A stretch of 64,000 nucleotides of DNA from Candidatus Leucobacter sulfamidivorax (GTDB lineage: Bacteria; Actinomycetota; Actinomycetes; Actinomycetales; Microbacteriaceae), in NCBI GenBank assembly GCA_016771945.1, contig QZLF01000002.1, positions 62,001 through 126,000 on the forward strand, read 5' to 3'. Numbering within the stretch: the first letter of the stretch is position 1; each line of letters begins with the position of its first letter. Below are positions 1-64,000 of the stretch, one piece after another. Position numbers and translations under genes: made by a program. The notes beneath the pieces were generated by a model. The model made no database searches, was not told the origin of the DNA, and saw only the letters and a list, made by a program, of their open reading frames with translations.

Positions 1-186
1 CCGACGCGGCAAACCGTCTGGCCGGGCGAGGAACGCACCGTCGACATCGTGGAGCAGACCATCACGGATCGGGATGCAGATTTCGTACAGTTCGTTCTCG
101 AACAGGTTGAGGCGCGCAGGGCCGCAGAGGATGCGTTCTACGCAAGTATCGACGATCGGCCCGGGGAGGTGTCTGGTCAGGAGTAG
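1..186 (+). CDS. C-terminal fragment of an unidentified protein
   Basis: An open frame enters from the left edge and ends at TAG (184-186), giving the last 61 residues of a protein whose start is outside the window. The tail is acidic and Glu/Ala-rich, ending DRPGEVSGQE, with a short predicted helix (DFVQFVLEQVEARRAAEDAFY). I do not recognise the family. Its position upstream of other accessory genes suggests it belongs to the mobile element. Reading-frame support is codon usage plus the absence of stops over 62 codons, which is modest evidence. Confidence 0.45.
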   Translation, partial: PTRQTVWPGEERTVDIVEQTITDRDADFVQFVLEQVEARRAAEDAFYASIDDRPGEVSGQE

Positions 187-194
187 TCCAGCCT

Positions 195-551
195 TCATGT
201 GCCGACGAGTTCCCCGTGATGTTCGTGGCGCGCTTGCTCGCGACGTGCCACGGCTTCGTCGTGTCGCGCACGGATGAGAAGTGCCACGGAGATCGGGCCG
301 ATCACGACGTATTTCAACGCGTTCCACAGGCACAGCAGGATGACGAGGTTGAGCCAACCTGGGGCGCCATCGCCGACCCCAGATGAGCACCAATACGCGA
401 GCACGATGTACGGCGCAGCCAAGAGCATCGCGGGAACGCCCCATTTCAGGCCACGGCGTCGCCGGATCCGGCCCAGCACAATGTTCGTGGGTGCGTATCG
501 CTGCAGAACTGCATAGATGAAGCTGCTGACCGTCAATATCAAACGGATCAT
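195..551 (-). CDS. Small integral membrane protein of a mobile element
   Basis: This encodes 118 residues starting MIRLILTVSSFIYAVLQRYAPTN. An N-terminal hydrophobic helix, a basic loop (GRIRRRRGLKWG), two further hydrophobic stretches (AMLLAAPYIVLAYW, LNLVILLCLWNALKYVVIGPISVALLI) and a charged cytoplasmic tail ending in HHGELVGT are visible. The pattern RYAPTN...RRGLKWG...PGWLNLL...WNALK recurs in small membrane proteins of actinobacterial plasmids and integrative elements; no biochemical role is known to me. A longer frame extends upstream to 710, but the extension is Cys/Arg-rich and unlike coding sequence, so the ATG at 551 is preferred. It is convergent with the preceding fragment. Confidence 0.65.
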   Translation of the reverse strand: MIRLILTVSSFIYAVLQRYAPTNIVLGRIRRRRGLKWGVPAMLLAAPYIVLAYWCSSGVGDGAPGWLNLVILLCLWNALKYVVIGPISVALLIRARHDEAVARREQARHEHHGELVGT

Positions 552-745
552 GATGGGGCCTATCGTCACACGTCGATCTCCGTCGAGGAAGCAGCATGTG
601 AATCGAACGCCCGAGAGGGCCGCCCCGAAGGGCCCGCAGAGTTGGGAACCTGCTTCGTCTCCCAGGGTACGCCTACTCCGTATGAGTCGAAAGGGGCAGC
701 ATTCGAACACCTTCTCAGTGAGATCTCACCTCGAAGGAGGCCATC

Positions 746-1726
746 ATGCCCACGCTCTCGAATCTCGCGAAAGATGAGCGAACTGCCCGCCAGGTGCTGT
801 CATTGATCGGCACCCCGAACGACGCCGCAACGGGCGCACTCCTCGAACGAGTCGGTGGGGTCGAACTCATCGCACTGGTCGAGCGCGACACCGCGATTCC
901 CGGGATGGATCGAATCGAAGCGGCAATCTGGCGAGATCGATTGCAATCACGCGCGAATCCCAATCAGGTCGCCTCGCGGTTGCTCACTGAGAACGACTAT
1001 CGGGTGCTCGTACCCGAGGACTCAGAGTGGCCCGCCGCCCTCAATGACCTCCGCGAGCGAGCCCCGTACGCGCTCTGGGCTGCGGGACGTGCAGAACTTC
1101 TCAGCGCGCAGCCCTCTCAACTGATCACGATCACTGGCGCCCGGGCGGCGACCGCTTACGGCGTGCACGTTGCCGAGGACATCTCCAGCGAGCTGGCCCG
1201 GAACGGCAAGACTCTCGTCGCCGGTGCTGCCTACGGTATCGAAGGCTCCGTACACAGGTCTGCGCTCATCGAGAGCGGCAACACGATCGCGGTACTTGCC
1301 TCGGGCGTCGACCGCCCCTATCCCGCAGGTCATGCTGACCTCATTGCGAGCGTTTCACGCCAGGGGCTGGTGCTCTCTGAGTTACCGCCAGGGGTCAGCC
1401 CAACCCGTCAGCGTTTTCTGGATCGTTCCCGTATCCTTGCAGCGCTGTCTGGCGCCACCATCGTCGTTGAAGCGGGGTTTCGGTCTGGAACGCTGCACAC
1501 AGCTCGGGAGGCTGGGCACTTGGATCGCATCGTTGGCGCTGTCCCCGGGCCCGTTACCTCCGCCGCCAGCGCCGGAACGAATCATCTGCTTCAGGAGGGG
1601 AGCGCACGCGTCGTCACCAACGCATCGGACGTCACGCGGATGCTTGACAGTGCGAACGCCCCCAGGCGGAGCGTCATCCACCTGGGGGCGTCGCGTGCCG
1701 TTCTGCCGAACAACCGCGCGCTGTAA
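746..1726 (+). CDS. DprA/Smf-like DNA-processing protein (accessory copy)
   Basis: This is a 326-residue protein with a DprA Rossmann-like domain at about residues 120-300. Diagnostic stretches are ITGARAATAYG, the G-rich loop AGAAYGIEGSVHRSAL (the family's SGxAxGID..AH region), LASGVDRPYP, LSELPPG, FLDRSRILAAL and VVEAGFRSGTLHTAREA. The family loads RecA on single-stranded DNA in transformation, while element-borne copies are thought to protect or process incoming DNA. A strong GAAGGAGG ribosome site lies five bases before the ATG. It sits next to xis and int rather than in a chromosomal dprA locus, and several consensus positions deviate (GIE for GID, FLDRSR for FPxRNR), which fits an element-specific paralog. 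Confidence 0.8.
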   Translation: MPTLSNLAKDERTARQVLSLIGTPNDAATGALLERVGGVELIALVERDTAIPGMDRIEAAIWRDRLQSRANPNQVASRLLTENDYRVLVPEDSEWPAALNDLRERAPYALWAAGRAELLSAQPSQLITITGARAATAYGVHVAEDISSELARNGKTLVAGAAYGIEGSVHRSALIESGNTIAVLASGVDRPYPAGHADLIASVSRQGLVLSELPPGVSPTRQRFLDRSRILAALSGATIVVEAGFRSGTLHTAREAGHLDRIVGAVPGPVTSAASAGTNHLLQEGSARVVTNASDVTRMLDSANAPRRSVIHLGASRAVLPNNRAL

Positions 1727-1729
1727 CCG

Positions 1730-1936
1730 CTATCTCATCGTTGGGATCTCCACGACGAGACTCTTTCGCAGTTCATCCATGTCAACCCGGATGAGGCGCC
1801 CGACCCGGTACCCGCGAACCGTGCCGTCGGAGATTCGACGCCGGATCGTCTTGACTGAGACGCCCAGGCTTTCGGCCGCGACGGTAAGAGAGACCAGGTC
1901 GGGTTCGTGCTCCTCGCTGCGAGTTCGAGAGTTCAT
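1730..1936 (-). CDS. xis: Excisionase-type helix-turn-helix protein
   Basis: This 68-residue protein has a MerR/excisionase-type winged helix: LVSLTVAAESLGVSVKTI, then RRRISDGTVRGYRVG and the wing RLIRVDMDEL. Such proteins bend DNA at attachment sites and bias a tyrosine integrase toward excision, or act as small regulators. It is transcribed on the same strand as the integrase, 58 bases downstream of its stop, and converges on dprA with only 3 bases between the two stops. Small HTH_17 proteins also occur as plain regulators, so the Xis role comes from the neighbouring integrase. Confidence 0.75.
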   Translation of the reverse strand: MNSRTRSEEHEPDLVSLTVAAESLGVSVKTIRRRISDGTVRGYRVGRLIRVDMDELRKSLVVEIPTMR

Positions 1937-1994
1937 GGCAGTGCCTTCCTGTGAATGGATTGGTGTTACCTCACAGGTGTCCGCGGCTGTCCGC

Positions 1995-3266
1995 TTACGA
2001 CTCCTTCCCTACGTTCTTCTTCCGGTCGAGGGTCGCTGCGACACGTGCGCTCATCCGGTCCGCCAGCTCTCGGTCGCGATTCATGGTGGCGTGCTGATAT
2101 CGCAGCACGATGTGAATGTCAGCGTGCCCGCCACGTCGCATCAGCTCGGCAAGCGTCGCGCCCTCCTGAGCGAAGATCGTCAGCCCAGTGTGACGCAGAT
2201 CATGGAAGCGGAAACGATGCGGCAACCCTTCAACGCTGTCACGCACATCGGCCCAGATATAACCCCAGCGGGTATTCGAGAGCGGCATGCTGCCGCGAAT
2301 GCTTGCCGGGACAAGCGGCGCCCTGTCTTCGGTCGCGACGTGGTCTTTGAGGTGCTGCTTCAATCGAGCCGTCATGAGCTTCGGGATGCTCAGCGACCGC
2401 TTGCCTGCTTCGCTCTTCAGGTCGGTGTAGTCGCCGGTGTTGGCGTTCAGCTGACGTCGCACGTGCAGCGTCGCGCTGCCGTCGTCATGCCACTCGACAT
2501 CACGTCGTTGCAGCCCAAGGCACTCGCCACGGCGCAACTGACACCAGGCGGCGAGCTGCACCATGATCGCCCACTGATCCGGAACCGCTTGATACAAAGC
2601 CTCCACCTGTTTCGGTGTGATGATGTCCTCGCTTTCATCATGGTCGGCATCATGACGAACCGATTCCTGGCGGGGAATCGAGACGCTTGGCGCCGCAGGA
2701 ATGATGCCGTCGCGAGCTGCTTGACGCAGGATCATCATGAGCACGATCAGCACGGGCCGGGTGATCCCATTGAACTTCGATTTCGGGTTCAGTGGCGCCG
2801 GAATTTTGTCGAGTCGGTCTGTCATCACGCGGATGCGGTTGACATCGATATCCCTCATCGGGGTGTCGCCGAACTCAGGGATGAGATAGCCCGAGACCTT
2901 GCCCTGATACGAGCGGACGGTGCCGACGGCACGTATCTTGCCGCTTCGGTTCGGCTCGGTCTTGATCATCTGCAGCCATCGCTTCGAGTACTCCTCGAAG
3001 CCCATGGATCGCGACTGCTCAGCGGCAGTCTCGGCGCGGCGTCGCTCCGCAATGACCTCTGGCGGCTCCCACAAGCCGAGCGAGATCTTCGAGTGCATCG
3101 ACGCGAGCCACTTTCGGGCATCGGTCTTCGTGACGAACGTCAGCGCCTTGTCGTCCTCGGTTCGCGCTGGGTACATCTCACCATCTGGCGCGGGATAGCG
3201 GGCCTGCCAGCGACCCGACGGAAGCTTGCGCAAGCTGCCCCATGCCTCGCGTTTCGTCCCGTTCAT
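1995..3266 (-). CDS. int: Tyrosine site-specific recombinase (integrase)
   Basis: This is a 423-residue phage-type integrase. The N-terminal arm-binding region contains SLRKLPSGRWQARYPAPDG, followed by a core-binding SAM-like domain and a C-terminal catalytic domain. Catalytic residues are visible: Arg in CQLRRGECLGL, the HxxR box in FHDLRHTGLTIF, the His in RRGGHADIHIV and the nucleophile Tyr in VLRYQHATM. The ATG at 3266 is chosen because GGGAGGG lies just upstream; a longer frame begins at 3314 but has no such site. The protein integrates or excises the element at the nrdF-proximal end. The region upstream holds repeated GTGCCACT sites that may be its arm or core sites. Confidence 0.9.
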   Translation of the reverse strand: MNGTKREAWGSLRKLPSGRWQARYPAPDGEMYPARTEDDKALTFVTKTDARKWLASMHSKISLGLWEPPEVIAERRRAETAAEQSRSMGFEEYSKRWLQMIKTEPNRSGKIRAVGTVRSYQGKVSGYLIPEFGDTPMRDIDVNRIRVMTDRLDKIPAPLNPKSKFNGITRPVLIVLMMILRQAARDGIIPAAPSVSIPRQESVRHDADHDESEDIITPKQVEALYQAVPDQWAIMVQLAAWCQLRRGECLGLQRRDVEWHDDGSATLHVRRQLNANTGDYTDLKSEAGKRSLSIPKLMTARLKQHLKDHVATEDRAPLVPASIRGSMPLSNTRWGYIWADVRDSVEGLPHRFRFHDLRHTGLTIFAQEGATLAELMRRGGHADIHIVLRYQHATMNRDRELADRMSARVAATLDRKKNVGKES

Positions 3267-3307
3267 GATGCCCTCCCGTGTACTCGGATGGACGCGGTTG
3301 GACCCTC

Positions 3308-3495
3308 GTGCCACTCCGTGCCACTAGATCCGCGTGAACACCGAAACCCGCGTGTTTCCGCGGATCGTGAGGCATCACCAGAGACTCGTATGGCACGAAG
3401 TGGCACGGCCTCGGCGGTGTGCCGACCCCAAATTTCGGGTGGCTGGCCTGCTCGCTTCCAAGTGGAAGGTGTGCGCGTGCCATCCACGTGCCACT
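3308..3495. repeat. Cluster of GTGCCACT sites upstream of the integrase
   Basis: GTGCCACT occurs at 3308-3315, 3318-3325 and 3488-3495 and inverted (AGTGGCAC) at 3399-3406. Degenerate copies lie at 3391 (TGGCACG) and 3477 (GTGCCAT). Four exact 8-mers within 190 bases is far above chance. Their position between integrase and host gene fits Int or Xis binding sites. Confidence 0.6.
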
Positions 3496-3584
3496 CTGAA
3501 CGGTCATTCCTGGTCATCTCTGTTCTCCACTGTCGTCGAACAGAGGGCATAAAAACGGCCCGAACCCGCGAGATTTCGCGGATC
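3342..3584. other. Candidate attachment-site core duplication
   Basis: CGAAACCCGCGTGTTTCCGC-GGATC (3342-3366) is nearly repeated as CGAACCCGCG-AGATTTCGCGGATC (3561-3584). The second copy is the stem of the nrdF terminator. A tyrosine integrase that targets a terminator stem would leave such a near-duplicate, but the other end of the element is not in the window, so att identity is inferred. Confidence 0.3.
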
Positions 3585-3590
3585 CGGGCC
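3551..3590 (-). terminator. Rho-independent terminator of the nrd operon
   Basis: Read on the minus strand, a 15-bp stem (GGCCCGGATCCGCGA paired with TCGCGGGTTCGGGCC, with G-T wobbles) and an AATC loop are followed by GTTTTT. It starts about 30 bases after the nrdF stop codon. Confidence 0.9.
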
Positions 3591-3618
3591 TCTGACCAGG
3601 CTTTTCAGCCGGGGCTTC

Positions 3619-6807
<3,189 letters not shown>

Positions 6808-6808
<1 letters not shown>

Positions 6809-7209
6809 CACTGCTGCTTCCAAAATGCTTCCAATCCTTCTTGGACGGCGGTGATGTCGTCCGGTGTGCCGAAGAGTTCGAATCGGTAGAGGTGCGGCAC
6901 CTCGCATTTGCGGGCGATGATGTCGCCGGCGATGCCGTAGGCCTCTCCGAAGTTGGTGTTGCCGGCCGCGATCACGCCCCGCAGGTGCTTCCGATTGCGT
7001 TCATCGTTGAGGAAGCGGATCACCTGCTTGGGCACGGCCCGCGTCTCTGGCCCGCCGCCGTAGGTCGGCACGACGAGGACGAAGGGCTCTTCTACCAGGA
7101 GCGGATCGTCGTTCGCGTGCAGCGGGATGCGGAGCGCCGGCCGCCCGAGCTTCTCGATGAAGCGGTGGGTGTTGCCGGACACGCTCGAGAAGTAGACGAG
7201 ATCGGTCAT
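6808..7209 (-). CDS. nrdI: NrdI flavodoxin-like activator of NrdF
   Basis: This 133-residue flavodoxin-like protein begins [22 protein letters not shown], where SSxSGNT is the FMN phosphate loop. PTYGGG and [15 protein letters not shown] form the remaining FMN-binding loops. NrdI generates the oxidant used to assemble the dimanganese-tyrosyl cofactor of NrdF. It overlaps nrdE by four bases and follows nrdH by 125 bases, in the usual H-I-E-F order. Confidence 0.96.
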
Positions 7210-7334
7210 CTGCTCCTCCTCCCGACCCGCTGCGACGGGTCTGCTCCGCCCCGCCGGACGGGCGGGCGCGTTCCCCGGCTGCGGCTGCGGGGCGGTTCGC
7301 GACGGCCGTCGTGGAACGACCGCGCGATCCGCCG

Positions 7335-7571
7335 CTAGTCGGCGAGACGTGCCGCGAGCGCCGAGATCTTGTCGGGACGGAAGCCCGACCAGTGCTCCTC
7401 GTCGGTTACGACGACGGGGGCCTGCAGGTAGCCGAGCTCCTTGACGGTCTCGAGCGCCGTCGGATCCTCAGAGAGGTCGACGATGTCGTACTCGATGCCC
7501 TGGCTGTCGAGCGCGCGGTAGGTCGCATTGCACTGCACGCACGACGGCTTGGTGTACACGGTAGTAGCCAT
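7335..7571 (-). CDS. nrdH: NrdH glutaredoxin-like electron donor
   Basis: This is a 78-residue thioredoxin-fold protein, [22 protein letters not shown], with the redox motif CVQC. The characteristic WSGFRPDKI segment near the C-terminus is present, as is the cis-Pro loop APVVV. NrdH passes electrons from thioredoxin reductase to the CxxC tail of NrdE. It opens the nrd operon, and the paired NrdR-like boxes lie 40-90 bases upstream of its start. Confidence 0.96.
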
Positions 7572-7610
7572 GTCCCGCCCTTCTCCAAAATCCGATTACG
7601 CCCCGACCGA

Positions 7611-7660
7611 GGCACTACATATAGTGAACCACACCGCGGTCGACCACAAGATGATGTAGT
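7611..7660 (-). promoter_or_regulatory. Paired NrdR-box-like operators
   Basis: GGCACTACATATAGTGAA (7611-7628) is a near-perfect palindrome of NrdR-box type. A second weaker match, CACAAGATGATGTAGT (7645-7660), is centred about 33 bases away, three helical turns, the usual spacing for tandem NrdR boxes. The stretch is markedly AT-rich for this genome and sits just upstream of nrdH. Confidence 0.65.
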
Positions 7661-7831
7661 TACACCACTGTAGTTTTCCACGATCAATCCACCGACCGCA
7701 AGGGGGTCCTGGGGAGAACTTTCGGCGCGATTCCGCTGCGGCGCCCACGTTATCCACAACCCGGGGAGGGCGGAAAATATTTCCTCCCCAGTCGTCCCCC
7801 GGCGTGTCGCGCCCGAGACCCGGATACGACC

Positions 7832-7919
7832 CCTCCGAGGGCCGCGATCCGCCCCTCGGAGGGCCGCGTTCCGCGCCTCCGAGAACCGCCGTCCGCCGTT
7901 CGGAAGGCCGCCGCGCGGC
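7832..7919. repeat. Four tandem 22-bp imperfect repeats
   Basis: Units start at 7832, 7854, 7876 and 7898 and are exactly 22 bases each, following the pattern CCTCSGAGRRCCGCSNTCCGCS. They fill the gap between the nrdH control region and the next gene. The rest of 7661-7936 shows no gene to me. Confidence 0.65.
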
Positions 7920-7936
7920 CCCCGAACGCACCCCGC

Positions 7937-8365
7937 TCACAGCGCCACCGGCCACAGCAGCTCCGTTCCGTCGGGCTGGAACCAGCGCAGCACGAGCATC
8001 GCGTCGGGCGCGGAGAACGCTCCGTCGGCGTGCACGCCGCGCACGACCACCCGGAGCCGCTCGCCGGGGTAGACCGTGCGGGGCAGCGTGAGCCCGAGCA
8101 TGCCGCCGCCCGCGAGGGCGAAGCGCACGGCGCGCAGCGGCCCGGTGCCCCGGTGCTCGAACTCGACCGCGCCGCGATCGCTGCGGGCGACCACCCGCCA
8201 CGGCACCGGCACGGCCGCGGACGTCCCGGCCTCGAGGACCGGAGGGGCGGGGACCGGGGTGCCGGCGCCCGACGGCGGGCCCGGAACCGCCGACGAGACG
8301 GCGCCCCGAGGCGGAGCCCCGCGGGGTATCGGCAGGATGCGGCTGTTCAGGCGGAACGAGTTCAT
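7937..8365 (-). CDS. Hypothetical protein
   Basis: This is a 142-residue protein of unknown function. After a Pro/Gly/Ala-rich N-terminal half it has a compact C-terminal beta-rich stretch: WRVVARSDRGAVEFEHRG, VRFALAGGGMLGLTLPRTVYPGERLRVVVRGV, and MLVLRWFQPDGTELLWPVAL. The hydrophobic/charged alternation suggests an immunoglobulin-like or similar beta fold. No signal peptide or membrane segment is evident. Codon bias favours it being real. It stands alone between the nrd operon and the amidase, both on the same strand. Confidence 0.55.
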   Translation of the reverse strand: MNSFRLNSRILPIPRGAPPRGAVSSAVPGPPSGAGTPVPAPPVLEAGTSAAVPVPWRVVARSDRGAVEFEHRGTGPLRAVRFALAGGGMLGLTLPRTVYPGERLRVVVRGVHADGAFSAPDAMLVLRWFQPDGTELLWPVAL

Positions 8366-8450
8366 GGGAGCAGGCTAGGGCCTGCCACCGACATTCACGG
8401 GGCCTCGGCGGGGACCCCGCGGAACCCGGTTCGGAGGCCGGCGACCGCGC

Positions 8451-9860
8451 TCAGGAGGCGACGATGCCCGGCCGGCGGCCGGCCCAGGGGAACCGCGACT
8501 CGAGCTCCGACGCCACCCGGAGCAGGAGGTCCTCCCGGCCCTGGGCGGCGACCAGCTGCACGCCCAGCGGCAGACCCCCGGAGGTCCGGCCGAGGGGCAG
8601 GCTCACCGCGGGCTGTCCGCCGAGGTTGAAGGCGCTCGTGAACGGCCCGTACTCGAAGATGGCGGCCATCCACGACCGGCCCGTGTGCCCGGGCTCGTCG
8701 TAGCCGAGCGTGCCGTGCGGGAGCGGTTCGCGCGCGACGGTCGGCGTGACCAGCAGGTCGTAGCGCTCGAAGAAGGCCCCGGCCTGGCGCGACACCGTGT
8801 TGAAGGCGTCGAAGCCCGCAGCGGCATCGGCGAGCGGCGTCCCGCGGGCCTCGAGCACGAAGGCGCGGGTGGCCGCCTCCATCTCCGCGAGATCGGCGAC
8901 GCCGGCGACGGCGCCGGCCAGACCGAGCCGCGTGACGGCGACGTAGGCGTCGAGGATGTCGTCGTCGCGGAAGCCCGGTGCCGTCTCCTCGACCACACGA
9001 TCCCCGCGCTCCAGGGCGGCGGCGACGACCCGGGCGAGCTCGGCGGCCTCGTCGCTCACCGCCGCGTCGTACCATCCCGTCGCGGAGACGGCGATCCGCA
9101 GCGGCCCCGACTCGCGCCCCACCTCGCCGGCGTAGGGCTCGCTCGGGGCGGGCACGCGGTACTTCTCCCCCGGGGCCTCGCCCCCGAGGGCGTCCAGCAG
9201 CGCCGCGACATCGCGGACGGTGCGGGTGATCGCGAAGTGGTGCGTGACCCCGAATCCGGCCTCCAGGGCCTGGGGCCCCACCGGCACGCGGCCGCGAGAG
9301 GGTTTGAAGCCGACGACCCCGCACGCCGCCGACGGCACCCGGATCGAGCCGGCTCCGTCCGACGCGTGCGCCCAGGGGACGGCCCTGGCCGCGACGAGCG
9401 CGGCGGATCCGCCGCTCGATCCGCCCGTGCCCCGCTCGGGATCCCAGGGGTTGCGCGTCGGGCCGCGCAGCACCGACTCGGTGGCGAAGCTGATGCAGAA
9501 CTCGGGGGTGGCCGAGGCGCCGAGGATCGCGAGTCCCGCTTCCCGGGCTCGCGCGGTGACGAGCGAGTCCCGCTCCGCGACCGCACCCGCGTCCGCGAGG
9601 AGCCGGCTGCCCACCGTGAACGGGCGTCCGGAGGCGAAGGGGCCGTCGTCCTTCATCAGGAAGGGCACGCCGGCGAGCGGGCCGGTCTCGTCGTAGGGGA
9701 TCGCCTCCTCGAACAGCGGGAACGCGAGGGCGTTCAGCTGCGAGACCGAGGCGATCGCGGCCCGCGCCGCGTCCGCGAGCTCGTGCGCGCCGATCTCCCC
9801 GTCGCGGAGCAGCTCGCCCAGGCCGGTCCCGTCGTATTCGGTGTACTCGTCGACCCTCAT
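8451..9860 (-). CDS. Amidase-signature family amidohydrolase
   Basis: This is a 469-residue amidase starting MRVDEYTEYDGTGLGELL, preceded by GGAGGG. The Ser-cisSer-Lys triad can be placed: Lys in FLMKDDG, the Gly/Ser loop GGSSGGSAALVAARAVPW and the nucleophile segment SDGAGSIRVPSAACGVVGFKPSRG. The family hydrolyses linear or aryl amides; the substrate cannot be read from sequence. It is divergent from the DUF3237 gene with 161 bases between starts. A second amidase of the same family is at 60865, and an unrelated acetamidase/formamidase lies at 14566, so amide turnover is a theme of the region. Confidence 0.85.
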   Translation of the reverse strand: MRVDEYTEYDGTGLGELLRDGEIGAHELADAARAAIASVSQLNALAFPLFEEAIPYDETGPLAGVPFLMKDDGPFASGRPFTVGSRLLADAGAVAERDSLVTARAREAGLAILGASATPEFCISFATESVLRGPTRNPWDPERGTGGSSGGSAALVAARAVPWAHASDGAGSIRVPSAACGVVGFKPSRGRVPVGPQALEAGFGVTHHFAITRTVRDVAALLDALGGEAPGEKYRVPAPSEPYAGEVGRESGPLRIAVSATGWYDAAVSDEAAELARVVAAALERGDRVVEETAPGFRDDDILDAYVAVTRLGLAGAVAGVADLAEMEAATRAFVLEARGTPLADAAAGFDAFNTVSRQAGAFFERYDLLVTPTVAREPLPHGTLGYDEPGHTGRSWMAAIFEYGPFTSAFNLGGQPAVSLPLGRTSGGLPLGVQLVAAQGREDLLLRVASELESRFPWAGRRPGIVAS

Positions 9861-10021
9861 GAGCCCTCCAATCGTCTCGGGACCTGCGCCGCACCGCTCG
9901 CGACCCGACGCATGGACACCATCATCTTCGCGCCGCGATCCGGCCGCAACGCGTATTTTCCGGCATCCGATGGCGGCTTCTCCCCCATCGTCCGCGGGCG
10001 CCGCCGGATTATCATCGGAGC

Positions 10022-10516
10022 ATGTCGAACACCGCACCGCAGCCGGGCGCCGCCGATCCCGTTCCGCCGAGCCTGGAGTTCTTCGCCCGCATCGACGTGC
10101 GGGTGGGGCAGCCCGTCGAGGTCGGCGAGACGATCGACGGCGTCCGCCGGGTCATCCCGATCCTCGGGGGGACGGTCTCGGGCCCCGGCATCGGCGGCAC
10201 CGTGCTGGAGGCGGGCGCCGACTTCCAGCTGATCCGCACCGCCACCCTCACCGAGCTCGAGGCCAAGTACGCGATCGAGACCGAGGAGGGCGAGCGGATC
10301 TACATCGAGAACCTCGGCGTCCGCTCGGGCGACGCCGCCGACATCGCGAGGCTCGTGCGCGGCGAGGCGGTCGACCCGGCCCGCATCTACTTCATGACCG
10401 CGCCGCGCCTGCGGTCGGCTTCGCCACGCTGGCGCCACCTCGACGAGCGGCTCTTCGTCGCCCGCGGGAGACGGTTCCCCGACCTCGTGTCACTCGACGT
10501 GTTCATGATCGGCTGA
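10022..10516 (+). CDS. DUF3237 (UPF0311) family protein
   Basis: This 164-residue protein matches the DUF3237 beta-barrel family: LEFFARIDVRVGQPVEVG near the N-terminus, VIPILGGTVSGPGIGGTVLEAGADFQLIR in the middle, and IYFMTAPRLRSASPRWRHLDERLFVARGRR near the end. The family is common beside genes for aromatic and amide catabolism, but its biochemical role is not settled. A -10-like TATCAT six bases before the ATG suggests a leaderless transcript. Its 3' end overlaps the convergent LysR gene by 27 bases. Confidence 0.8.
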   Translation: MSNTAPQPGAADPVPPSLEFFARIDVRVGQPVEVGETIDGVRRVIPILGGTVSGPGIGGTVLEAGADFQLIRTATLTELEAKYAIETEEGERIYIENLGVRSGDAADIARLVRGEAVDPARIYFMTAPRLRSASPRWRHLDERLFVARGRRFPDLVSLDVFMIG

Positions 10517-11455
10517 GCCGGCGGCGGCCTCCGGGGCCCCGGCCGGCGGCTCCGCGCCCTCGATCATCAGCGGGGCGCTGCGGCGCAGGAACTCCACGAA
10601 GCGGCGGGCGTTCGCCGAGAGGATCCGGCCGGCCGGCCAGGCGGCCACCGCCAGGGTCGGCTCCGGCCGCGGCGCGATCTCCCGCGTCACCAGCGGGCGC
10701 CCCTCGTAGCTGACGGTCGAGCGGGGCTGCGCGAGCGTGATGGAGTAGCCGAGACCCGCGGCCACGAGTGAGCGAGCCACCTCCAGCTGCGAGGTGCGAT
10801 GGCGGATCAGGGGTTCGACGTCGTGCGCGCGGAAGAGCTCGGCCACGTGCGCCGGGCTCGGCGGCGTGTCGACGAGGATCAGGGGTTCCGCCGCGAGCGC
10901 CGTCACGGGGATCTCGTCGAGCTCGGCGAGGGGGTGGTCGGCCGCGACGATGCAGCGCAGTCGAGTGCTGAACACCGGCACTCGCCGCAGCTCGGGATCG
11001 AGATCGACGTCGTACAGCAGCGCGGCCTCGAGCTCGCCGCGGCGCATCCTCTCGATGAGCACGTCCTGGGGTTCGGCCGCGAGATGGGGCTCGACGCGCG
11101 GATGCTCGCGCTTGAACAGCTCGAGCAGGGCGGGGAAGAGCGTCGGCGCGACGGAGACGAAGCAGCCGCAGTGGAGCGGACCCGCCAGCTCGTCGGTCGC
11201 CACGCCCTCGATCTCCCCCGCGGAGCGGATCAGGGCGAGCGCCTGCTCCCGCACCTCGAGGCCGATGGGGGTGAGCGCTACGCCTGCGGACTTCGTGCGC
11301 ACGACGAGCTGGGCGCCGAGCGCGGCCTCCAGGTCGTCCAGCGCGGAGGCCAGCGCCGAGCGGGAGACGTTGATCCGCTCGGCGGCCGCGCTGATGGAGC
11401 CCGCCGCGGCCACGGCGACGAAGTACTCGAGCTGCCGGAGCGTGAGCCTCAGCAC
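10490..11455 (-). CDS. LysR-family transcriptional regulator
   Basis: This is a 321-residue LysR regulator. The N-terminal winged HTH is clear (LRQLEYFVAVAAAGSISAAAERINVSRSALASALDDLEAALGAQLVVR), followed by the two-lobed effector domain with LVDTPPSPAHVAELF and GLGYSITLAQPRS. It closely resembles the second LysR protein at 49235 (shared DTPPS...H...LF, RHRT and GLGY segments), so the two are likely from one subfamily controlling catabolic genes. Targets may be the DUF3237 gene, the amidase or the LigAB operon. It is co-directional with rlmH, 33 bases upstream. Confidence 0.88.
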   Translation of the reverse strand: MLRLTLRQLEYFVAVAAAGSISAAAERINVSRSALASALDDLEAALGAQLVVRTKSAGVALTPIGLEVREQALALIRSAGEIEGVATDELAGPLHCGCFVSVAPTLFPALLELFKREHPRVEPHLAAEPQDVLIERMRRGELEAALLYDVDLDPELRRVPVFSTRLRCIVAADHPLAELDEIPVTALAAEPLILVDTPPSPAHVAELFRAHDVEPLIRHRTSQLEVARSLVAAGLGYSITLAQPRSTVSYEGRPLVTREIAPRPEPTLAVAAWPAGRILSANARRFVEFLRRSAPLMIEGAEPPAGAPEAAAGSADHEHVE

Positions 11456-11488
11456 GGCGCGGTCCCGCCCGTGCCCGTGCCGGTCGCC

Positions 11489-11947
11489 TCACACATGGTG
11501 GTAGGGCCTCCCCGCAGCGATCTCCTGGGCGCGGTAGAGCTGCTCGGCCGCGATCAGCCGCACGAGCTGATGGGGGAACACGAGCTTCGACAGGCTCCAC
11601 ACGAAGTCGGCGCGCTGCCGCACCCGCTCGTCGACCCCGTACGCCCCGCCGATCACCAGCGCCACCGGGCGCGCGGCGTCGAACGCGGCGCGCAGCAGCC
11701 GGGCGAGCTCGCGCGAGTCGACGTTCCTCCCCCGCTCGTCGAGCAGCACGACGAAATCGTCGCGGTCGAGCTTCGCGAGCAGCCGATCCGACTCCTCCGC
11801 GCGCGCCGCCTCGCCCTCGCGCGCGGAATGCGGCAGCAGCTGCCAGGTCGCGTCGAAGGGCTTGCGCAGGCGCCGCTCGTAGCGGTCGATGCCCTCGGCG
11901 ACCCAGGTCTCGTGCTTTCGTCCGATCGCGAGGATCCGGACCGTCAT
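11489..11947 (-). CDS. rlmH: 23S rRNA (pseudouridine1915-N3)-methyltransferase
   Basis: This is a 152-residue SPOUT methyltransferase. The knotted SAM-binding region is VALVIGGAYGVDERVRQRAD, and the conserved C-terminus EQLYRAQEIAAGRPYHHV matches the YRAxxIxxGxPYHH signature of RlmH. It modifies helix 69 of 23S rRNA in the 70S ribosome. Length is as expected for the family. It is a housekeeping gene between the aminotransferase and the LysR regulator, all on the minus strand. Confidence 0.95.
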   Translation of the reverse strand: MTVRILAIGRKHETWVAEGIDRYERRLRKPFDATWQLLPHSAREGEAARAEESDRLLAKLDRDDFVVLLDERGRNVDSRELARLLRAAFDAARPVALVIGGAYGVDERVRQRADFVWSLSKLVFPHQLVRLIAAEQLYRAQEIAAGRPYHHV

Positions 11948-11985
11948 GGGAGGACACCCGATCCGCGCACGGGGGCCGCCACCGC

Positions 11986-13203
11986 CTAGTCCACCCGGAC
12001 GGTCTCGAGGAACTCGGCGATGCGGCCGATCGCCTCCTCGAGCACGGGCACTGCGGGCAGCGCCACGAAGCGCAGGTGGTCGGGGGTCGGCAGGTTGAAG
12101 CCCTGCCCGTTCGTGACGAGCACGCGTGTCGCCCGCAGCAGGTCGATGACGAACTGCTGATCGTCCTGGATGGGATAGCGCCTCGGGTCGAGCCGGGGGA
12201 AGAGGTACAGCGCACCGCCCGGCGCGACGCAGTCGACGCCCGGGATGTCATTGAGCAGGCGATGCGTCGCCGCGGCCTGCTCGTACAGCCGGCCACCGGG
12301 AGCGCACAGCTCGTCGATGGAGGTCTCGACCGTCAGCGCGACCGGGATCGCGTACTGCGCGGGCACGTTCGAGCACATGCGCATGTTGGCGAGCAGCGTG
12401 AGCCCCTCGAGGAAGTCGCGCCCCATCTCCTTGTCGCCGGTTGGGACGACCCAGCCGGCGCGGTAGCCCGCGACGCGCTGCACCTTGGAGAGACCACCGA
12501 AGGTCAGGCAGAGCGTCTCCTTCGCGTGCAGCGCCGCGTACTCGTGCTGCGCGCCGTTGTAGAGGATGCGGTCGTAGATCTCGTCCGACATGAGCACGAG
12601 GCCGTGTCGCTCGGCCAGCTCGGCGAAACCGCGCACGAGCTCGGCCGAGTAGACCGCGCCGGTCGGGTTGTTCGGGTTGATGAGCACGATGCCCTTCGTG
12701 CGGTCCGTCACGAGGGCCTCGATCGCGTCGAGGTCGGGCATCCACCCGTTCGACTCGTCGCAGGGGTAGTGCACGGGTCGCCCGCCGGTCAGCATCACCT
12801 GGGCCGTCCACAGCGGGTAGTCGGGCGAGGGGATGAGGATCTCGTCGCCCGGGCTGACGAGCGCCTGCAGCACGAGCGAGATCAGCTCGCTGACGCCGTT
12901 GCCGAGCAGCACATCGCCCGGATCCACCTCGGGCAGGCCGATCTCGGTGTAGTGCCGGGCGACGGCCTCCCGCGCGACGAGCACGCCGCGCGAATCGCTG
13001 TAGCCCTGCGCCTCGGGGAGCGCCCGGATCATCGCCTCGATGATCTCGGGCGGCGCCTCGAAGCCGAACGGCGCCGGGTTGCCGATGTTGAGCTTCAGAA
13101 TCGCCTCGCCCGCGCGCTCCAGCCGCTCCGCCTCCTGAAGGATCGGACCGCGCACGTCGTAGCGCACGCCTGCGAGCTTGCTGGACTGGGTGATATGGCG
13201 CAT
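11986..13203 (-). CDS. Pyridoxal-phosphate aminotransferase, AlaA/AlaT-like
   Basis: This is a 405-residue class I/II aminotransferase. Family landmarks are LNIGNPAPFGFEAP, INPNNPTGAVYS, SDEIYDRILYNG and the PLP lysine in LTFGGLSKVQRVAGYRAGW. These match the alanine-glutamate aminotransferase group. The start MRHITQSSKLAGVRYDVRGP is preferred over a longer frame to 13290, because a -10-like GATACT six bases upstream points to a leaderless start and the extension is a low-complexity Arg/Ala run. It is divergent from ligB. Confidence 0.88.
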   Translation of the reverse strand: MRHITQSSKLAGVRYDVRGPILQEAERLERAGEAILKLNIGNPAPFGFEAPPEIIEAMIRALPEAQGYSDSRGVLVAREAVARHYTEIGLPEVDPGDVLLGNGVSELISLVLQALVSPGDEILIPSPDYPLWTAQVMLTGGRPVHYPCDESNGWMPDLDAIEALVTDRTKGIVLINPNNPTGAVYSAELVRGFAELAERHGLVLMSDEIYDRILYNGAQHEYAALHAKETLCLTFGGLSKVQRVAGYRAGWVVPTGDKEMGRDFLEGLTLLANMRMCSNVPAQYAIPVALTVETSIDELCAPGGRLYEQAAATHRLLNDIPGVDCVAPGGALYLFPRLDPRRYPIQDDQQFVIDLLRATRVLVTNGQGFNLPTPDHLRFVALPAVPVLEEAIGRIAEFLETVRVD

Positions 13204-13312
13204 TCTGCAAGTATCCCACCGGGGCGGACGGGAAAGCTGCACGCGGGCACGGGCGCGGGCACGGGCACAGACGCCGGTCGGATCCGTCATTGCCCGAGCC
13301 GTTTAGCTCAGT

Positions 13313-13336
13313 TACGATCTAAACACTTCGATCGTA
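13313..13336. promoter_or_regulatory. Inverted repeat in the alaA-ligB divergent region
   Basis: TACGATC (13313-13319) and GATCGTA (13330-13336) are perfect 7-bp arms separated by 10 bases. The site lies 40 bases before ligB in an AT-richer stretch. It is a plausible operator for the LigBA operon; the regulator is unknown, with the nearby LysR and Nudix-fold proteins as candidates. Confidence 0.5.
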
Positions 13337-13376
13337 TTTCTCGAGCGTTCAATGGCGAATGAAAGGCGGAAGATCG

Positions 13377-14249
13377 ATGGGCAGGATCGTTTCAGCGAGT
13401 GCCGCGAGCCACGCTCCCGGTCTCATCGGGCTGTTCGACGGGGCTCCGCCCGAGTCGCAGCAGGTCGTCCGCAACATCTTCGGGCGCATCAGGAAGGACT
13501 GGGAGAGCTCGCGCCCCGACGTCGTCATCGCCTTCGCGAACGACCATCTGGCCAACGGGCGCCCGCGGGTCTACCCCGACTTCCTGATCGGCATGGCGGA
13601 CCGGCACGAGGGCCCCGCCGAGTGGTACCAGGAGTGGATCGGCTGCCGCGACTACGCCGTGCCCGGCGACCCGGAGATCGCGGAGCAGCTGCTGACCGGG
13701 ATGACGCAGCGCGGCATCAGGATGTTCGGGCAGCGCGAGAACCTCGAGTTCGACGACAACATCAGCATCCCGACGGTGTGGACCGATCTCGACACCCTCG
13801 GCCCCGCGCTGGTGCCGATCATGCACAACGTCACGGTGCCGCCGTTCCCGGGGCCGAAGGAGTGCTACCGCGTGGGGCAGGCGGTCCGCGAGTTCGTCGA
13901 GCGGGACCTCCCCGACGGCTGCCGCGTGGCGCTTCTCGGCACCGGCGGGCTGAGCCACGAGCCCGGCGGCAAGCGGTACTTCTTCATCGACGAGGAGTTC
14001 GACCACTGGTTCCTGGGACTGCTCGAGGCCGGCGATCACGAGAGGCTCCTCGAGGAGGTGACGCTGGAGCGGCTCGAGGCGGCCGGCGCCGGCGGCACGG
14101 CCGAGCTGCTGTCGTGGATCGTGGTGCTCGGGGCGGCAGGGCCCGCGGCCAGGTGCGAGAGCCTCGGCTACACCGCGTACGAGAACTGGAAGTCGGGCGT
14201 CGGCGGCGTGCTGTGGCACATCGAGGACGCGCAGGACGCGAGGGGCTGA
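13377..14249 (+). CDS. ligB: LigB-type extradiol ring-cleavage dioxygenase, catalytic subunit
   Basis: This 290-residue class III extradiol dioxygenase cleaves a catecholic ring adjacent to its hydroxyls using Fe(II). The N-terminal SASAASHAPGLIG holds the first His ligand and DVVIAFANDHLAN the second metal-site region. HNVTVPPFPGPKECYRVG and VALLGTGGLSHEPGGKR carry the catalytic His-rich strands. The start at 13377 is chosen for the AAGGCGGAAG site; an ATG at 13359 has none. It is followed two bases later by the small LigA subunit, so a protocatechuate- or gallate-type two-subunit enzyme is likely. Substrate is not readable from sequence. Confidence 0.87.
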   Translation: MGRIVSASAASHAPGLIGLFDGAPPESQQVVRNIFGRIRKDWESSRPDVVIAFANDHLANGRPRVYPDFLIGMADRHEGPAEWYQEWIGCRDYAVPGDPEIAEQLLTGMTQRGIRMFGQRENLEFDDNISIPTVWTDLDTLGPALVPIMHNVTVPPFPGPKECYRVGQAVREFVERDLPDGCRVALLGTGGLSHEPGGKRYFFIDEEFDHWFLGLLEAGDHERLLEEVTLERLEAAGAGGTAELLSWIVVLGAAGPAARCESLGYTAYENWKSGVGGVLWHIEDAQDARG

Positions 14250-14251
14250 TC

Positions 14252-14569
14252 ATGACATTCAAGACCTCGATGGTGACGAACGACCTGGTCATCGACCTGA
14301 AGCGCAGCCGGGAGCTCAGGGCGCTGCTCGCGGAGGACGAGGCCGCGCTCTACGACCGCTACCCGCTCACCCCCGAGGAGCGCGAGGCGCTGCTGGCGAG
14401 AGACTTCCGCAGGCTCTACGACCTCGGCCTGCACCCCTACCTCGGCGGGCAGCTCGCGCGCCTCTTCTACGGGAACGCCGCGGGAGAGGCCGCGACCCGG
14501 GCGGTGCGCAAGCTGGTCGAGTCGCTCGGCGGCCAGCAGAGCTACCGGAAACCCGACGGCGAAGCTTGA
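14252..14569 (+). CDS. ligA: LigA-type small subunit of extradiol dioxygenase
   Basis: This is a 105-residue all-helical protein: MVTNDLVIDLKRSRELRALLAEDEAALYDRYPLTPEEREALLARDFRRLYDLGLHPYLGGQLARLFYG. The PLTPEEReALLxrDxxxLYxLGxHPYL pattern is the signature of the protocatechuate 4,5-dioxygenase alpha subunit, which caps the LigB active site. Its ATG lies two bases after ligB, and its TGA overlaps the TTG start of the next gene. Order here is B then A, the reverse of the classic ligAB. Confidence 0.85.
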   Translation: MTFKTSMVTNDLVIDLKRSRELRALLAEDEAALYDRYPLTPEEREALLARDFRRLYDLGLHPYLGGQLARLFYGNAAGEAATRAVRKLVESLGGQQSYRKPDGEA

Positions 14570-15531
14570 TCCCGCTGGTGCACGGCCTGCCCGCGGTCGT
14601 CGGCGAGACCGCGCGGGTGGGGCTGTTCGGCGGGGAGGATCCGCAGCCGGCCCTGTGCATCGATCCGGGCGACGAGGTCGTGACCTCCGTCCTCGGTCCC
14701 TGGGCGGGGCGTCTGGCGCGGAACGCCTCGATGGCGGATCTGCTCCGCCTGCGCGCGGAGTACCCCGGCGTCGGGCCGCACACGCTCACGGGGCCGATCG
14801 AGGTGACCGGCGCACGACCGGGAGACGCGATCGGCGTCGAGATCCTGGCGGTGGTGCCGGAGGATCACGGCGTGAACTTCGCGCTTCCGGCCGACCTCTC
14901 GCGGGGAGTGCTCGCCGAGCGGCTCGCGGAGGGGTACGTGCGCCACTTCGACATCGACGCGGAAGCCGGCATCGCGAGGAGCGGGGCGCTCGAAGTCCCG
15001 ATCGCCCCTTTCCTCGGCTTCGTCGGAGTCGCGCCCGCGGATCCCGAGCCCCGTTCGTCGGTGGTGCCGGGAGCCTTCGGCGGCAACATCGACCTCCGCC
15101 TCGCGACCGCCGGGGCGACGGTGTGGCTGCCGGTGCACCGGCCCGGGGCGCTCCTCTATCTCGGGGACGCGCACGCGGCCCAGGGGAACGGCGAGATCAG
15201 CGGAACGGCGATCGAATGCGGCGCGCGGCGCGTGCACATCCGCGTCCACCGCCTCGAGGGGGTCGAGCTCGAGCACCCCAGGCTCACGGACGCGGAGAGC
15301 CTGGTGTCGGTGGGGCTGGGCGGGACGCTCGAGGACGCCGTGCGGGTCGCCGCCCGGGAGATGTTGTCCTGGCTGTCGGCCGGGGGGATGGACGAGGCCG
15401 ACGCCTACGCGCTCTGCTCGGTCGCGGGGAACATCTCGGTGACCCAGGTCGTCAACCGCACGGTCGGCGCCCACCTGACGATCCCGCGCAGCCTGGTGCG
15501 GGGCGAGCCGAGCCCGCCCGCGCTCGGCTAG
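14566..15531 (+). CDS. Acetamidase/formamidase family hydrolase
   Basis: This is a 321-residue FmdA/AmdA-family protein. Signature stretches are PGDEVVTSVLG, LTGPIEVTGARPGDAIGVEILAV, VVPGAFGGNIDL, LPVHRPGALLYLGDAHAAQGNGEISGTAIEC and the C-terminal VAGNISVTQVVNR. The GDAHAAQGNGE motif holds metal and catalytic residues in the family. The likely start is TTG, which overlaps the ligA stop as TTGA and so implies translational coupling; GTG at 14578 is the alternative. Being in one operon with a ring-cleavage dioxygenase, it may release formate or ammonia from an N-containing ring-fission product. Confidence 0.83.
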   Translation: MIPLVHGLPAVVGETARVGLFGGEDPQPALCIDPGDEVVTSVLGPWAGRLARNASMADLLRLRAEYPGVGPHTLTGPIEVTGARPGDAIGVEILAVVPEDHGVNFALPADLSRGVLAERLAEGYVRHFDIDAEAGIARSGALEVPIAPFLGFVGVAPADPEPRSSVVPGAFGGNIDLRLATAGATVWLPVHRPGALLYLGDAHAAQGNGEISGTAIECGARRVHIRVHRLEGVELEHPRLTDAESLVSVGLGGTLEDAVRVAAREMLSWLSAGGMDEADAYALCSVAGNISVTQVVNRTVGAHLTIPRSLVRGEPSPPALG

Positions 15532-16229
15532 GGCCCCGCGGCGGAGAGCGGAGGCGCCGTGCGGCGCGCATCGCGGTGGCCGTAGAGCAGCGCGGGCTTG
15601 CCCCTGACGCCGCTCCGCTTCTCCTCCGTCGGGATCAGCTCGGGGATCATCAGGCGCCTGAAGGTGTCGGGGTTGAGCTCCTCGCCGAGGACGCGCTCGT
15701 GCAGCTTCCGCAGGTCCCGGATGGTGAACAGCGGATCCGAGAGCAGCCGATACGGATCCGGGTGGGCGCGGTAGCCCTCGCGCACCCGCCCCACCGACAG
15801 CTCGATGATCTCCCGGTGGTCGAAGTCCAACTGCGGCAGCTCGGTCACCGGGAAGATCCGGGTGTGCGGCTGCAGGCGTATCCGAGAGCGCCGCACGACG
15901 TCGACGTGGGCGACGGAGATGGTCCACCCGCGCGCGTCCCGGTCGGGTTCGTCGAAGACCCGCAGCTGACGGGGGTGCAGCCCCTGGATGCCCGCCTTCA
16001 AGGCCAGCGCCCGGAGCGCCGCCGCCTCCAGCGTCTCCCCCGGCTCGATGAACATCCCGGGGAGCCGCCACTCCGAGGCCGGCTCGCGGTCCCACATGGA
16101 CTTGTGGACGAGCAGCACGCTCATGCCGAACTCGGCGTCCAGGGTCAGGACCGCGGTGTCGACGGCCACCCAGGGATGGTCGACGCCGAATGCGGCGCTC
16201 CTCACCTCGCGATCCGGCTGCGCGCACAT
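15528..16229 (-). CDS. Nudix-fold transcriptional regulator (NrtR-like), degenerate Nudix box
   Basis: This is a 233-residue protein with an N-terminal Nudix fold (residues about 15-150) and a C-terminal winged-helix part (TIRDLRKLHERVLGEELNPDTFRRLMIP). The Nudix box reads GMFIEPGETLEAAALRALALKAGI: the REUxEE catalytic core is replaced by RALALKA, so hydrolysis is unlikely. NrtR-type regulators use this fold as a ligand sensor. A TAGGAT seven bases before the ATG suggests a leaderless start. It converges on the ligBA-amidase operon, overlapping its stop by three bases, and is a good candidate for its regulator. Confidence 0.8.
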   Translation of the reverse strand: MCAQPDREVRSAAFGVDHPWVAVDTAVLTLDAEFGMSVLLVHKSMWDREPASEWRLPGMFIEPGETLEAAALRALALKAGIQGLHPRQLRVFDEPDRDARGWTISVAHVDVVRRSRIRLQPHTRIFPVTELPQLDFDHREIIELSVGRVREGYRAHPDPYRLLSDPLFTIRDLRKLHERVLGEELNPDTFRRLMIPELIPTEEKRSGVRGKPALLYGHRDARRTAPPLSAAGP

Positions 16230-16290
16230 GGTGGGAATCCTAACAACCCCGTTCCGCAGCGCCGTCCCGAGGCGCGGTCGCGGACGCCGT

Positions 16291-17160
16291 TCACCCGGCC
16301 AGCCGGAGCACGCGCCGGACGAGCTCGCTCTCCGGGTCGAGGAAGTCGGCGAGCTCGTTGAAGTGATCGAGCCCGGGGCGCGCCCAGCACTCGCCGCTCA
16401 GCCCGGCGCCCCGCCACGCCTCGAAGAAGTCGCGGGACTGCCTGAGGAACTCCGGGGGCTGGAGCTCGCCGTAGCTCACGAGCAGGTGGGGCGCGGCCTC
16501 CGGCAGGCCGAGCATCGGGCTGTTGCGCAGCACCTGATCCGCGGTGAACCGGAACTCGGTCTGCATCGAGGTGTAGGGGAGGGGGCGCAGGTCGTAGAGT
16601 CCGCTCATGGCGCAGGCGCCGACGATCGGATCCGCCGCGATCCCGTAGTCGGCCCAGTCGGTCTGCAGCACCCGCACCGCGAGGTGCGCGCCCGCCGAGT
16701 GCCCGGCTAGCACGATGCGGTCCGGGTCGCCGCCGAACTCGGCGATGTGCTTCTTCGTCCAGGCGAACGCCGCCCGCATCTGCCGGACGATCTCGTCGAT
16801 GGTGACGTGGGGCAGCAGCGCGTAGTCGGGGACCACGACCGTCGCTCCGGCGCGGGTCATGCCCGTGCCCAGGTAGCTCTCGTCCTTGCTGCTCACCGAT
16901 TTCCAGTATCCGCCGTGGATGAAGAACACGACGGGGCCGCCCGGCGGGCCGTGGAACACGTCGAGTGTCTCGGCCCGGGTGTGGCCGTAGGGGATGTCGA
17001 GGGTGTTCTCCGTCTCGGCCCGGGCCGCCTCGCTGGCGCGATCGAAGAACTCGATGTACTTCTCGAAGCTCTCGACCGATCCCTCGACGTCGTACGCCTC
17101 GTCGAGCTCCGCCGTGGTGCGGAAGATCACAGACGGAGAGGGGCGGTACAGATAGCTCAT
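16291..17160 (-). CDS. Alpha/beta hydrolase, arylformamidase-like
   Basis: This is a 289-residue alpha/beta hydrolase. The oxyanion-hole motif is VVFFIHGGYWKS, the nucleophile elbow is VLAGHSAGAHLA and the catalytic His is in LDHFNELADF. HGGYW and GHSAGAH are typical of kynurenine formamidase/arylformamidase and related carboxylesterases. The long N-terminal region (residues 1-70) is also as in that group. A promoter-like TATACA lies just before the ATG. With an acetamidase/formamidase and a LigAB dioxygenase nearby, hydrolysis of an N-formyl or amide aromatic is a reasonable inference. Confidence 0.8.
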   Translation of the reverse strand: MSYLYRPSPSVIFRTTAELDEAYDVEGSVESFEKYIEFFDRASEAARAETENTLDIPYGHTRAETLDVFHGPPGGPVVFFIHGGYWKSVSSKDESYLGTGMTRAGATVVVPDYALLPHVTIDEIVRQMRAAFAWTKKHIAEFGGDPDRIVLAGHSAGAHLAVRVLQTDWADYGIAADPIVGACAMSGLYDLRPLPYTSMQTEFRFTADQVLRNSPMLGLPEAAPHLLVSYGELQPPEFLRQSRDFFEAWRGAGLSGECWARPGLDHFNELADFLDPESELVRRVLRLAG

Positions 17161-17239
17161 CCAATATGTATATCGACCGCGGGGTGGCCGGACAAGGGGC
17201 GGATCCGCCCCACTGCGCGGCTCGATCCTGCTGCGCGGA

Positions 17240-19141
17240 TCAGCTCTGCTGCGCGTAGAGCTCCGCGTAGCGGCCGCCCCGCTCGAGCAGCTCGGCGTGG
17301 GTGCCCTGCTCGACGATGCGGCCGGCCGCGACGACGTAGATGCGATCCGCCGCGACGACGGTCGAGAGCCGGTGCGCGATGGCGATCGTCGTGCGCCCGC
17401 CGCGGGCGTCGTCGAGGGCGCGCTGCACGGCCCGCTCGTTCACCGTGTCGAGGGCGCTCGTCGCCTCGTCGAGCACGAGCACGCGGGGGTTCTTCAGCAG
17501 CACGCGGGCGATCGCGATCCGCTGCTTCTCGCCGCCCGAGAGCCGGTAGCCGCGCTCGCCGACGATCGTGTCGTAGCCGTGCTCGAACCGGACGATCGTG
17601 TCGTGGATGTTCGCGAGCCGCGCGGCCGCCTCGAGCTCGTCCTGGGTCGCCTCGGGCCTCGCGTAGCGCAGGTTGTCGGCGATCGAGGCGTGGAACAGGT
17701 ACGGGTCCTGGGTGACGACGCCGATGCGGTCCATGAGCGCGCCCTGCCGCAGCTCCCGCACGTCCTCGCCCGCATAGCGCACCGAGCCGGCGCTCGCCTC
17801 GTAGAGGCGCGGGATCAGCATGCCGATCGTGGTCTTGCCCGATCCCGAGGCGCCGACGAAGGCGACGAACTCCCCCGGCTCGACGCTGAACGACACCCCC
17901 TCGAGGGTCGGCGCGGCGTCCGGCGGCATGTCGGGGTAGCGGAAGGAGACGTCCGCGAAGTCGATCCGCCCGGCGAGCCCCGGCGCGTCCGAGGGATCGC
18001 GGGCGCCGTCGGCGTCGCGGATCGCGGGCGTGAGGTCGAGGTACTCGAAGATGCGGGCGAACAGCGCCCGCGAGGTCTGCAGGTCGAGCGCGACCCGCAT
18101 GAGCGCCATCATCGGGAAGAGCAGCCGCGCCTGCACCGTCGTGAAGGCGACGATCGTGCCCGCGGTGATGCCCGGGTCGAAGCCCTGGCCCTGCGCCTGG
18201 GCGATGAGCCAGCCCGAGACGAGGTAGACGATCGCGGGCACCGCCGAGAGGAACACCTGTATGCCCGCGAAGAAGAACTGCCCGCTCATGGTCTGCCGCA
18301 CCTGCAGCTCGATCTGGTTGCGGTTCTCGGCGGCGTAGCGCTCGGTCTCGGCCTGCTGCCCGGAGTAGGTCTTCGCGAGCAGCACCCCCGACACCGACAG
18401 CGCCTCCTGGGTGATCGCGCTCATCTCGGAGAGCGACTCCTGCGTGCGCCCGGCGATCCGCGCCCGGATCTGCCCGACCTTACGCTGCCCGGCCACGAGC
18501 GCCGGCAGCAGCACGAGCGCGACGATCGTGAGCTGCCAGCTGAGCAGCAGCATCGCGACGAACGCCGCGATGACCGTGACCGTGTTGCCGATCACGCTCG
18601 AGACCGTGTTCGAGAGCACGCCCGCGACGCCGCCGACATCGTTCTGCAATCGGGACTGGATGACGCCGGTCTTGGTGCGCGTGAAGAAGCCCAGCTCCAT
18701 CGACTGGAGATGCGAGAAGAGACGCACCCGCAGGTCGCCCATGACGCGGTTGCCGACGCGCGCGGTCTGCCGCGTCTGCACGATGCCGAGGCCGGCCGAC
18801 GCCACGAAGGCGACCACCATGGCGAGCACGAGCCAGCCGAGCAGCGGCAGGTTCGGGTGGCTGGAGGCCGGGAACAGGCCGTCGTCGAAGACCCGCTCGG
18901 TGATGAGCGGCGGCAGGATGCCGAGCGCCGCCGAGACGAGCACGAGCGAGACGATGAGGATCAGCTGCGCGCGATAGGGCCCGAACAGCGCCGCGATGCG
19001 CCGGCCGAGCCCCGGGATCTCGGGGGCGGCCTCGTTGAGCTCGCGCTGCTTGCGCGCGTCGGCTCCGGAGACGCGCGCGCCGCCCGCGCCGCGCCTCTCG
19101 CCACCCGCCCCGGCTCCCCCGGGGCCGCCGCCCATGCTCAT
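17240..19141 (-). CDS. ABC exporter, fused permease and ATPase
   Basis: This is a 633-residue half-transporter of the multidrug/lipid exporter type. Residues 1-40 are Gly/Ala-rich, then six transmembrane helices follow to about residue 350. The nucleotide-binding domain has Walker A GASGSGKTTIGML, signature LSGGEKQRIAIARVLL, Walker B VLVLDEATSALD and the H-loop IAIAHRLST. It presumably acts as a homodimer in the membrane. Two start codons are possible: ATG at 19141, and ATG at 19135, which has GAGG seven bases upstream. Substrate unknown. Confidence 0.9.
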   Translation of the reverse strand: MSMGGGPGGAGAGGERRGAGGARVSGADARKQRELNEAAPEIPGLGRRIAALFGPYRAQLILIVSLVLVSAALGILPPLITERVFDDGLFPASSHPNLPLLGWLVLAMVVAFVASAGLGIVQTRQTARVGNRVMGDLRVRLFSHLQSMELGFFTRTKTGVIQSRLQNDVGGVAGVLSNTVSSVIGNTVTVIAAFVAMLLLSWQLTIVALVLLPALVAGQRKVGQIRARIAGRTQESLSEMSAITQEALSVSGVLLAKTYSGQQAETERYAAENRNQIELQVRQTMSGQFFFAGIQVFLSAVPAIVYLVSGWLIAQAQGQGFDPGITAGTIVAFTTVQARLLFPMMALMRVALDLQTSRALFARIFEYLDLTPAIRDADGARDPSDAPGLAGRIDFADVSFRYPDMPPDAAPTLEGVSFSVEPGEFVAFVGASGSGKTTIGMLIPRLYEASAGSVRYAGEDVRELRQGALMDRIGVVTQDPYLFHASIADNLRYARPEATQDELEAAARLANIHDTIVRFEHGYDTIVGERGYRLSGGEKQRIAIARVLLKNPRVLVLDEATSALDTVNERAVQRALDDARGGRTTIAIAHRLSTVVAADRIYVVAAGRIVEQGTHAELLERGGRYAELYAQQS

Positions 19142-19233
19142 GCCTCGGAGGATACTCCCGGTCCGCGGCGTTCACGGCCGAGTTCGCTACTGGCTGCGCT
19201 CACCCTGCTCCATCTCGAGCCGCTACCGGTCAC

Positions 19234-19266
19234 GATCTTCGGAGATGTCACGAATCTCCGAAGATC
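19234..19266. repeat. Perfect 13-bp inverted repeat
   Basis: GATCTTCGGAGAT (19234-19246) and ATCTCCGAAGATC (19254-19266) are perfect arms around a 7-base spacer (GTCACGA). There is no T-tract on either strand. It lies between the divergent ABC exporter and LRR-like gene, so it may be an operator or a transcribed hairpin. Confidence 0.7.
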
Positions 19267-19309
19267 ATGACGAAGCGAGCGATGCCCCAACCCTCGCTAG
19301 AGTCTCAGC

Positions 19310-20512
19310 ATGGACGACGCACCCGAGCTCGACGCCTTCTGGCAGAACTTCTACTCGCGCTCGCTCGGAGAGGGCCGCTCGGTGGAGCAGGTGCTGCGCG
19401 ACACCGTCCGCGTGATCATCATGCGCACGGACTCCGATGTCGATCTGTCGCTCATCGAGCGCATGCCCAATATGCGCGAGCTGATGATCGCCACCACCGG
19501 CCGCGTCTCGAACGCCGACGCGATCGCGCGGGCGCCGAAGCTGCGCGAGCTCTCGGTCAACGGCGACCACTTCGGCGAGGCGGATCTCGCGCTCTTCGCC
19601 TCGAGTCCGACTCTTGCGAAGCTCACCCTGAACCGCTTCACGGCGAAGGATCTCACTGCGCTGAACGCCGGAGCCAAGCTCAAGGAGCTCGCCCTGAACG
19701 GCGTGACGCCCGCCACCGCCGCCGACATCGCGCGGCTCGAGCAGATCACGACGCTGCGCATCTCGCACATCGAGGAGACCGACTTCTCGGCGCTCGCGGC
19801 CATGCCCCGGCTGCGCAACCTCGGGATCGGATTCTTCGAAACGGGCCGCCTCGCGAATCTCGACATGCTCGCCGCGCCCAAGCTGATCTCGTTTGAGACC
19901 GACTTCTCCGCCGACGACGAGTCGGGCCTCGAACTGCTCGCGAAGAAGACGCAGTTCAAGACGCTCGGATACGCGCTGCGCGATGTGGGCGTGGTGGCGA
20001 ACTGCAAGAAGCTGGTGTCGCTGCGTCTCGACGGATCGGTGGATCACGACCTGGGCGTGATCGCCGACCTGCCCATCGGCTCGGTGCACGTCTACTATGC
20101 ACCCTCGCGCGAGGTCGCCCAGGCGCTCATCGATCAGGCCAAGACCGTCTGGCCGGATATGCGCTCCACCGGGTGGCGCCAGAGCTGGGAGGACCCCGAG
20201 GATGCGCCGCGCCGTGGAGCGATCCGGTATCGGCCGACGCCGGAACCGGCTGCAGCCCCGGCCCCCGCCGCAGCTGAACCGGCCGCGCCCGAGGCGCAGC
20301 CGGAGCCCGCGCCCATTCCGGAGTCCGTGCCGGAGGCCGCCCCTGCGATCGTGTCGCAACCGGTGCTCGAGGGGGATGCCGCGCCCTACCTGCCGCCGCA
20401 GCCACTGGTGCAGCAGCAGCCCATCCGACATCCGCCGCTCCAACCGCAGCCGCAGCCGCAACCGCAGCCCACAGAGCCGGGCTTCTGGCGACGACTCTTC
20501 GGCAGGGGCTGA
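19310..20512 (+). CDS. Leucine-rich-repeat-like protein with low-complexity tail
   Basis: This is a 400-residue protein. Residues 30-270 contain degenerate leucine-rich-type repeats of about 22-24 residues (LIERMPNMRELMIATTG, IARAPKLRELSVNGD, LFASSPTLAKLTLNRF, LNAGAKLKELALNG, LAAMPRLRNLGIGFF). Residues 310-385 are a Pro/Ala/Gln-rich disordered linker ending in a (QP)n run, and the last ten residues GFWRRLFGRG form a short amphipathic basic/aromatic tail. There is no signal peptide, so it is probably cytosolic with possible membrane or partner docking through the tail. A TAGAGT six bases before ATG suggests a leaderless transcript. Function unknown. Confidence 0.7.
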   Translation: MDDAPELDAFWQNFYSRSLGEGRSVEQVLRDTVRVIIMRTDSDVDLSLIERMPNMRELMIATTGRVSNADAIARAPKLRELSVNGDHFGEADLALFASSPTLAKLTLNRFTAKDLTALNAGAKLKELALNGVTPATAADIARLEQITTLRISHIEETDFSALAAMPRLRNLGIGFFETGRLANLDMLAAPKLISFETDFSADDESGLELLAKKTQFKTLGYALRDVGVVANCKKLVSLRLDGSVDHDLGVIADLPIGSVHVYYAPSREVAQALIDQAKTVWPDMRSTGWRQSWEDPEDAPRRGAIRYRPTPEPAAAPAPAAAEPAAPEAQPEPAPIPESVPEAAPAIVSQPVLEGDAAPYLPPQPLVQQQPIRHPPLQPQPQPQPQPTEPGFWRRLFGRG

Positions 20513-20522
20513 ACCGCCCGGC

Positions 20523-20894
20523 TCAGGAGGCGTCGATCGCGCGCTCCAGGCGCTCGAGCTTGCCTTCGATCTCGCCTGGCGCGGCGGTGGCCGCGCGAGC
20601 CTCCGACGTGGAATGCTGCGCATCCCACGCCAAGCCGGAGGCTCCCGGGCGGATGTCCGCCTTCATCACGAGCGAGACCCGCGAGCCGTAGGGCAGCACG
20701 GCCTCGGTCGCGCGCTTCACGACGTCGAAGACCTCGTCCCACTCCCCCTCGACCTCGGTGAACATCGACGAGGTGCGATGCGGCAGGCCCGACTCGCGCA
20801 CGACCTTCACGGCCTGCGCGACGGCCTCCGACACCGAGCCGTCGGGGTGCTCGTTCACGCCGCCGCTGGGGGCGACGGAGAATGCCAGGATCAT
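20523..20894 (-). CDS. MTH1187/YkoF-like thiamine-binding family protein
   Basis: This is a 123-residue protein with the MTH1187 ferredoxin-like fold: MILAFSVAPSGG, VSEAVAQAVKVVRESGLPHRTSSMFTEVEGEWDEVFDVVKRATEAVLPYGSRVSLVMKADIRPG. The conserved N-terminal strand, the T-x-EGEWDEV segment and SRVSLVMKADIRPG match the thiamine/HMP-binding family. The last 30 residues are extra and charged. It is co-directional with glpK, 68 bases downstream of it, but no thiamine gene is nearby. Confidence 0.8.
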   Translation of the reverse strand: MILAFSVAPSGGVNEHPDGSVSEAVAQAVKVVRESGLPHRTSSMFTEVEGEWDEVFDVVKRATEAVLPYGSRVSLVMKADIRPGASGLAWDAQHSTSEARAATAAPGEIEGKLERLERAIDAS

Positions 20895-20962
20895 CGTTCT
20901 TCCCTTCCCGTCCGCGGTCCGCTCACCGCGGACGCAATGTATTCCGTATCAGGCATGCACTG

Positions 20963-22525
20963 TCACAGCGCACGCACGTCGTCGTCCACCCAGTCGAGGG
21001 ATCGCTCGACCGCGCGGTTCCACAGCCGCAGGCGCCGCTCGCGATCCGCCACCGCCATGCGCGGCGTCCAGCGTCGCCCCTCGCGCACGAGGCCCGCGAG
21101 CTCCGCACGATCCGCCCACACCCCGGTCGCGAGCCCCGCCGCGAAGGCGGCGCCGAGCGCCGTGGTCTCGAGGTTCTCGGGCCGCACGACGTCGATGCCG
21201 AGCAGATCCGACTGGAACTGCATCATCATGTCGCTGGCGGATCCGCCGCCGTCGACCCGCAGCTCGCCGAGCGCGACGCCCGTGTCGGCTGCCGCTGCGT
21301 CGATCACCTCGACCGTCTGGTAGGCGCAGGCCTCGCTCGCGGCGCGCACGATGTGGGCGCGGGTGACGAAGCGCGTCAGCCCGACGATGACCCCGCGCGC
21401 GTCGGGCTGCCAGCGCGGCGCGAAGAGCCCGGAGAACGCGGGCACGATGAACGCGCCGCCCGTGTCGGGCACGCTCGAGGCGAGCCCCTCGATCTCGGTC
21501 GAGTCCCGCAGCAGGCCGAGGTTGTCGCGCAGCCAGTGGTGCAGCGATCCCGCGACCGCGACCGAGCCCTCGAGCGCGTAGACCGGCGATTCATTCCCGA
21601 TGCGGTATGCGACGGTGGTGAGCAGGCCGTTGCGCGAGAAGACCGGTTTCTCCCCCGTGTTGACGATGAGGAATCCGCCCGTGCCGTAGGTGTGCTTCGC
21701 ATCGCCCGGGGCGAAGGCCGCCTGCCCGAAGGTCGCGGCCTGCTGGTCGCCGAGCACTCCGCTGATGGGCACTCCCTCGAGTCCCGGGATGCCCCGCACC
21801 TCGCCGATGATCCCGGACGAAGGGACGATCCGCGGCAGCATGCTGCGGGGAATGTCGAAGGCGGCGAGCGCCTCGTCGCTCCAGTCGAGGGCGGCGAGGT
21901 CGCAGAGCTGCGTGCGGCTCGCGTTCGTGACGTCGGTGACGTGGATGCCGCGCTCCTCACGCGCCCCGCCGGTGAGGTTGTAGACCAGCCACGAGTCGAT
22001 CGTGCCGAAGCGCAGCTCCCCCCGCTCGGCGCGCTCGCGGGCGCCGGGGACCTCGTCGAGGATCCACCGCACCTTGCCCGCCGAGAAGTAGCTCGCGAGC
22101 GGCAGGCCGCTGATCGCGCGCAGGCGCTCCGTGCCGAAGGGCTCGCCCGTCGCGGGGTCGGTCTCGGCGGCGAGCGCGTCGACGATCGGCTGCGTGCGCG
22201 TGTCCTGCCAGACGATCGCGTCGGCGACGGGCTCGCCGGTCGCGGCGTCCCACACCACGGCGGTCTCGCGCTGGTTGGTGATGCCGACGCCGGCGATGCG
22301 ATCCGCCCCCAACCGGGCCTTGCCCAGCGCCTCCCGCAGCAGCGACTCGGTCGTCCGCCAGATCTCGTTCGCGTCGTGCCCCACCCAGCCCGGCCGCTCG
22401 AAGATCTGCCGGTGCTCGCGCTGGGCGCTCGCGACGGGCCGGGCGCTGCGATCGAACACGATGACCCGCGTCGAGGTGGTCCCCTGATCGATCGCGACGA
22501 CGTGGTCTGCGCGGTGCCCTGCCAT
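20963..22525 (-). CDS. glpK: Glycerol kinase
   Basis: This is a 520-residue FGGY-family kinase that phosphorylates glycerol to glycerol 3-phosphate. The N-terminal phosphate loop reads AIDQGTTSTRVIVFD. Further landmarks are QREHRQIFERPGWVGHDANEIW, VGITNQRETAVVWD, IVWQDTRT, YGTGGFLIVNTG, and the C-terminal FGGY signature region ELRVDGGGSASDMMMQFQSDLLGIDVVRP. Length and order match GlpK. A TAGGCT seven bases upstream of ATG suggests a leaderless mRNA. No glpF or glpD is adjacent. Confidence 0.95.
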   Translation of the reverse strand: MAGHRADHVVAIDQGTTSTRVIVFDRSARPVASAQREHRQIFERPGWVGHDANEIWRTTESLLREALGKARLGADRIAGVGITNQRETAVVWDAATGEPVADAIVWQDTRTQPIVDALAAETDPATGEPFGTERLRAISGLPLASYFSAGKVRWILDEVPGARERAERGELRFGTIDSWLVYNLTGGAREERGIHVTDVTNASRTQLCDLAALDWSDEALAAFDIPRSMLPRIVPSSGIIGEVRGIPGLEGVPISGVLGDQQAATFGQAAFAPGDAKHTYGTGGFLIVNTGEKPVFSRNGLLTTVAYRIGNESPVYALEGSVAVAGSLHHWLRDNLGLLRDSTEIEGLASSVPDTGGAFIVPAFSGLFAPRWQPDARGVIVGLTRFVTRAHIVRAASEACAYQTVEVIDAAAADTGVALGELRVDGGGSASDMMMQFQSDLLGIDVVRPENLETTALGAAFAAGLATGVWADRAELAGLVREGRRWTPRMAVADRERRLRLWNRAVERSLDWVDDDVRAL

Positions 22526-22671
22526 AGCCCCGAGCCTACTCGCGCACCCTTCTCATCGGGCGCTCGACCCCTGCGCTCGGTCCGAGATCTGCATTCGCGC
22601 TGGGCGGAGACACCGGAGGTGAGGGTGGGAGTGTGGAAAGCGGCGAAGCTCGCCGAAGTAGACTGGTCGGC

Positions 22672-23541
22672 ATGGCTGAAACCCTGCGCCTCGCCTCCGT
22701 CAACGTGAACGGCATCCGCGCCGCCTACCGCAAGGGCATGGGCGACTGGCTCGATCGCAGCGGCGTCGACGTGCTCGCCATGCAGGAGGTGCGCGCCGAC
22801 GACTCGCACCTGCTCGAGCTGCTGGGCGACGCGGCCGACGGCGGCTGGCACGTCCTGCACGACCCCTGCCAGATCAAGGGCCGCGCCGGCGTCGCGATCA
22901 TCAGCCGCGCGCCGGCGACAGCCCACCGCATCGGGCTCGGCCCCGAGGGCGCCCAGGAGAGCATCCAGTCCTCGGGCCGCTGGCTCGAGGCCGACTTCGA
23001 ACTGGGTGGCGCGCCGATCACCGTCGTCAGCAACTACACGCACTCCGGCGAGGTCGACACCCCGCGCCAGGAGGCGAAGTGGGCGTTCCTCGACGCGATG
23101 GGCGTGCGCATGAACGAGCTGGCCGACGAGCGCGAGTTCGTGGCGATCGTGGGCGACTTCAACGTGGGCCACCGCGAGTTCGACATCAAGAACTGGCGCG
23201 GCAACGTGAAGCGATCCGGCTTCCTCCCCCGCGAGCGCGCCTACTTCGACCGTTTCTTCGGCCCGCGCGGCGAGATCGTGACCGGCGTGGACGGCTCCGA
23301 GGGACCGGGCTTCGGATGGGTCGACGTGGGCCGCCGCTTCGCCGGGGAGATCGACGGGCCCTACACCTGGTGGTCGAACCGCGGCCAGGCCTTCGACAAC
23401 GACACGGGCTGGCGCATCGACTATCACGTGGTCACCCCGCAGCTCGCCGAGCGGGTCGCCGACTACCGCGTCGACCGCTACCCGTCGTACGACACCCGAT
23501 GGTCCGACCACGCGCCCGTCGTCGTCGATTACTCCGCCTAG
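22672..23541 (+). CDS. xthA: Exodeoxyribonuclease III
   Basis: This is a 289-residue EEP-superfamily nuclease for AP-site repair. Motifs are [16 protein letters not shown] (Asn), MQEVRADD (metal-binding Glu), [27 protein letters not shown] (Asp/Asn catalytic) and the terminal [10 protein letters not shown] (catalytic His). The ATG at 22672 lies seven bases after TAGACT, a leaderless arrangement; an in-frame GTG at 22633 would add residues without homology. It is followed 17 bases later by trpS, probably in one transcript. Confidence 0.93.
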
Positions 23542-23558
23542 CGATTCCGAAAGCACCC

Positions 23559-24578
23559 ATGAACGCCTCAACTGAACATTCGAAGCCCATCATCTTCTCG
23601 GGCATGCAGCCCTCGAGCGACTCGCTGCAGCTCGGCAACTACATCGGCGCGCTCGCCCAGTGGCGGCAGATGCAGGAGGACTACGAGGCCTTCTTCTGCG
23701 TCGTGAACCTGCACGCCATCACCGTGCCGCAGGATCCGGCCGAGCTCGTGGACCGCACCCGCCGCACCGCGGCGCAGTACATCGCGGCGGGCATCGACCC
23801 CGAGAAGTCGACCCTGTTCGTGCAGTCGCAGGTGCCGGCGCACGCGGAGCTCGCCTGGGTGCTCAACACGCTCACGGGCTTCGGCGAGGCGAGCCGCATG
23901 ACGCAGTTCAAGGACAAGTCGCAGAAGCACGGCGCCGACGCCTCGTCGGTGGGGCTCTTCACCTATCCGATGCTGATGGCCGCCGACATCCTGCTCTACC
24001 AGGCGAACGCCGTGCCCGTGGGCGAGGATCAGCGCCAGCACGTCGAGCTCACCCGCGATCTCGCGAACCGCTTCAACTCGCGCTTCGGCCTGACCTTCAC
24101 GGTGCCCGAGGCGACGATCCCGAAGGACACGGCGAAGATCTACGACCTGCAGAATCCCACGGCGAAGATGTCGAAGTCGGCCGAGAGCGAGGCTGGGCTC
24201 ATCAAGGTGCTCGAGCCCGAGAACGTCACGAGGAAGAAGATCATGCGGGCGGTCACCGACGCCGACGGCGAGATCCGCTTCGATCGCGAGGCGAAGCCCG
24301 GCGTCTCGAACCTGCTGACGATCTTCTCGGTGCTGAGGGGTAGCTCGATCGCGTCGATCGAGCAGGAGTTCGCCGGAAGCGGCTACGGCGACCTCAAGAA
24401 GGCGGTGGCCGAGGTGGTCGAGGCGGAGCTCGGCCCCGTGCGCGAGCGCACCGAGGAGCTGCTGGCGGATCCCGCCGAGCTCGACCGCCTGCTCGCCCGG
24501 GCGGCGGATCGCGCGAACGAGACGGCGGATCGCACCCTCTCGCGCGTGTACGACGCGATGGGCCTGATCCGCCGCTGA
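23559..24578 (+). CDS. trpS: Tryptophanyl-tRNA synthetase
   Basis: This is a 339-residue class I aminoacyl-tRNA synthetase. The HIGH-equivalent is [19 protein letters not shown] and the KMSKS loop is [12 protein letters not shown]. The substrate-binding stretch [32 protein letters not shown] is typical TrpS. The N-terminus is taken at the ATG after xthA, where homology begins ([11 protein letters not shown]). The first position of the HIGH box is Gln rather than His, and Trp-specific enzymes commonly vary there. Housekeeping gene. Confidence 0.95.
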
Positions 24579-24609
24579 GCTTCGCCGGGGCGCTCCCTAG
24601 ACTTGGGGC

Positions 24610-26731
24610 ATGACCGAGCCCGCGACCGTGCCCGATCCCGCCGTCTCCCCCCGCTCGCGAGGCCGCGTGCTCACCGTGCTGAGGCGCACGCCGTTCACGA
24701 TCCTCTTCGCGCTCGCGATGCTCGCGATCGGCATCGCGGCGGGCACGATCCTCTCGCCCGCCTCCGAGAAGCCGTGGTTCGACGCCGTCGCGACGGGCCT
24801 GCCCGCGCTCGAAGCGGGACGCTGGTGGACGCTCGCCACCTCGGCGTTCTTCGCGGATCCGCCGATCCAGCTGCTGCTCGTCGCCCCAGTCCTCGTGGGC
24901 GGCCTGGGCTGGGCGGAGTGGCGGTTCGGCACGCTGCGGGCGATCGGCCTCTTCTTCGCCGGTCAGGTGGTCGGCGTGCTCGTGGCCGCGGGCGTGCTCG
25001 CGCTCGTCGCGCCGAGCGGCTGGCCCTGGCGGTGCGCCTCTCCGAGGCGCTCGACGTCGGCCCCTCGGCCGGCGCCTTCGCCTGCCTGGCCTTCGCGCTC
25101 GCAACGCTGCCCTCCCCCTGGCGGCTGCGCGCCCGCGTCGCGCTGGGCGTCTGGGCGGCGATCGAGCTGCTCTACATCGGCCAGCTCGCGAGTCTCGAGC
25201 ACGCGATCGCCATCGCGGCGGGTCTCGCCGCGAGCGGCTGGCTGCCCGCCTTCCGCCACCCCGCCGGACGCCCGAGCGCTCGCGAGTGGCGGCTCATCGC
25301 CTTCGCGGGGCTCATCGTCATCGGCGTCGTGCAGATCATCGACCTCGTGATCCCGTACGACGGCCCGCTCGGGCAGAACGCCCCCGTCGCCTCGGCGCTC
25401 GACGTCGCGGTCGATATCGTCGTGATCCTGCTCATCGCGAACGGGTGCGTCAGGGACTGCGCATCGCCTGGATCGTGACCCTGATCCTCGCCTCCTACAA
25501 CGTGCTCACGGCCGTGATCGGCATCGCGCTCATCCCGGCCCTGCTCGACACGGGCGGCATCGAGCATCCCGCCGAGCTGCTCGGGCTCGTGCTGCCCGCG
25601 GGCGTGCTCTGGCTCGCGCAGCTCATCGTGCTGATCGTCGCGCACGGCGCGTTCCGGGTGCGGCTGCGGCGCTCGTGCCGCGCCCTCACCGTGCGGGGCA
25701 TCGACGGGGACGAGGCGCTCGATCGGCTGCGCGGTCTCGGCGGCGGCACGATCTCGTGGATGATCTCCTGGCCGCCCAACCGCTATCTGCCCGTCGGCGA
25801 GGGGCTCGTCGCGTACCAGGATCACGCGGGCGTGGCGATCGGGCTCGGCGATCCCGTCGCCGCACCGGGCCAGGAGGGCGAGGCGCTCGCCGCCTTCGCC
25901 CGGGGCGCCGAGCGGGCCGGGCTCATCCCCTGCGTGTTCTCCGCGGGAGCCGCTGCGGCGGCCGCCCGGCCCGCGGGCTGGCGCGCCGTCGTCGTCGCCG
26001 AGGACACGATCGTGGATCTGCCCGGGCTCGAACTCACGGGCAAGCGCTGGCAGCCGGTGCGCACCTCGGTCAACCGCGCCGCGCGCGAGGGGATCGAGTT
26101 CCGCATGTGCACCCTCGCCGACGAGCCCTGGAACGTGCTCGCGCAGGTGCGCGCCATCTCCGAGCAGTGGACGGGCGACAAGGGCCTGCCCGAGATGCGC
26201 TTCACCCTGGGCACCGTCGACGAGGCGCTGGATCCCGAGACCCGCGTCGGCATCGCCGTCGACGCGGAGGGGAACCTGCACGGCATCACCTCGTGGCTGC
26301 CGGTCTACGGCGCCGGCGGCGCGGTGGTCGGCTGGACCCTCGACCTCATGCGCCGGCGGGACGACGGCTTCGGCCCGGTGATGGAGTTCCTCATCGCCTC
26401 CTCCGCACTGCACTTCGCGGAGCAGGGCTACGCGTTCGTCTCGCTCTCGGGGGCGCCGCTCGTGCGTCCGGCCGACCTCGAGGCCGGCCCGGTCGACCGC
26501 CTGCTCGATCGCCTCGGCGAGCTCATCGAGCCGCTCTACGGCTTCCGCTCGCTGCACCGCTTCAAGCAGAAGTTCAACCCCCGCTCGGAGCCCCTGCACC
26601 TGCTCTTCCGCGACGAGGGCGACCTGCCGCGCATCGCGATGGCGCTCACCCGCGCCTACCTGCCCGACGCCACGCTGCGCGACCTCGCCGCCTCCGCCGC
26701 GAGCGCGGCGGCGCCGGGGGACACGCGCTGA
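24610..26731 (+). pseudogene. Lysyl-phosphatidylglycerol synthetase-like membrane protein, two frameshifts
   Basis: Three overlapping frames together encode one protein of about 707 residues. The first frame (24610 to about 25018) gives an N-terminal multi-helix membrane domain (FTILFALAMLAIGIAAGTIL, LLLVAPVLVGGLGWAEWRFG). The second (about 25019-25445) continues with VGPSAGAFACLAFALATLP and rhomboid-like helices, and the third (about 25446-26731) with IAWIVTLILASYNVLTAVIG and a DUF2156/MprF-type GNAT-like domain (WPPNRYLPVGEGLVAYQDHAGVAIGLGDPV, GFRSLHRFKQKFNPR). Each junction needs one extra base, so two single-base deletions are implied; the total, 2122 bases, fits 708 codons minus two. The family aminoacylates phosphatidylglycerol. 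A leaderless TAGACT precedes the ATG. Sequence error or real decay cannot be separated here. Confidence 0.75.
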
Positions 26732-26879
26732 GCCGCGGATCGCGCCTCGCCCGCTCGGCGCCCCGCCGATCCTGCGCCCATCGACTCGAGACCCGCACAC
26801 GCCCCGGCCCACGACCCGCGCCTACCGGCTCATCCGCACGCCGGCGGACCCTTCCCGCCGGCCCACGGCCCGTTGCCCG

Positions 26880-26932
26880 CCGAAAGGTCGAAAAAGCGGG
26901 TCCCCTCGCGAATTCTCACGCGTTATCGACCT
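26880..26932. repeat. Left part of a hairpin repeat interrupted by an IS (copy A)
   Basis: With the IS removed and one target duplication kept, 26880-26932 joins 28042-28047. The restored sequence has perfect 10-bp arms CGAAAGGTCG and CGACCTTTCG around an AT/GC mixed core, 59 bases in all. Its ends resemble those of the sequence at 53541-53599. Confidence 0.5.
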
Positions 26933-28041
26933 TAGGGCTCTCCACTTAACCGGACTAACGTGATCGCCAGGGCCATTCCCCGGTAGCGCGCTCGATCGAG
27001 GGCGGATGCCCGGTCGTGCGCGGCGGTATCGGCGACACGCTCCGAGAGCGGGTGCCGCGGGCGAGATCCTTGTAGCGAACCGGGGAGTGACCGACAGCGA
27101 GTTCAAGAACGCGGTAGAACAACAAACCGCGACTGTTCGAAGTACGCCGGTTGAACCGAAAGCAGAACTCTCCAAGGTATTCATCCAGGTGCGCCCTATC
27201 GACCGCGCCTTGATGAGTCGACAACAGCCATCGTTTCGCAAGTGAGGCCACGCGGTGCACTCCCGGCAGCAGCGTCCCGACATCTTCGCCTCGCGCTCTT
27301 GCAGCGTTCTGGTTCCGGGGTTCATGGATATAGCCGATCAGGTCGAGTCCACGGTAGCTGCCCCACCCATCGGTGATGACCCGACTGCCGGGGGCGATGT
27401 TCTCTCTGATGAACCGGTGGAGCGTGGCGCGGGAAGCATCCTCGATGGTCTCCATGCGGCATCGGCCGTAGCCGCGGGGCTCGTGCTCCTCGACAGCAAC
27501 CGCGACGAGGGCTTTCTTCCCGCGAGCCCGCCCGCCAGACAGGCCGGGCTCTTCGCCGCCGATGTACGTCTCGTCGACCTCGACGATGCCGTGGAGCAGT
27601 TCTCTGTCCGGGCGAGTGAGCACAGATCGCAGGCGATGCAGGATCGCCCACGCGGTCTGGTACGACCCGAACTCGAGAGTGCGCTGCAGTCCGAGTGCCG
27701 AGACGCCGTCTTTTGGTGTCGCGAACGCCCACACCGCTTGGAACCACACCGTCAGCGGGGTGCGGGTCCGATCAAAGATTGTGCCCGCCGTTACCGACGT
27801 ACGATGCGAACAGGATGAGCACTTCCAACGCCCATCAGCGATGCGCCATCCGTCCTCGTGCCCGCATCGGTCGCAGGTGAAGCCGCTCGGCCAGCGCAGC
27901 CAAGCCAGGTAATCCCGGCAGGCCTCGTCAGTGCTGAACCAAGCGAGGAACTCGCCCATCGATCCCGGATAATCATGTCCTGCCAGTAGTGTGCTCATCC
28001 AGTGAGGGTAGTCCGGTTAAGTGGAGAGCCCGAATCGACCT
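26925..28041. mobile_element. IS1595-family insertion sequence with 8-bp target duplication
   Basis: The element spans 26933-28033 (1101 bases), flanked by the direct repeat ATCGACCT at 26925-26932 and 28034-28041. The terminal inverted repeats match over 23 bases, 26935-26957 against 28009-28031, beginning GGGCTCTCCACTTAACCGGA. An 8-bp duplication and GGG-type ends are typical of IS1595. One intact transposase fills the element. The intact duplication and ends suggest a recent, probably mobile copy. Confidence 0.9.
26955..27998 (-). CDS. IS1595-family transposase (ISXO2-like)
   Basis: This is a 347-residue transposase. An N-terminal zinc ribbon (CDRCGHEDGWRIADGRWKCSSC, two CxxC pairs) precedes the ISXO2-like DDE-type nuclease: VEVDETYIGGEEPGLSGGRARGKKALVAVAVE (first Asp), VITDGWGSYRGL (second Asp) and HLDEYLGEFCFRFNRR (third acidic region). 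These three blocks are the hallmark of IS1595/ISXO2 transposases. The last 45 residues run to the left inverted repeat and are low-complexity Arg/Pro-rich. The frame is intact. Confidence 0.93.
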   Translation of the reverse strand: MSTLLAGHDYPGSMGEFLAWFSTDEACRDYLAWLRWPSGFTCDRCGHEDGWRIADGRWKCSSCSHRTSVTAGTIFDRTRTPLTVWFQAVWAFATPKDGVSALGLQRTLEFGSYQTAWAILHRLRSVLTRPDRELLHGIVEVDETYIGGEEPGLSGGRARGKKALVAVAVEEHEPRGYGRCRMETIEDASRATLHRFIRENIAPGSRVITDGWGSYRGLDLIGYIHEPRNQNAARARGEDVGTLLPGVHRVASLAKRWLLSTHQGAVDRAHLDEYLGEFCFRFNRRTSNSRGLLFYRVLELAVGHSPVRYKDLARGTRSRSVSPIPPRTTGHPPSIERATGEWPWRSR

Positions 28042-28160
28042 TTCGAGACACACACCCTGCGGCGCTCCCTCCGAGTAGGCGGGTTTCCACGGGAGGGAAT
28101 GGGGCGGTCCCGGAGGGGCTGCGGAGAGTTGCCCATGTTGCATCGCGGGAATAGCGGGTC

Positions 28161-28193
28161 CCGGAACACGTTAGGGTAGTTAGCGTGTTCCGG
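28161..28193. promoter_or_regulatory. Inverted repeat straddling the rib promoter start
   Basis: CCGGAACACG (28161-28170) and CGTGTTCCGG (28184-28193) are perfect 10-bp arms around TTAGGGTAGTTAG. The loop contains a -10-like TAGGGT, and the right arm is also the 5' strand of riboswitch helix P1. It could be an operator or an alternative RNA pairing. Confidence 0.55.
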
Positions 28194-28326
28194 GGTCGGT
28201 GAGATTCCGAACCGGCGGTGACAGTCCGCGAACCTCGCATCCGCGAGGCCGAACCGGTGGAATTCCGGTGCCGACGGTGATGCGCGAGGCACGAGCCCCG
28301 CGTTCAGTCCGGATACGAGGAACACA
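28185..28326 (+). ncRNA. FMN riboswitch (RFN element)
   Basis: The aptamer core is plain: GGGGTCGGTGAGATTCCGAA, CCGGCGGTGACAGTCCGCGA, CCGGTGGAATTCCGGTGCCG and the closing CAGTCCGGATACGAGGAACAC. P1 pairs GTGTTCC (28185-28191) with GGAACAC (28320-28326). It controls the ribDE(BA)H genes that start 62 bases downstream, presumably lowering expression when FMN binds. Confidence 0.95.
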
Positions 28327-28387
28327 GGCGACCGCCGATGCCGGCGGGACGCCTCATCCCCGGCACGCACGAGATGTGGAGCCGGAG

Positions 28388-29596
28388 ATGCCGAACCGCG
28401 AGGCGCACGAGGCCGCGATGCGGCGCGCGCTCGCGATCGCCGAGCAGGGTCCCGCCGATGATCCGAACCCGCGGGTGGGCTGCGTGATCCTCGACGCCGA
28501 GGGTCGCCCCGTCGCAGAGGGCTGGCATCGCGGATCCGGCACCCCCCACGCCGAGGTCGAGGCGCTCGGGCGGCTGAGCCCCGAGCAGCGCGACCGTATC
28601 GGCGAGCTCACCGCGGTCGTCACCCTGGAGCCCTGCAACCACACCGGCCGCACCGGCCCCTGCGCGGTCGCGCTCGCCGAGACCGGGATCGGCGCGGTGG
28701 TCTACGCACTGGACGATCCGGGCGAGGTCTCGGGCGGCGGGGCCGACGCTCTGCGCGCCGCGGGCGTCGCGGTGACCGGCGGCGTGCTGGCCGAGGAGGC
28801 CCGCGAGCTCATCGCTCCCTGGCTCGCGCGGCAGGATCATCTCACGGATCCGAGCCCGGGACGGACTCGGGACGCCGCGAGCGAAGCCGAGAAATCGGCT
28901 TCGCTCCAAGCACGGCGTCCACACGTCACCGTGAAGTGGGCGCAGACCCTCGACGGTCGCGCCGCGGCGGCCGACGGCAGCAGCCAGTGGATCACTGGGG
29001 TCGACGCCCGCGGCGACGTGCACCGCAGGCGGGCCGAGGCCGACGCGATCCTCGTGGGCACCGGCACCCTCCTCGCCGACGATCCCGCCCTCACCGCCCG
29101 CGCCGAGACCGGCGGCCTGCTGGTCCCGGCCGAGCAGCAGCCCGTGCCGGTGGTGCTCGGCCGCCGCCCGATCCCGAGCGGCGCGCGGATCCTGGAGCAT
29201 CCGGCGCTCGCGGCCCGCGGACTCGCCGAACCGATCCGCCTCACGGGCGACGACCTCGCGGCCGATCTCGCCGAGCTGCACGAGCGCGGCATCCGCCGCC
29301 TCTTCGTCGAGGGGGGACCTGCCGTCGCGAGCTCGCTCATCGCGGCGGGCCTCGTCGACGAGGTGCTGATCTACCTGGCGCCGGCGCTGCTGGGCGGGCC
29401 GCGGCTCGCGCTCGGCGACATCGGCGTCGCCGACATGTCCGGCATCCGGCGCCTGCGCATCCTCCACCTGGCGCAGTTGGGCGCCGACCTGCTCGTGAAG
29501 GCCGCGCTCGAACCGGCGGCCGTGCCGCCAGCACCCGCCGCGCCCGGCGCATCCGCCACTCCGACCACCCCCACCACCGCCGAGAAGGAGCACTGA
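28388..29596 (+). CDS. ribD: Bifunctional riboflavin deaminase/reductase RibD
   Basis: This is a 402-residue enzyme with an N-terminal pyrimidine deaminase (zinc ligands in HAEVEALG and in EPCNHTGRTGPCAVAL) and a C-terminal reductase (VTVKWAQTLDGRAAAADGSSQWITG, GTGTLLADDPALTAR, LFVEGGPAVASSLIAAGLVDE). It performs two consecutive steps of riboflavin synthesis. The ATG at 28388 is used; a GTG sits four codons upstream in frame. Between the domains is an unusual insert (residues about 155-178, DPSPGRTRDAASEAEKSASL) encoded by a large DNA hairpin. Its TGA overlaps the ribE ATG by one base. Confidence 0.94.
   Translation: MPNREAHEAAMRRALAIAEQGPADDPNPRVGCVILDAEGRPVAEGWHRGSGTPHAEVEALGRLSPEQRDRIGELTAVVTLEPCNHTGRTGPCAVALAETGIGAVVYALDDPGEVSGGGADALRAAGVAVTGGVLAEEARELIAPWLARQDHLTDPSPGRTRDAASEAEKSASLQARRPHVTVKWAQTLDGRAAAADGSSQWITGVDARGDVHRRRAEADAILVGTGTLLADDPALTARAETGGLLVPAEQQPVPVVLGRRPIPSGARILEHPALAARGLAEPIRLTGDDLAADLAELHERGIRRLFVEGGPAVASSLIAAGLVDEVLIYLAPALLGGPRLALGDIGVADMSGIRRLRILHLAQLGADLLVKAALEPAAVPPAPAAPGASATPTTPTTAEKEH
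28871..28919. repeat. Long hairpin embedded in the ribD coding sequence
   Basis: GAGCGAAGCCGA (28879-28890), loop GAAA, TCGGCTTCGCTC (28895-28906) form a perfect 12-bp stem. An outer 7-bp stem GACGCCG (28871-28877) with CGGCGTC (28913-28919) encloses it. The segment encodes the linker between the two RibD domains. Confidence 0.75.
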
Positions 29597-30267
29597 TGTT
29601 CACCGGACTCATCGAGGAGGTCGGCGAGATCGTCGCCGTCGAACCCGTGGGCGATTCGCTGCGGCTCACCGTGCGCGGCCCGATCGTGACGGCCGACGCC
29701 GGGCACGGCGACTCCATCCAGGTCTCGGGCGTCTGCCTGACCGTCATCGAGCAGGGCACCGCCGCCGACGGCGCCGGCACCTTCACCGCCGACGTCATGG
29801 AGCAGTCGGTGCGCATGTCGACGCTCGGCGAGCTCGCCCCGGGCGACCGCGTCAACCTCGAGCGCGCCGCCCGCGTCGACAGCCGCCTCGGCGGGCACAT
29901 CGTGCAGGGCCACGTCGACGGCACGGCCCGGCTGCTGTCGGTCACGCCGCATGACAATTGGAAGACGCTGCGCTTCGCGCTCGATCCCGCACTCGCACCG
30001 CTCCTCGTAGACAAGGGCTCGGTGACGCTCTCCGGCGTCTCGCTCACGGTCTCGAGCATCTCCGGGCCGGCGGATCCGCAGCCCTGGTTCGAGGTGTCGC
30101 TGATCCCCGAGACGCTGTCGGCGACCACCCTCGGCGCCCTCGCCCCGGGCGACCGCGTCAACCTCGAGACCGACATCCTCGCCCGTCACGTGCAGCGCAT
30201 GCTGCAGTTCGCAGACCCCACCGACCCCACCGCCCCCGCAGGAAATCACGAAGGAACCCCCGCATGA
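29596..30267 (+). CDS. ribE: Riboflavin synthase, alpha chain
   Basis: This is a 223-residue protein made of two homologous lumazine-binding domains. The first begins MFTGLIEEVGEIVAVEPVGDSLRLTVRGP with DSIQVSGVCLTV; the second includes HIVQGHVDGTARLLS, SVTLSGVSLTV and the closing NLETDILARHVQRM. It dismutates 6,7-dimethyl-8-ribityllumazine to riboflavin. Its ATG overlaps the ribD stop and its TGA overlaps the next ATG (ATGA), so the operon is tightly coupled. A Pro/Thr-rich tail of about 20 residues follows the second domain. Confidence 0.95.
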   Translation: MFTGLIEEVGEIVAVEPVGDSLRLTVRGPIVTADAGHGDSIQVSGVCLTVIEQGTAADGAGTFTADVMEQSVRMSTLGELAPGDRVNLERAARVDSRLGGHIVQGHVDGTARLLSVTPHDNWKTLRFALDPALAPLLVDKGSVTLSGVSLTVSSISGPADPQPWFEVSLIPETLSATTLGALAPGDRVNLETDILARHVQRMLQFADPTDPTAPAGNHEGTPA

Positions 30268-30899
30268 CCACCCCTGGCATCAGCACCATCGAAGAGGCCA
30301 TCGCCGCCATCAAGGCCGGTCGCCCGGCCATCGTCGCCGACGACGAGAACCGGGAGAACGAGGGCGACGTGATCCTCTCGGCCGAGCTCGCGAGCCCCGA
30401 GTGGGTGGCCTGGAGCGTGCGCAACTCGTCGGGCCTGCTCTGCGCGCCGATGTCGAACGCGATCGCCGACCAGCTCGACCTGCCGATGATGGTGGAGCGC
30501 AACGAGGACGTGCGCGGCACCGCCTACACGGTGACGGTCGACGCCGCCGAGGGCGTCACCACGGGCATCAGCGCGAGCGACCGCACCACGACGCTGCGCG
30601 CCCTCGCGAACCCCGCCGCCGAGCCCGACGACGTGCGCCGCCCGGGGCATGTGCTTCCGCTGCGCGCCGTCGACGGCGGGGTGCGCGCCCGCGCGGGCCA
30701 CACCGAGGCCTCGGTCGAGCTCATGCGGCTCGCGGGCCTGCGCCCGGTCGCCATGATCGCCGAGATCGTCGCCGAGGACGGCGAGATGATGCGCCTGCCC
30801 GGGCTCATCGAGCTGGGCGCCGCCGAGGGCGTGCCCGTGGTGACGATCGAGCAGCTCATCGCCTACCTCGACGAGCACGACCCCGAGGGCGCCCGGTAG
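30264..30899 (+). CDS. ribB: 3,4-dihydroxy-2-butanone-4-phosphate synthase (RibB part of a probable RibBA)
   Basis: This is a 211-residue DHBP synthase domain. Diagnostic stretches are [19 protein letters not shown] (the acidic active-site loop), [45 protein letters not shown] and [24 protein letters not shown]. It converts ribulose 5-phosphate to DHBP and formate. In most actinobacteria this domain is fused to GTP cyclohydrolase II. Here a TAG follows EHDPEGAR, and the cyclohydrolase lies in another frame 47 bases later. After the stop, the same frame still reads [12 protein letters not shown], which looks coding, so the split may reflect one missing base. Confidence 0.88.
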
Positions 30900-30946
30900 G
30901 CGGGGCCGCTCGCCCACCGCCAGGTCAGCCTGCGCGCCGACACCTC

Positions 30947-31537
30947 GTGCCGACCGAGCACGGCGAGTTCCGCATGCGCGCCTACCGCGACCGCCGCGCC
31001 GGCATCGATCACGTCGCGCTGATCTCCACGAGCGGCACCGACCGCCTGCCCGAGGAGGGCTGCCTCGTGCGCGTGCACTCCGAGTGCATCACGGGCGAGG
31101 CCTTCGGCTCGCTCAAGTGCGAGTGCGGGCCGCAGCTGCACGCCGCGATGGATCTCATCCACGAGCGCGGCGGCGTCATCATCTACCTGCGCGGCCAGGA
31201 GGGCCGCGGCATCGGCCTCGCGAACAAGCTGCGCGCGTACCAGCTGCAGGAGTCGGGCGTCGACACCCTGGACGCGAACCTGCAGCTGGGGCTGCCGGCC
31301 GATGCGCGCGACTACACCGCGGCCGCCGAGATCCTCGCCGACATGGGCCTCAGCCGCGTGCGCCTGCTCACCAACAACCCCGACAAGGTGGATCAGCTCG
31401 AGCAGCGCGGCGTGACCGTGATCGAGCGGGTGCCGCTGCACGTCGGCTTCACCGAGCAGAACGCGGGCTACGTGCAGACGAAGCGCGACCGGATGGGGCA
31501 CCAGTTCCCCGGCACCCCCGAGGAGGACGCACGATGA
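30947..31537 (+). CDS. ribA: GTP cyclohydrolase II (RibA part of a probable RibBA)
   Basis: This is about 196 residues if started at GTG 30947: [27 protein letters not shown]. The zinc site is Cys-x10-Cys-x-Cys in [22 protein letters not shown]. The catalytic region is [22 protein letters not shown] and the end region [29 protein letters not shown]. It opens GTP to the pyrimidine precursor of riboflavin. No good ribosome site precedes the GTG, and homology begins right at it, so a frameshifted RibBA fusion is the likelier original form. Its TGA overlaps ribH (ATGA). Confidence 0.85.
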
Positions 31538-32025
31538 GCGGACACGGAGCCCCCGAGCTGAAGGTCGACGCGCAGGGCCTGCGCGTCGCGGTGATCGCCG
31601 GCAGCTGGCACGGCGAGGTGATGGGCGGGCTGATCAAGGGCGCCCGCGAGACGATCGTGGCCGCGGGGGCGGATCACACCCTCTTCCGCGTCGCCGGCGC
31701 CTTCGAGCTGCCGCTCGCGGCGCAGGCGGCCCTCACCGACGGCGGCTTCGATGCGGCGGTTTGCCTCGGGGTCATCATCCGGGGCGGCACCCCGCACTTC
31801 GAGTACATCTCGAGCGCGGTGACCGACGGGCTCACCCGCGTGCAGCTCGACACCGGGCGGCCCGTCGGCTTCGGCGTGCTCACGACCGACGATGAGCAGC
31901 AGGCGCTGGATCGCGCGGGGCTCCCGGGTTCCGCGGAGTCGAAGGGCGTCGAGGCCGCCGAGGCGGCCCTGCAGCTCGCGGTCGTCGCCCGGCGCATCCG
32001 CGTCGGCGACGCGCCCGCGGCCTGA
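31534..32025 (+). CDS. ribH: 6,7-dimethyl-8-ribityllumazine synthase
   Basis: This is a 163-residue lumazine synthase: [68 protein letters not shown] (with the catalytic-site His in PHFEYI), and [19 protein letters not shown]. It condenses DHBP with the aminopyrimidine and forms icosahedral or pentameric assemblies. Last gene of the rib operon, overlapping ribA by four bases. Confidence 0.95.
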
Positions 32026-32147
32026 ACCGGGCGGATTCTGCGTCTTACGCGCGGAATGGCGGGTGCTCGCGAAGCAATGCCCGGGGTACTCACGAGACTC
32101 CCAGGCATTCAGCAGATGTTTCAGTTCGCACGGCTAGGGTGTGAGTC

Positions 32148-34061
32148 GTGCCACGTGAATCGAAGCGACGCGAGGACGCCGTCCCCCGGGGCCCGCGCGC
32201 CTCGCTGAAGCAGCTGATCCCCTATCTCCTCGAGCAGCGCGGGCGCTTCGCCTTCATCGCCGCCCTCAGTGTGGCCGGCGCGCTCTTCTCGCTCGCCCAG
32301 CCCCTGCTCGTCGGCGCCGTCATCGAGCGCGTGCAGAACTCGGCCCCCCTCGACTGGCTGCTGTGGGCGCTGCTCTTCTTCGTGCTCGCGAGCGCGCTCG
32401 CGAGCGGTTACCAGCACTACCTGCTGCAGTGCATGGGCGAGGGCGTGGTGTTCTCGTCGCGGCGACGGCTCATCGCGAAGATCCTGCACCTGCCGATCTC
32501 CGAGTTCGACCGGCGCCGCACGGGCGACCTCGTCTCCCGCGTCGGCTCGGACACGACGCTGCTGCGCGCCGTGCTGACGCAGGGCCTCGTCGAGTCGATC
32601 GGCGGCGTGCTGCTCTTCGTCGGCGCCCTCATCGGCATGCTCGTCATCGACCCGCTGCTGTTCGCCGTGACCTTCGGGGTCGTTCTCGTCGCGCTCATCG
32701 TGGTGGTCGGGCTGTCCTCGCGGATCCGCCCCGCCGTCGCACGTGCGCAGGAGAAGGTCGGCGACCTCGCCGCCGCCGTGGACCGCGCGATCGGCTCGGT
32801 GCGCACGATCCGCGCGGCGGGGGCCGACGGGCGCGAGCAGGTCGAGATCGAGGCCCAGGCCGAGGGCGCCTACCGCCTGGGGCTCAAGGTCGCGCGCATC
32901 TCGGCGCTCATCGTGCCGATCTCCTTCATCGCCATGCAGGTGTCGTTCCTCGCGGTGCTCGGCATCGGCGGCTACCGCGTCGCGACCGGCGCGATCACCG
33001 TGGCGCAGCTCGTCACCTTCATCATCTTCCTCTTCATGATGATCATGCCGCTCGGCCAGGCCTTCGGCGCGATCTCGGCCGTCAACCAGGCGCTCGGCGC
33101 GCTCGGCCGCATCCAGGAGATCACCGCGCTCCCCGTCGAGACCGCGCGGGACGCCGAGCTCTCGCCGGCAGGCGCGATCCTGCCGCTCGCGGAGGCGAGC
33201 CGCGACGACGCCCCGGCGATCCGCTTCGACCGCGTCGGCTTCGCCTACCGCTCGGCGGCGCCCGACCGGGTGGACGCCCGGCAGCTCGTCCGCGGCACCG
33301 GCCGCGGCGCCCGGCGCGACGCCGAGGCCGCTCCCGCGCCGATCGTCGAGACGCCAGTGCTGCACGACGTCAGCTTCGAGGTGCCGCGCGGCATGCGCGT
33401 CGCGCTCGTCGGCCCATCGGGGGCGGGCAAGTCGACGATCCTCGGGCTCGTCGAGCGCTTCTACGATCCCGACAGCGGCACGGTGTCGCTGCACGGGGCG
33501 GATCTGCGCAGCCTCGACCGCGCCGAGCTGCGCCGGCAGCTCGGCTACGTCGAGCAGGACGCCCCCGTCCTCGCCGGATCCCTGCGCGAGAACCTGCGTC
33601 TCGGCGCCCCCGAGGCGAGCGACGGCGAGTGCGAGCGGGTGCTGCGCGCGGTGAACCTCGGCGGGCTGCTCGACCGCACCGCGACCCAGGCCGGGCTCGC
33701 GAATCCGCTCGACGCCCAGGTCGGCGAGCGCGGCATCATGCTCTCGGGCGGCGAGAAGCAGCGCCTCGCGATCGCGCGGGCCCTGCTGACGGCGCCGCCG
33801 ATCCTGCTGCTCGACGAGTCGACGGCGAGCCTCGACGGAGTGAACGAGCGGCTCATGCGCGAGGCGCTCGACTCGGTGGCGACGGGCCGCACCCTCGTCG
33901 TGATCGCGCATCGCCTGTCGACCGTGGTCGACAGCGACCGCATCATCGTGCTCGACCAGGGGCGCGTGGTGGGCCAGGGCACGCACGCGGAGCTCATCGA
34001 GAGCGTGCCGCTCTATCGCGAACTCGCCCGCCACCAGCTGCTCGTGCCCGAGGGCGAGTAG
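32148..34061 (+). CDS. ABC exporter, fused permease and ATPase
   Basis: This is a 637-residue half-transporter. Six helices lie within residues about 25-330; the ATPase domain has Walker A GPSGAGKSTILGLVERF, Q-loop YVEQDAPVL, signature LSGGEKQRLAIARALL, Walker B ILLLDESTASLD and IAHRLSTVVDS. Between the first strand of the ATPase (RFDRVGFAYRS) and the next (PVLHDVSFEVP) there is a 35-residue Arg/Ala-rich insert that the other exporter at 17240 lacks. The start is GTG, seven bases after TAGGGT, suggesting a leaderless transcript. Substrate unknown. Confidence 0.9.
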   Translation: MPRESKRREDAVPRGPRASLKQLIPYLLEQRGRFAFIAALSVAGALFSLAQPLLVGAVIERVQNSAPLDWLLWALLFFVLASALASGYQHYLLQCMGEGVVFSSRRRLIAKILHLPISEFDRRRTGDLVSRVGSDTTLLRAVLTQGLVESIGGVLLFVGALIGMLVIDPLLFAVTFGVVLVALIVVVGLSSRIRPAVARAQEKVGDLAAAVDRAIGSVRTIRAAGADGREQVEIEAQAEGAYRLGLKVARISALIVPISFIAMQVSFLAVLGIGGYRVATGAITVAQLVTFIIFLFMMIMPLGQAFGAISAVNQALGALGRIQEITALPVETARDAELSPAGAILPLAEASRDDAPAIRFDRVGFAYRSAAPDRVDARQLVRGTGRGARRDAEAAPAPIVETPVLHDVSFEVPRGMRVALVGPSGAGKSTILGLVERFYDPDSGTVSLHGADLRSLDRAELRRQLGYVEQDAPVLAGSLRENLRLGAPEASDGECERVLRAVNLGGLLDRTATQAGLANPLDAQVGERGIMLSGGEKQRLAIARALLTAPPILLLDESTASLDGVNERLMREALDSVATGRTLVVIAHRLSTVVDSDRIIVLDQGRVVGQGTHAELIESVPLYRELARHQLLVPEGE

Positions 34062-34086
34062 CGCCATACGGTCTCGCCTTCCCGAA

Positions 34087-34140
34087 GAGTTGGCGCGGAT
34101 GTGCAGCTGCGCACTGAATACTGCACATCCGCGCCAACTC
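34087..34140. terminator. Large perfect inverted repeat between convergent genes
   Basis: GAGTTGGCGCGGATGTGCAG (34087-34106) and its exact complement at 34121-34140 form 20-bp arms with a 14-base loop. The site sits between the stops of the ABC exporter and the minus-strand envelope gene, so bidirectional termination is likely, but there is no T-tract; it may also be a dispersed repeat. Confidence 0.65.
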
Positions 34141-34179
34141 CTCGTAGGGGACGTCGCGCACCGCTACTCATCGGCACTG

Positions 34180-34764
34180 CTACTCGTCGGCACCGATGCT
34201 CTCGACGAGCTCGGAGAGCGCGGGGCGGTAGTCCTCGAACCAGCCCGAGGCGTCGACCTCGGCGTCGATGTACAGCGGACCCTCCGGAGCGTCCAGCACC
34301 CCGGTGAGCCCGTTCCCCGTGGCGACGTGCCGCAGCTCGAGGCCCGAGCTCAGCGTCTCGCTCATCACCGGCACGGCGGCGGAATCCCCCGCCCCCTGTT
34401 CGAAGAACGCCTCGACATCGGCCTCCGGCGCGGTCGTCAGCTCGACCGCGAGCACCCGGTCGGGCGAGTGCAGCAGCAGCCCGTCGGCGGTCGGCCGCAC
34501 GGCCCACCCCTCGCGCGGGGTCACCGATACCCCCGCCTCGGGCACGGCGAACACCCGCGCCCCGTCGGCGATCTCGATCGCGCGCGCGGAGCTCAGACCC
34601 GGCCAGACGAGCAGGGCCACCAGCGCGACGGTGCAGGCGAGGCCGAGCACGGCGGCGGCCAGGGCCGACCAGAACGCGGCGCGGCGCGATCCGCCCCCGG
34701 CCCCGGCGCCTCTCCCGTTCACAGGCCCGTTCTCGTTCACGGCCCCGTTCCCGACCCCGGTCAT
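34180..34764 (-). CDS. Membrane-anchored extracytoplasmic protein, unknown function
   Basis: This is a 194-residue protein with a short Gly/Asn-rich cytoplasmic N-terminus, one transmembrane helix (FWSALAAAVLGLACTVALVALLVWPGL) and an external domain of about 130 residues (GVSVTPREGWAVRPTADGLLLHSPDRVLAVELTTA, SGLELRHVATGNGLTGVLDAPEGPLYIDAEVD). The external part resembles small secreted proteins that fold as a beta sandwich; no catalytic motif is seen. Its ATG overlaps the deacetylase stop (ATGA), so the two are translationally coupled and probably act together at the cell surface. Confidence 0.75.
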   Translation of the reverse strand: MTGVGNGAVNENGPVNGRGAGAGGGSRRAAFWSALAAAVLGLACTVALVALLVWPGLSSARAIEIADGARVFAVPEAGVSVTPREGWAVRPTADGLLLHSPDRVLAVELTTAPEADVEAFFEQGAGDSAAVPVMSETLSSGLELRHVATGNGLTGVLDAPEGPLYIDAEVDASGWFEDYRPALSELVESIGADE

Positions 34765-36417
34765 CGCGAACTCACCCGCCCCGCCGGCACGCTGCCGCCG
34801 AAGAGCTCGGACACCGTGACGGGCTCGAAGCCCCGGTCGCGCAGTCCCTCGACGATCGCCGGGGCCGCCGTGACGCTGTCGAGATGCGTGTCGTGGAAGA
34901 GGACGATGCCGCCGGGCGAGACGCCGTTCACGGCGCGGTCGATGAGCACGTCGACGCCGGGGCGCCGCCAGTCGTTCGTGTCCACGCTCCAGAGGATCGC
35001 GGGCATGCCGACCGCGTCGATCACCGCCGCGTTCACCGCGCCGTAGGGCGGGCGGAACATGGTGACCGGCACGCCCGCGGTCTGCTCGATCAGCGCCGCC
35101 GCATCGCGCACCTGGGCGCGCGCGGCCGCGGCGCTCAGCGTGGTGAGATCGGGGTGGCTCATGGTGTGGCTCGCGACCTCGTGCCCCTCGGCGACGGTGC
35201 GGCGCACGGTGTCGGCGCCGCCCGGCACCGCGCTGCCGATCAGGAAGAAGGTCGCCGAGGCCCGCTGCGCGGCGAGGGCGTCGAGCAGCTGCGGGGTGTA
35301 GCCCGAGGGCCCGTCGTCGTAGGTGAGCGCGACGCAGGGCACGAGCGAGCAGTCGATCGGCACGCTCGTGGCCGGGGCCGGGACTCCCGCGAAGGGCTGC
35401 CCCGCCTGCTCGGCGAGCGCGCGCCACTCGGGCGCGGTCCATTCGAGCGCCGTCTCGGCGTCGACGATGAGCGGCAGCGCCTCGGCGGTCGCCTCGATGT
35501 CGAGGCCCGCGAGCTCCGGCGAGGCGATGCCCGGCGCCAGCACGACGAGCAGGCCGCCATCCGCGGGATTCGCCGGGTCCGGCATCGCCGTCCGCAGGGC
35601 GTCCGCGGCGAGCGCGAGCTGCGTCTCGTCGGGCTCCGCGACCGGCGCCGTGCTCAGGCCGCCGGCCCGCTGCCGCAGCAGCTCGACGGCGCCGCCACAG
35701 CTCGTCCGGGGCGGCCTCGCTCCACCGGTTCATCCCCTCGGTCACCGTGCCGGTGGAGACGTCGACCAGGAGCGCATGGGTCTCGTCGCCCGCCACCCCG
35801 TCCGGCCCGCCCGTGACCACGCGCAGCGTCACGCCGATCGTGTGCCCGAACGCGGCGGTCAGCTCGCACGTGACCGCGATGCCGACGCCGCCGACGGGGC
35901 CGGTCTCGGGGCGGCTCAGCACCTCGGCCGCGGGCCAGACGGCCGAGCCCGGCACGCAGCCGCGATCGGCGAGCCCCGAGCCCGCCGGATAGGCCTGCGG
36001 AGCATAGGCCAGGCCGGTGGCCGCGATCGCGGAGCGCAGCAGCCCGTCCACCCGTTCGTTGAAGGCCGGCGCGCCCGGGATGAGCACGTAGCGCGCGGCG
36101 AATGCCAGGGCGTCGTTGCGCAGGCGGCCCGGCACGAGGCCGAGGGAGGTCGCATCGAGACCGGCGGCCGGGGCCGCGACGGGCGGGGCCTCCACGGGAG
36201 AGACGAGCTGATCCGCCCCTTCGCCCGCGGGATCGGGGGCGGCGGGATCCGCCGGGTCCGCAACGCTCGGATCGGCGAGGCTCACTCCGGGGATCACCCG
36301 CGCCGGAGGGGGCTCCCAGCCGGGCACGGCCTCGGGCGCGCAGCCGACGAGGAGCACGCAGAGGGGCGTCGCGGCCGCGAGGACGCAGGCGAGCGCGCGG
36401 ATCCGCCCCCGTCTCAC
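34761..36417 (-). pseudogene. Polysaccharide deacetylase lipoprotein, one frameshift
   Basis: The N-terminal frame (36417 to about 35695) starts with a lipoprotein signal (ACVLAAATPLCVLLVGCAPEA, lipobox LVGC) and an extracellular DUF3298-like region. After a shift near 35686-35698 the second frame continues AVELLRQRAGGLSTAPVAEPDETQ and carries a complete NodB domain: TYDDGPS, SHTMSHP (metal-binding His pair), FRPPYGAVN, WSVDTNDW and ILFHDTH. The total length is 1657 bases, one more than a multiple of three. The enzyme would remove N-acetyl groups from cell-wall glycans at the outer membrane face. The intact catalytic motifs argue for a sequencing indel or very recent mutation. Confidence 0.78.
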
Positions 36418-36482
36418 GCGCAGCTCCCCGGCATCGGCGACCCTCCAGGCTGTCCGGGGCGATCCGCCCTCCCGTCAGCAGA

Positions 36483-37595
36483 CTACCGCGCCGGCTCCCT
36501 CGCGAAGAGCCACTCCAGTCTCGGTTCGATCACGGGTCGGAGCGCCCGCGCGACCCAGCCGGTCGAGAGCACGACCGCGATCGCGACGGCGACGGCCACG
36601 AGGATCAGCACGCCGCCCTCACCGAGACGGCCGATCGCGCGCACGGCGCCGGTCTCGCGCAGCGTCCAGATGATCGGCCCGTGCAGCAGGTAGACGTAGA
36701 GGGTGCGCGTGCCCCAGGTCGAGACGAAGCCGCGGGCGCGCGGGATCACGATGACGAGCGCCAGCGTCATCGCCGCGGCGATCACGAGCAGCGCCGTACG
36801 GACTCCGACGCCCGCGAGCGCGAGCTGCCACCAGGCGTCGGGCGACCAGTCGCCGATCGCCCCCTCGCCGCCGAGCAGAGCGGCGTAGTCGCGGTTCCAG
36901 GTGATCCAGGAGTCGATCCGCCAGAAGTCTCGCAGCCCGGGCAGCGCGACGAGCACCGCGACGACCGCGGCGAAGACCCCCCAGGCCGCAGCGGTGAGAG
37001 CCGGTCCCGGACGCAGGAAGCGCTCGCGCTCGAACCAGCCGCGCTCTCGCGCGAGCCACGCGCCGACGAAGAACGGCAGCAGGCACAGGGTGCGCTGCGC
37101 CGAGAACGCCGTGCCGATCGCCGGGCTCAGCCCCGCGGCGAGCGCGATGATCACCGACACGACGAACGGGTGCCGCAGCCGCGCGATGTAGGGCAGCAGG
37201 ATGCGCATCGTGGCAAGGGTGACGAGGAACCACAGGGTCCAGGCCGGGGCGACGAGCCAGTTCCGGCCCGGTGGATCGCCCTCGGCGAAGAGGCGGATGA
37301 GCGCCCAGATGCCCTCCCACAGCAGCCAGGTGACGATGAGCTGCACGACCGAGCGCGCGATGCGCGGGCTCGCCTCGGCCTTCGAGAACGCCCCGGTCAG
37401 CGCGATGAACGCCGGCATGTGGAACAGGTAGATGAAGACGTACAGCCCGTAGCCGAAGGCCGTCTCGCCGCGCACGGTCGCGATCGCGTGCCCGATCACG
37501 ACGAGCGCGATGAGCGCGAAGCGCGCGTTGTCCCACAGCGCGACCCTGCCCCGCCCGATCGGGGGCGGCGGCGTCCGGGCCTCGCTCGCCGTCAT
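36483..37595 (-). CDS. Acyltransferase-3 family membrane protein
   Basis: This is a 370-residue polytopic protein with about ten hydrophobic segments. The N-terminal WDNARFALIALVVIGHAIATVRGE holds the family's conserved Arg and His (RxxA...GH), and the C-terminal WGTRTLYVYLLHGPIIWTLRE matches the YLLH motif. Members O-acetylate surface polysaccharides, peptidoglycan or lipids. It is 33 bases downstream of the heme oxygenase gene and 65 bases upstream of the deacetylase, suggesting an envelope-modification group with the following two genes. Confidence 0.85.
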   Translation of the reverse strand: MTASEARTPPPPIGRGRVALWDNARFALIALVVIGHAIATVRGETAFGYGLYVFIYLFHMPAFIALTGAFSKAEASPRIARSVVQLIVTWLLWEGIWALIRLFAEGDPPGRNWLVAPAWTLWFLVTLATMRILLPYIARLRHPFVVSVIIALAAGLSPAIGTAFSAQRTLCLLPFFVGAWLARERGWFERERFLRPGPALTAAAWGVFAAVVAVLVALPGLRDFWRIDSWITWNRDYAALLGGEGAIGDWSPDAWWQLALAGVGVRTALLVIAAAMTLALVIVIPRARGFVSTWGTRTLYVYLLHGPIIWTLRETGAVRAIGRLGEGGVLILVAVAVAIAVVLSTGWVARALRPVIEPRLEWLFAREPAR

Positions 37596-37628
37596 GGCGC
37601 GGGGCGGATCGCGACGGGCCGCTGCCGC

Positions 37629-38726
37629 CTAGGCGGTCGCGGCCGCCGCTCGACCGCGATCCAGGTCGACGAAGGTGCGGGTGTTGAAGCCGTAGGCGGC
37701 GCGCACCTCGTCGAAGACGCGCTGCTGCTCGACCTCGTCGAGGCTCTCGCCGAGGGTGTTCAGCGCGTCGCGGTAGGCGGCCTTGAACTCGGGGATGCCA
37801 CCGAGCTCGGCGAAGTCGTAGAAGGCGACGCCCGCGCCGTCGAAGCCGTGCTGCTGGGCGACGGCCCGCGCGATCATCTGGCCGCCCGAGAGGTCGCCGA
37901 GGTAGCGGGTGTAGTGGTGCGCGACGATGCCGGGCAGCCAGCCCTCGGCCGTGAGCTCGCGAATGCGGGCGACGTACTCCTCGGTCGCGGGCACCGCTTC
38001 GATGCGGTCGCGCCAGTCGGGCCCGAGCAGGTGCTCGAGGTCGGCCTCGATCGCGGGCAGGCGCACCAGTGCCTCGGGGTGGAAGACCGCGAATCGCGGA
38101 TCCGCCGCGAGCAGGCGCGAGGCCTCCTCGAGCGCGACGTAGACGAAGTAGTGCTGGGCGACCATGGCGGCGTAGTCCTCGACCGTGGCGCGCCGGCGCA
38201 TGATGTCCTCCATGAACGTCGACCCCTCGCTGTCCGAGTGATCGCCCCAGGTGGCCTCGCGCAGCGCCTGCGAGAAGGAGCCGTCGCTCTCGGCCTTGCC
38301 GTGCGGATGGCCGCCGGGGTGTCCGCCGGGATGCCCGCCCTGGCCGTGCGGGTGGCCCGCGCCGTGCGGGTGACCGCCCGGGTGCCCACCGGGGTGACCG
38401 GCATGCCCGCCCTGCGGGGCGGCCTCGTGCTCCTCGCGCGGCTGGACGCCCAGGCGCTCGCACGCCGACTTGTAGAGCACGACGACCTCGCGGCGGATCT
38501 CGGCGCGCTCCGAGATCGGCCAGCCGGGCCAGGTCACGCGCAGATCCTGCGTGCCGTCCGCATCAGTGACCCGCCAGACACCGGCCTCGCCGTCGAGTCC
38601 GATCATCGTGCTCTCCGTCGCCTCGGGGCGACCGAACGCTCGCGCGATCAGCAGATTGTCCTCGGGATGGTCGCCGTTCATATGGGCGACGACAGCAGAG
38701 ATCACGGCGGGATCGAATTCATTCAC
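37629..38726 (-). CDS. DUF2470-heme oxygenase fusion with His-rich linker
   Basis: This is a 365-residue protein in three parts. Residues 1-95 are a DUF2470/HugZ-like heme-handling domain (AVVAHMNGDHPEDNLLIARAFG). Residues 107-143 are a Gly/His/Pro linker with 11 histidines in GGHP/PHG repeats. Residues 148-355 are a canonical biliverdin-forming heme oxygenase: ALREATWGDHSDSE (axial His163), FMEDIMRRR, and the distal helix YLGDLSGGQMIARAVA. It should cleave heme to release iron, with the linker perhaps holding heme or metal. The start is GTG, six bases after TAAGAT, suggesting a leaderless mRNA. A palindrome at 38763 may be its operator. Confidence 0.88.
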   Translation of the reverse strand: MNEFDPAVISAVVAHMNGDHPEDNLLIARAFGRPEATESTMIGLDGEAGVWRVTDADGTQDLRVTWPGWPISERAEIRREVVVLYKSACERLGVQPREEHEAAPQGGHAGHPGGHPGGHPHGAGHPHGQGGHPGGHPGGHPHGKAESDGSFSQALREATWGDHSDSEGSTFMEDIMRRRATVEDYAAMVAQHYFVYVALEEASRLLAADPRFAVFHPEALVRLPAIEADLEHLLGPDWRDRIEAVPATEEYVARIRELTAEGWLPGIVAHHYTRYLGDLSGGQMIARAVAQQHGFDGAGVAFYDFAELGGIPEFKAAYRDALNTLGESLDEVEQQRVFDEVRAAYGFNTRTFVDLDRGRAAAATA

Positions 38727-38762
38727 CCCACCATCTTAATGAGACGAAACCCACCTTGTCAC

Positions 38763-38779
38763 ACTTCATCAGATGAAGT
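38763..38779. promoter_or_regulatory. 17-bp palindromic operator candidate
   Basis: ACTTCATC-A-GATGAAGT is a perfect palindrome with a single central base, in the divergent region between the heme oxygenase and the pseudo-hydrolase lipoprotein. It lies 37 bases before the heme oxygenase start, close to its expected -35 region. It does not match the DtxR/IdeR box. Confidence 0.55.
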
Positions 38780-38859
38780 CCAATCGACCCTCGCGGTCTC
38801 TTCTCGGCGGTACGCAGTAGACTCCGACTGTCTTGTGTGTCTCTGAGATTGGCGGTTCC

Positions 38860-40188
38860 GTGAAAACTGGGTTCGGTCGCCGCGCTCGCGCGGCAGCGAT
38901 CTCCCTGCTCTCCGTCGCGGCGCTGACCCTCACCGCGTGCAGCGGCTCCGGCCCCGTCGAGGACGCCGTGGCGGAGAACACGATCGACGCCGCCCTCGCC
39001 GCGGGCATCGAGGAGGCCGTCGGCGCCGCGATGCAGTACAGCGGATCCGACTCCGCGATCGTCGGCGTCTGGACCGGTTCGGGCAATTACGTGCAGTCCT
39101 TCGGCACCGGGGCCGACGCGGGATCCGCCATCCGCGGGGCCCAGGCGACCCAGCCCGTGATCTGCGCGCTCCTGCTCGAGCTCGCCGCCGAGGGCACGGT
39201 GCCCCTCGACCGCAAGGTCTCCGAGGACCTCCCCCGCCAGGTCGGCATCGACGACATCACCTACGGGCAGCTCTGCACCGCGAAGACCGGTCTCGCGGAC
39301 TTCAAGATCGGCCTCGCCGACGTCTTCACGAACAACCCGACGCGTCCGTGGTCGGATCGCGAGCTGTTCGCGCAGGGGCTCGCCCGCTCGCCGCTGTCGT
39401 GGCCCGGCCTCGACGTGCACGTCTCCGACACCGACGCCCTGCTGCTGGCCCGCGCCCTGCGCGTCGCCACCGGCACTCCGGTCTCCCAGCTGCTGCAGCA
39501 GTACGTCTTCGGGCCCGCCGGCATGACCTCGAGCTACTACCCGGCCGACACGCTCGCGCGCACGGCGCTCCCCCAGGGGGGCCTCGAGGGCAGCACCTAC
39601 CCCTCCGCGGGCGGGGCACCCGTCTGCGAGGCCGGCGTCGTCGCGGTGCCGCAGGTCTCGCCCTCGATGCTCGGCGGCGCCGGGGCGAGCGTCACCACCG
39701 TGACCGACCTCAAGAGCTTCTACGAGCAGTACCTCGGCGGCTCGTTCGGCGGCGAGCTCGCCTCCGTCGTCATCGAGGCCACCCCCACCGCGAACCCCGA
39801 GCGCGACGCCGACGGCAACCCGATCGTGCCCGAGGAGGGCGCCGTCGACGACCCGAACGCCCAGGCCTGGGGCTTCGGGGTCGAGCGCCTCGGCACCCTC
39901 TACGGCAGGAGCGGCGCGATCACCGGCACGCTGACGGCCGTCTACCACGATCCGGCCGCCGGCTTCAGCGTCGTCGTCGTGCTCGACAACTCCAGCACCG
40001 GCGCCGGCTTCGTGCGCGCGCTCGCGCTGCAGCTCGCCGCGCTCGCCGCGGAGGCCGGAGTCGGGCCCGCGGTCGCCTGGACCGCGGCCGATCAGGGCGC
40101 CGCGCTCGCCGCGGCGGCCATCTGCCAGGCGCCGCCCGAGGAGACTCCTGCCGAGGAGGTTCCCGCCGAGGAGGCGCCTGCCGAGTAG
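38860..40188 (+). CDS. Beta-lactamase-fold lipoprotein lacking the catalytic residues
   Basis: This 442-residue lipoprotein starts at GTG 38860 with signal AAAISLLSVAALTLTAC and lipobox LTAC. The fold follows class C beta-lactamase/D,D-peptidase proteins: LLLELAAEGTVPLDRKVSEDLP, DITYGQLCTAKTGLADF, LLARALRVATGTPVSQLLQQYVFGPAGM, GRSGAITGTLTAVYHDP. The usual SxxK box reads QATQ, the YxN box reads VSD, and the HxG box reads RSG, so Ser, Lys, Tyr and His are all absent. It is probably a binding protein, not an enzyme. A Pro/Glu/Ala repeat tail (PAEE repeats) ends the protein. Confidence 0.82.
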   Translation: MKTGFGRRARAAAISLLSVAALTLTACSGSGPVEDAVAENTIDAALAAGIEEAVGAAMQYSGSDSAIVGVWTGSGNYVQSFGTGADAGSAIRGAQATQPVICALLLELAAEGTVPLDRKVSEDLPRQVGIDDITYGQLCTAKTGLADFKIGLADVFTNNPTRPWSDRELFAQGLARSPLSWPGLDVHVSDTDALLLARALRVATGTPVSQLLQQYVFGPAGMTSSYYPADTLARTALPQGGLEGSTYPSAGGAPVCEAGVVAVPQVSPSMLGGAGASVTTVTDLKSFYEQYLGGSFGGELASVVIEATPTANPERDADGNPIVPEEGAVDDPNAQAWGFGVERLGTLYGRSGAITGTLTAVYHDPAAGFSVVVVLDNSSTGAGFVRALALQLAALAAEAGVGPAVAWTAADQGAALAAAAICQAPPEETPAEEVPAEEAPAE

Positions 40189-40250
40189 GGGCGGGCCCTG
40201 CGAGCGCCTCGCGCTCTGCTAGGGTTGACGGGTGGTTCCCGAACCCTTCC

Positions 40251-40321
40251 GGGGCCGTCGTCTAATGGTAAGACATCAGCTTCCCAAGCTGAGAACGCGG
40301 GTTCGATTCCCGTCGGCCCCT
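40251..40321 (+). tRNA. tRNA-Gly (anticodon CCC)
   Basis: This is a 71-base cloverleaf: the acceptor stem GGGGCCG pairs with CGGCCCC, the D-arm contains TAATGGTAAGA, the anticodon stem TCAGC/GCTGA carries loop TTCCCAA (anticodon CCC), and the T-arm is CGGGTTCGATTCCCG. Discriminator base is T. CCA is not encoded. A TAGGGT at 40220-40225 is a likely -10 element. Confidence 0.96.
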
Positions 40322-40323
40322 CT

Positions 40324-40371
40324 GAAACGGTTGTGACCCCCGGCCTTCAGGTCGGGGGTCACAGCCGTTTC
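40324..40371. terminator. Hairpin terminator after tRNA-Gly
   Basis: GAAACGGTTGTGACCCCCG (40324-40342) pairs with CGGGGGTCACAGCCGTTTC (40353-40371), 19 bp with one wobble. It begins three bases after the tRNA. No T-run beyond TTT is present. Confidence 0.75.
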
Positions 40372-40372
40372 C

Positions 40373-40520
40373 GGGTCGATGGGAATCGAACCCCGTGAGG
40401 GGCGCGGGCAGCAGGAGAACGCATCGCGTTCGATCTGCCCGCGGCGTGAGCGGAGCCCGAGGCGGAGCGAGCGCTGCGAATGCCGGGCGTAGCCCAGCAT
40501 TCGCGTCGATTCCCGTCGGC
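40373..40520. repeat. Partial tRNA-Gly 3'-end copies, remnant of an integration site
   Basis: TCGATTCCCGTCGGC, bases 53-67 of the tRNA, recurs as an exact 15-mer at 40506-40520, 203 bases downstream. An inverted T-arm-like piece, GGGAATCGAACCCC, lies at 40381. The stretch 40372-40609 has no convincing gene. Such fragments are typical scars of elements that integrate at tRNA 3' ends. Confidence 0.45.
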
Positions 40521-40609
40521 GACACGGATCAGCATCCGTTCGGCCGTCGCCTGCGGCACTTGCCCCCCGATCTCGGGCGCGTGTTCGAAACCCGACGCCC
40601 GCGGAGCGG

Positions 40610-41209
40610 CTACGATTTCACGAGCGGCAGGAAGACATCGTCGACGATCGTCTCGATGCTCTCTTCCGGCACCGGCCCCGGCAGTATGAGCATCTCGAGG
40701 TCGAGAAGATCCAGCGGCGATCGCAGCCTTCGAGAAGTGATCTTCTCGGGGAGGACCTCCCCTCGCGCGACGGCGCGGGCGACCACTACTTCGAGCAGAG
40801 CGAGGTGCCGCTCACGCACGAGGGAGCTCAGCCCTTCGAGGCCGGAGCCTGTCTCGCTGAAGTAACCGGCGAGTTGGGCGGTCAGCACGGCGAACCACTC
40901 CGAGCGGTCGTCGGCGATCTGCCGCAGCAATTCGATCGTGTCGCTTCGCAGCGAGCCGGTGTCGGGCGCCTTCACGGGCTGCCGCTGGTCGGCCGCATGC
41001 CTGGCGGCTGCGGAGACCAGTTCGCTCTTCGCCGTCCAGCGGCGGTTGACGACCGGCCGGCTCGTTCCGGCCCGTTCCGCGACGCCTTCGAATGTGAGGC
41101 CGAGGTATCCCCGGGCAACGAGCTCATCCCATGCCGCATTCAGCAGCGCGGCCTCGAGCTTCGCTCCTCGGCGGCGGGTGGCAGTCGGAGGCTTGTCGAC
41201 TTCGCTCAT
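40610..41209 (-). CDS. TetR-family transcriptional regulator
   Basis: This is a 199-residue TetR repressor. The HTH at residues 20-65 reads LEAALLNAAWDELVARGYLGLTFEGVAERAGTSRPVVNRRWTAKSEL, followed by an all-helical ligand domain with a TetR_C-type pattern (LRSDTIELLRQIADDRSEWFAVLTAQL). It is divergent from the flavin reductase gene, with about 290 bases between. Targets could be itself or the adjacent catabolic genes, though the 12-bp site there is better assigned to the GntR protein. Confidence 0.88.
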   Translation of the reverse strand: MSEVDKPPTATRRRGAKLEAALLNAAWDELVARGYLGLTFEGVAERAGTSRPVVNRRWTAKSELVSAAARHAADQRQPVKAPDTGSLRSDTIELLRQIADDRSEWFAVLTAQLAGYFSETGSGLEGLSSLVRERHLALLEVVVARAVARGEVLPEKITSRRLRSPLDLLDLEMLILPGPVPEESIETIVDDVFLPLVKS

Positions 41210-41461
41210 GGCCCCATTCTCCTACAGACGACCCCACACCCCCCGGCATCCCGACGCTGCTCGACCCCCTCACCGCTGCGAGTTCGCTCTCCGACGCGCG
41301 CGGACGCCGGGTCGTGCTGTTCTCGTCGCTCACGGTGTTCGCGCGCGCCTGCTGATACGCCGCGATCGCGCTGCGGACGGAAAGCCCCGAATCCTCGCAC
41401 TGACCTCTCCCACCATCCGCAACGAGAGGAAGGCGGCGGTTGCGCTTTCCCCCCGCCGCGG

Positions 41462-41479
41462 TAAGATCATATTGATCAT
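41462..41479 (+). promoter_or_regulatory. Promoter/operator of the flavin reductase operon
   Basis: TAAGAT (41462-41467) is a fair -10 with TTGCGC 16 bases upstream. It is followed directly by CATATTGATCAT (41468-41479), a 12-mer repeated exactly at 43914-43925 before the monooxygenase gene. It is an AT-rich island in GC-rich surroundings. Confidence 0.6.
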
Positions 41480-41501
41480 ACTCAATCAGAGAGGATTGGC
41501 C

Positions 41502-41983
41502 TTGGACGATCAGACGTTCCGCGATCTCATGGCGCATGTGCCCGCGCCGGTGACCGTGGTCACGACGCACGACGGCGCCCCGCACGGCACCACGGTGTCG
41601 GCCTTCGCCTCGCTGTCGCTCAGCCCGAAGCTCGTGATGGTGTCCATGGACAACAACTCGCGCATCCTGCAGCGCATCCGGCATGTCCGCCGCTTCGGCG
41701 TGAACCTGCTCGCCGACGGCCAGGGCGACGTCGCGATGCGCTTCGCCCGCGACGAGGCGCTCCGCTTCGCGCCCGACGACTGGCGGCTCGATCGCGAGCT
41801 GCCCGCCTGGACGGCACGGCCGCCTGGATCGAGTGCGTCCTGGCGTACGAACTGCCCGCCGGCGACCACACCATCCTCGCCGGCGAGGTGCAGCACGCGG
41901 AGATGGAGGGCCCGCTCGCACTGGTCTACAGCAACCGCGTCTTCGGCGCCAACAGCGCCGCACTCTCCCCCGCCGAGGCCTGA
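41502..41983 (+). pseudogene. Flavin reductase component, one frameshift
   Basis: The frame from TTG 41502 (MDDQTFRDLMAHVPAPVTVVTTHDGAPHGTTVSAFASLSLSPKLVMVSMDNNSRIL) is a classic FMN-binding flavin reductase start. After LDRELPAW near 41812-41818 it shifts: the correct continuation, in another frame, is DGTAAWIECVLAYELPAGDHTILAGEVQHAEMEGPLALVYSNRVFGANSAALSPAEA. Length 482 bases is one short of 161 codons, so one G is missing. The protein supplies reduced FMN to the monooxygenase at 43966. AGAGAGGA lies six bases before the TTG. Unshifted, the frame reads on into the dioxygenase gene. Confidence 0.8.
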
Positions 41984-42107
41984 GCACCGGGATCCGGAAG
42001 CCCGCTGCGGCGGACGCCGGATCCTCGCCCCGGGCACCGGTACCGACCTGACAGAACGACCCACGAGCACCCCGCAGCGATGGGGCTGCAAAGAAAGGAA
42101 ACACCCA

Positions 42108-42986
42108 ATGACCGCAATCGGCGCCGTCTCCGAGATCGGCTACGTCTCGATGCTGACCCGAGACCTCACCGCCTCGACCAAGAACGCCATCGACGTCTTC
42201 GGCCTGCACGAGACCGACTCGACGGGCAAGAAGGTCTTCCTCACCGCCCAGAACAAGCACCACGAGCTCGTCTACACCCAGGCCGAGGAGGACGCCGTCG
42301 ACCACATCGGCCTCGTCGTGCCCAGCAAGGACGAGCTCGACGCCGTCCGGGCCAAGGTCGACCGCGGAGGCTACAAGGTCGTCTCGGAGAACCCGATCGA
42401 GGATCACATCGAGGAGGGCTTCGCCTTCGTCGGCCCCGAGGGCTACACCTGGCAGATCTACACCGAGAAGCTGCCCTACAGCATGCTGAAGCGCGGCTCG
42501 CTGACCGCCGACCGCCTCGGCCACGTCAACATCCAGGCGATCGACTCGCACGCCCAGCGCGACTTCCTGCACGAGGTGTTCGACTTCGTCGTCTCCGACA
42601 ACATCGGCGACGAGCACTTCTTCATGCGCTGCAACAACGACCACCACGGCATCGCGGTGTTCAAGGCCCCGCGCACGGCGATGCACCACCACGCCTGGCA
42701 GGCCGGCAACATCATGGACCTCGCCCGCCTCGGCGACCGCCTGGCCCGTCGCGGCGCGCGCCTCGCCTGGGGCCCCGTGCGCCACGGCGCCGGCGACAAC
42801 ATCGCCGTGTACTACGTCGAGCCCAACGGCGCCGTGATCGAGTATTACTGCGACATGGAGACCATCCGCGACAAGAACCGCCCCGAGCGCTGGTTCGACG
42901 CCGACGACCTCTACTGGATCAACCAGTGGGACGGCCAGGTGCCCCCCGGCGTGCTCGACTACGGCGTGAAGCCCGTCGCGCGCTGA
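42108..42986 (+). CDS. VOC-family extradiol (catechol 2,3-type) dioxygenase
   Basis: This is a 292-residue type I extradiol dioxygenase with two VOC domains. Fe(II) ligands can be placed as His in LGHVNIQAID, His in the AMHHHAWQAG segment and Glu in GAVIEYYCDME, all in the C-terminal domain. The N-terminal domain begins ISEIGYVSMLTRDL-like and includes HHELVYTQAEEDAVDHIGLVV. It cleaves a catechol made by the monooxygenase/flavin reductase pair. AAAGGA precedes the ATG. BphC- and HsaC-type enzymes share this layout; substrate is open. Confidence 0.9.
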   Translation: MTAIGAVSEIGYVSMLTRDLTASTKNAIDVFGLHETDSTGKKVFLTAQNKHHELVYTQAEEDAVDHIGLVVPSKDELDAVRAKVDRGGYKVVSENPIEDHIEEGFAFVGPEGYTWQIYTEKLPYSMLKRGSLTADRLGHVNIQAIDSHAQRDFLHEVFDFVVSDNIGDEHFFMRCNNDHHGIAVFKAPRTAMHHHAWQAGNIMDLARLGDRLARRGARLAWGPVRHGAGDNIAVYYVEPNGAVIEYYCDMETIRDKNRPERWFDADDLYWINQWDGQVPPGVLDYGVKPVAR

Positions 42987-43011
42987 CCCGCGCTCGGCGA
43001 CACCGCAGAAC

Positions 43012-43040
43012 GGCCGCTCCGGGCATCGCCCGGGGCGGCC
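43012..43040. terminator. Bidirectional terminator between dioxygenase and GntR gene
   Basis: GGCCGCTCCGGGC (43012-43024), loop ATC, GCCCGGGGCGGCC (43028-43040): 13-bp stem with one wobble, placed exactly between two converging stop codons. Confidence 0.8.
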
Positions 43041-43047
43041 TTCGCAT

Positions 43048-43839
43048 TCACCAGCCGTGCAGCGTCTCGCCCTGCGAGGCCACGTAGTCGCGCATGACGC
43101 CGAAGGCGGCCTCCCGATCGCGGGCCTCGAGCGCGGCGATCATCCGCTCGTGCAGATCGAGCTGCAGGCGCAGTCCCTCCTGACCGTCGCGGCCGAGCGG
43201 CATGACGGCTACGGCGTGCTCGTCGAGGAACTCGATCAAGCCGACGAAGACGGTGCGCAGCAGCGCGTTGGGCGAGATGCTCGTCACGCGCGACTGGAAG
43301 TTCCAGTGCCCGCGGATGAAGCCGTCGACGTCGCCGCTCTCGGCTGCGCGCTGCATGCCCTCCAGAATGCCGCGCAGGTCATCGATGTCGAAGCGGCTCA
43401 CATGCTCCACCGCGTCCGAGAGCGCGAGCGGATCGAGGGCGTTGCGCATGCGCAGCGCATCGCGCAGCGTGTGCGTGCTCGTCTCCATCCCCACGATCTG
43501 CGCGCCGAGCCGCATGAGCGAGGTCGTATGGGCGCTGAAGATGCCGCCGCCGGGGCCGCGCCTGAGCGTCACCGCTCCGCGTGCCTGCGCGATCCGCAGC
43601 GCCTCGTTGAGGGTGCCCACCGAGACGCCCACGAGCTCGCGCAGCTCGTCCTTGCTGCCGAGCCTCGCGCCGGGCTCCTCCTCGCGGGCCATCGCCTCGA
43701 TCTGGGCGGCGACCTGCTCGGCCAGGCTCGTCTCCGGCGACACCTGGTACTGGCTCGCTTTGCGGTGCGAGAGCCAGGCTCGACGACTCAGGGCCGGCTC
43801 ATCCCCCGGGTCAAGCTCCACGGCGGAATTCCATACCAT
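43048..43839 (-). CDS. GntR-family (FCD/FadR-type) regulator
   Basis: This is a 263-residue regulator. The winged HTH at residues 40-105 reads SLAEQVAAQIEAMAREEEPGARLGSKDELRELVGVSVGTLNEALRIAQARGAVTLRRGPGGGIF. An FCD helical ligand domain follows, with metal-site residues in DALRMRNALDPLA, GHWNFQSRVTSISPNALL and LHERMIAALEARD. FCD regulators sense organic acids. TACTAT six bases before ATG suggests a leaderless start. It lies divergent from the monooxygenase and convergent with the dioxygenase, in the middle of the module it probably controls through CATATTGATCAT. Confidence 0.9.
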   Translation of the reverse strand: MVWNSAVELDPGDEPALSRRAWLSHRKASQYQVSPETSLAEQVAAQIEAMAREEEPGARLGSKDELRELVGVSVGTLNEALRIAQARGAVTLRRGPGGGIFSAHTTSLMRLGAQIVGMETSTHTLRDALRMRNALDPLALSDAVEHVSRFDIDDLRGILEGMQRAAESGDVDGFIRGHWNFQSRVTSISPNALLRTVFVGLIEFLDEHAVAVMPLGRDGQEGLRLQLDLHERMIAALEARDREAAFGVMRDYVASQGETLHGW

Positions 43840-43890
43840 GAATAGATAGTAGCAGCAGGCCTCCCGCAGGACTGTGCCGCCAGGACTCGC

Positions 43891-43925
43891 TTGACATTCC
43901 CCATCCTCAATGACATATTGATCAT
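43891..43925 (+). promoter_or_regulatory. Promoter with overlapping operator for the monooxygenase operon
   Basis: TTGACA (43891-43896), 17 bases, CATATT (43914-43919) make a near-consensus promoter. The -10 is the first half of CATATTGATCAT (43914-43925), the same 12-mer as at 41468. A repressor bound there would block the promoter. Confidence 0.75.
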
Positions 43926-43965
43926 GATCTTTATCGGCAACTCGAAGAGGAGAGGCACCCCCACC

Positions 43966-45156
43966 ATGACCCAGGTATCAGACGGCATCAAGAAGGTTCT
44001 CGAAGCGACCGAGGCGATCCTGCCCGAGATCGCGGCAGCGGGGAAGGACGGCGACCGGGATCGCCGCGTGCGCGACGACATCATCGAGAAGCTCAAGGAG
44101 ACCGGCGCACTCGGCATCAGCAAGCCCGAGCGCTTCGGCGGCCTCGGCGCGAACGCTCGCGAGATGCTCGAGGTGTCGACCCTCGTCGGCCGCGCCGACG
44201 CCGGCGCCGGCTGGGTCGTCATGCTCACCAACGTCTGCGGCTGGCTCACCGCGCACATGAACCACGAGGTGCAGGCCGAGGTCTGGGGCGGCGACAACCC
44301 CAACCCGGTGCTCACCGGCGTGCTCATGCCCACCTCGACCGCCGAGAAGGTGGAGGGCGGCTACCGCGTCAGCGGCAAGTGGCACTACAACTCGGGCTCG
44401 TGGTGGTCGGACTGGGCGGGCATCGGCTTCCCCGTGCCCGACGAGAACGGCGAGATCGTGAGCGTCGGCCTGGGCGTGATCCCCCGCTCCGACTACGAGA
44501 TCGAGGACACCTGGTACATCAGCGGCATGCGCGGGAGCGCGAGCAACTCCATCGTGGCCAACGACGTGTTCGTGCCCGACCACCGCGTCATGCTCGTGCC
44601 GCCCGCCATCGAGGGCGAGTACCCAAGCGTTTCCGCCAAGGACGAGCCCGTCTACCGCACCGCCTTCATCCCGCTGCTCGTCATCGTGCTCGTCGGCCCC
44701 TCGCTCGGCGCCGCGGAGGCCGCGCTCGAGTACGTGCGCGAGAAGGCGCAACAGAAGCCCGTCTCGCAGACCTTCTTCGAGAAGCAGGCCGACTCCACCG
44801 CGCTGCAGCTGAAGGTCGCGCAGGCCGCGCAGAAGATCGAGGTCGCGCGCCTGCTCACCTTCGACGTCTGCGACCGCCTCGACGCCTGGGGCCGCGAGGG
44901 CGTCTACCCCGAGCCGCTCGAGCGCACGCGCGTCAAGGCCAACACCGGCTACATCATGGAGTTGCTGCAGGAGGCCATCGAGACCCTCATGTGGGTGCAC
45001 GGCTCGGGCTCGTACGCCGACTCCAACCCGATGCAGCGCTGGTGGCGCGACATCCACGTCGGCACCAGCCACGCGGTCGGCAGCCCCTCCATCGGTTACG
45101 AGACCTACGGCAAGCTGCTGCTGGGCAATGAGACCAGCATCACCCCGATGATCTAG
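43966..45156 (+). CDS. Group D flavin-dependent monooxygenase (acyl-CoA dehydrogenase fold)
   Basis: This is a 396-residue protein of the HsaA/HpaH-C2-like family. The fold follows acyl-CoA dehydrogenases: N-terminal helices (KLKETGALGISKPERFGGLGA), middle beta domain (GYRVSGKWHYNSGSWWSDWAGIGFPV, WYISGMRGSASNSIVANDVFVPDHRV) and C-terminal helices (ETLMWVHGSGSYADSNPMQRWWRDIHVGTSHAV). It lacks the acyl-CoA dehydrogenase Glu context and has the monooxygenase-type NPMQRWWRDIH segment. It uses reduced flavin from the reductase at 41502 to hydroxylate a phenolic substrate. AGGAGAGG precedes the ATG. Confidence 0.88.
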   Translation: MTQVSDGIKKVLEATEAILPEIAAAGKDGDRDRRVRDDIIEKLKETGALGISKPERFGGLGANAREMLEVSTLVGRADAGAGWVVMLTNVCGWLTAHMNHEVQAEVWGGDNPNPVLTGVLMPTSTAEKVEGGYRVSGKWHYNSGSWWSDWAGIGFPVPDENGEIVSVGLGVIPRSDYEIEDTWYISGMRGSASNSIVANDVFVPDHRVMLVPPAIEGEYPSVSAKDEPVYRTAFIPLLVIVLVGPSLGAAEAALEYVREKAQQKPVSQTFFEKQADSTALQLKVAQAAQKIEVARLLTFDVCDRLDAWGREGVYPEPLERTRVKANTGYIMELLQEAIETLMWVHGSGSYADSNPMQRWWRDIHVGTSHAVGSPSIGYETYGKLLLGNETSITPMI

Positions 45157-45215
45157 AGGATATATACTTTTCCTCAAAGATATACACTTCCGGACCCCTA
45201 CCAGAAAGCAGCACG

Positions 45216-46055
45216 ATGCGCCTTGCGAACCACGACGGCCGAGCCGTCATCCTCACCGACGACACCACCGGCTTCGACGTCGCCACCGCCAGCGAGGGCC
45301 GCTTCGGTCCCGGCATCCAGGGCATCTACGACGACTGGGATGCGTTCACCGCCTGGGCCGCCGGCGCCTCCGGCGACTCGGTCTCCATCGAGGAGGCGAA
45401 GCTCGGCCCGCTCACCCCTCGGCCGTTCCAGTCCTTCGGCGTCGGCCTGAACTACGCCGATCACGTCGCGGAGAGCGGCATGGGCACGCCCGACGCCCTG
45501 CCGCCCGTCTTCCCCAAGTTCCAGTCGTCGATCGCCGGACCGTACGAGACTGTCGAGCTCGTTCCCGGCGGCAAGACCGACTGGGAGGCCGAGCTGGTGA
45601 TCGTCGTGGGCCGCAAGGCGCACAAGATCGCCGAGGGCACCGGCTGGGACTACGTGGCCGGCCTCACCGTCGGTCAGGATCTCTCCGAGCGCGTCACGCA
45701 GCTGCAGCCTCCGTCACCGCAGTTCGGCCTCGGCAAGTCGTTCCCCGGCTACTCGCCCCAGGGTCCGTGGCTGGTCACCCCCGATGAGCTGCCCAACCGC
45801 GACGACCTCGTGATCACGGGTGAGCTCGACGGCGAGGTCGTGCAGAGCGGCCACACCGGCCAGATGATCTTCGACGTGCCCTCGATCATCGAGAAGCTCT
45901 CGCAGATCGTCGTGCTGCAGCCGGGAGACGTGATCTACTCGGGCACCCCCTCGGGCGTCGGCTTCACCCGCGAGCCGGAGTGGCTGATCCAGCCGGGTCA
46001 GACCCTCACCACCACCATCGAGGGCATCGGCACCATCCGCCAGACCTTCGTCTGA
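45216..46055 (+). CDS. Fumarylacetoacetate hydrolase (FAH) family enzyme
   Basis: This is a 279-residue FAH-fold protein. Metal ligands sit in TDWEAELVIVVGRKA (ExE) and GLTVGQDLSER (Asp); other landmarks are FGVGLNYADHVAESG, FGLGKSFPGYSPQGPWLV, SIIEKLSQIVVLQPGDVIYSGTPSGVG. The family includes acylpyruvate hydrolases, 2-oxo-hept-diene-dioate isomerases/hydratases and oxalocrotonate decarboxylases that process extradiol ring-fission products. It follows the monooxygenase by 60 bases that include an AT-rich stretch and ends at a strong terminator. Confidence 0.9.
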   Translation: MRLANHDGRAVILTDDTTGFDVATASEGRFGPGIQGIYDDWDAFTAWAAGASGDSVSIEEAKLGPLTPRPFQSFGVGLNYADHVAESGMGTPDALPPVFPKFQSSIAGPYETVELVPGGKTDWEAELVIVVGRKAHKIAEGTGWDYVAGLTVGQDLSERVTQLQPPSPQFGLGKSFPGYSPQGPWLVTPDELPNRDDLVITGELDGEVVQSGHTGQMIFDVPSIIEKLSQIVVLQPGDVIYSGTPSGVGFTREPEWLIQPGQTLTTTIEGIGTIRQTFV

Positions 46056-46070
46056 ACCCCACTCGCACGA

Positions 46071-46107
46071 AGAACCCCCTCGGCCTCGGCCGAGGGGGTT
46101 CTTGCGT
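46071..46107 (+). terminator. Rho-independent terminator
   Basis: AGAACCCCCTCGGC (46071-46084), loop CTCG, GCCGAGGGGGTTCT (46089-46102), then TGCGTTCT: perfect 14-bp stem just after the FAH gene. Confidence 0.9.
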
Positions 46108-46246
46108 TCTCCCTCCGGCCCCTGACCCGCCCCTCGGCCTTCACCCCGCCCCTCCCTCCCGACCTCCGACCCCCCCCGACCTCGATCCCCTGCCCCTCCT
46201 CCGACCCCGACCCTGCCCCTGCCCCCCGGCCCGACCCTCGACCCTC
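46108..46246 (+). other. C-rich, G-poor tract (possible rut region)
   Basis: About 140 bases dominated by CCCCT/CCGAC/CCCTG runs with very little G or A separate the terminator from the IS110 element. C-over-G bubbles of this kind are the sort of site loaded by Rho, and actinobacterial Rho accepts structured RNA; the tract may simply be a low-complexity expansion. Confidence 0.35.
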
Positions 46247-46255
46247 GCAATAGAC

Positions 46256-46391
46256 GATATGGGGGTGGTCACCCCTTGACAGGACTGGGGCCCCGACTCG
46301 CATGATCGGCGGTTACCAGCCCTCGTTCCAGTAACTGAAGTCTTGGAGCAACGAGGGGCTGGCCTATCACCAGTCGAGATTGGAGGCCCCA
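46256..46391 (+). ncRNA. Candidate bridge RNA region of IS110 element 1
   Basis: IS110 elements encode a structured bridge RNA in the non-coding end before the recombinase. Here a TTGACA (46275-46280) is followed by a hairpin with arms CCAGCCC-TCGTT (46316-46327) and AACGAGGGGCTGG (46350-46362), one bulge, and an internal loop of 22 bases. Placement and size fit; RNA expression is not shown. Confidence 0.45.
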
Positions 46392-47477
46392 GTGTTCCCT
46401 TATCGTACGTTCATCGGCCTGGACGTGCACGCACGATCTGTGGTCGCGCACGCGATCAATATTGATGCCGAGCAACCTGTCCGGAAGAAGTTCCCCTACG
46501 ACCCGTTCCAGGTCATCGAGTGGGCGCGCACGCTGCCCGGCCCGACCACGGTTGTCTACGAGGCCGGCCCGACCGGATACGACCTCGCCCGCCACTTCAG
46601 TGATGCCGGGATCGAGTGCGTGGTCGCGGCCCCCTCGAAACTGCAACGCCCGACCGGGGATCGGGTGAAGACCGATGCCCGTGACGCGGCACACCTCGCG
46701 AAACTCCTCCAGCTCGGACAGATCGTCCCGGTCGCGATCCCCACGATCACGGCCGAAACCGCGAGGGATCTCGTGCGCGCCCGGGAAGACTGCCGACACG
46801 ATCTCATGGCGGCCAGGCATCGCCTCTCAAAGCTCCTCCTCCGGCACGGGTACGTGTACGACAGCACCACCTGGACACAGAAACACCTCGCCTGGTGCCG
46901 GGCACACCGGACCGGGACCCCCGCCTACACAGCGGCATTCGATGCCGCCTACGAGACCGTCGAGCAGACCCTGACCCGCAGAACACGGCTCGATGCCGCG
47001 ATCAAGGAGATGGCAGCGGATTCCGAGTTCACCCCGGTGGTGCATCGGCTCGGGTGCCTGCGCGGGATGGGCACGCTCACCGCGTTCGCTCTCACTGTCG
47101 AGATCGGCGACTGGGACCGGTTCACCGGCAAGACCATCGGCTCCTATCTCGGCCTCGTTCCGTCGGAGTATTCGACCGGTGGATCGCGCAGGCTCGGAGC
47201 GATCACGAAGACCGGCAACTCTCACGCCCGCAGGCTGCTGGTCGAAGCGGCCTGGCATCATCGACGCGAGTACCGTCCCGGCTATTCGCCCTCGCTGGAG
47301 AAGCGTCTCGCGCTCGCGTTCCCGGCCGCACGAGCGCGCGGGCAGGTCGGGAACGAGCGGCTGCACCGGCAATGGGTGCGTCACACCGTCCGTCGGAAGA
47401 AGAGCACGGTCGCCTGTGTCGGGATCGCGAGAGAACTCGCGGGCTGGTGCTGGTCCCTCGCGACGCTCACCGAGTGA
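46392..47477 (+). CDS. IS110-family recombinase
   Basis: This is a 361-residue DEDD recombinase. The RuvC-like domain has FIGLDVHARSVVAHA (Asp), VVYEAGPTGYDLARH (Glu) and VKTDARDAAHLAKLLQ (Asp-x-x-Asp). The C-terminal Tnp domain has GMGTLTAFALTVEIGDWDRF, YLGLVPSEYSTGGSRRLGAITKTGNSHARRLLVEAAWHH, with the conserved Ser in EYSTGGS. A GTG at 46392 with GGAGG six bases upstream is preferred to TTG 46380. Frame intact. Confidence 0.93.
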   Translation: MFPYRTFIGLDVHARSVVAHAINIDAEQPVRKKFPYDPFQVIEWARTLPGPTTVVYEAGPTGYDLARHFSDAGIECVVAAPSKLQRPTGDRVKTDARDAAHLAKLLQLGQIVPVAIPTITAETARDLVRAREDCRHDLMAARHRLSKLLLRHGYVYDSTTWTQKHLAWCRAHRTGTPAYTAAFDAAYETVEQTLTRRTRLDAAIKEMAADSEFTPVVHRLGCLRGMGTLTAFALTVEIGDWDRFTGKTIGSYLGLVPSEYSTGGSRRLGAITKTGNSHARRLLVEAAWHHRREYRPGYSPSLEKRLALAFPAARARGQVGNERLHRQWVRHTVRRKKSTVACVGIARELAGWCWSLATLTE

Positions 47478-47723
47478 CCGGCCGCCCAGAGACTGCCGGC
47501 CTGCCCGTGAACGAGGGTGCGGGGCCTACGAACACGTGGAGTGACCCACTCTTGCACTATGAGCAGCCGATACCGGTGACGCTCGCGAATAGACCGTGGC
47601 ACCGCTCCACTCGCACGTTTCGTCCTGCGGTACCCAACCCACGCATATCAGTCTGATCGTGTAAACGTCGGAAAGACACGTCAGGCCCAGGATCCCCCTT
47701 TCAGGGGTCCGGCCGGTAGAACT

Positions 47724-47783
47724 GGAACGATCCGAGCGGCCGTACACCTCTCGGATCGTTCCACCATGCTTACTTGACAAACA
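47724..47783. repeat. Hairpin and IS right-end-like remnant between the two IS110 elements
   Basis: GGAACGATCCGAG (47724-47736) and CTCGGATCGTTCC (47750-47762) form a perfect 13-bp stem. Just after it, CTTGACAAACA (47773-47783) repeats exactly the right end of element 2 (49215-49225). The surrounding 47478-47954 shows no gene; it may be the remnant of a third, deleted IS110 copy. Confidence 0.5.
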
Positions 47784-47966
47784 CAACCACATATCAGTGC
47801 AGTGGTTGCTGTTCGGAAGCCGACGGAACGACGATGCGCGCACTGTGAGGATCGGTGTCAGCTGGTCTGGGACTGGCTGGCAGGGTAGGTACCGGCCGTG
47901 CTGTCCCCGTGGTTGTGGCTCATACGCGCACCGACCCCCTTCTCCTGGGGTGTCTTGCAATAGACC

Positions 47967-48151
47967 TGCCCAACCGTGCGGGATGGCCGGCCGGTACCTG
48001 CCCGGTCCACTCCGGTGACTTGATCAGAAGGCTGTCCACCTCTGAGGTGTGACTCGTCACAGTGTTGTCCCGAAGTGATTCCTCCCCGGACCGGTACCGG
48101 CCGTGAACGGCCGACTCCCGCAGTCCGTCAGCACCGAAGGAATCAACCGTC
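47967..48151 (+). ncRNA. Candidate bridge RNA region of IS110 element 2
   Basis: The 185 bases before the recombinase contain inverted GGCCGGTACCTGCC (47984-47997; complement of a sequence near 47882) and CCGGTACCGGCCGTGAACGG (48090-48109), able to form several stems. Position and length fit an IS110 bridge RNA; structure and expression are not demonstrated. Confidence 0.4.
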
Positions 48152-49219
48152 ATGTCTAGCATCGCGCATACGCGCCCGTTTGTCGTCGGCGTAGACACCC
48201 ACGCCAGGCACCACGTCTACGCCGTCCTCACCACCACCGGTGAGGTCCTCGATACGCGCGAGTTCCCGACTCATCGCGCGGGTATCGCCCGCGCGATCGC
48301 TTGGGCCGCCCGCCGTACCGGCGGTGATCTCGCAACACTCTGGGCGATCGAGGGCACCGCTTCTTACGGGGCGCTCCTGACCGCAGCGGTCACCGCGACC
48401 GGATACCAGGTTGCTGAGGCCCCGCGCTTGGGCACGCATCGCGGGCACGGGGTCGGGAAGTCCGACCCGCTCGACGCGCAGCGCATCGCGGCCGCTGTGC
48501 TCCCGCTCGATACCACCCAGCTGCGTGTCCCGCGCCTGGGAGACGGGATACGGGCCTCGCTGCGGGTCCTGGTCGCGGCCCGCGACTTGATGACCGGTGA
48601 GCGGACCCGCAGCGTGAACGCGCTCACCGCGCTGCTGCGCATTCATGACCTCGGGGTTGATGCGCGCCATCCGCTCACCGGCCCTGGGCTGCGGCAGGTG
48701 AGCGGATGGCGGGCCCGCAGCGAATCCCTGACGCACCAGATCGCTCGGACGGAAGCGACCCGACTCGCGAAACGGGTCCGGGCACTCGATGACGAGTTGG
48801 CCCGGAATCTTGCACGACTGACTGAACTTGTCAGGGCGAGCGCGGCGGCGCCGTTGCTGGAGGAGCCCGGGTTCGGGCCGGTATCGCTCGCGATCTGCCT
48901 CACCGTGTGGTCACACCCCGGTCGGGTCCGGTCAGAGGCTGCGTTCGCGTCGCTCGCGGGTGTGAACCCGATCCCGGCGTCTTCGGGGAACACTGTCCGG
49001 TATCGACTCAACCGGGGCGGCGATCGGCGGTTGAATCGTGCTCTGCACATGGTCGCGCTTACTCGGATGACTCATGATGAACGGACCCGCGCGTATGTTG
49101 AGAAACGGCGGGCTCAGGGGCGGACCCTGAAAGAGATCCGGCGTGGCCTCAAACGCTATCTCGCCCGTCATGTGTACCGGGTACTCACCGCTGCCCAGCC
49201 CGCACCGTTACCGGCTTGA
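48152..49219 (+). CDS. IS110-family recombinase
   Basis: This is a 355-residue DEDD recombinase, only distantly like the neighbour at 46392. The RuvC-like domain has VVGVDTHARHHVYAVLTT (Asp), LWAIEGTASYGALL (Glu) and GKSDPLDAQRIAAAVL (Asp-x-x-Asp). The Tnp domain has EPGFGPVSLAICLTVW and ASLAGVNPIPASSGNTVRYRLNRGGDRRLNRALHMVALTRM, with the conserved Ser in ASSGNT. A long helical linker joins them. AAGGAA precedes the ATG. Frame intact, so the element is potentially active. Confidence 0.93.
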   Translation: MSSIAHTRPFVVGVDTHARHHVYAVLTTTGEVLDTREFPTHRAGIARAIAWAARRTGGDLATLWAIEGTASYGALLTAAVTATGYQVAEAPRLGTHRGHGVGKSDPLDAQRIAAAVLPLDTTQLRVPRLGDGIRASLRVLVAARDLMTGERTRSVNALTALLRIHDLGVDARHPLTGPGLRQVSGWRARSESLTHQIARTEATRLAKRVRALDDELARNLARLTELVRASAAAPLLEEPGFGPVSLAICLTVWSHPGRVRSEAAFASLAGVNPIPASSGNTVRYRLNRGGDRRLNRALHMVALTRMTHDERTRAYVEKRRAQGRTLKEIRRGLKRYLARHVYRVLTAAQPAPLPA

Positions 49220-49234
49220 CAAACATAGAAGGGT

Positions 49235-50170
49235 CTATTGCCGGGGAGGGGGTGCCGCCGGCCCCCAGGGGATACCCGCCGCGAAGTCGAGCAGAGCCCG
49301 CACGCGCGGCAGCTCCGCGGCCCGGGCCGAGCAGATCGCATCGATGCCGACGGGCTCGACCGCGGGCTCGATCTCGACGGCGACCAGCGGATTCCCCTCC
49401 AGACTCGCCGTGTTCGCCGGACGGTGCACGAAGATGCCGTAGCCGAGCCCGCGGCCGACGAGCGTGCGCGCCGCCTCGAAGCTGCCGGTGCGATGGCGGA
49501 TTCGCGGTACGAGACCGCGCGCCGAGAACAGCGAGAGCATGTGGGTATCGGAAGGAGGGGTGTCGAAGAGGATGAGCTCCTCCTCGGTCAGCTGCTCGAG
49601 GGTCACGCTCGGCGCGGTCGCAAGCGGGTGATGCGCGGCGAAGAGGGCGTAGGCTCGGAGGGCGGCCAGCCGCCGCCGCACGGGCACTTCCGTCACGAGC
49701 GTCTCGAAGACGAAGGCGAGGTCGAGGGCGCCGGCGGCGACCTCGCGGCACAGCACGTCCTGGGAGGCCTCGATCACCCGCAGCTCGACCCGGGGATGCG
49801 CGCGGGAGAAGCCGTCGAGCAGGGGAGGCAACGCGCTCGGGGCGAGCGTCGGATAGCAGCCCACGGCGATCGGACCGACCAGTTCTCCCGGCTCCGATAC
49901 GAGCGAGAGCTGGAACTCCCGGGCCTGCTCGAGCAGGCGCTTCGCATCCTCGGCGGCGCGGGTGCCCGCGCTGGTCAGCGTGACCCCGTGCGCGCGTCGG
50001 CGGATGCAGAGCTGCGCCCCGAGCGCGGTCTCGAGGTCCGAGACCGAATCGGCGACAGCCGAGGGCGATACGAAGAGCTCCGCTGCCGCTGCGGCGAAGG
50101 AGCCGTGGTCGGCGACGGCGACGAAGTAGGCGAGCTGTCGCAGGGTGAGGTCGGGGACGGCGCCGGGCAT
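49235..50170 (-). CDS. LysR-family regulator next to the P450 fusion
   Basis: This is a 311-residue LysR protein. HTH: LRQLAYFVAVADHGSFAAAAAELFVSPSAVADSVSDLETALGAQLCIRRR. The effector domain includes VIEASQDVLCREVAAGALDLAFVFE, ILFDTPPSDTHMLSLF and GRGLGYGIFVHRP. It resembles the LysR protein at 10490. TAGGGT seven bases before ATG suggests a leaderless start. It is divergent from the P450 fusion gene and probably controls it. Its stop codon TAG lies inside the terminal motif of IS110 element 2, so the insertion may have set its C-terminus. Confidence 0.88.
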   Translation of the reverse strand: MPGAVPDLTLRQLAYFVAVADHGSFAAAAAELFVSPSAVADSVSDLETALGAQLCIRRRAHGVTLTSAGTRAAEDAKRLLEQAREFQLSLVSEPGELVGPIAVGCYPTLAPSALPPLLDGFSRAHPRVELRVIEASQDVLCREVAAGALDLAFVFETLVTEVPVRRRLAALRAYALFAAHHPLATAPSVTLEQLTEEELILFDTPPSDTHMLSLFSARGLVPRIRHRTGSFEAARTLVGRGLGYGIFVHRPANTASLEGNPLVAVEIEPAVEPVGIDAICSARAAELPRVRALLDFAAGIPWGPAAPPPRQ

Positions 50171-50184
50171 GATCCGGACCCTAT

Positions 50185-50201
50185 CACCGATTTTTCCGGT
50201 G
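50185..50201. promoter_or_regulatory. LysR-type binding site candidate
   Basis: CACCGATTTTTCCGGTG is an AT-centred inverted repeat (arms CACCG/CGGTG) in the 132-base gap between divergent LysR and P450 fusion genes, close to the LysR start, as expected for an autoregulatory LysR site. Confidence 0.5.
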
Positions 50202-50302
50202 TTAAAGAAAGATTATTCGAGATTTTTTCGCGGAGACTCCGGGGAGATACTGGGTTCAGCCGGGCGACGACGCCCGCAGCGAGCACAGTGAGGAAGCCGG
50301 CG

Positions 50303-53300
50303 ATGAACTCGATTCCAGCCCCCGTGGCCGACTGGGTGACGATCCCCGCGCTCTACCGCGACCCCTTCCCCATCTACGAGCGCCTGCGCGCCGAGGGCGG
50401 CGTGCACTGGGTGCCGGCGGTGGGTCGATACCTCATCACCTCGTACGAGGCGGTGCACGCGACCGAGCTCGACCAGGAGGTCTTCTCGGCGAACGAGGAG
50501 GGCTCGCTCATGCTGCGCAGCATGGGCCACTCGATGCTGCGTCGCGACGATCCCGAGCACTACATCGAGCGCAAAGCCTGGCAGCCCTCCCTGCAGCCGG
50601 GGGTCGTGAAGCGGGTGTGGACCGAGATCTTCGACCGCGCCGCCGACCGCTACCTCGGCGAGCTCGCCGAGAAGGGGCCGGGCGCCGACCTCGTGCGCGA
50701 CTTCGCCGGCCCCTACGCCGGCGAGTGCCTGCGCGAGCTGCTCGGCTTCCACAACGTCACCCAGCAGGACATGCAGCGCTGGTCGCAGACCCTCATCGAC
50801 GCCACCGGCAACTACGCCGACGATCCCGACGTGTGGGCGGCGGGCGAGCGCTCCTTCGAGGAGGTCGACGACGCCCTCGACGAGATGCTCGCCTGGCACG
50901 CCGCGCACCTCGAGGACAACCCCACGCTCATTGCGCACCTGCTGGTGCTGCCGGGCGAGAAGATGCCGCTCGACCGCATCCGCGCGAATATGAAGATGAC
51001 GATCGGCGGCGGGCTCAACGAGCCGCGCGACGCCATCGCGGTGGGGGCCTGGGCGCTGCTGCTGCATCCCGAGCAGCGCGCCGCGATCGCGGCGGATCCC
51101 TCGCTCTGGTCCGCCGCCTTCGAGGAGACCATCCGCTGGGTCGCCCCCATCGGCATGTACTCGCGGCAGGTCACCCGCGACACCGTGCTCGCCGGGGTCG
51201 AGTTGCCGGCGAAGGCGCGGCTCGGCATCTGCGTGCTGTCGGCGAACCGCGACGAGAAGGTGTGGGATGCGCCCGAGCGCTTCGACATCCACCGCGAGGT
51301 GAAGCCGCACCTGGCCTTCGGCAAGGGCACGCATGTCTGCCTCGGCACCTGGGTCGCGCGGGCCGAGGTGGCCGAGATCGCGCTGCCGGCGCTCTTCTCC
51401 CGCTTCGAGGGGCTCGCGCTCGTGCCCGATCGGCCGGCGGAGGCCGGCGGGTGGGTGTTCCGCGGCATGACGCGGCTGCCGGTGCAGTGGGACGCGGTAC
51501 GCGGGGGCGGATCGGCGCTCGCCGCGGGCGGTGCTGCTGTTGCGGGCCTTGCTCCCGCGCCCGGATCCCGGCCGGCTCCCCGCATCGCCGTCGTGGGCTC
51601 GGGCCCCTCGGGCGCGTTCACGGCGCAGGCGCTGCGCCGCCGCATCCCCGATTGCCGCGTCGACGTGTTCGAGGCGCTGCCCGTGCCCTTCGGGCTCGTG
51701 CGCTACGGCGTCGCGGCGGATCACCAGGGCACGAAGGCCGTCGCCCGCCAGTTCGAGCGGCTCTTCGCCGACGAGGCGGTGCGTTTCATCGGGAACACGC
51801 GGGTGGTCGCCGAGGAGCCCGGCGTCGACACGGCCGGTGCGGGCGGTACCGGTGCGGCCGATGCCGATGCCGATGCCGATGCCGGCGCCGGCGCCGGCGC
51901 GCCCGGTGCCGAGGTGCCCCTCGACGAGCTGCGCTCGAACTACGACTCGGTGGTGCTCGCCACGGGCCTCCACGCCGACGCGCCGCTCGCGATCCCGGGC
52001 GCGGAGCTGCCCGGCGTGCACGGCGCGGGCTCCGTCACGCGGTGGCTCAACGGGCATCCCGACGCCGCCGAGGTGCCCGCGCTCGGCGAGACGGTCGCCG
52101 TGATCGGACACGGCAACGTCGCGCTCGACGTGGCGCGCCTCATCGCCCGCGACGACTTCGAGGGCAGCGACATCGACGACGCCGAGCGGCAGGCGCTCGC
52201 GGGCTCGGTGCGCACGATCCACCTGATCGGCCGCAGCGTCCCGACGAGCGCGAAGTTCGACCCGGTCATGGTGCGCGAGCTCGCGGGCCTGCCCGGCGTC
52301 GGCCATGCCGTGCACGGGGTCGACTTCGACGCGCTGCCGGGGGAGGGCAAGGACGCGCGCGCCGACGCGGTGCGGCTGCTGGCCGGCTCCGATACCGTTC
52401 GCGGCGCGGGCGACGCCGAGCGGGTGCGCATCGAGTGGTGGTTCGGCGCCGTGCCGCTCGCGATCGAGGGGGCGGATCGCGCAGCCGCCCTGCGGCTGCG
52501 CACCCCCGAGGGTGAGACCTCGCTCGATGTCGACGACGTCATCACCGCGATCGGCTTCCGCGCGGACGCGGCCCGGGCGATGCCGGTGGAGCCGGGGCAG
52601 ACCGCCTCGGGCCGCATCGAGCCGGGCCTCTACGTCGCCGGGTGGTTGCGCCGTGGACCGCGGGGCACGATCCCCGACCAGCGCGAGGACGCGAGGCAGC
52701 TCGCCCGCCTCATCGCCGAGGACATCGATACTGCAGCGAGTTCGTCGGTCGCGGAGGCGGATCCGTCGGCCGAGCCCGTCGAGACCAGGATCCGCGTCGC
52801 CCGCTCGCGGGATCTCGCCGCGACCGGCGTCGAGCGCTCGGCCGCCTCGGTCGACTTCGCGGGCTGGCGCCGCATCGACCTGCACGAGCGCGCCGCCGCC
52901 GCACCGGGCCGCGTGCGGGCGAAGCTGCGCTCCTGGGCTGCGCTGCTCGCGATCGCAGGGGCGCCTGGCACACCGCTGCCCGAGGGGCTCGATCCCGTCG
53001 GGTCAGCGCATGACGAGGCGCTTCCGGTGCCGCTGACGATCGCCTACGCGACCGAGTCGGGCGGCGCGCAGTTCGCGGCCGAGGAACTGCGCGCGGCGCT
53101 CGCGGGATCCGGCACCGACGCCAGCGGAGCCGCCGCAGACATCGCGCTGCTCGACCTCGCCGAGATCACGCCCGCCGGGTTCGATCCCGAGCGCTTCCAC
53201 GTCATCCTCTGCTCGACCTACGGCGACGGCGAGCTGCCCACTGCGGTGCGCGGCCTCGTCGCGGACCTCGCGGCCGAGCGCCCCGAACTCGACCGCCTCG

Positions 53301-53515
53301 CCTACGCGGTCTTCGGCCTCGGCGATCGCAGCTACGAGAAGACCTACTCGCGCGGCAGCGAGCTCTTCGACGAGGCGCTCGCCGCATGCGGTGCGCGCAG
53401 GGTGGGAGAGTATGGGCGCCACGACGCGGGCGGCGGCACCGACGCGGCCGAGGCCGCCGCCGAGTGGTTCGAGGGGGTGCGGGAGGAGATCCGCGCGCTC
53501 GTCGCCCTCGCCTGA
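50303..53515 (+). CDS. Self-sufficient cytochrome P450: P450-FprA reductase-flavodoxin fusion
   Basis: A single 1070-residue chain contains three redox modules. Residues 1-400 are a cytochrome P450: ExxR in FEETIRW (275-278) and heme ligand Cys346 in AFGKGTHVCLGTW; the I-helix reads IGGGLNEPRDA (234-244) without the usual acid-Thr pair. Residues about 427-910 are an adrenodoxin-reductase/FprA-type FAD/NADPH reductase: RIAVVGSGPSGAFTAQAL, FGLVRYGVAADHQGTKAV, VAVIGHGNVALDVARLI, PTSAKFDPVMVREL, GWLRRGPRGTIPDQREDA. Residues about 935-1070 are a flavodoxin: IAYATESGGAQFAAEEL, CSTYGDGELP, VFGLGDRSYEK. Electrons would flow NADPH-FAD-FMN-heme. A DADADADAGAGAGA microsatellite lies in the reductase. 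AGGAAG precedes the ATG. Probable substrate: an aromatic. Confidence 0.93.
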   Translation: MNSIPAPVADWVTIPALYRDPFPIYERLRAEGGVHWVPAVGRYLITSYEAVHATELDQEVFSANEEGSLMLRSMGHSMLRRDDPEHYIERKAWQPSLQPGVVKRVWTEIFDRAADRYLGELAEKGPGADLVRDFAGPYAGECLRELLGFHNVTQQDMQRWSQTLIDATGNYADDPDVWAAGERSFEEVDDALDEMLAWHAAHLEDNPTLIAHLLVLPGEKMPLDRIRANMKMTIGGGLNEPRDAIAVGAWALLLHPEQRAAIAADPSLWSAAFEETIRWVAPIGMYSRQVTRDTVLAGVELPAKARLGICVLSANRDEKVWDAPERFDIHREVKPHLAFGKGTHVCLGTWVARAEVAEIALPALFSRFEGLALVPDRPAEAGGWVFRGMTRLPVQWDAVRGGGSALAAGGAAVAGLAPAPGSRPAPRIAVVGSGPSGAFTAQALRRRIPDCRVDVFEALPVPFGLVRYGVAADHQGTKAVARQFERLFADEAVRFIGNTRVVAEEPGVDTAGAGGTGAADADADADAGAGAGAPGAEVPLDELRSNYDSVVLATGLHADAPLAIPGAELPGVHGAGSVTRWLNGHPDAAEVPALGETVAVIGHGNVALDVARLIARDDFEGSDIDDAERQALAGSVRTIHLIGRSVPTSAKFDPVMVRELAGLPGVGHAVHGVDFDALPGEGKDARADAVRLLAGSDTVRGAGDAERVRIEWWFGAVPLAIEGADRAAALRLRTPEGETSLDVDDVITAIGFRADAARAMPVEPGQTASGRIEPGLYVAGWLRRGPRGTIPDQREDARQLARLIAEDIDTAASSSVAEADPSAEPVETRIRVARSRDLAATGVERSAASVDFAGWRRIDLHERAAAAPGRVRAKLRSWAALLAIAGAPGTPLPEGLDPVGSAHDEALPVPLTIAYATESGGAQFAAEELRAALAGSGTDASGAAADIALLDLAEITPAGFDPERFHVILCSTYGDGELPTAVRGLVADLAAERPELDRLAYAVFGLGDRSYEKTYSRGSELFDEALAACGARRVGEYGRHDAGGGTDAAEAAAEWFEGVREEIRALVALA
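51859..51901. repeat. Hexanucleotide microsatellite inside the P450 fusion
   Basis: Tandem GATGCC units followed by GCCGGC-type units encode the run DADADADAGAGAGA in the reductase module. Slippage in multiples of six would keep the frame. Confidence 0.7.
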
Positions 53516-53540
53516 GCTGAACTCTGCGCCCTTGCCTGAA

Positions 53541-53599
53541 CCGAGAGGTCAAAAAACGAGGTGGCTCCCAAGACCTAGCGCGATTTTTGACCCTTCGAC
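53541..53599. repeat. Hairpin repeat, copy B
   Basis: GAGAGGTCAAAAA and TTTTTGACCCTTC (11 of 13 pairs) bracket a 59-base element downstream of the P450 fusion. Its ends resemble those of the IS-interrupted copy at 26880. It may serve as a terminator for the P450 gene. The remaining 53600-53753 shows no gene. Confidence 0.5.
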
Positions 53600-53753
53600 G
53601 TAGGTCGGGCCGCTCTTCTCATCCCGTGCGACGGTGCGGGCGTTGCCGGCCGGCCCAGGCGCGACGACCGCACCATCGGACCTCGGAATATGCGGGTGAG
53701 CGGCGTATACGGGTGCGCGGTGTCGGGCAGAAGCAGCCGGGGAACTCCGCCGC

Positions 53754-54848
53754 TCACCAGCGCGTGATGACGGTGCGGGCGATCTGCCCGGTCTTCATCA
53801 GCTCATAGGCGTCGTTGATCTCCTCGACTGGGATCTCGCGCGAGATCAGGTCGTCGAGGTTGAGGCGGCCCTGCAGGTAGAGCTCGGCGTAGACGGGGAT
53901 GTCGCGCTTGATGTTCGCGGATCCCATGAACACGCCCTTCACCGTGCGCTGCGGGGTGATGACGTCGTCCATCATCGCGATCTCCATGCGGCTGCCGGGA
54001 GGCTGCAGCCCGATGAGCAGCACCTGGCCGCCGATGCGGGTCATGCGCAGCGCCTGCGTCGTGGTGGCCGGGAGCCCGATCGCCTCGAAGGCGTGGTCGG
54101 CCCCGCCGCCCGTGATCTCCTGCACCGCCGCGACCGGGTCGCCCGCGCCGCCGTTCACGACGTGGGTCGCGCCGAAGCGGCGGGCGAGCTCGAGCTTCTC
54201 ATCGGAGAGGTCGACCGCGATGATCTTCTCGGCTCCGGCGAGCGCAGCGCCGCTGATGATGTTCAGGCCGATGCCGCCGACGCCGATGACGACTGCGGTG
54301 TCGCCCGGCCTCACGCGGGCGGCGTTGATCGCGGCGCCGGCGCCGGTGATGGTGGCGCAGCCCAGCACGGACGCCTGGGGGAAGGGGATGCCGTCGGGCA
54401 GCGCGACGAGCTGGTTCTCGTGCACGAGCGCCCGTTCCGCGAAGGCCGCGGTGCCGAACACCGGGAACACCGCCTCGCCGACGGCATCCGTGAGGCGCGG
54501 CGGCTGATCCGGCCCGCGCATCAGCTCCGCGCCGGAGCGGCAGCGGTAGGTCTCGCCCGAGAGGCAGGCATCGCAGCGGGAGCAGAACTGCACGAGCGAG
54601 CCCGCGACGCGGTCGCCGGGCGCGAAGCCCTGCACCTCGGGGCCCACCGCGAGCACCACGCCCGCGAGCTCGTGCCCGAGCACCGCGGGCAGGGGCACCC
54701 CGAAGTCGATCGTCGCGAAGTGCAGGTCGGAGTGGCAGAGTCCCGAGGCGCGCACCTCGACGAGCACCTCGCGGCCGATCGGTTCGGCGATGCTCAGGTC
54801 CTCGACGAGGAACCCCTCGCCCAGGCCGCGGATGACCGCTGCTCTCAT
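53754..54848 (-). CDS. Zinc-dependent alcohol dehydrogenase
   Basis: This is a 364-residue medium-chain dehydrogenase. Catalytic zinc ligands lie in SGLCHSDLHF and LGHELAGVV, structural zinc in FCSRCDACLSGETYRC, and the NAD loop is VIGVGGIGLNIISGAALAGAEKIIAVDLS (Asp favours NAD). Class III/aryl-alcohol-type enzymes share this pattern. The ATG at 54848 with GGAG before it is preferred to 54860. It is the last gene of the CoA cluster, 181 bases after the ligase, and could oxidise an aryl alcohol or a formaldehyde adduct released by demethylation. Confidence 0.88.
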   Translation of the reverse strand: MRAAVIRGLGEGFLVEDLSIAEPIGREVLVEVRASGLCHSDLHFATIDFGVPLPAVLGHELAGVVLAVGPEVQGFAPGDRVAGSLVQFCSRCDACLSGETYRCRSGAELMRGPDQPPRLTDAVGEAVFPVFGTAAFAERALVHENQLVALPDGIPFPQASVLGCATITGAGAAINAARVRPGDTAVVIGVGGIGLNIISGAALAGAEKIIAVDLSDEKLELARRFGATHVVNGGAGDPVAAVQEITGGGADHAFEAIGLPATTTQALRMTRIGGQVLLIGLQPPGSRMEIAMMDDVITPQRTVKGVFMGSANIKRDIPVYAELYLQGRLNLDDLISREIPVEEINDAYELMKTGQIARTVITRW

Positions 54849-55029
54849 GATCCACTCCATCTCTCGGTGTTTCGTCTATCGGACCTTCACGGTGCCGTCT
54901 GCACTGCGGTCTCGGTGCCACCGTAGTCCGGGCCGCCGATGCCGGGTACGACTCCGCGGAAGTCCTCGTGCGAAATCCCTGCATGAAGCGGCGGTGCGAC
55001 CGGCTCGCCACGGCGCGGCTCGGGGGCGC

Positions 55030-56581
55030 TCAGCCCCCGAAGCGGGCCCGCAGATCCGCCTTCCGGATCTTGCCCGACGCCGTGCGCGGGAACTCGTCGA
55101 TCACGACGACGTTCCTCGGCAGCTTGTACCTCGCGAGCCGGCCGTCGAGCGCCGCGCGCACGGCCTCGGTCGACACCGAGGCGGGAGAGACCCTCGCGCA
55201 GCGTCAGCACGGCCCACGGCACCTCGCCCCACTGCTCGTCGGGCACGCCGATCACCGCGGCGCCCGTGACGCCCTCGATGCTGTAAAGCAGGTCCTCGAT
55301 CTCGGCGGGGTAGATGTTCTCGCCGCCCGAGATGATCATGTCCTTCAGACGATCGGAGATGAAGAGGTAGCCGTCCTCGTCGAGGTAGCCGAGGTCCCCC
55401 GAGCGCAGCCAGCCGTCCGCGGTGAAGGCCGCGGCGGTCGCCTCGGGCAGGCCGTGGTAGCCGAGGAACACGTTCGGCCCCCGCAGCTCGATCTCGCCCA
55501 CGGTGCCGCGCGGCGCGATGCCGCCCGCGCCGTCGGAGATGCGCACGTCGCTGAAGAAGTGCGGCAGCCCGACGCTGCCCCGCTTCTCGCGGGTCATCGC
55601 GGGCGAGAGGCTCGTCGCCCCCGGCGAGGTCTCGGTCATGCCGTAGCCCTGGGAGAACGAGAGCCCGCGCGCCTCGTACGTGTCGAGGATGCGCGTGGGC
55701 ACCGCGGATCCTCCGCAGGTGAGCTTGCTCAGGCTCGAGATGTCGGTGCCCGCCCAGGCGGGGTGATCCGCCAGCAGCTGATAGGTCGTGGGCACGCCGC
55801 TGAGCTGCGTCACCCGGTGGCGCTCGATCAGCTCGAGCGCCCGTCCGGCCTCGAAGCCCCGCTCGAGCACGGTGGTGCCGCCCTTCACGATCGTCGGCAG
55901 CACGCCCATGCCGAGCGCCGCGGCGTGGAAGAGCGGCGAGATCATGAGCGCGATGTCGCTCGACACGATGTCGTAGTCGACGATCGTGTTGACCGACACC
56001 CAGGTCAGGTTGCCGTGGCTGAGCACCGCGCCCTTCGCCTTGCCCGTCGTGCCCGAGGTGTACATGATCACCGCCGGGTCGTCGAGCGAGACCGCGACGT
56101 CGCTGTGCCCGTGCGGGCCGGCCGCCGCGACCAGGGCGTCGAGGCCCGGCGTCGTGGCGGATCCCGCGCCCGTCGCGATGACGTGGGCGATGCCGAGCCG
56201 GGCTGCGATCGGCGCGACGACCTCCGCGAACTCCGGACCGTGGATCAGCACCCGCACGCCCGCGTCGCCCAGCACGTGCTCGATCTCGGGCGGCGCCAGC
56301 CGGGTGTTGACCGGCACGAAGACCGCGCCCAGCTGCGCCGCCCCGAACAGCGTCACGATGAACTCCGGGCAGTTCTCCCCGATGAACCCGACGGCGTCGC
56401 CCTTGCCCGCCCCGCGATGGTGCAGCAGCGCCGAGAGCGCGTCGGCGCGGTCGGCGAGCTCGCGATAGGTGATGCGCTCGCCGACGGCGTCGCCATCACC
56501 CGACGCAGTGATCAGCGCGACCTTGTCGGGGCTCTTCAGGCGGCGGTGGGGCAGCCACGCGCCGAGTCCGCGGTTGAGCAT
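55030..56581 (-). pseudogene. AMP-forming acyl-CoA ligase, one frameshift near the C-terminus
   Basis: The main frame from 56581 (MLNRGLGAWLPHRRLKSPDKVALI) has A3 MYTSGTTGKAKGAVLSHGNL, A5 QGYGMTETSPG, and A7/A8 GWLRSGDLGYLDEDGYLFISDRLKDMIISGGENIYPAEIE. Near 55180-55190 the frame shifts by one base; the continuation SVSTEAVRAALDGRLARYKLPRNVVVIDEFPRTASGKIRKADLRARFGG contains the A10 Lys and ends at 55030. Length 1552 is one more than a multiple of three. It should activate an aromatic or fatty carboxylate to its CoA ester for the following acyl-CoA dehydrogenase and hydratase. Only the last 50 residues are affected. Confidence 0.82.
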
Positions 56582-56628
56582 GGAGTCTCCTCTTCGAGAA
56601 CGATGCCGTGGAGATGGGGCGGATCGGC

Positions 56629-57090
56629 CTACGCGTAGAAGCGGTACAGGCTGCGGGCCACGAGCGCGGGTCGCTCGCCGCCCTCGATCTCGAAGGTCTG
56701 GTCGACCGTGAACTGGTAGCCGCCCTTGACCTCCTCGACCTCGGCGATGACGGCGCCCATTCGCACGCGGGCGCCGACCTTCACGGGCGAGACGAAGCGC
56801 ACCTTGTCGAGGCCGTAGTTGACCTTCGTGGTGACGCCCTCGAGGTCGAAGAGCTCGCTCCAGAAGTAGGTGGCGAGCGACAGCGAGAGGAAGCCGTGGG
56901 CGATCGGGCCGCCGAAGGGGCTCTCCTTCACGGCGCGCTCGGGATCGACGTGGATCCACTGGTGGTCGTCGACGGCGTCGGCGAACAGGTTCACGCGGTC
57001 CTGGGAGATCTCGAGCCAGTCGGTGAACCCGAGATCCCTGCCCGCGAGGCTGGGGGCGTCGGTGTAGGCGGCGATGAACTGCTGGGTCAT
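56629..57090 (-). CDS. MaoC-family enoyl-CoA hydratase
   Basis: This is a 153-residue hot-dog-fold hydratase. The hydratase-2 motif FADAVDDHQWIHVDPERA supplies the catalytic Asp and His (about residues 42 and 47), followed by the substrate segment GGPIAHGFLSLSL. It would add water across the double bond of an alpha,beta-unsaturated (for example cinnamoyl-type) CoA ester. It lies between the dehydrogenase and the ligase in the minus-strand operon, with gaps of 30 and 47 bases. Confidence 0.9.
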   Translation of the reverse strand: MTQQFIAAYTDAPSLAGRDLGFTDWLEISQDRVNLFADAVDDHQWIHVDPERAVKESPFGGPIAHGFLSLSLATYFWSELFDLEGVTTKVNYGLDKVRFVSPVKVGARVRMGAVIAEVEEVKGGYQFTVDQTFEIEGGERPALVARSLYRFYA

Positions 57091-57120
57091 GGTGGGGCTC
57101 CTTGGTGGTGGGGTCTGGTC

Positions 57121-58341
57121 TTAGACGAAGGCGGAGGCGCCGGTCAGTGCCCGCCCGACGATGAGGGAGGTGATCTCGTGCGTGCCCTCGTACGAGTAGA
57201 CGGCCTCGGCGTCGGCGAAGAACCGCGCGACGTCGGTGTCGAGCACGATGCCGTTGCCGCCGGCGACCTCGCGGGCGAGTGCGACGGTCTCGCGGGCGCG
57301 CAGCGCGACCCACATCTTGGCGAGCGAGGAGTTCGCGTCGCTGAAGACGCCGCGATCCTGCAGCTCGGAGATCTGGATCACCATGCCGAGCGAGGCCACT
57401 ACGTTGCCGGCCATGCGCGCGAGCTTCTCCTGCACCAGCTGGAAGCCCGCGAGCGGACGCCCGAACTGCTCGCGCTCGCGCACGTACCGGATCGCGGCCT
57501 CGAGCGCTCCCGCCTGCAGACCCGCGGCGATCCAGGCCACGTCGGCGCGCAGGGTGCCCATGATCGCGGCGACGTCGCGCCACGAGTTCACGCGCGCGAG
57601 CCGCGCGCTCTCGGGCACGCGCACGCCGGTCAGAGTGAAGTCGGCGTTCTGCATGGGCCGCAGCGACACCTTGCCGGTGATCGTCTCGATCTTCACGCCC
57701 TCGGCCTCGCGCGGCACGAGGAAGCACTTGACCTCGCCGTCGGCCGTGTCGCGGGCGAACACGGCGAGCACGTCGGCGCCGACGGCGCCGCCGATCCAGC
57801 GCTTGTGCCCGTCGATGACCCACTCGGCGTCGTCACCGTCGCCCGTGCGCGTCGCGGTGGTGGCGAGCCCGCCCGCGATGTCGCTGCCGTGATCGGGTTC
57901 GGTGAGCGCGAAGACGCCGGTCAGACCGAAGTCGCGGATCAGCGGATCGAGCTCGGCCACCTGCTCGGGCGAGCCGCCCTGGCGCACCGTCGTCCGGAAG
58001 AGCCCCGCCTGCGCGTTGTACACGGTCGCGACCGAGACGTCGGTGCGGGCGAGCACGTAGGTGCGCAGGCCCTTGAAGAGCGAGGAGTCAGCCTCCTCGC
58101 GGCTGACGCCCTCGGGGTCCATCAGGCCGAGCGGCGCGAGCGCGCCGATCACGCCCTCGGGCATGGTCGCCGTGTCCCAGGCCTCGTTCACGAGCGGCTT
58201 CACCCGCTCGTCGAGGGTCCGCTGCAGACCGGTCAGCGCGGCGACGGCGGCGTCGCTCAGCCGCCCCTCGCAGAAGCGGAACGGGTCGATGCCGAAGGGA
58301 TCCTCGGCCGCGATCTCCGGATCGCGGATCGCGGCGCTCAC
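57121..58341 (-). CDS. Acyl-CoA dehydrogenase (glutaryl-CoA dehydrogenase-like)
   Basis: This is a 406-residue flavoprotein. FAD/substrate strands include VFALTEPDHGSDIAGGLATTATRTGD, WVIDGHKRWIGGA and VSLRPMQNADFTLTGVRVPES. The C-terminal catalytic segment YSYEGTHEITSLIVGRALTG carries the Glu base in the YEGTHE position as in glutaryl-CoA-type enzymes. GTG at 58341 overlaps the amidohydrolase stop (GTGA). It would introduce a double bond into an acyl-CoA such as a dihydrocinnamoyl-CoA, making substrate for MaoC. Confidence 0.9.
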   Translation of the reverse strand: MSAAIRDPEIAAEDPFGIDPFRFCEGRLSDAAVAALTGLQRTLDERVKPLVNEAWDTATMPEGVIGALAPLGLMDPEGVSREEADSSLFKGLRTYVLARTDVSVATVYNAQAGLFRTTVRQGGSPEQVAELDPLIRDFGLTGVFALTEPDHGSDIAGGLATTATRTGDGDDAEWVIDGHKRWIGGAVGADVLAVFARDTADGEVKCFLVPREAEGVKIETITGKVSLRPMQNADFTLTGVRVPESARLARVNSWRDVAAIMGTLRADVAWIAAGLQAGALEAAIRYVREREQFGRPLAGFQLVQEKLARMAGNVVASLGMVIQISELQDRGVFSDANSSLAKMWVALRARETVALAREVAGGNGIVLDTDVARFFADAEAVYSYEGTHEITSLIVGRALTGASAFV

Positions 58342-59267
58342 GCGCGGGCCCCCGCTTCGGAGTCGCCGGCATCGGAGTCGTCGGCACCCAAGCCGAGCAG
58401 ACGGATCGCGTTGCCCTTCAGGATCCCGGGCAGCGCCTCGGGCTTCAGCTTCGTCTCCTCGATGTCGCGCAGCCAGCGGTCGGGGGTGAGCAGCGGGAAG
58501 TCGGTGCCGAAGAGCACGCGGTCCTTCAGGATCGAGCCGGCGTAGCGCACGAGCTCGGCCGGGAAGTACTTCGGACTCCAGCCCGACAGGTCGATCCAGG
58601 TGTTGTGCTTGTGCGTGGCCACCGAGAGCGCCTCCTCCTGCCACGGCACAGAGGGGTGGGCCATCACGATCTGCAGTTCGGGGAACTCGGCGGCGACCTC
58701 GTCCAGCAGCATCGGGTTCGAGTAGCGCAGGCGCAGACCGCGCCCGCCCGGCATGCCCGCGCCGATCCCGGTCTGGCCCGTGTGGAACAGCGAGACCACG
58801 CCCGCCTCCTCCAGCACCCCGTAGAGCGGGAAGTAGGCGGGATCGCTCGGGTCGAAGCCCTGCACCGTGGGCTGGAACTTGAATCCGCGCACGCCGTGGT
58901 CCTCGATCAGGCGCCGGGCCTGATCCACCGCCGCCGCGCCGCGCAGCGGATCGACCGAGGCGAAGGGGATCAGCACGTCGTTGTTGCGCGCCGCGCCCTC
59001 GGCGATGTCGACGCTCGAGATGGGTTCGTGGCCGAGGTTCGTCGTGGCGTCGACCGTGAACACCACGGCGGCCATGCTCCGCTCGCGGTAGTAGTCGGCG
59101 ACCGCGTCGAGCTCGGGGCGGATGCCGCCGTTCTTGAAGTAGGCGCTCGCCGCCTCGGCGAGGTCGTCGGGCAGAGAGTTGTGCCCGTGATCGTCGCCCT
59201 CGATGTGCACGTGCACGTCGATCGCGGTGATCGCGTCGAGGTCGATCGCGGGTTCGTAGCGGGTCAT
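58338..59267 (-). CDS. Amidohydrolase-2 family enzyme, CouO-like
   Basis: This is a 309-residue TIM-barrel metal hydrolase: IDVHVHIEGDD (HxH metal pair), GVRGFKFQPTVQGFDPSDPAYFPLYGVLEEAG, SLFHTGQTGIG (His), IVMAHPSVPWQEEAL (His) and VLFGTDFPLLTPDRWL (Asp). This ACMSD-like family includes decarboxylases and the 4-hydroxyphenyl-beta-ketoacyl-CoA hydrolase of Rhodococcus p-coumarate catabolism. With an SDR, hydratase and ligase in the same operon, hydrolytic cleavage of a beta-ketoacyl-CoA is the best guess. It is translationally coupled to the next gene. Confidence 0.85.
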   Translation of the reverse strand: MTRYEPAIDLDAITAIDVHVHIEGDDHGHNSLPDDLAEAASAYFKNGGIRPELDAVADYYRERSMAAVVFTVDATTNLGHEPISSVDIAEGAARNNDVLIPFASVDPLRGAAAVDQARRLIEDHGVRGFKFQPTVQGFDPSDPAYFPLYGVLEEAGVVSLFHTGQTGIGAGMPGGRGLRLRYSNPMLLDEVAAEFPELQIVMAHPSVPWQEEALSVATHKHNTWIDLSGWSPKYFPAELVRYAGSILKDRVLFGTDFPLLTPDRWLRDIEETKLKPEALPGILKGNAIRLLGLGADDSDAGDSEAGARA

Positions 59268-59310
59268 CGGTGCTCCTCGGGCCTCGGAGAGTGCGGAGTG
59301 GTGGGGTGGA

Positions 59311-60240
59311 TCAGCCCTGCGCAGCCGGCTGCAGCTCCTCGGGCAGCGGCGGGAACTTCTCGCCGACCGACTGCTGGTGCGCGCCGATCGTCTCGGGGAA
59401 CTCGGTCTCGAGCGTCTCAGCGTCCCAGCCGCCGTCGTGGAAGGCGGTGACGACCGGCTCGGGGTGCGACCACAGCTGCAGGCGGTCGCCGCCGACCCCG
59501 ATCGCCTGGCCGGTGACGCCCGCCGCGGCGTCGGAGGCGAGGTAGGCGATGAGCGGGGCGACGTCGGCGGAGTTGCCGAAGCCGATCTCCTTGCGGAAGA
59601 AGTCGGGCATGGGCTCGCCCTTCAGATCCGCCTCGACGGCGGCGTGGAAGTAGGGCACGGTCGCGGTCATCGCGGTGGCGGCGACGGGGATCACGGCGTT
59701 GGCGGTGATCCCGGCCTTCTTCAGCTCCTGCGCCCAGGTGCGCACCATGCCGACGATGCCGGCCTTCGCCGCGGCGTAGTTGGTCTGGCCGAAGGTGCCG
59801 CGCTGGCCGGTGGGGGAGCCGATGCAGATGATGCGCCCCGCGATCTCGTTCTCGCGCATGTAGACCGCGGCCTCGCGCACGCAGGTGAAGGTGCCGCGCA
59901 GGTGCACGTTGATCACCGTGTCGAAGTCGTCGTCGCTCATCTTCCAAAGCACCGTGTCGCGCAGCACGCCCGCGTTCGTGACGAGGATGTCGAGGCGGCC
60001 GTAGGTGTCGACCGCGTGCGCGACGAGCCGCTGCGCGGTCTCGGTGGGGCCGACGGGCGCGACCACGGCGCTCGCGGTGCCCCCGGCGGCCTCGATGCTC
60101 GCGACGGCCGCGGTCGCGGTCGCCTCGTCGACGTCGTTCACGACGACCGAGGCGCCCTGCCGGGCGAGCTCCTGGGCGTAGGCGAGGCCGAGCCCGCGGC
60201 CCGATCCGGTGACGATGGCGACCTTGCCGGTGAGCGACAT
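59311..60240 (-). CDS. Short-chain dehydrogenase (3-hydroxyacyl-CoA dehydrogenase-like)
   Basis: This is a 309-residue SDR. The NAD loop is VAIVTGSGRGLGLAYA, the NAG motif is ILVTNAGVLRD, and the catalytic Ser-Tyr-Lys set is in IGSPTGQRGTFGQTNYAAAKAG. The C-terminal extension of about 60 residues resembles the multifunctional hydroxyacyl-CoA dehydrogenase type. The start MSLTGKVAIVTG at 60240 follows GAAGGAG. First gene of the six-gene operon, it would oxidise the 3-hydroxyacyl-CoA made by MaoC. Confidence 0.88.
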   Translation of the reverse strand: MSLTGKVAIVTGSGRGLGLAYAQELARQGASVVVNDVDEATATAAVASIEAAGGTASAVVAPVGPTETAQRLVAHAVDTYGRLDILVTNAGVLRDTVLWKMSDDDFDTVINVHLRGTFTCVREAAVYMRENEIAGRIICIGSPTGQRGTFGQTNYAAAKAGIVGMVRTWAQELKKAGITANAVIPVAATAMTATVPYFHAAVEADLKGEPMPDFFRKEIGFGNSADVAPLIAYLASDAAAGVTGQAIGVGGDRLQLWSHPEPVVTAFHDGGWDAETLETEFPETIGAHQQSVGEKFPPLPEELQPAAQG

Positions 60241-60302
60241 GGCGGCTCCTTCTCGTTGTGCGGCTTCCGGGGTGTCCGGAGCGGCGATGAGACCAGTAGA
60301 GC

Positions 60303-60353
60303 ACCATTTCATTGAAAAAGTCAATTATTTTGAATCGCATCTTTTGCTAGGCT
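60303..60353. promoter_or_regulatory. AT-rich divergent promoter region, MarR target candidate
   Basis: The stretch between the SDR operon and marR is strikingly AT-rich for this genome and contains TCAATTATTTTGA (60321-60333), a TCAA/TTGA imperfect palindrome. TAGGCT (60348-60353) is the -10 for the leaderless marR transcript. A MarR dimer bound here would control both directions. Confidence 0.55.
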
Positions 60354-60359
60354 TGCGCC

Positions 60360-60827
60360 ATGAGCGAGACCGGCACCCCCACGCGCGATGCGTCGTGGCG
60401 CGCGAGCTCGGTCTCCGCGGACCTCAGCTTCCTGCTCGCGCGATCCAACGCGCTCTCGCTCGCGGCGGGGAACGAGGCGCTGCGCCCCTTCGGGCTGCGG
60501 GTGCGCTCCTATCCCGTGCTCGCCCTCGCCTGCGACGGCCTGCGACCCACGCAGCGCGAGCTCGCCGACTTCCTGCGGCTCGACCCGAGCCAGGTCGTGG
60601 CGCTGATCGACGACCTCGAGGGGCGCGGCCTCGTCGAGCGGCAGACGGACGAGCGCGATCGCCGATCGAAGGTGCTCGTGCCCACGGCCGCGGGGCGCCG
60701 GATCTGCGCCGAGGCGCGGGAGGCCGTGCTCGCCGCCGAGGCGGCGCCCTTCGCGGCGCTCAGCCCGGCGGAGCGCGAGACGCTGGCAGAGCTGCTCGGG
60801 CGCGTCGCCTTCCCGGCAGCGGATTGA
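60360..60827 (+). CDS. MarR-family transcriptional regulator
   Basis: This is a 155-residue MarR protein: dimerisation helices flank the winged HTH PTQRELADFLRLDPSQVVALIDDLEGRGLVERQTDERDRRSKVLVPTAAGRRI, with the wing DERDRRSK as in the family. It is divergent from the CoA-pathway operon and 37 bases upstream of the amidase, so it likely represses one or both until an aromatic acid or its CoA ester binds. Leaderless start inferred from TAGGCT six bases upstream. Confidence 0.9.
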   Translation: MSETGTPTRDASWRASSVSADLSFLLARSNALSLAAGNEALRPFGLRVRSYPVLALACDGLRPTQRELADFLRLDPSQVVALIDDLEGRGLVERQTDERDRRSKVLVPTAAGRRICAEAREAVLAAEAAPFAALSPAERETLAELLGRVAFPAAD

Positions 60828-60864
60828 ACGGATGCATCGGTAGCAGTCGAAAGAGAGGCAGTCG

Positions 60865-62277
60865 ATGACGATCACCCCCGAGAGCTCCGCCCTCGACATC
60901 GCCGCGGCGATCCGCGCCGGCGAGGCGAGCCCCGTCGAGGTCGCCGAGATGTACCTCGACCGCATCGAGCAGCGCGGTGACGAGCTGAACGCCATCGTCT
61001 GGCTGGACCGCGAGGACGTGCTGCGCCGCGCGCGCGAGTCCGAGGCGCGGCTGCGCGCGGGGGAGGCTCGGCCGTTCGAGGGCGTGCCGATCCCGATCAA
61101 GGATCTCGCGAGCGTCGCGGGCCAGCCGAACACCATGGGCGGCTCGCTCGCCGTCTCCGATGCGCCCCGCGAAGCCAGCGACATCGAGGTGCGGCTCTTC
61201 GAGGACGCCGGCTTCGTGCTGCTCGGCCGCTCCAACACTCCCGAGTTCGCCGTGCTCACCGCCGCTGAGAACGCACGATACGGGGAGACCCGCAACCCCT
61301 GGAACCTCGACTTCACACCGGGCGGATCGAGCGGGGGCGCGGCGGCCGTGGTTGCCGGGGGACTCGCTCCCATCGCCCACGCCTCTGACAGCGGCGGATC
61401 CATCCGCGTGCCGGCTGCCGCCACCGGCCTCGTCGGACTCAAGCCGGGCCGCGGCCGCGTGCCGGCCGAGGCGAGCGCCTGGGGGCACGGCATGACGACC
61501 GGCGTCGTGACCCGCACCGTCGCCGACACGGCCGCCGCGCTCGACGCGCTATCGCCCTTCGACCCGCACGCCTGGTACTCCGCACCCCGTCCGCGACGCC
61601 CCTTCTCGGAGGAAGTCGGCGCTGACCCGGGCCGCCTGCGCATCGGCCTCGTCACGACGCCGACGACCGGGCTGCCCGTCGACGACGCGCCGATGGCCGC
61701 AGCGGTCGCGGCGGCGCGCGAACTCGAGGCGCTCGGCCACGTCGTCGAGCCCGCCGAGCCGTTCATGTTCACCCGGGAAGCGTTCTTCGGCTACGTCGAG
61801 ACGATCATCGATGCGAGCATGCTCGCGTCCCCCTGGGAGGACGTCGAACTGCTGGAGCCCTACGTGCGCCACCGGGTCGAGCGGGCGAGGACCCGCGATT
61901 CCGGAGACTACGCCCGCACGGTCGAGCTGCTGGAACGCGAGACCCGCGCGGTCGCTGAGCAGTTCGGCCGCGACTTCGATCTGCTGCTCATGCCGACGAT
62001 GGCGGTCGCGACGCCGCCGGTCGGGCTCGTCCGCGGCGAGGCGAACGAGGACCCGGATGGCCCGCGGATCACGGAGGCCCGCATGGTGAGCTTCACCGCG
62101 TGGGCCAACATCGCGGGGCTCCCCGCGATCTCGCTGCCCGTGCACACCGACGAGCGCGGGCTGCCCGTCGGCGCCCAGCTCGTGGGCGGCCCCTTCGACG
62201 AGGCCTCGCTCATCCGGGTGGCTGCGCAGCTCGAGCCCGTCTTCGAGTGGCAGCGGCGTCTGGCGCCCTGGCTCTGA
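60865..62277 (+). CDS. Amidase-signature family amidohydrolase
   Basis: This is a 470-residue amidase. The triad is placed in PIPIKDLASVAG (Lys), TPGGSSGGAAAVVAGGLAPI (cis-Ser) and HASDSGGSIRVPAAATGLVGLKPGRGRVP (nucleophile Ser). The C-terminal half has FDLLLMPTMAVATPPVG and WANIAGLPAISLPVHTDERGLPVGAQLVG. Substrate unknown; in this context an aryl amide or carbamate is plausible. It follows marR on the same strand and shares the family, but not close similarity, with the amidase at 8451. Confidence 0.88.
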   Translation: MTITPESSALDIAAAIRAGEASPVEVAEMYLDRIEQRGDELNAIVWLDREDVLRRARESEARLRAGEARPFEGVPIPIKDLASVAGQPNTMGGSLAVSDAPREASDIEVRLFEDAGFVLLGRSNTPEFAVLTAAENARYGETRNPWNLDFTPGGSSGGAAAVVAGGLAPIAHASDSGGSIRVPAAATGLVGLKPGRGRVPAEASAWGHGMTTGVVTRTVADTAAALDALSPFDPHAWYSAPRPRRPFSEEVGADPGRLRIGLVTTPTTGLPVDDAPMAAAVAAARELEALGHVVEPAEPFMFTREAFFGYVETIIDASMLASPWEDVELLEPYVRHRVERARTRDSGDYARTVELLERETRAVAEQFGRDFDLLLMPTMAVATPPVGLVRGEANEDPDGPRITEARMVSFTAWANIAGLPAISLPVHTDERGLPVGAQLVGGPFDEASLIRVAAQLEPVFEWQRRLAPWL

Positions 62278-62299
62278 GGGTCGTCTCGCGCCTCGTCGC

Positions 62300-62378
62300 T
62301 CTCGCAACCCCTCGCCCCTCCCGCAACCCCTCGCCCCTCGCCCCTCCCGCAACCCCTCGCCCCTCGCCCCTCCCGCAA
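62300..62378. repeat. CGCAACCCCTCGCCCCT minisatellite
   Basis: Units built from CTCGCCCCT and CCCGCAACCCCTCGCCCCT repeat at least three times with a period of about 28 bases. The tract is strongly C-rich on the plus strand. Confidence 0.75.
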
Positions 62379-62379
62379 A

Positions 62380-62428
62380 GGTGCACGTATTGTCGTCTCG
62401 CTTCGGGTCAGACAGCAATACGTGCACC
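62380..62428. terminator. Hairpin after the amidase gene
   Basis: GGTGCACGTATTG (62380-62392) and CAATACGTGCACC (62416-62428) are perfect 13-bp arms; the loop can extend the stem with GTCT/AGAC. Likely a terminator or dispersed hairpin. 62429-62562 otherwise holds only the ribosome site of the next gene. Confidence 0.6.
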
Positions 62429-62562
62429 ATTGCGGCCCGCGGGTCGGCCCAGACGGCTTCGGCGGCTGCGCATCCTCGAGGGATCGGGGATACCCCTGGC
62501 GACCGCCCCGACGTAGGCTGAGGGTACTCGGGTCATCGACGAGGATGCGGAGGGGAATCGCC

Positions 62563-63984
62563 ATGTCATCTGAAGCTCAGGCCGGACGGCCGATCGTGTT
62601 CCGGAACGGGATCGTCCTCACCATGGACGACGCCGACACCGTGATCCCGCGCGGCGATGTTCTCGTCGTCGACGGCAGGATCGCCGGGGTCGGCGAGGGG
62701 ATCGCCGCCCCCGACAGCGCCCTCGAGATCGACGCCTCGGGCGGCATCGTCATGCCCGGCATGGTCGACACGCACCGGCACATGTGGCAGACCGCGATGC
62801 GGGCCTACGGCGCCGACTGGACGCTCACCCAGTACTTCGTCTGGTTCTACCTGCAGCACGGCATCAAGTTCCGGCCGCAGGACTACGCCGCCGGCAACCT
62901 GATCTCCGCCCTCGACGCGGTCGAGTCGGGGGTCACGACGAGCGTCGACTGGTCGCACGGCCTCAGCACGATCGAGCACGCCGAGGCCGCCTACGACGCG
63001 CTCGCGACGTCGCCCGGGCGCTTCGTCTTCGCCTACGGCAACATCCACCAGTCGCCCTGGGAGTGGACAGCGGATCCCGCCGTGCAGCGGCTGCTCGAGA
63101 GCGTCCGCGACGACTCGCGCATGTTCGGCGCCGCCATCGCCTTCGACGTGCCGAACCAGAACCCGGACTTCCCCGAGCTGGCCGCCTACCGGGTCGCCGA
63201 GGAGCTGGGCATTCCCGTCACGACCCACGCCGGGGTCTGGGGCGCGACGAACGACTGGGGCATCGCGAACGCCTACGACGCCGGGGTGATGAAGGAGGGC
63301 TTCACCTACGTGCACGCCGCCTCGCTCTCCGACGAGTCGTACCAGAAGATCGCCGCGACGGGCGGCAACGTCTCGCTCGCCACGGAGTCCGAGGACACCT
63401 GCGGCCAGGGGTACCCGCCGATCCACAAGCTGCGGCAGTACGGCATCCCCGCCTCGCTCTCCGTCGACACGAGCGTGTGGTTCAGCGCCGACCTGTTCTC
63501 GGCGATGCGCGCGACGGTGAACGCGGATCGCGCGCTCGAGCACTACCTCGCGCACCGGTGCGATCCCGCCGAGACCGTGACGCACGTGAAGCTGCGCGCG
63601 CAGGACGTCGTGCGCCTGGCGACGCGCGGCGGTGCGCAGGCGATCGGCCGGGACCACCTCATCGGCTCGCTCGAGAAGGGCAAGCTCGGCGACGTCGTGC
63701 TGCTGAAGAACGAGGACTCGCCCACCTGGGCGCCGCTCATCAATCCGTGGGGCCAGGTGGTCTACCAGGCGCAGCGGGGCGACGTGCACACGGTGCTCGT
63801 CGGCGGCGAGCTCGTGAAGTCGGAGGGCAAGCTCGTCGCGGGCGACCTCGCGGGGGTGAAGGCGAAGCTGGAGGACACCGTGTCGCACCTCGAGCGCGAG
63901 GTGGGCGACGAGTGGGTCGCGGGGCAGTACCCCGAGATCCCCGAGACCGAGGTGCTCACGAACCCGTACCAGTACAAGAAGTAG
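62563..63984 (+). CDS. Metal-dependent amidohydrolase (deaminase/chlorohydrolase family)
   Basis: This is a 473-residue enzyme of the subtype with an N-terminal beta-sandwich and TIM barrel. Metal ligands: HxH in PGMVDTHRHMWQTAM, His in IPVTTHAGVWGATN, His in TYVHAASLSDES and Asp in PASLSVDTSVWFSADLF. The end GDVVLLKNEDSPTWAPLINPWGQVVYQA...VHTVLVGGELV is typical of the SAH/guanine deaminase and TrzN/AtzA group. It would hydrolyse a C-N or C-halogen bond on a heterocycle. GGAGGGG precedes the ATG. 16 bases after its stop the window ends. Confidence 0.88.
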   Translation: MSSEAQAGRPIVFRNGIVLTMDDADTVIPRGDVLVVDGRIAGVGEGIAAPDSALEIDASGGIVMPGMVDTHRHMWQTAMRAYGADWTLTQYFVWFYLQHGIKFRPQDYAAGNLISALDAVESGVTTSVDWSHGLSTIEHAEAAYDALATSPGRFVFAYGNIHQSPWEWTADPAVQRLLESVRDDSRMFGAAIAFDVPNQNPDFPELAAYRVAEELGIPVTTHAGVWGATNDWGIANAYDAGVMKEGFTYVHAASLSDESYQKIAATGGNVSLATESEDTCGQGYPPIHKLRQYGIPASLSVDTSVWFSADLFSAMRATVNADRALEHYLAHRCDPAETVTHVKLRAQDVVRLATRGGAQAIGRDHLIGSLEKGKLGDVVLLKNEDSPTWAPLINPWGQVVYQAQRGDVHTVLVGGELVKSEGKLVAGDLAGVKAKLEDTVSHLEREVGDEWVAGQYPEIPETEVLTNPYQYKK

Positions 63985-64000
63985 CGGGCGGCGGATCGGC

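Follow-up and report, generated by a model that had tools for sequence, protein, structure and literature searches.

A family of natural P450–FprA-type reductase–flavodoxin fusions, represented in Candidatus Leucobacter sulfamidivorax and probably linked to homoprotocatechuate catabolism

We found that a single gene of Candidatus Leucobacter sulfamidivorax encodes a cytochrome P450, an FprA-type reductase and a flavodoxin in one chain, and that this fusion is a family rather than a one-off, with at least 61 loci, of 79 fetched from species genomes, carrying the three modules in one frame. Judged from its sequence, the protein is probably a self-sufficient natural P450 monooxygenase that would feed homoprotocatechuate derived from phenylacetates to the Hpa pathway, probably in the degradation of plant-type aromatic acids. 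The gene lies at positions 50303–53515 (+) of the 64,000-nucleotide stretch of DNA that was analysed (the window), where translation gives 1070 uninterrupted codons followed by one terminal stop. All the motifs that the earlier note had quoted from this open frame are present. A stop or frameshift between the modules, which that note had named as fatal to its own reading, is absent from the frame, and the 61 other loci are single-frame as well.

The presence of three intact modules in one chain is almost certain. Pfam placed PF00067 (P450), PF07992 (Pyr_redox_2) and PF00258 (flavodoxin) in this order from the N- to the C-terminus, all above the gathering score. In phmmer searches residues 4–399 matched PDB entry 6g71 (520 bits), the middle part matched FprA (1lqt, 148 bits) and adrenodoxin reductase (1cjc), and the top match of the C-terminal part among solved chains was cindoxin (4oxx). 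For the AlphaFold2 model (pLDDT 84.2), whose pTM of 0.66 does not fix the geometry between the modules, Foldseek listed 6g71, FprA and adrenodoxin reductase first. These searches bear out the module order given in the earlier note. In an alignment of 47 fusions, made up of 46 of the 61 single-frame loci and the window's own sequence, each cofactor motif is kept by every sequence or by almost every one. In the same alignment the stretches around the linkers vary in length, from 12 to 74 residues for residues 396–426 and from 24 to 47 for residues 885–913. Linker 1 (51503–51577 (+), residues 401–425) is rich in Ala, Gly and Pro, with residues 406–421 at pLDDT < 50; linker 2 (52958–53038 (+)) comprises residues 886–912.

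The mechanical open reading frame opens at 49238, and the N-terminal extension that this would add is antisense to a LysR gene; a codon-usage gene caller likewise over-extended the fusion gene across the LysR gene, and neighbouring genes were counted by tblastn. An ADW motif follows the ATG at 50303 by 8 residues. Among the relatives the start codon is 6–33 residues upstream of that motif, which lends the ATG little support because those starts were selected by script close to the expected place.

The heme module (50303–51502 (+), residues 1–400) is a CYP1232A24-like P450, 57.4% identical over 394 aa to 6g71, whose Foldseek row is titled 'Structure of CYP1232A24 from Arthrobacter sp.' and which is reportedly the work of Klenk et al. 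in 2019. P450 families are named at roughly 40% identity or more to a named member, which puts the module in the CYP1232 family. Its I-helix motif GGGLNEPRD (51005–51031 (+), residues 235–243) is identical in 6g71; Leu238 is found in 46 of the 47 fusions and the remaining eight residues in all of them. The proline of this motif sits where P450s usually have a threonine. The heme thiolate ligand Cys346 (51338–51340 (+)) is kept in 47/47 sequences. Among P450s Foldseek ranked CYP1232A24 first and GcoA second, with SyoA and CYP199A lower; the list also includes P450s of quite different substrates (CYP125, CYP109 and CYP142). CYP1232A24, GcoA and SyoA are aromatic O-demethylases, the first acting on methoxyphenylacetates. 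CYP199A is described as an aromatic O-demethylase too in an excerpt of PMC11530827.

The FprA/adrenodoxin-reductase-like FAD and NAD(P) module (51578–52957 (+), residues 426–885) was identified by Pfam, phmmer and Foldseek. It has the fold and both nucleotide sites of that group, the FAD motif GxGPxG and the NAD(P) motif GxGNVA being present in all 47 fusions. In the same 47 sequences, Arg644-Ser645 (52232–52237 (+)) replaces the paired arginines of FprA (GRR), which presumably mark the position of the NADPH 2'-phosphate, so that turnover with NADPH alone is not to be assumed. Separate flavodoxin-linked reductases have Arg-Ser at this place in five cases out of six and Arg-Gly in the sixth; the separate FprA homologue of the window's genome retains Arg-Arg. 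The module also carries a low-complexity insert, (AD)n(AG)n (51821–51898 (+), residues 507–532; pLDDT < 50), encoded by hexamer repeats GCCGAT/GCCGGC; at this position 36 of the 47 sequences have no insert, nine have a different 30-residue stretch and one has nine residues. The flavodoxin (FMN) module (53039–53512 (+), residues 913–1070; PF00258, 60 bits) has conserved FMN loops near residues 917–921, 970–977 and 1005–1011.

This redox half is of the XplB/XplA-flavodoxin/cindoxin kind, in line with the XplA/XplB comparison of the earlier note. The reductase is 39% identical to the product of the gene beside XplA in Rhodococcus DN22 and 33% to that beside an XplA-like gene in R. erythropolis R138, and the flavodoxin is 32% and 37% identical to those of the two systems, with cindoxin its nearest relative among solved chains. 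The note's further suggestion, that the protein unites the roles of XplA and XplB, holds for this half of the chain and fails for the heme module: only 152 residues align with XplA of strain DN22 (32%), and the match to the XplA-like protein is also poor (24% over 376). Since the heme module is CYP1232-like, the two roles are not united in terms of substrate. The arrangement differs as well, because in XplA (class VI) the flavodoxin precedes the P450 and the reductase is separate, whereas here the flavodoxin comes last and the reductase is in the chain.

The fusion would combine a FAD reductase and an FMN flavodoxin for its P450, as class III systems do. CYP102 (class VIII) and CYP116B (class VII) resemble it in having the P450 first and all partners in one chain. 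CYP102, however, continues with a CPR (an FMN domain, then an FNR-type FAD domain), and the fusion differs from it in module order and reductase type. It differs from class VII in that a Pfam scan found no phthalate-oxygenase-reductase domain and no 2Fe-2S or other Fe-S domain in the protein; a CPR- or CYP116B-type partner was rejected on these Pfam results and on Foldseek, which show an FprA type plus flavodoxin. Excerpts of PMC11889516 and PMC11173547 give the partners of CYP102 and CYP116B as CPR-type or phthalate-oxygenase-reductase-type, with a 2Fe-2S domain in class VII. The class III archetype, P450cin (CYP176A1), passes electrons from NADPH to a FAD reductase, an FMN flavodoxin and the P450, according to part of PMC9687028; it consists of three separate proteins, unlike the single frame described here. 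The same source lists a flavodoxin and a flavodoxin reductase as partners in the CYP1232A24 cluster; CYP1232A24 was solved as a 405-residue chain, whereas the fusion carries both redox partners in-chain. The P450–FprA–flavodoxin fusion is absent from the ten classes of a 2024 review, and we found no description of it in an open-access literature library, in agreement with the earlier note, which knew of none.

The single-frame fusions come from Actinomycetota and Gammaproteobacteria, where they cover 20 named genera. The rest of the 79 loci are two at contig ends (L071 and L088), three with the modules in two frames (L082, L087 and L092) and 13 with a standalone P450. In trees of the 61 loci and the window, the P450 modules formed one clade (62/62, local support 0.927) with CYP1232A24 (6g71) as its sister (0.949), the flavodoxin modules formed one clade (0.796), and so did the reductase modules except for one added separate gene, L134 (0.977). 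The distances computed for one module correlated with those for the others (r = 0.88, 0.76 and 0.85), values that none of 500 shuffles reached. One P450 clade beside CYP1232A24 and co-varying modules are consistent with a single old fusion that was later passed on; most likely, to go by these trees, the architecture arose once and has since crossed between the Actinomycetota and the Gammaproteobacteria. A plasmid collection gave 482 matching records; in none did a single place span 80% of the query, so these plasmids showed no fusion.

The nearest unfused P450s belong to class I relatives (L093, L095–L106, L121 and L122) whose P450s are 46–62% identical to that of the fusion and which, unlike it, have a 2Fe-2S ferredoxin and a FAD reductase as separate downstream genes; these two genes lie directly downstream at 13/13 standalone P450 loci and at 0/61 fusions. 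Judged from the trees, the fusion most likely arose when a CYP1232-type P450 served by a separate 2Fe-2S ferredoxin was joined to an FprA-like/flavodoxin pair. A Rhodococcus pyridinivorans plasmid carries a P450, an FprA-like reductase and a flavodoxin as three adjacent genes in the order of the fusion; its P450 is just 24% identical to the fusion P450.

Upstream of the fusion lies a divergent LysR-type regulator (49235–50170 (−); PF03466/PF00126), 58% identical to one query of a recurrent LysR cluster. Such a gene occurs within 1.5 kb at 48/61 fusion loci and at all 13 standalone P450 loci (L093 and L095–L106), and it likely regulates the fusion. The 132 bp between the two genes (50171–50302) presumably hold the operator and promoter; we found no sigma-70-like match there, and a promoter/terminator scan came back empty. 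Within 10 kb of the fusion, or the shorter flank (48 of the 61 loci have at least 9 kb on both sides), there were genes for HpaD at 19/61 loci, HpaE at 21/61, HpaI at 19/61 and HpaH at 20/61, and one representative HpaD and one HpaE exceeded the NCBIfam cut-offs. Taken together, the LysR gene and these homoprotocatechuate meta-cleavage genes point to aromatic catabolism, although many genomes that lack the fusion have HpaD too. Of 42 genomes picked from the 79 for genus spread, HpaD was encoded in 31 of 32 with the fusion vs 10 of 10 with the standalone P450. In a family sample of 398 genomes, it was found in 20/20 fusion-bearing genomes vs 143 overall, 123 of them without the fusion, and lay within 11 kb of the fusion in 6 of the 20. 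The window's genus contributed 10 genomes to this sample, all with HpaD and seven with the fusion, which as relatives are not independent. The two samples share species (an identical HpaD place came from the genome of L060 and from G033, and the contigs of L041 and G223 are equally long), so their counts were not summed. In the window's own genome, relatives of HpaD (78%), HpaE, HpaI, HpaH, an HpaG-like protein and a GntR regulator lie ~630 kb from the fusion.

Self-sufficient electron transfer by the fusion is very probable, since all partners appear to be present in its chain. The route would be of the P450cin/XplA–XplB type: NAD(P)H would reduce the FAD of the middle FprA-like module, single electrons would pass to the FMN of the C-terminal flavodoxin, and this domain, tethered by ~24–47 residues, would hand them on to the N-terminal CYP1232-type module, whose heme would activate O2. 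The substrate may be a substituted phenylacetate, oxidized by O-demethylation of a methoxy group, as in homovanillate, or by ring hydroxylation to 3,4-dihydroxyphenylacetate (homoprotocatechuate), which would then enter the Hpa meta-cleavage pathway, with expression under the divergent LysR regulator. We lean slightly towards this phenylacetate/homoprotocatechuate role and, granted the role, we favour O-demethylation over hydroxylation with moderate confidence.

The enzyme may instead be self-sufficient with a substrate outside the homoprotocatechuate route, such as a fragment of an alkaloid or phenylpropanoid that the adjoining genes process, a possible though rather unlikely reading. Downstream of the fusion in the window are genes for a CoA ligase, MaoC, an acyl-CoA dehydrogenase and an ADH, with no adjoining Hpa genes; 42/61 fusion loci show no HpaD within 10 kb, and P450s of similar sequence may differ in substrate. 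However, relatives of the window's CoA ligase cluster in only 6 of the 79 loci, the window included, so the CoA-ligase set is no family trait, whereas Hpa genes recur near the fusion in two phyla. It is unlikely, too, that the P450 is a ring hydroxylase that makes homoprotocatechuate directly from hydroxyphenylacetates. The adjoining Hpa genes would fit this; HpaB (PF03241) was not found in 29/32 other fusion genomes, and no HPAH-type oxygenase exceeded the cut-off in 33 genomes, a strict cut-off, with 0/14 controls positive. Yet HpaB is scarce also in HpaD genomes without the fusion (25/123) and present in 11/20 fusion genomes of the family sample, so that its absence elsewhere tells little, and the nearest solved P450s are aromatic O-demethylases. 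The same counts leave the idea of the P450 as a substitute for HpaB unsupported.

That the reductase–flavodoxin half chiefly supplies other P450s in trans, the fused one being one client among several, is quite improbable. One locus (L065) has a second P450 (46%) and its own flavodoxin adjoining the fusion, with no second FprA-like gene found there, and at another (L129) a further P450 from the same family lies near the fusion; in part of PMC9687028, the Arthrobacter CYP1232A24/1232F1 cluster comprises two P450s, a flavodoxin and a flavodoxin reductase. Against this, L065 is the only one of the 61 fusion loci with a second P450 frame of at least 90 bits, the second P450 of L129 is near a separate ferredoxin and reductase, and the close agreement of the module trees is expected of one working unit. 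An assembly artefact or a chance open frame uniting three genes has practically no likelihood: breaks do occur, at L023 as well as at the three two-frame loci, but the three modules share one open frame at 61 other loci, which excludes chance, and the domains are conserved while the linkers vary in length.

Biocatalysis with P450s favours the self-sufficient kind, of which just a handful of natural designs have found use. To these the fusion, which occurs in dozens of genomes, adds one that combines a flavodoxin with another type of reductase and has a heme module near a solved aromatic P450. As close relatives retain the separate ferredoxin system, the family offers a natural before-and-after case of redox-partner change and fusion. 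More tentatively, and less likely than not, the fusions could form a distinct, widespread self-sufficient class, made of fused class III parts and dedicated to feeding methoxylated or hydroxylated phenylacetates to homoprotocatechuate catabolism, with a redox half that can also serve a second P450 in trans and, in many hosts, a small HtaA-domain protein of its own that assists in heme loading. If the proposed role is true, its members would be single-gene candidates for the oxidation of methoxylated aromatic acids, for example those derived from lignin.

The gene at window positions 50303–53515 (plus strand) translates as one frame of 1070 codons, and its product carries the Pfam domains PF00067 (P450), PF07992 (Pyr_redox_2) and PF00258 (flavodoxin) in that order, all above gathering score. 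The best solved match of residues 1–400 is 6g71 (520 bits; 57.4% identity to the heme module over 394 residues), which Foldseek lists under a title naming it as CYP1232A24 of Arthrobacter sp. Among solved proteins, the middle module matches mycobacterial FprA and adrenodoxin reductase, and for the last 165 residues cindoxin (4oxx) ranks above the flavodoxin domains of sulfite reductase, P450 BM3 and CPR. The AlphaFold2 model of the window protein, for which the input comprised 47 proteins (the window protein and those of the fetched loci), has a pLDDT of 84.2 and a pTM of 0.66, with pLDDT values below 50 at residues 339–345 (within the heme-ligand loop), 406–421 (linker 1) and 507–532 (a low-complexity insert). 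Perfect GCCGAT and GCCGGC hexamer repeats at 51857–51900 code for an (AD)n(AG)n insert of the reductase module, a feature that none of the other 46 sequences in the alignment shows.

A single scan across species genomes yielded 79 loci, 61 of which have all three modules in one open frame; the remaining 18 comprise two loci truncated at contig ends, three whose modules are split between two frames and 13 unfused P450s. These 61 loci, the uninterrupted frame and the Pfam order bear out the earlier note, which had proposed a single chain ordered P450, FprA-type reductase, flavodoxin. The fusion loci represent 20 named genera (two further loci bear higher-rank names only), and eight of them come from the gammaproteobacterial genera Halomonas, Kushneria, Larsenimonas or Terasakiispira, the last two placed in Gammaproteobacteria by taxonomy look-up. 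Within the window's own family, Microbacteriaceae, fusion-type matches were found in 20 of the 398 sampled genomes, one of which (G332, locus L023) has the flavodoxin in another frame. In the 47-sequence alignment, Cys346, Glu275 and Arg278 are invariant or nearly so, as are the key residues of the flavodoxin loops and the glycine motifs for FAD and NAD(P); linker 1 ranges from 12 to 74 residues.

In module trees of 62 fusions (the 61 loci and the window), all 62 P450s group together in a single clade (local support 0.927), to which 6g71 is sister (0.949). The flavodoxins also form one clade (local support 0.796), as do the reductases (0.977), together with one separate reductase gene, L134. 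Pairwise distances are correlated between modules (r = 0.88, 0.76 and 0.85), and none of 500 label shuffles, which ignore relatedness, reached such values. A 2Fe-2S ferredoxin and a FAD reductase lie directly downstream of the P450 in 13/13 unfused loci versus 0/61 fusions. Adjacent separate FprA-like and flavodoxin genes occur in Nitratireductor, Pseudosulfitobacter and six genomes of the family sample, as well as in Enterobacter, there with an XplA-like P450; Rhodococcus pyridinivorans has separate P450, FprA-like and flavodoxin genes next to one another in the order of the fusion. Given the ferredoxins of the unfused P450s and the separate FprA-like/flavodoxin pairs elsewhere, it seems that a ferredoxin-using P450 was joined to a flavodoxin-type cassette. 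An intermediate, with a CYP1232-type P450 and both partners as separate neighbouring genes, was not seen among the loci examined; the Arthrobacter CYP1232A24/1232F1 cluster holds a flavodoxin and a flavodoxin reductase, according to the accessible part of PMC9687028.

At two loci (L116:5989–7703 and L117:5992–7673) an FprA-like reductase gene adjoins a flavodoxin gene; the stretch has no annotated P450, and aldehyde dehydrogenase and aspartate dehydrogenase genes lie next to the pair. An additional P450 from the same family as the fusion P450 (44–46%) lies near the fusion at L065:8811–13948, where it has its own separate flavodoxin, and at L129:5419–12470, where a 2Fe-2S ferredoxin and reductase are nearby.

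In the P450cin chain, as described in the accessible text of PMC9687028, electrons pass from NADPH to the FAD of cindoxin reductase, the FMN of cindoxin and then the P450. By homology to this chain, electrons would be expected to run from FAD to FMN to heme inside one fusion chain. The Arg-Arg pair at the nucleotide phosphate site of FprA is replaced by Arg-Ser in 47/47 aligned fusions. Separate flavodoxin-linked reductases have Arg-Ser in five of six cases, including the reductase beside XplA of strain DN22, and Arg-Gly in the sixth; the separate FprA homologue in the window's own genome has Arg-Arg. From this distribution, Arg-Ser appears characteristic of reductases of the flavodoxin-linked type.

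For neighbour counts, 48 of the 61 fusion loci had 9 kb or more of flanking sequence on each side. A divergent LysR gene lies within 1.5 kb of the fusion in 48/61 loci, an MFS transporter within 6 kb in 28/61, and a small PF04213 (HtaA-domain) protein within 2.2 kb upstream in 36/61 (for example, L068:9521–9976), on the same strand as the fusion in 13 cases and on the opposite strand in 23. No HtaA-domain protein was found beside the 13 standalone P450s. The PF04213 family is heme-binding, and our guess is that this neighbour is a heme helper. Genes for homoprotocatechuate meta-cleavage occur within 10 kb of the fusion in 19 (HpaD), 21 (HpaE), 19 (HpaI) and 20 (HpaH) of the 61 loci; of one representative each, HpaD and HpaE scored above NCBIfam cut-offs and HpaH and HpaI below. 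In the family genome G223 the order is HpaI, HpaH, HpaD, HpaE, GntR, HpaG-like, transporter, HtaA, LysR, fusion.

The only recurrent neighbour in the window is LysR (58% identical); the Hpa genes of the window's genome are ∼630 kb from the fusion, on the same contig. Downstream, on the opposite strand, is a cluster (53754–60240) of Zn-ADH, CoA ligase, MaoC, acyl-CoA dehydrogenase, amidohydrolase and SDR genes, and relatives of its CoA ligase occur near the fusion in L040, L053, L079, L090 and L091. A small aromatic-type set (42108–46055) comprises a VOC dioxygenase-like gene, a GntR/FCD regulator, an HsaA/HPAH-like flavin monooxygenase (below cut-offs) and a FAH-family hydrolase. Between the FAH-family and LysR genes lie two IS110-family transposase genes (46380–47477 and 48152–49219; PF01548 and PF02371), so that the window fusion adjoins mobile DNA.

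CYP1232A24 demethylates methoxyphenylacetates. It is also tied to papaverine by the title of a paper cited in the accessible part of PMC9687028. We infer the probable substrate of the fusion from this enzyme, from the Hpa genes and from GcoA, SyoA and CYP199A, which are among the Foldseek fold neighbours of the modelled window protein. HpaD is present in 20/20 fusion genomes of the family sample versus 143/398 overall (Fisher 5e-10, uncorrected for kinship), in 31/32 fusion genomes of a second, partly overlapping sample, where Terasakiispira is the sole miss, and in 10/10 standalone-P450 genomes of the latter. Counting against a homoprotocatechuate role are 123 genomes of the family sample with HpaD and no fusion, and the window's genus, in which HpaD occurs in 10/10 genomes and the fusion in 7/10. 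A search for the hydroxylase HpaB (PF03241) gave no match in 29 of 32 other fusion genomes. The fusion as a stand-in for missing HpaB is nevertheless unsupported, since PF03241 is present in 11/20 fusion genomes of the family sample versus 25/123 fusion-less HpaD genomes.

A 2024 review (PMC11173547), in its accessible part, sorts P450s by redox partner into ten classes, among them those with separate flavodoxin (III), P450-flavodoxin (VI), VII and VIII, but the P450-FprA-flavodoxin fusion matches none of them. The accessible text of PMC9405906 gives three ways of flavodoxin-P450 linkage, with CYP116B3 as the fused three-domain example, and that of a 2025 paper (PMC11889516) places bacterial self-sufficient P450s mainly in classes VII and VIII. 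No description of the arrangement was found in the open-access library searched, most subscription journals being outside coverage, and within that scope the earlier note's claim of an arrangement not known as described holds. Judged from sequence, the fusion is a real, conserved and new form of predicted self-sufficient P450.
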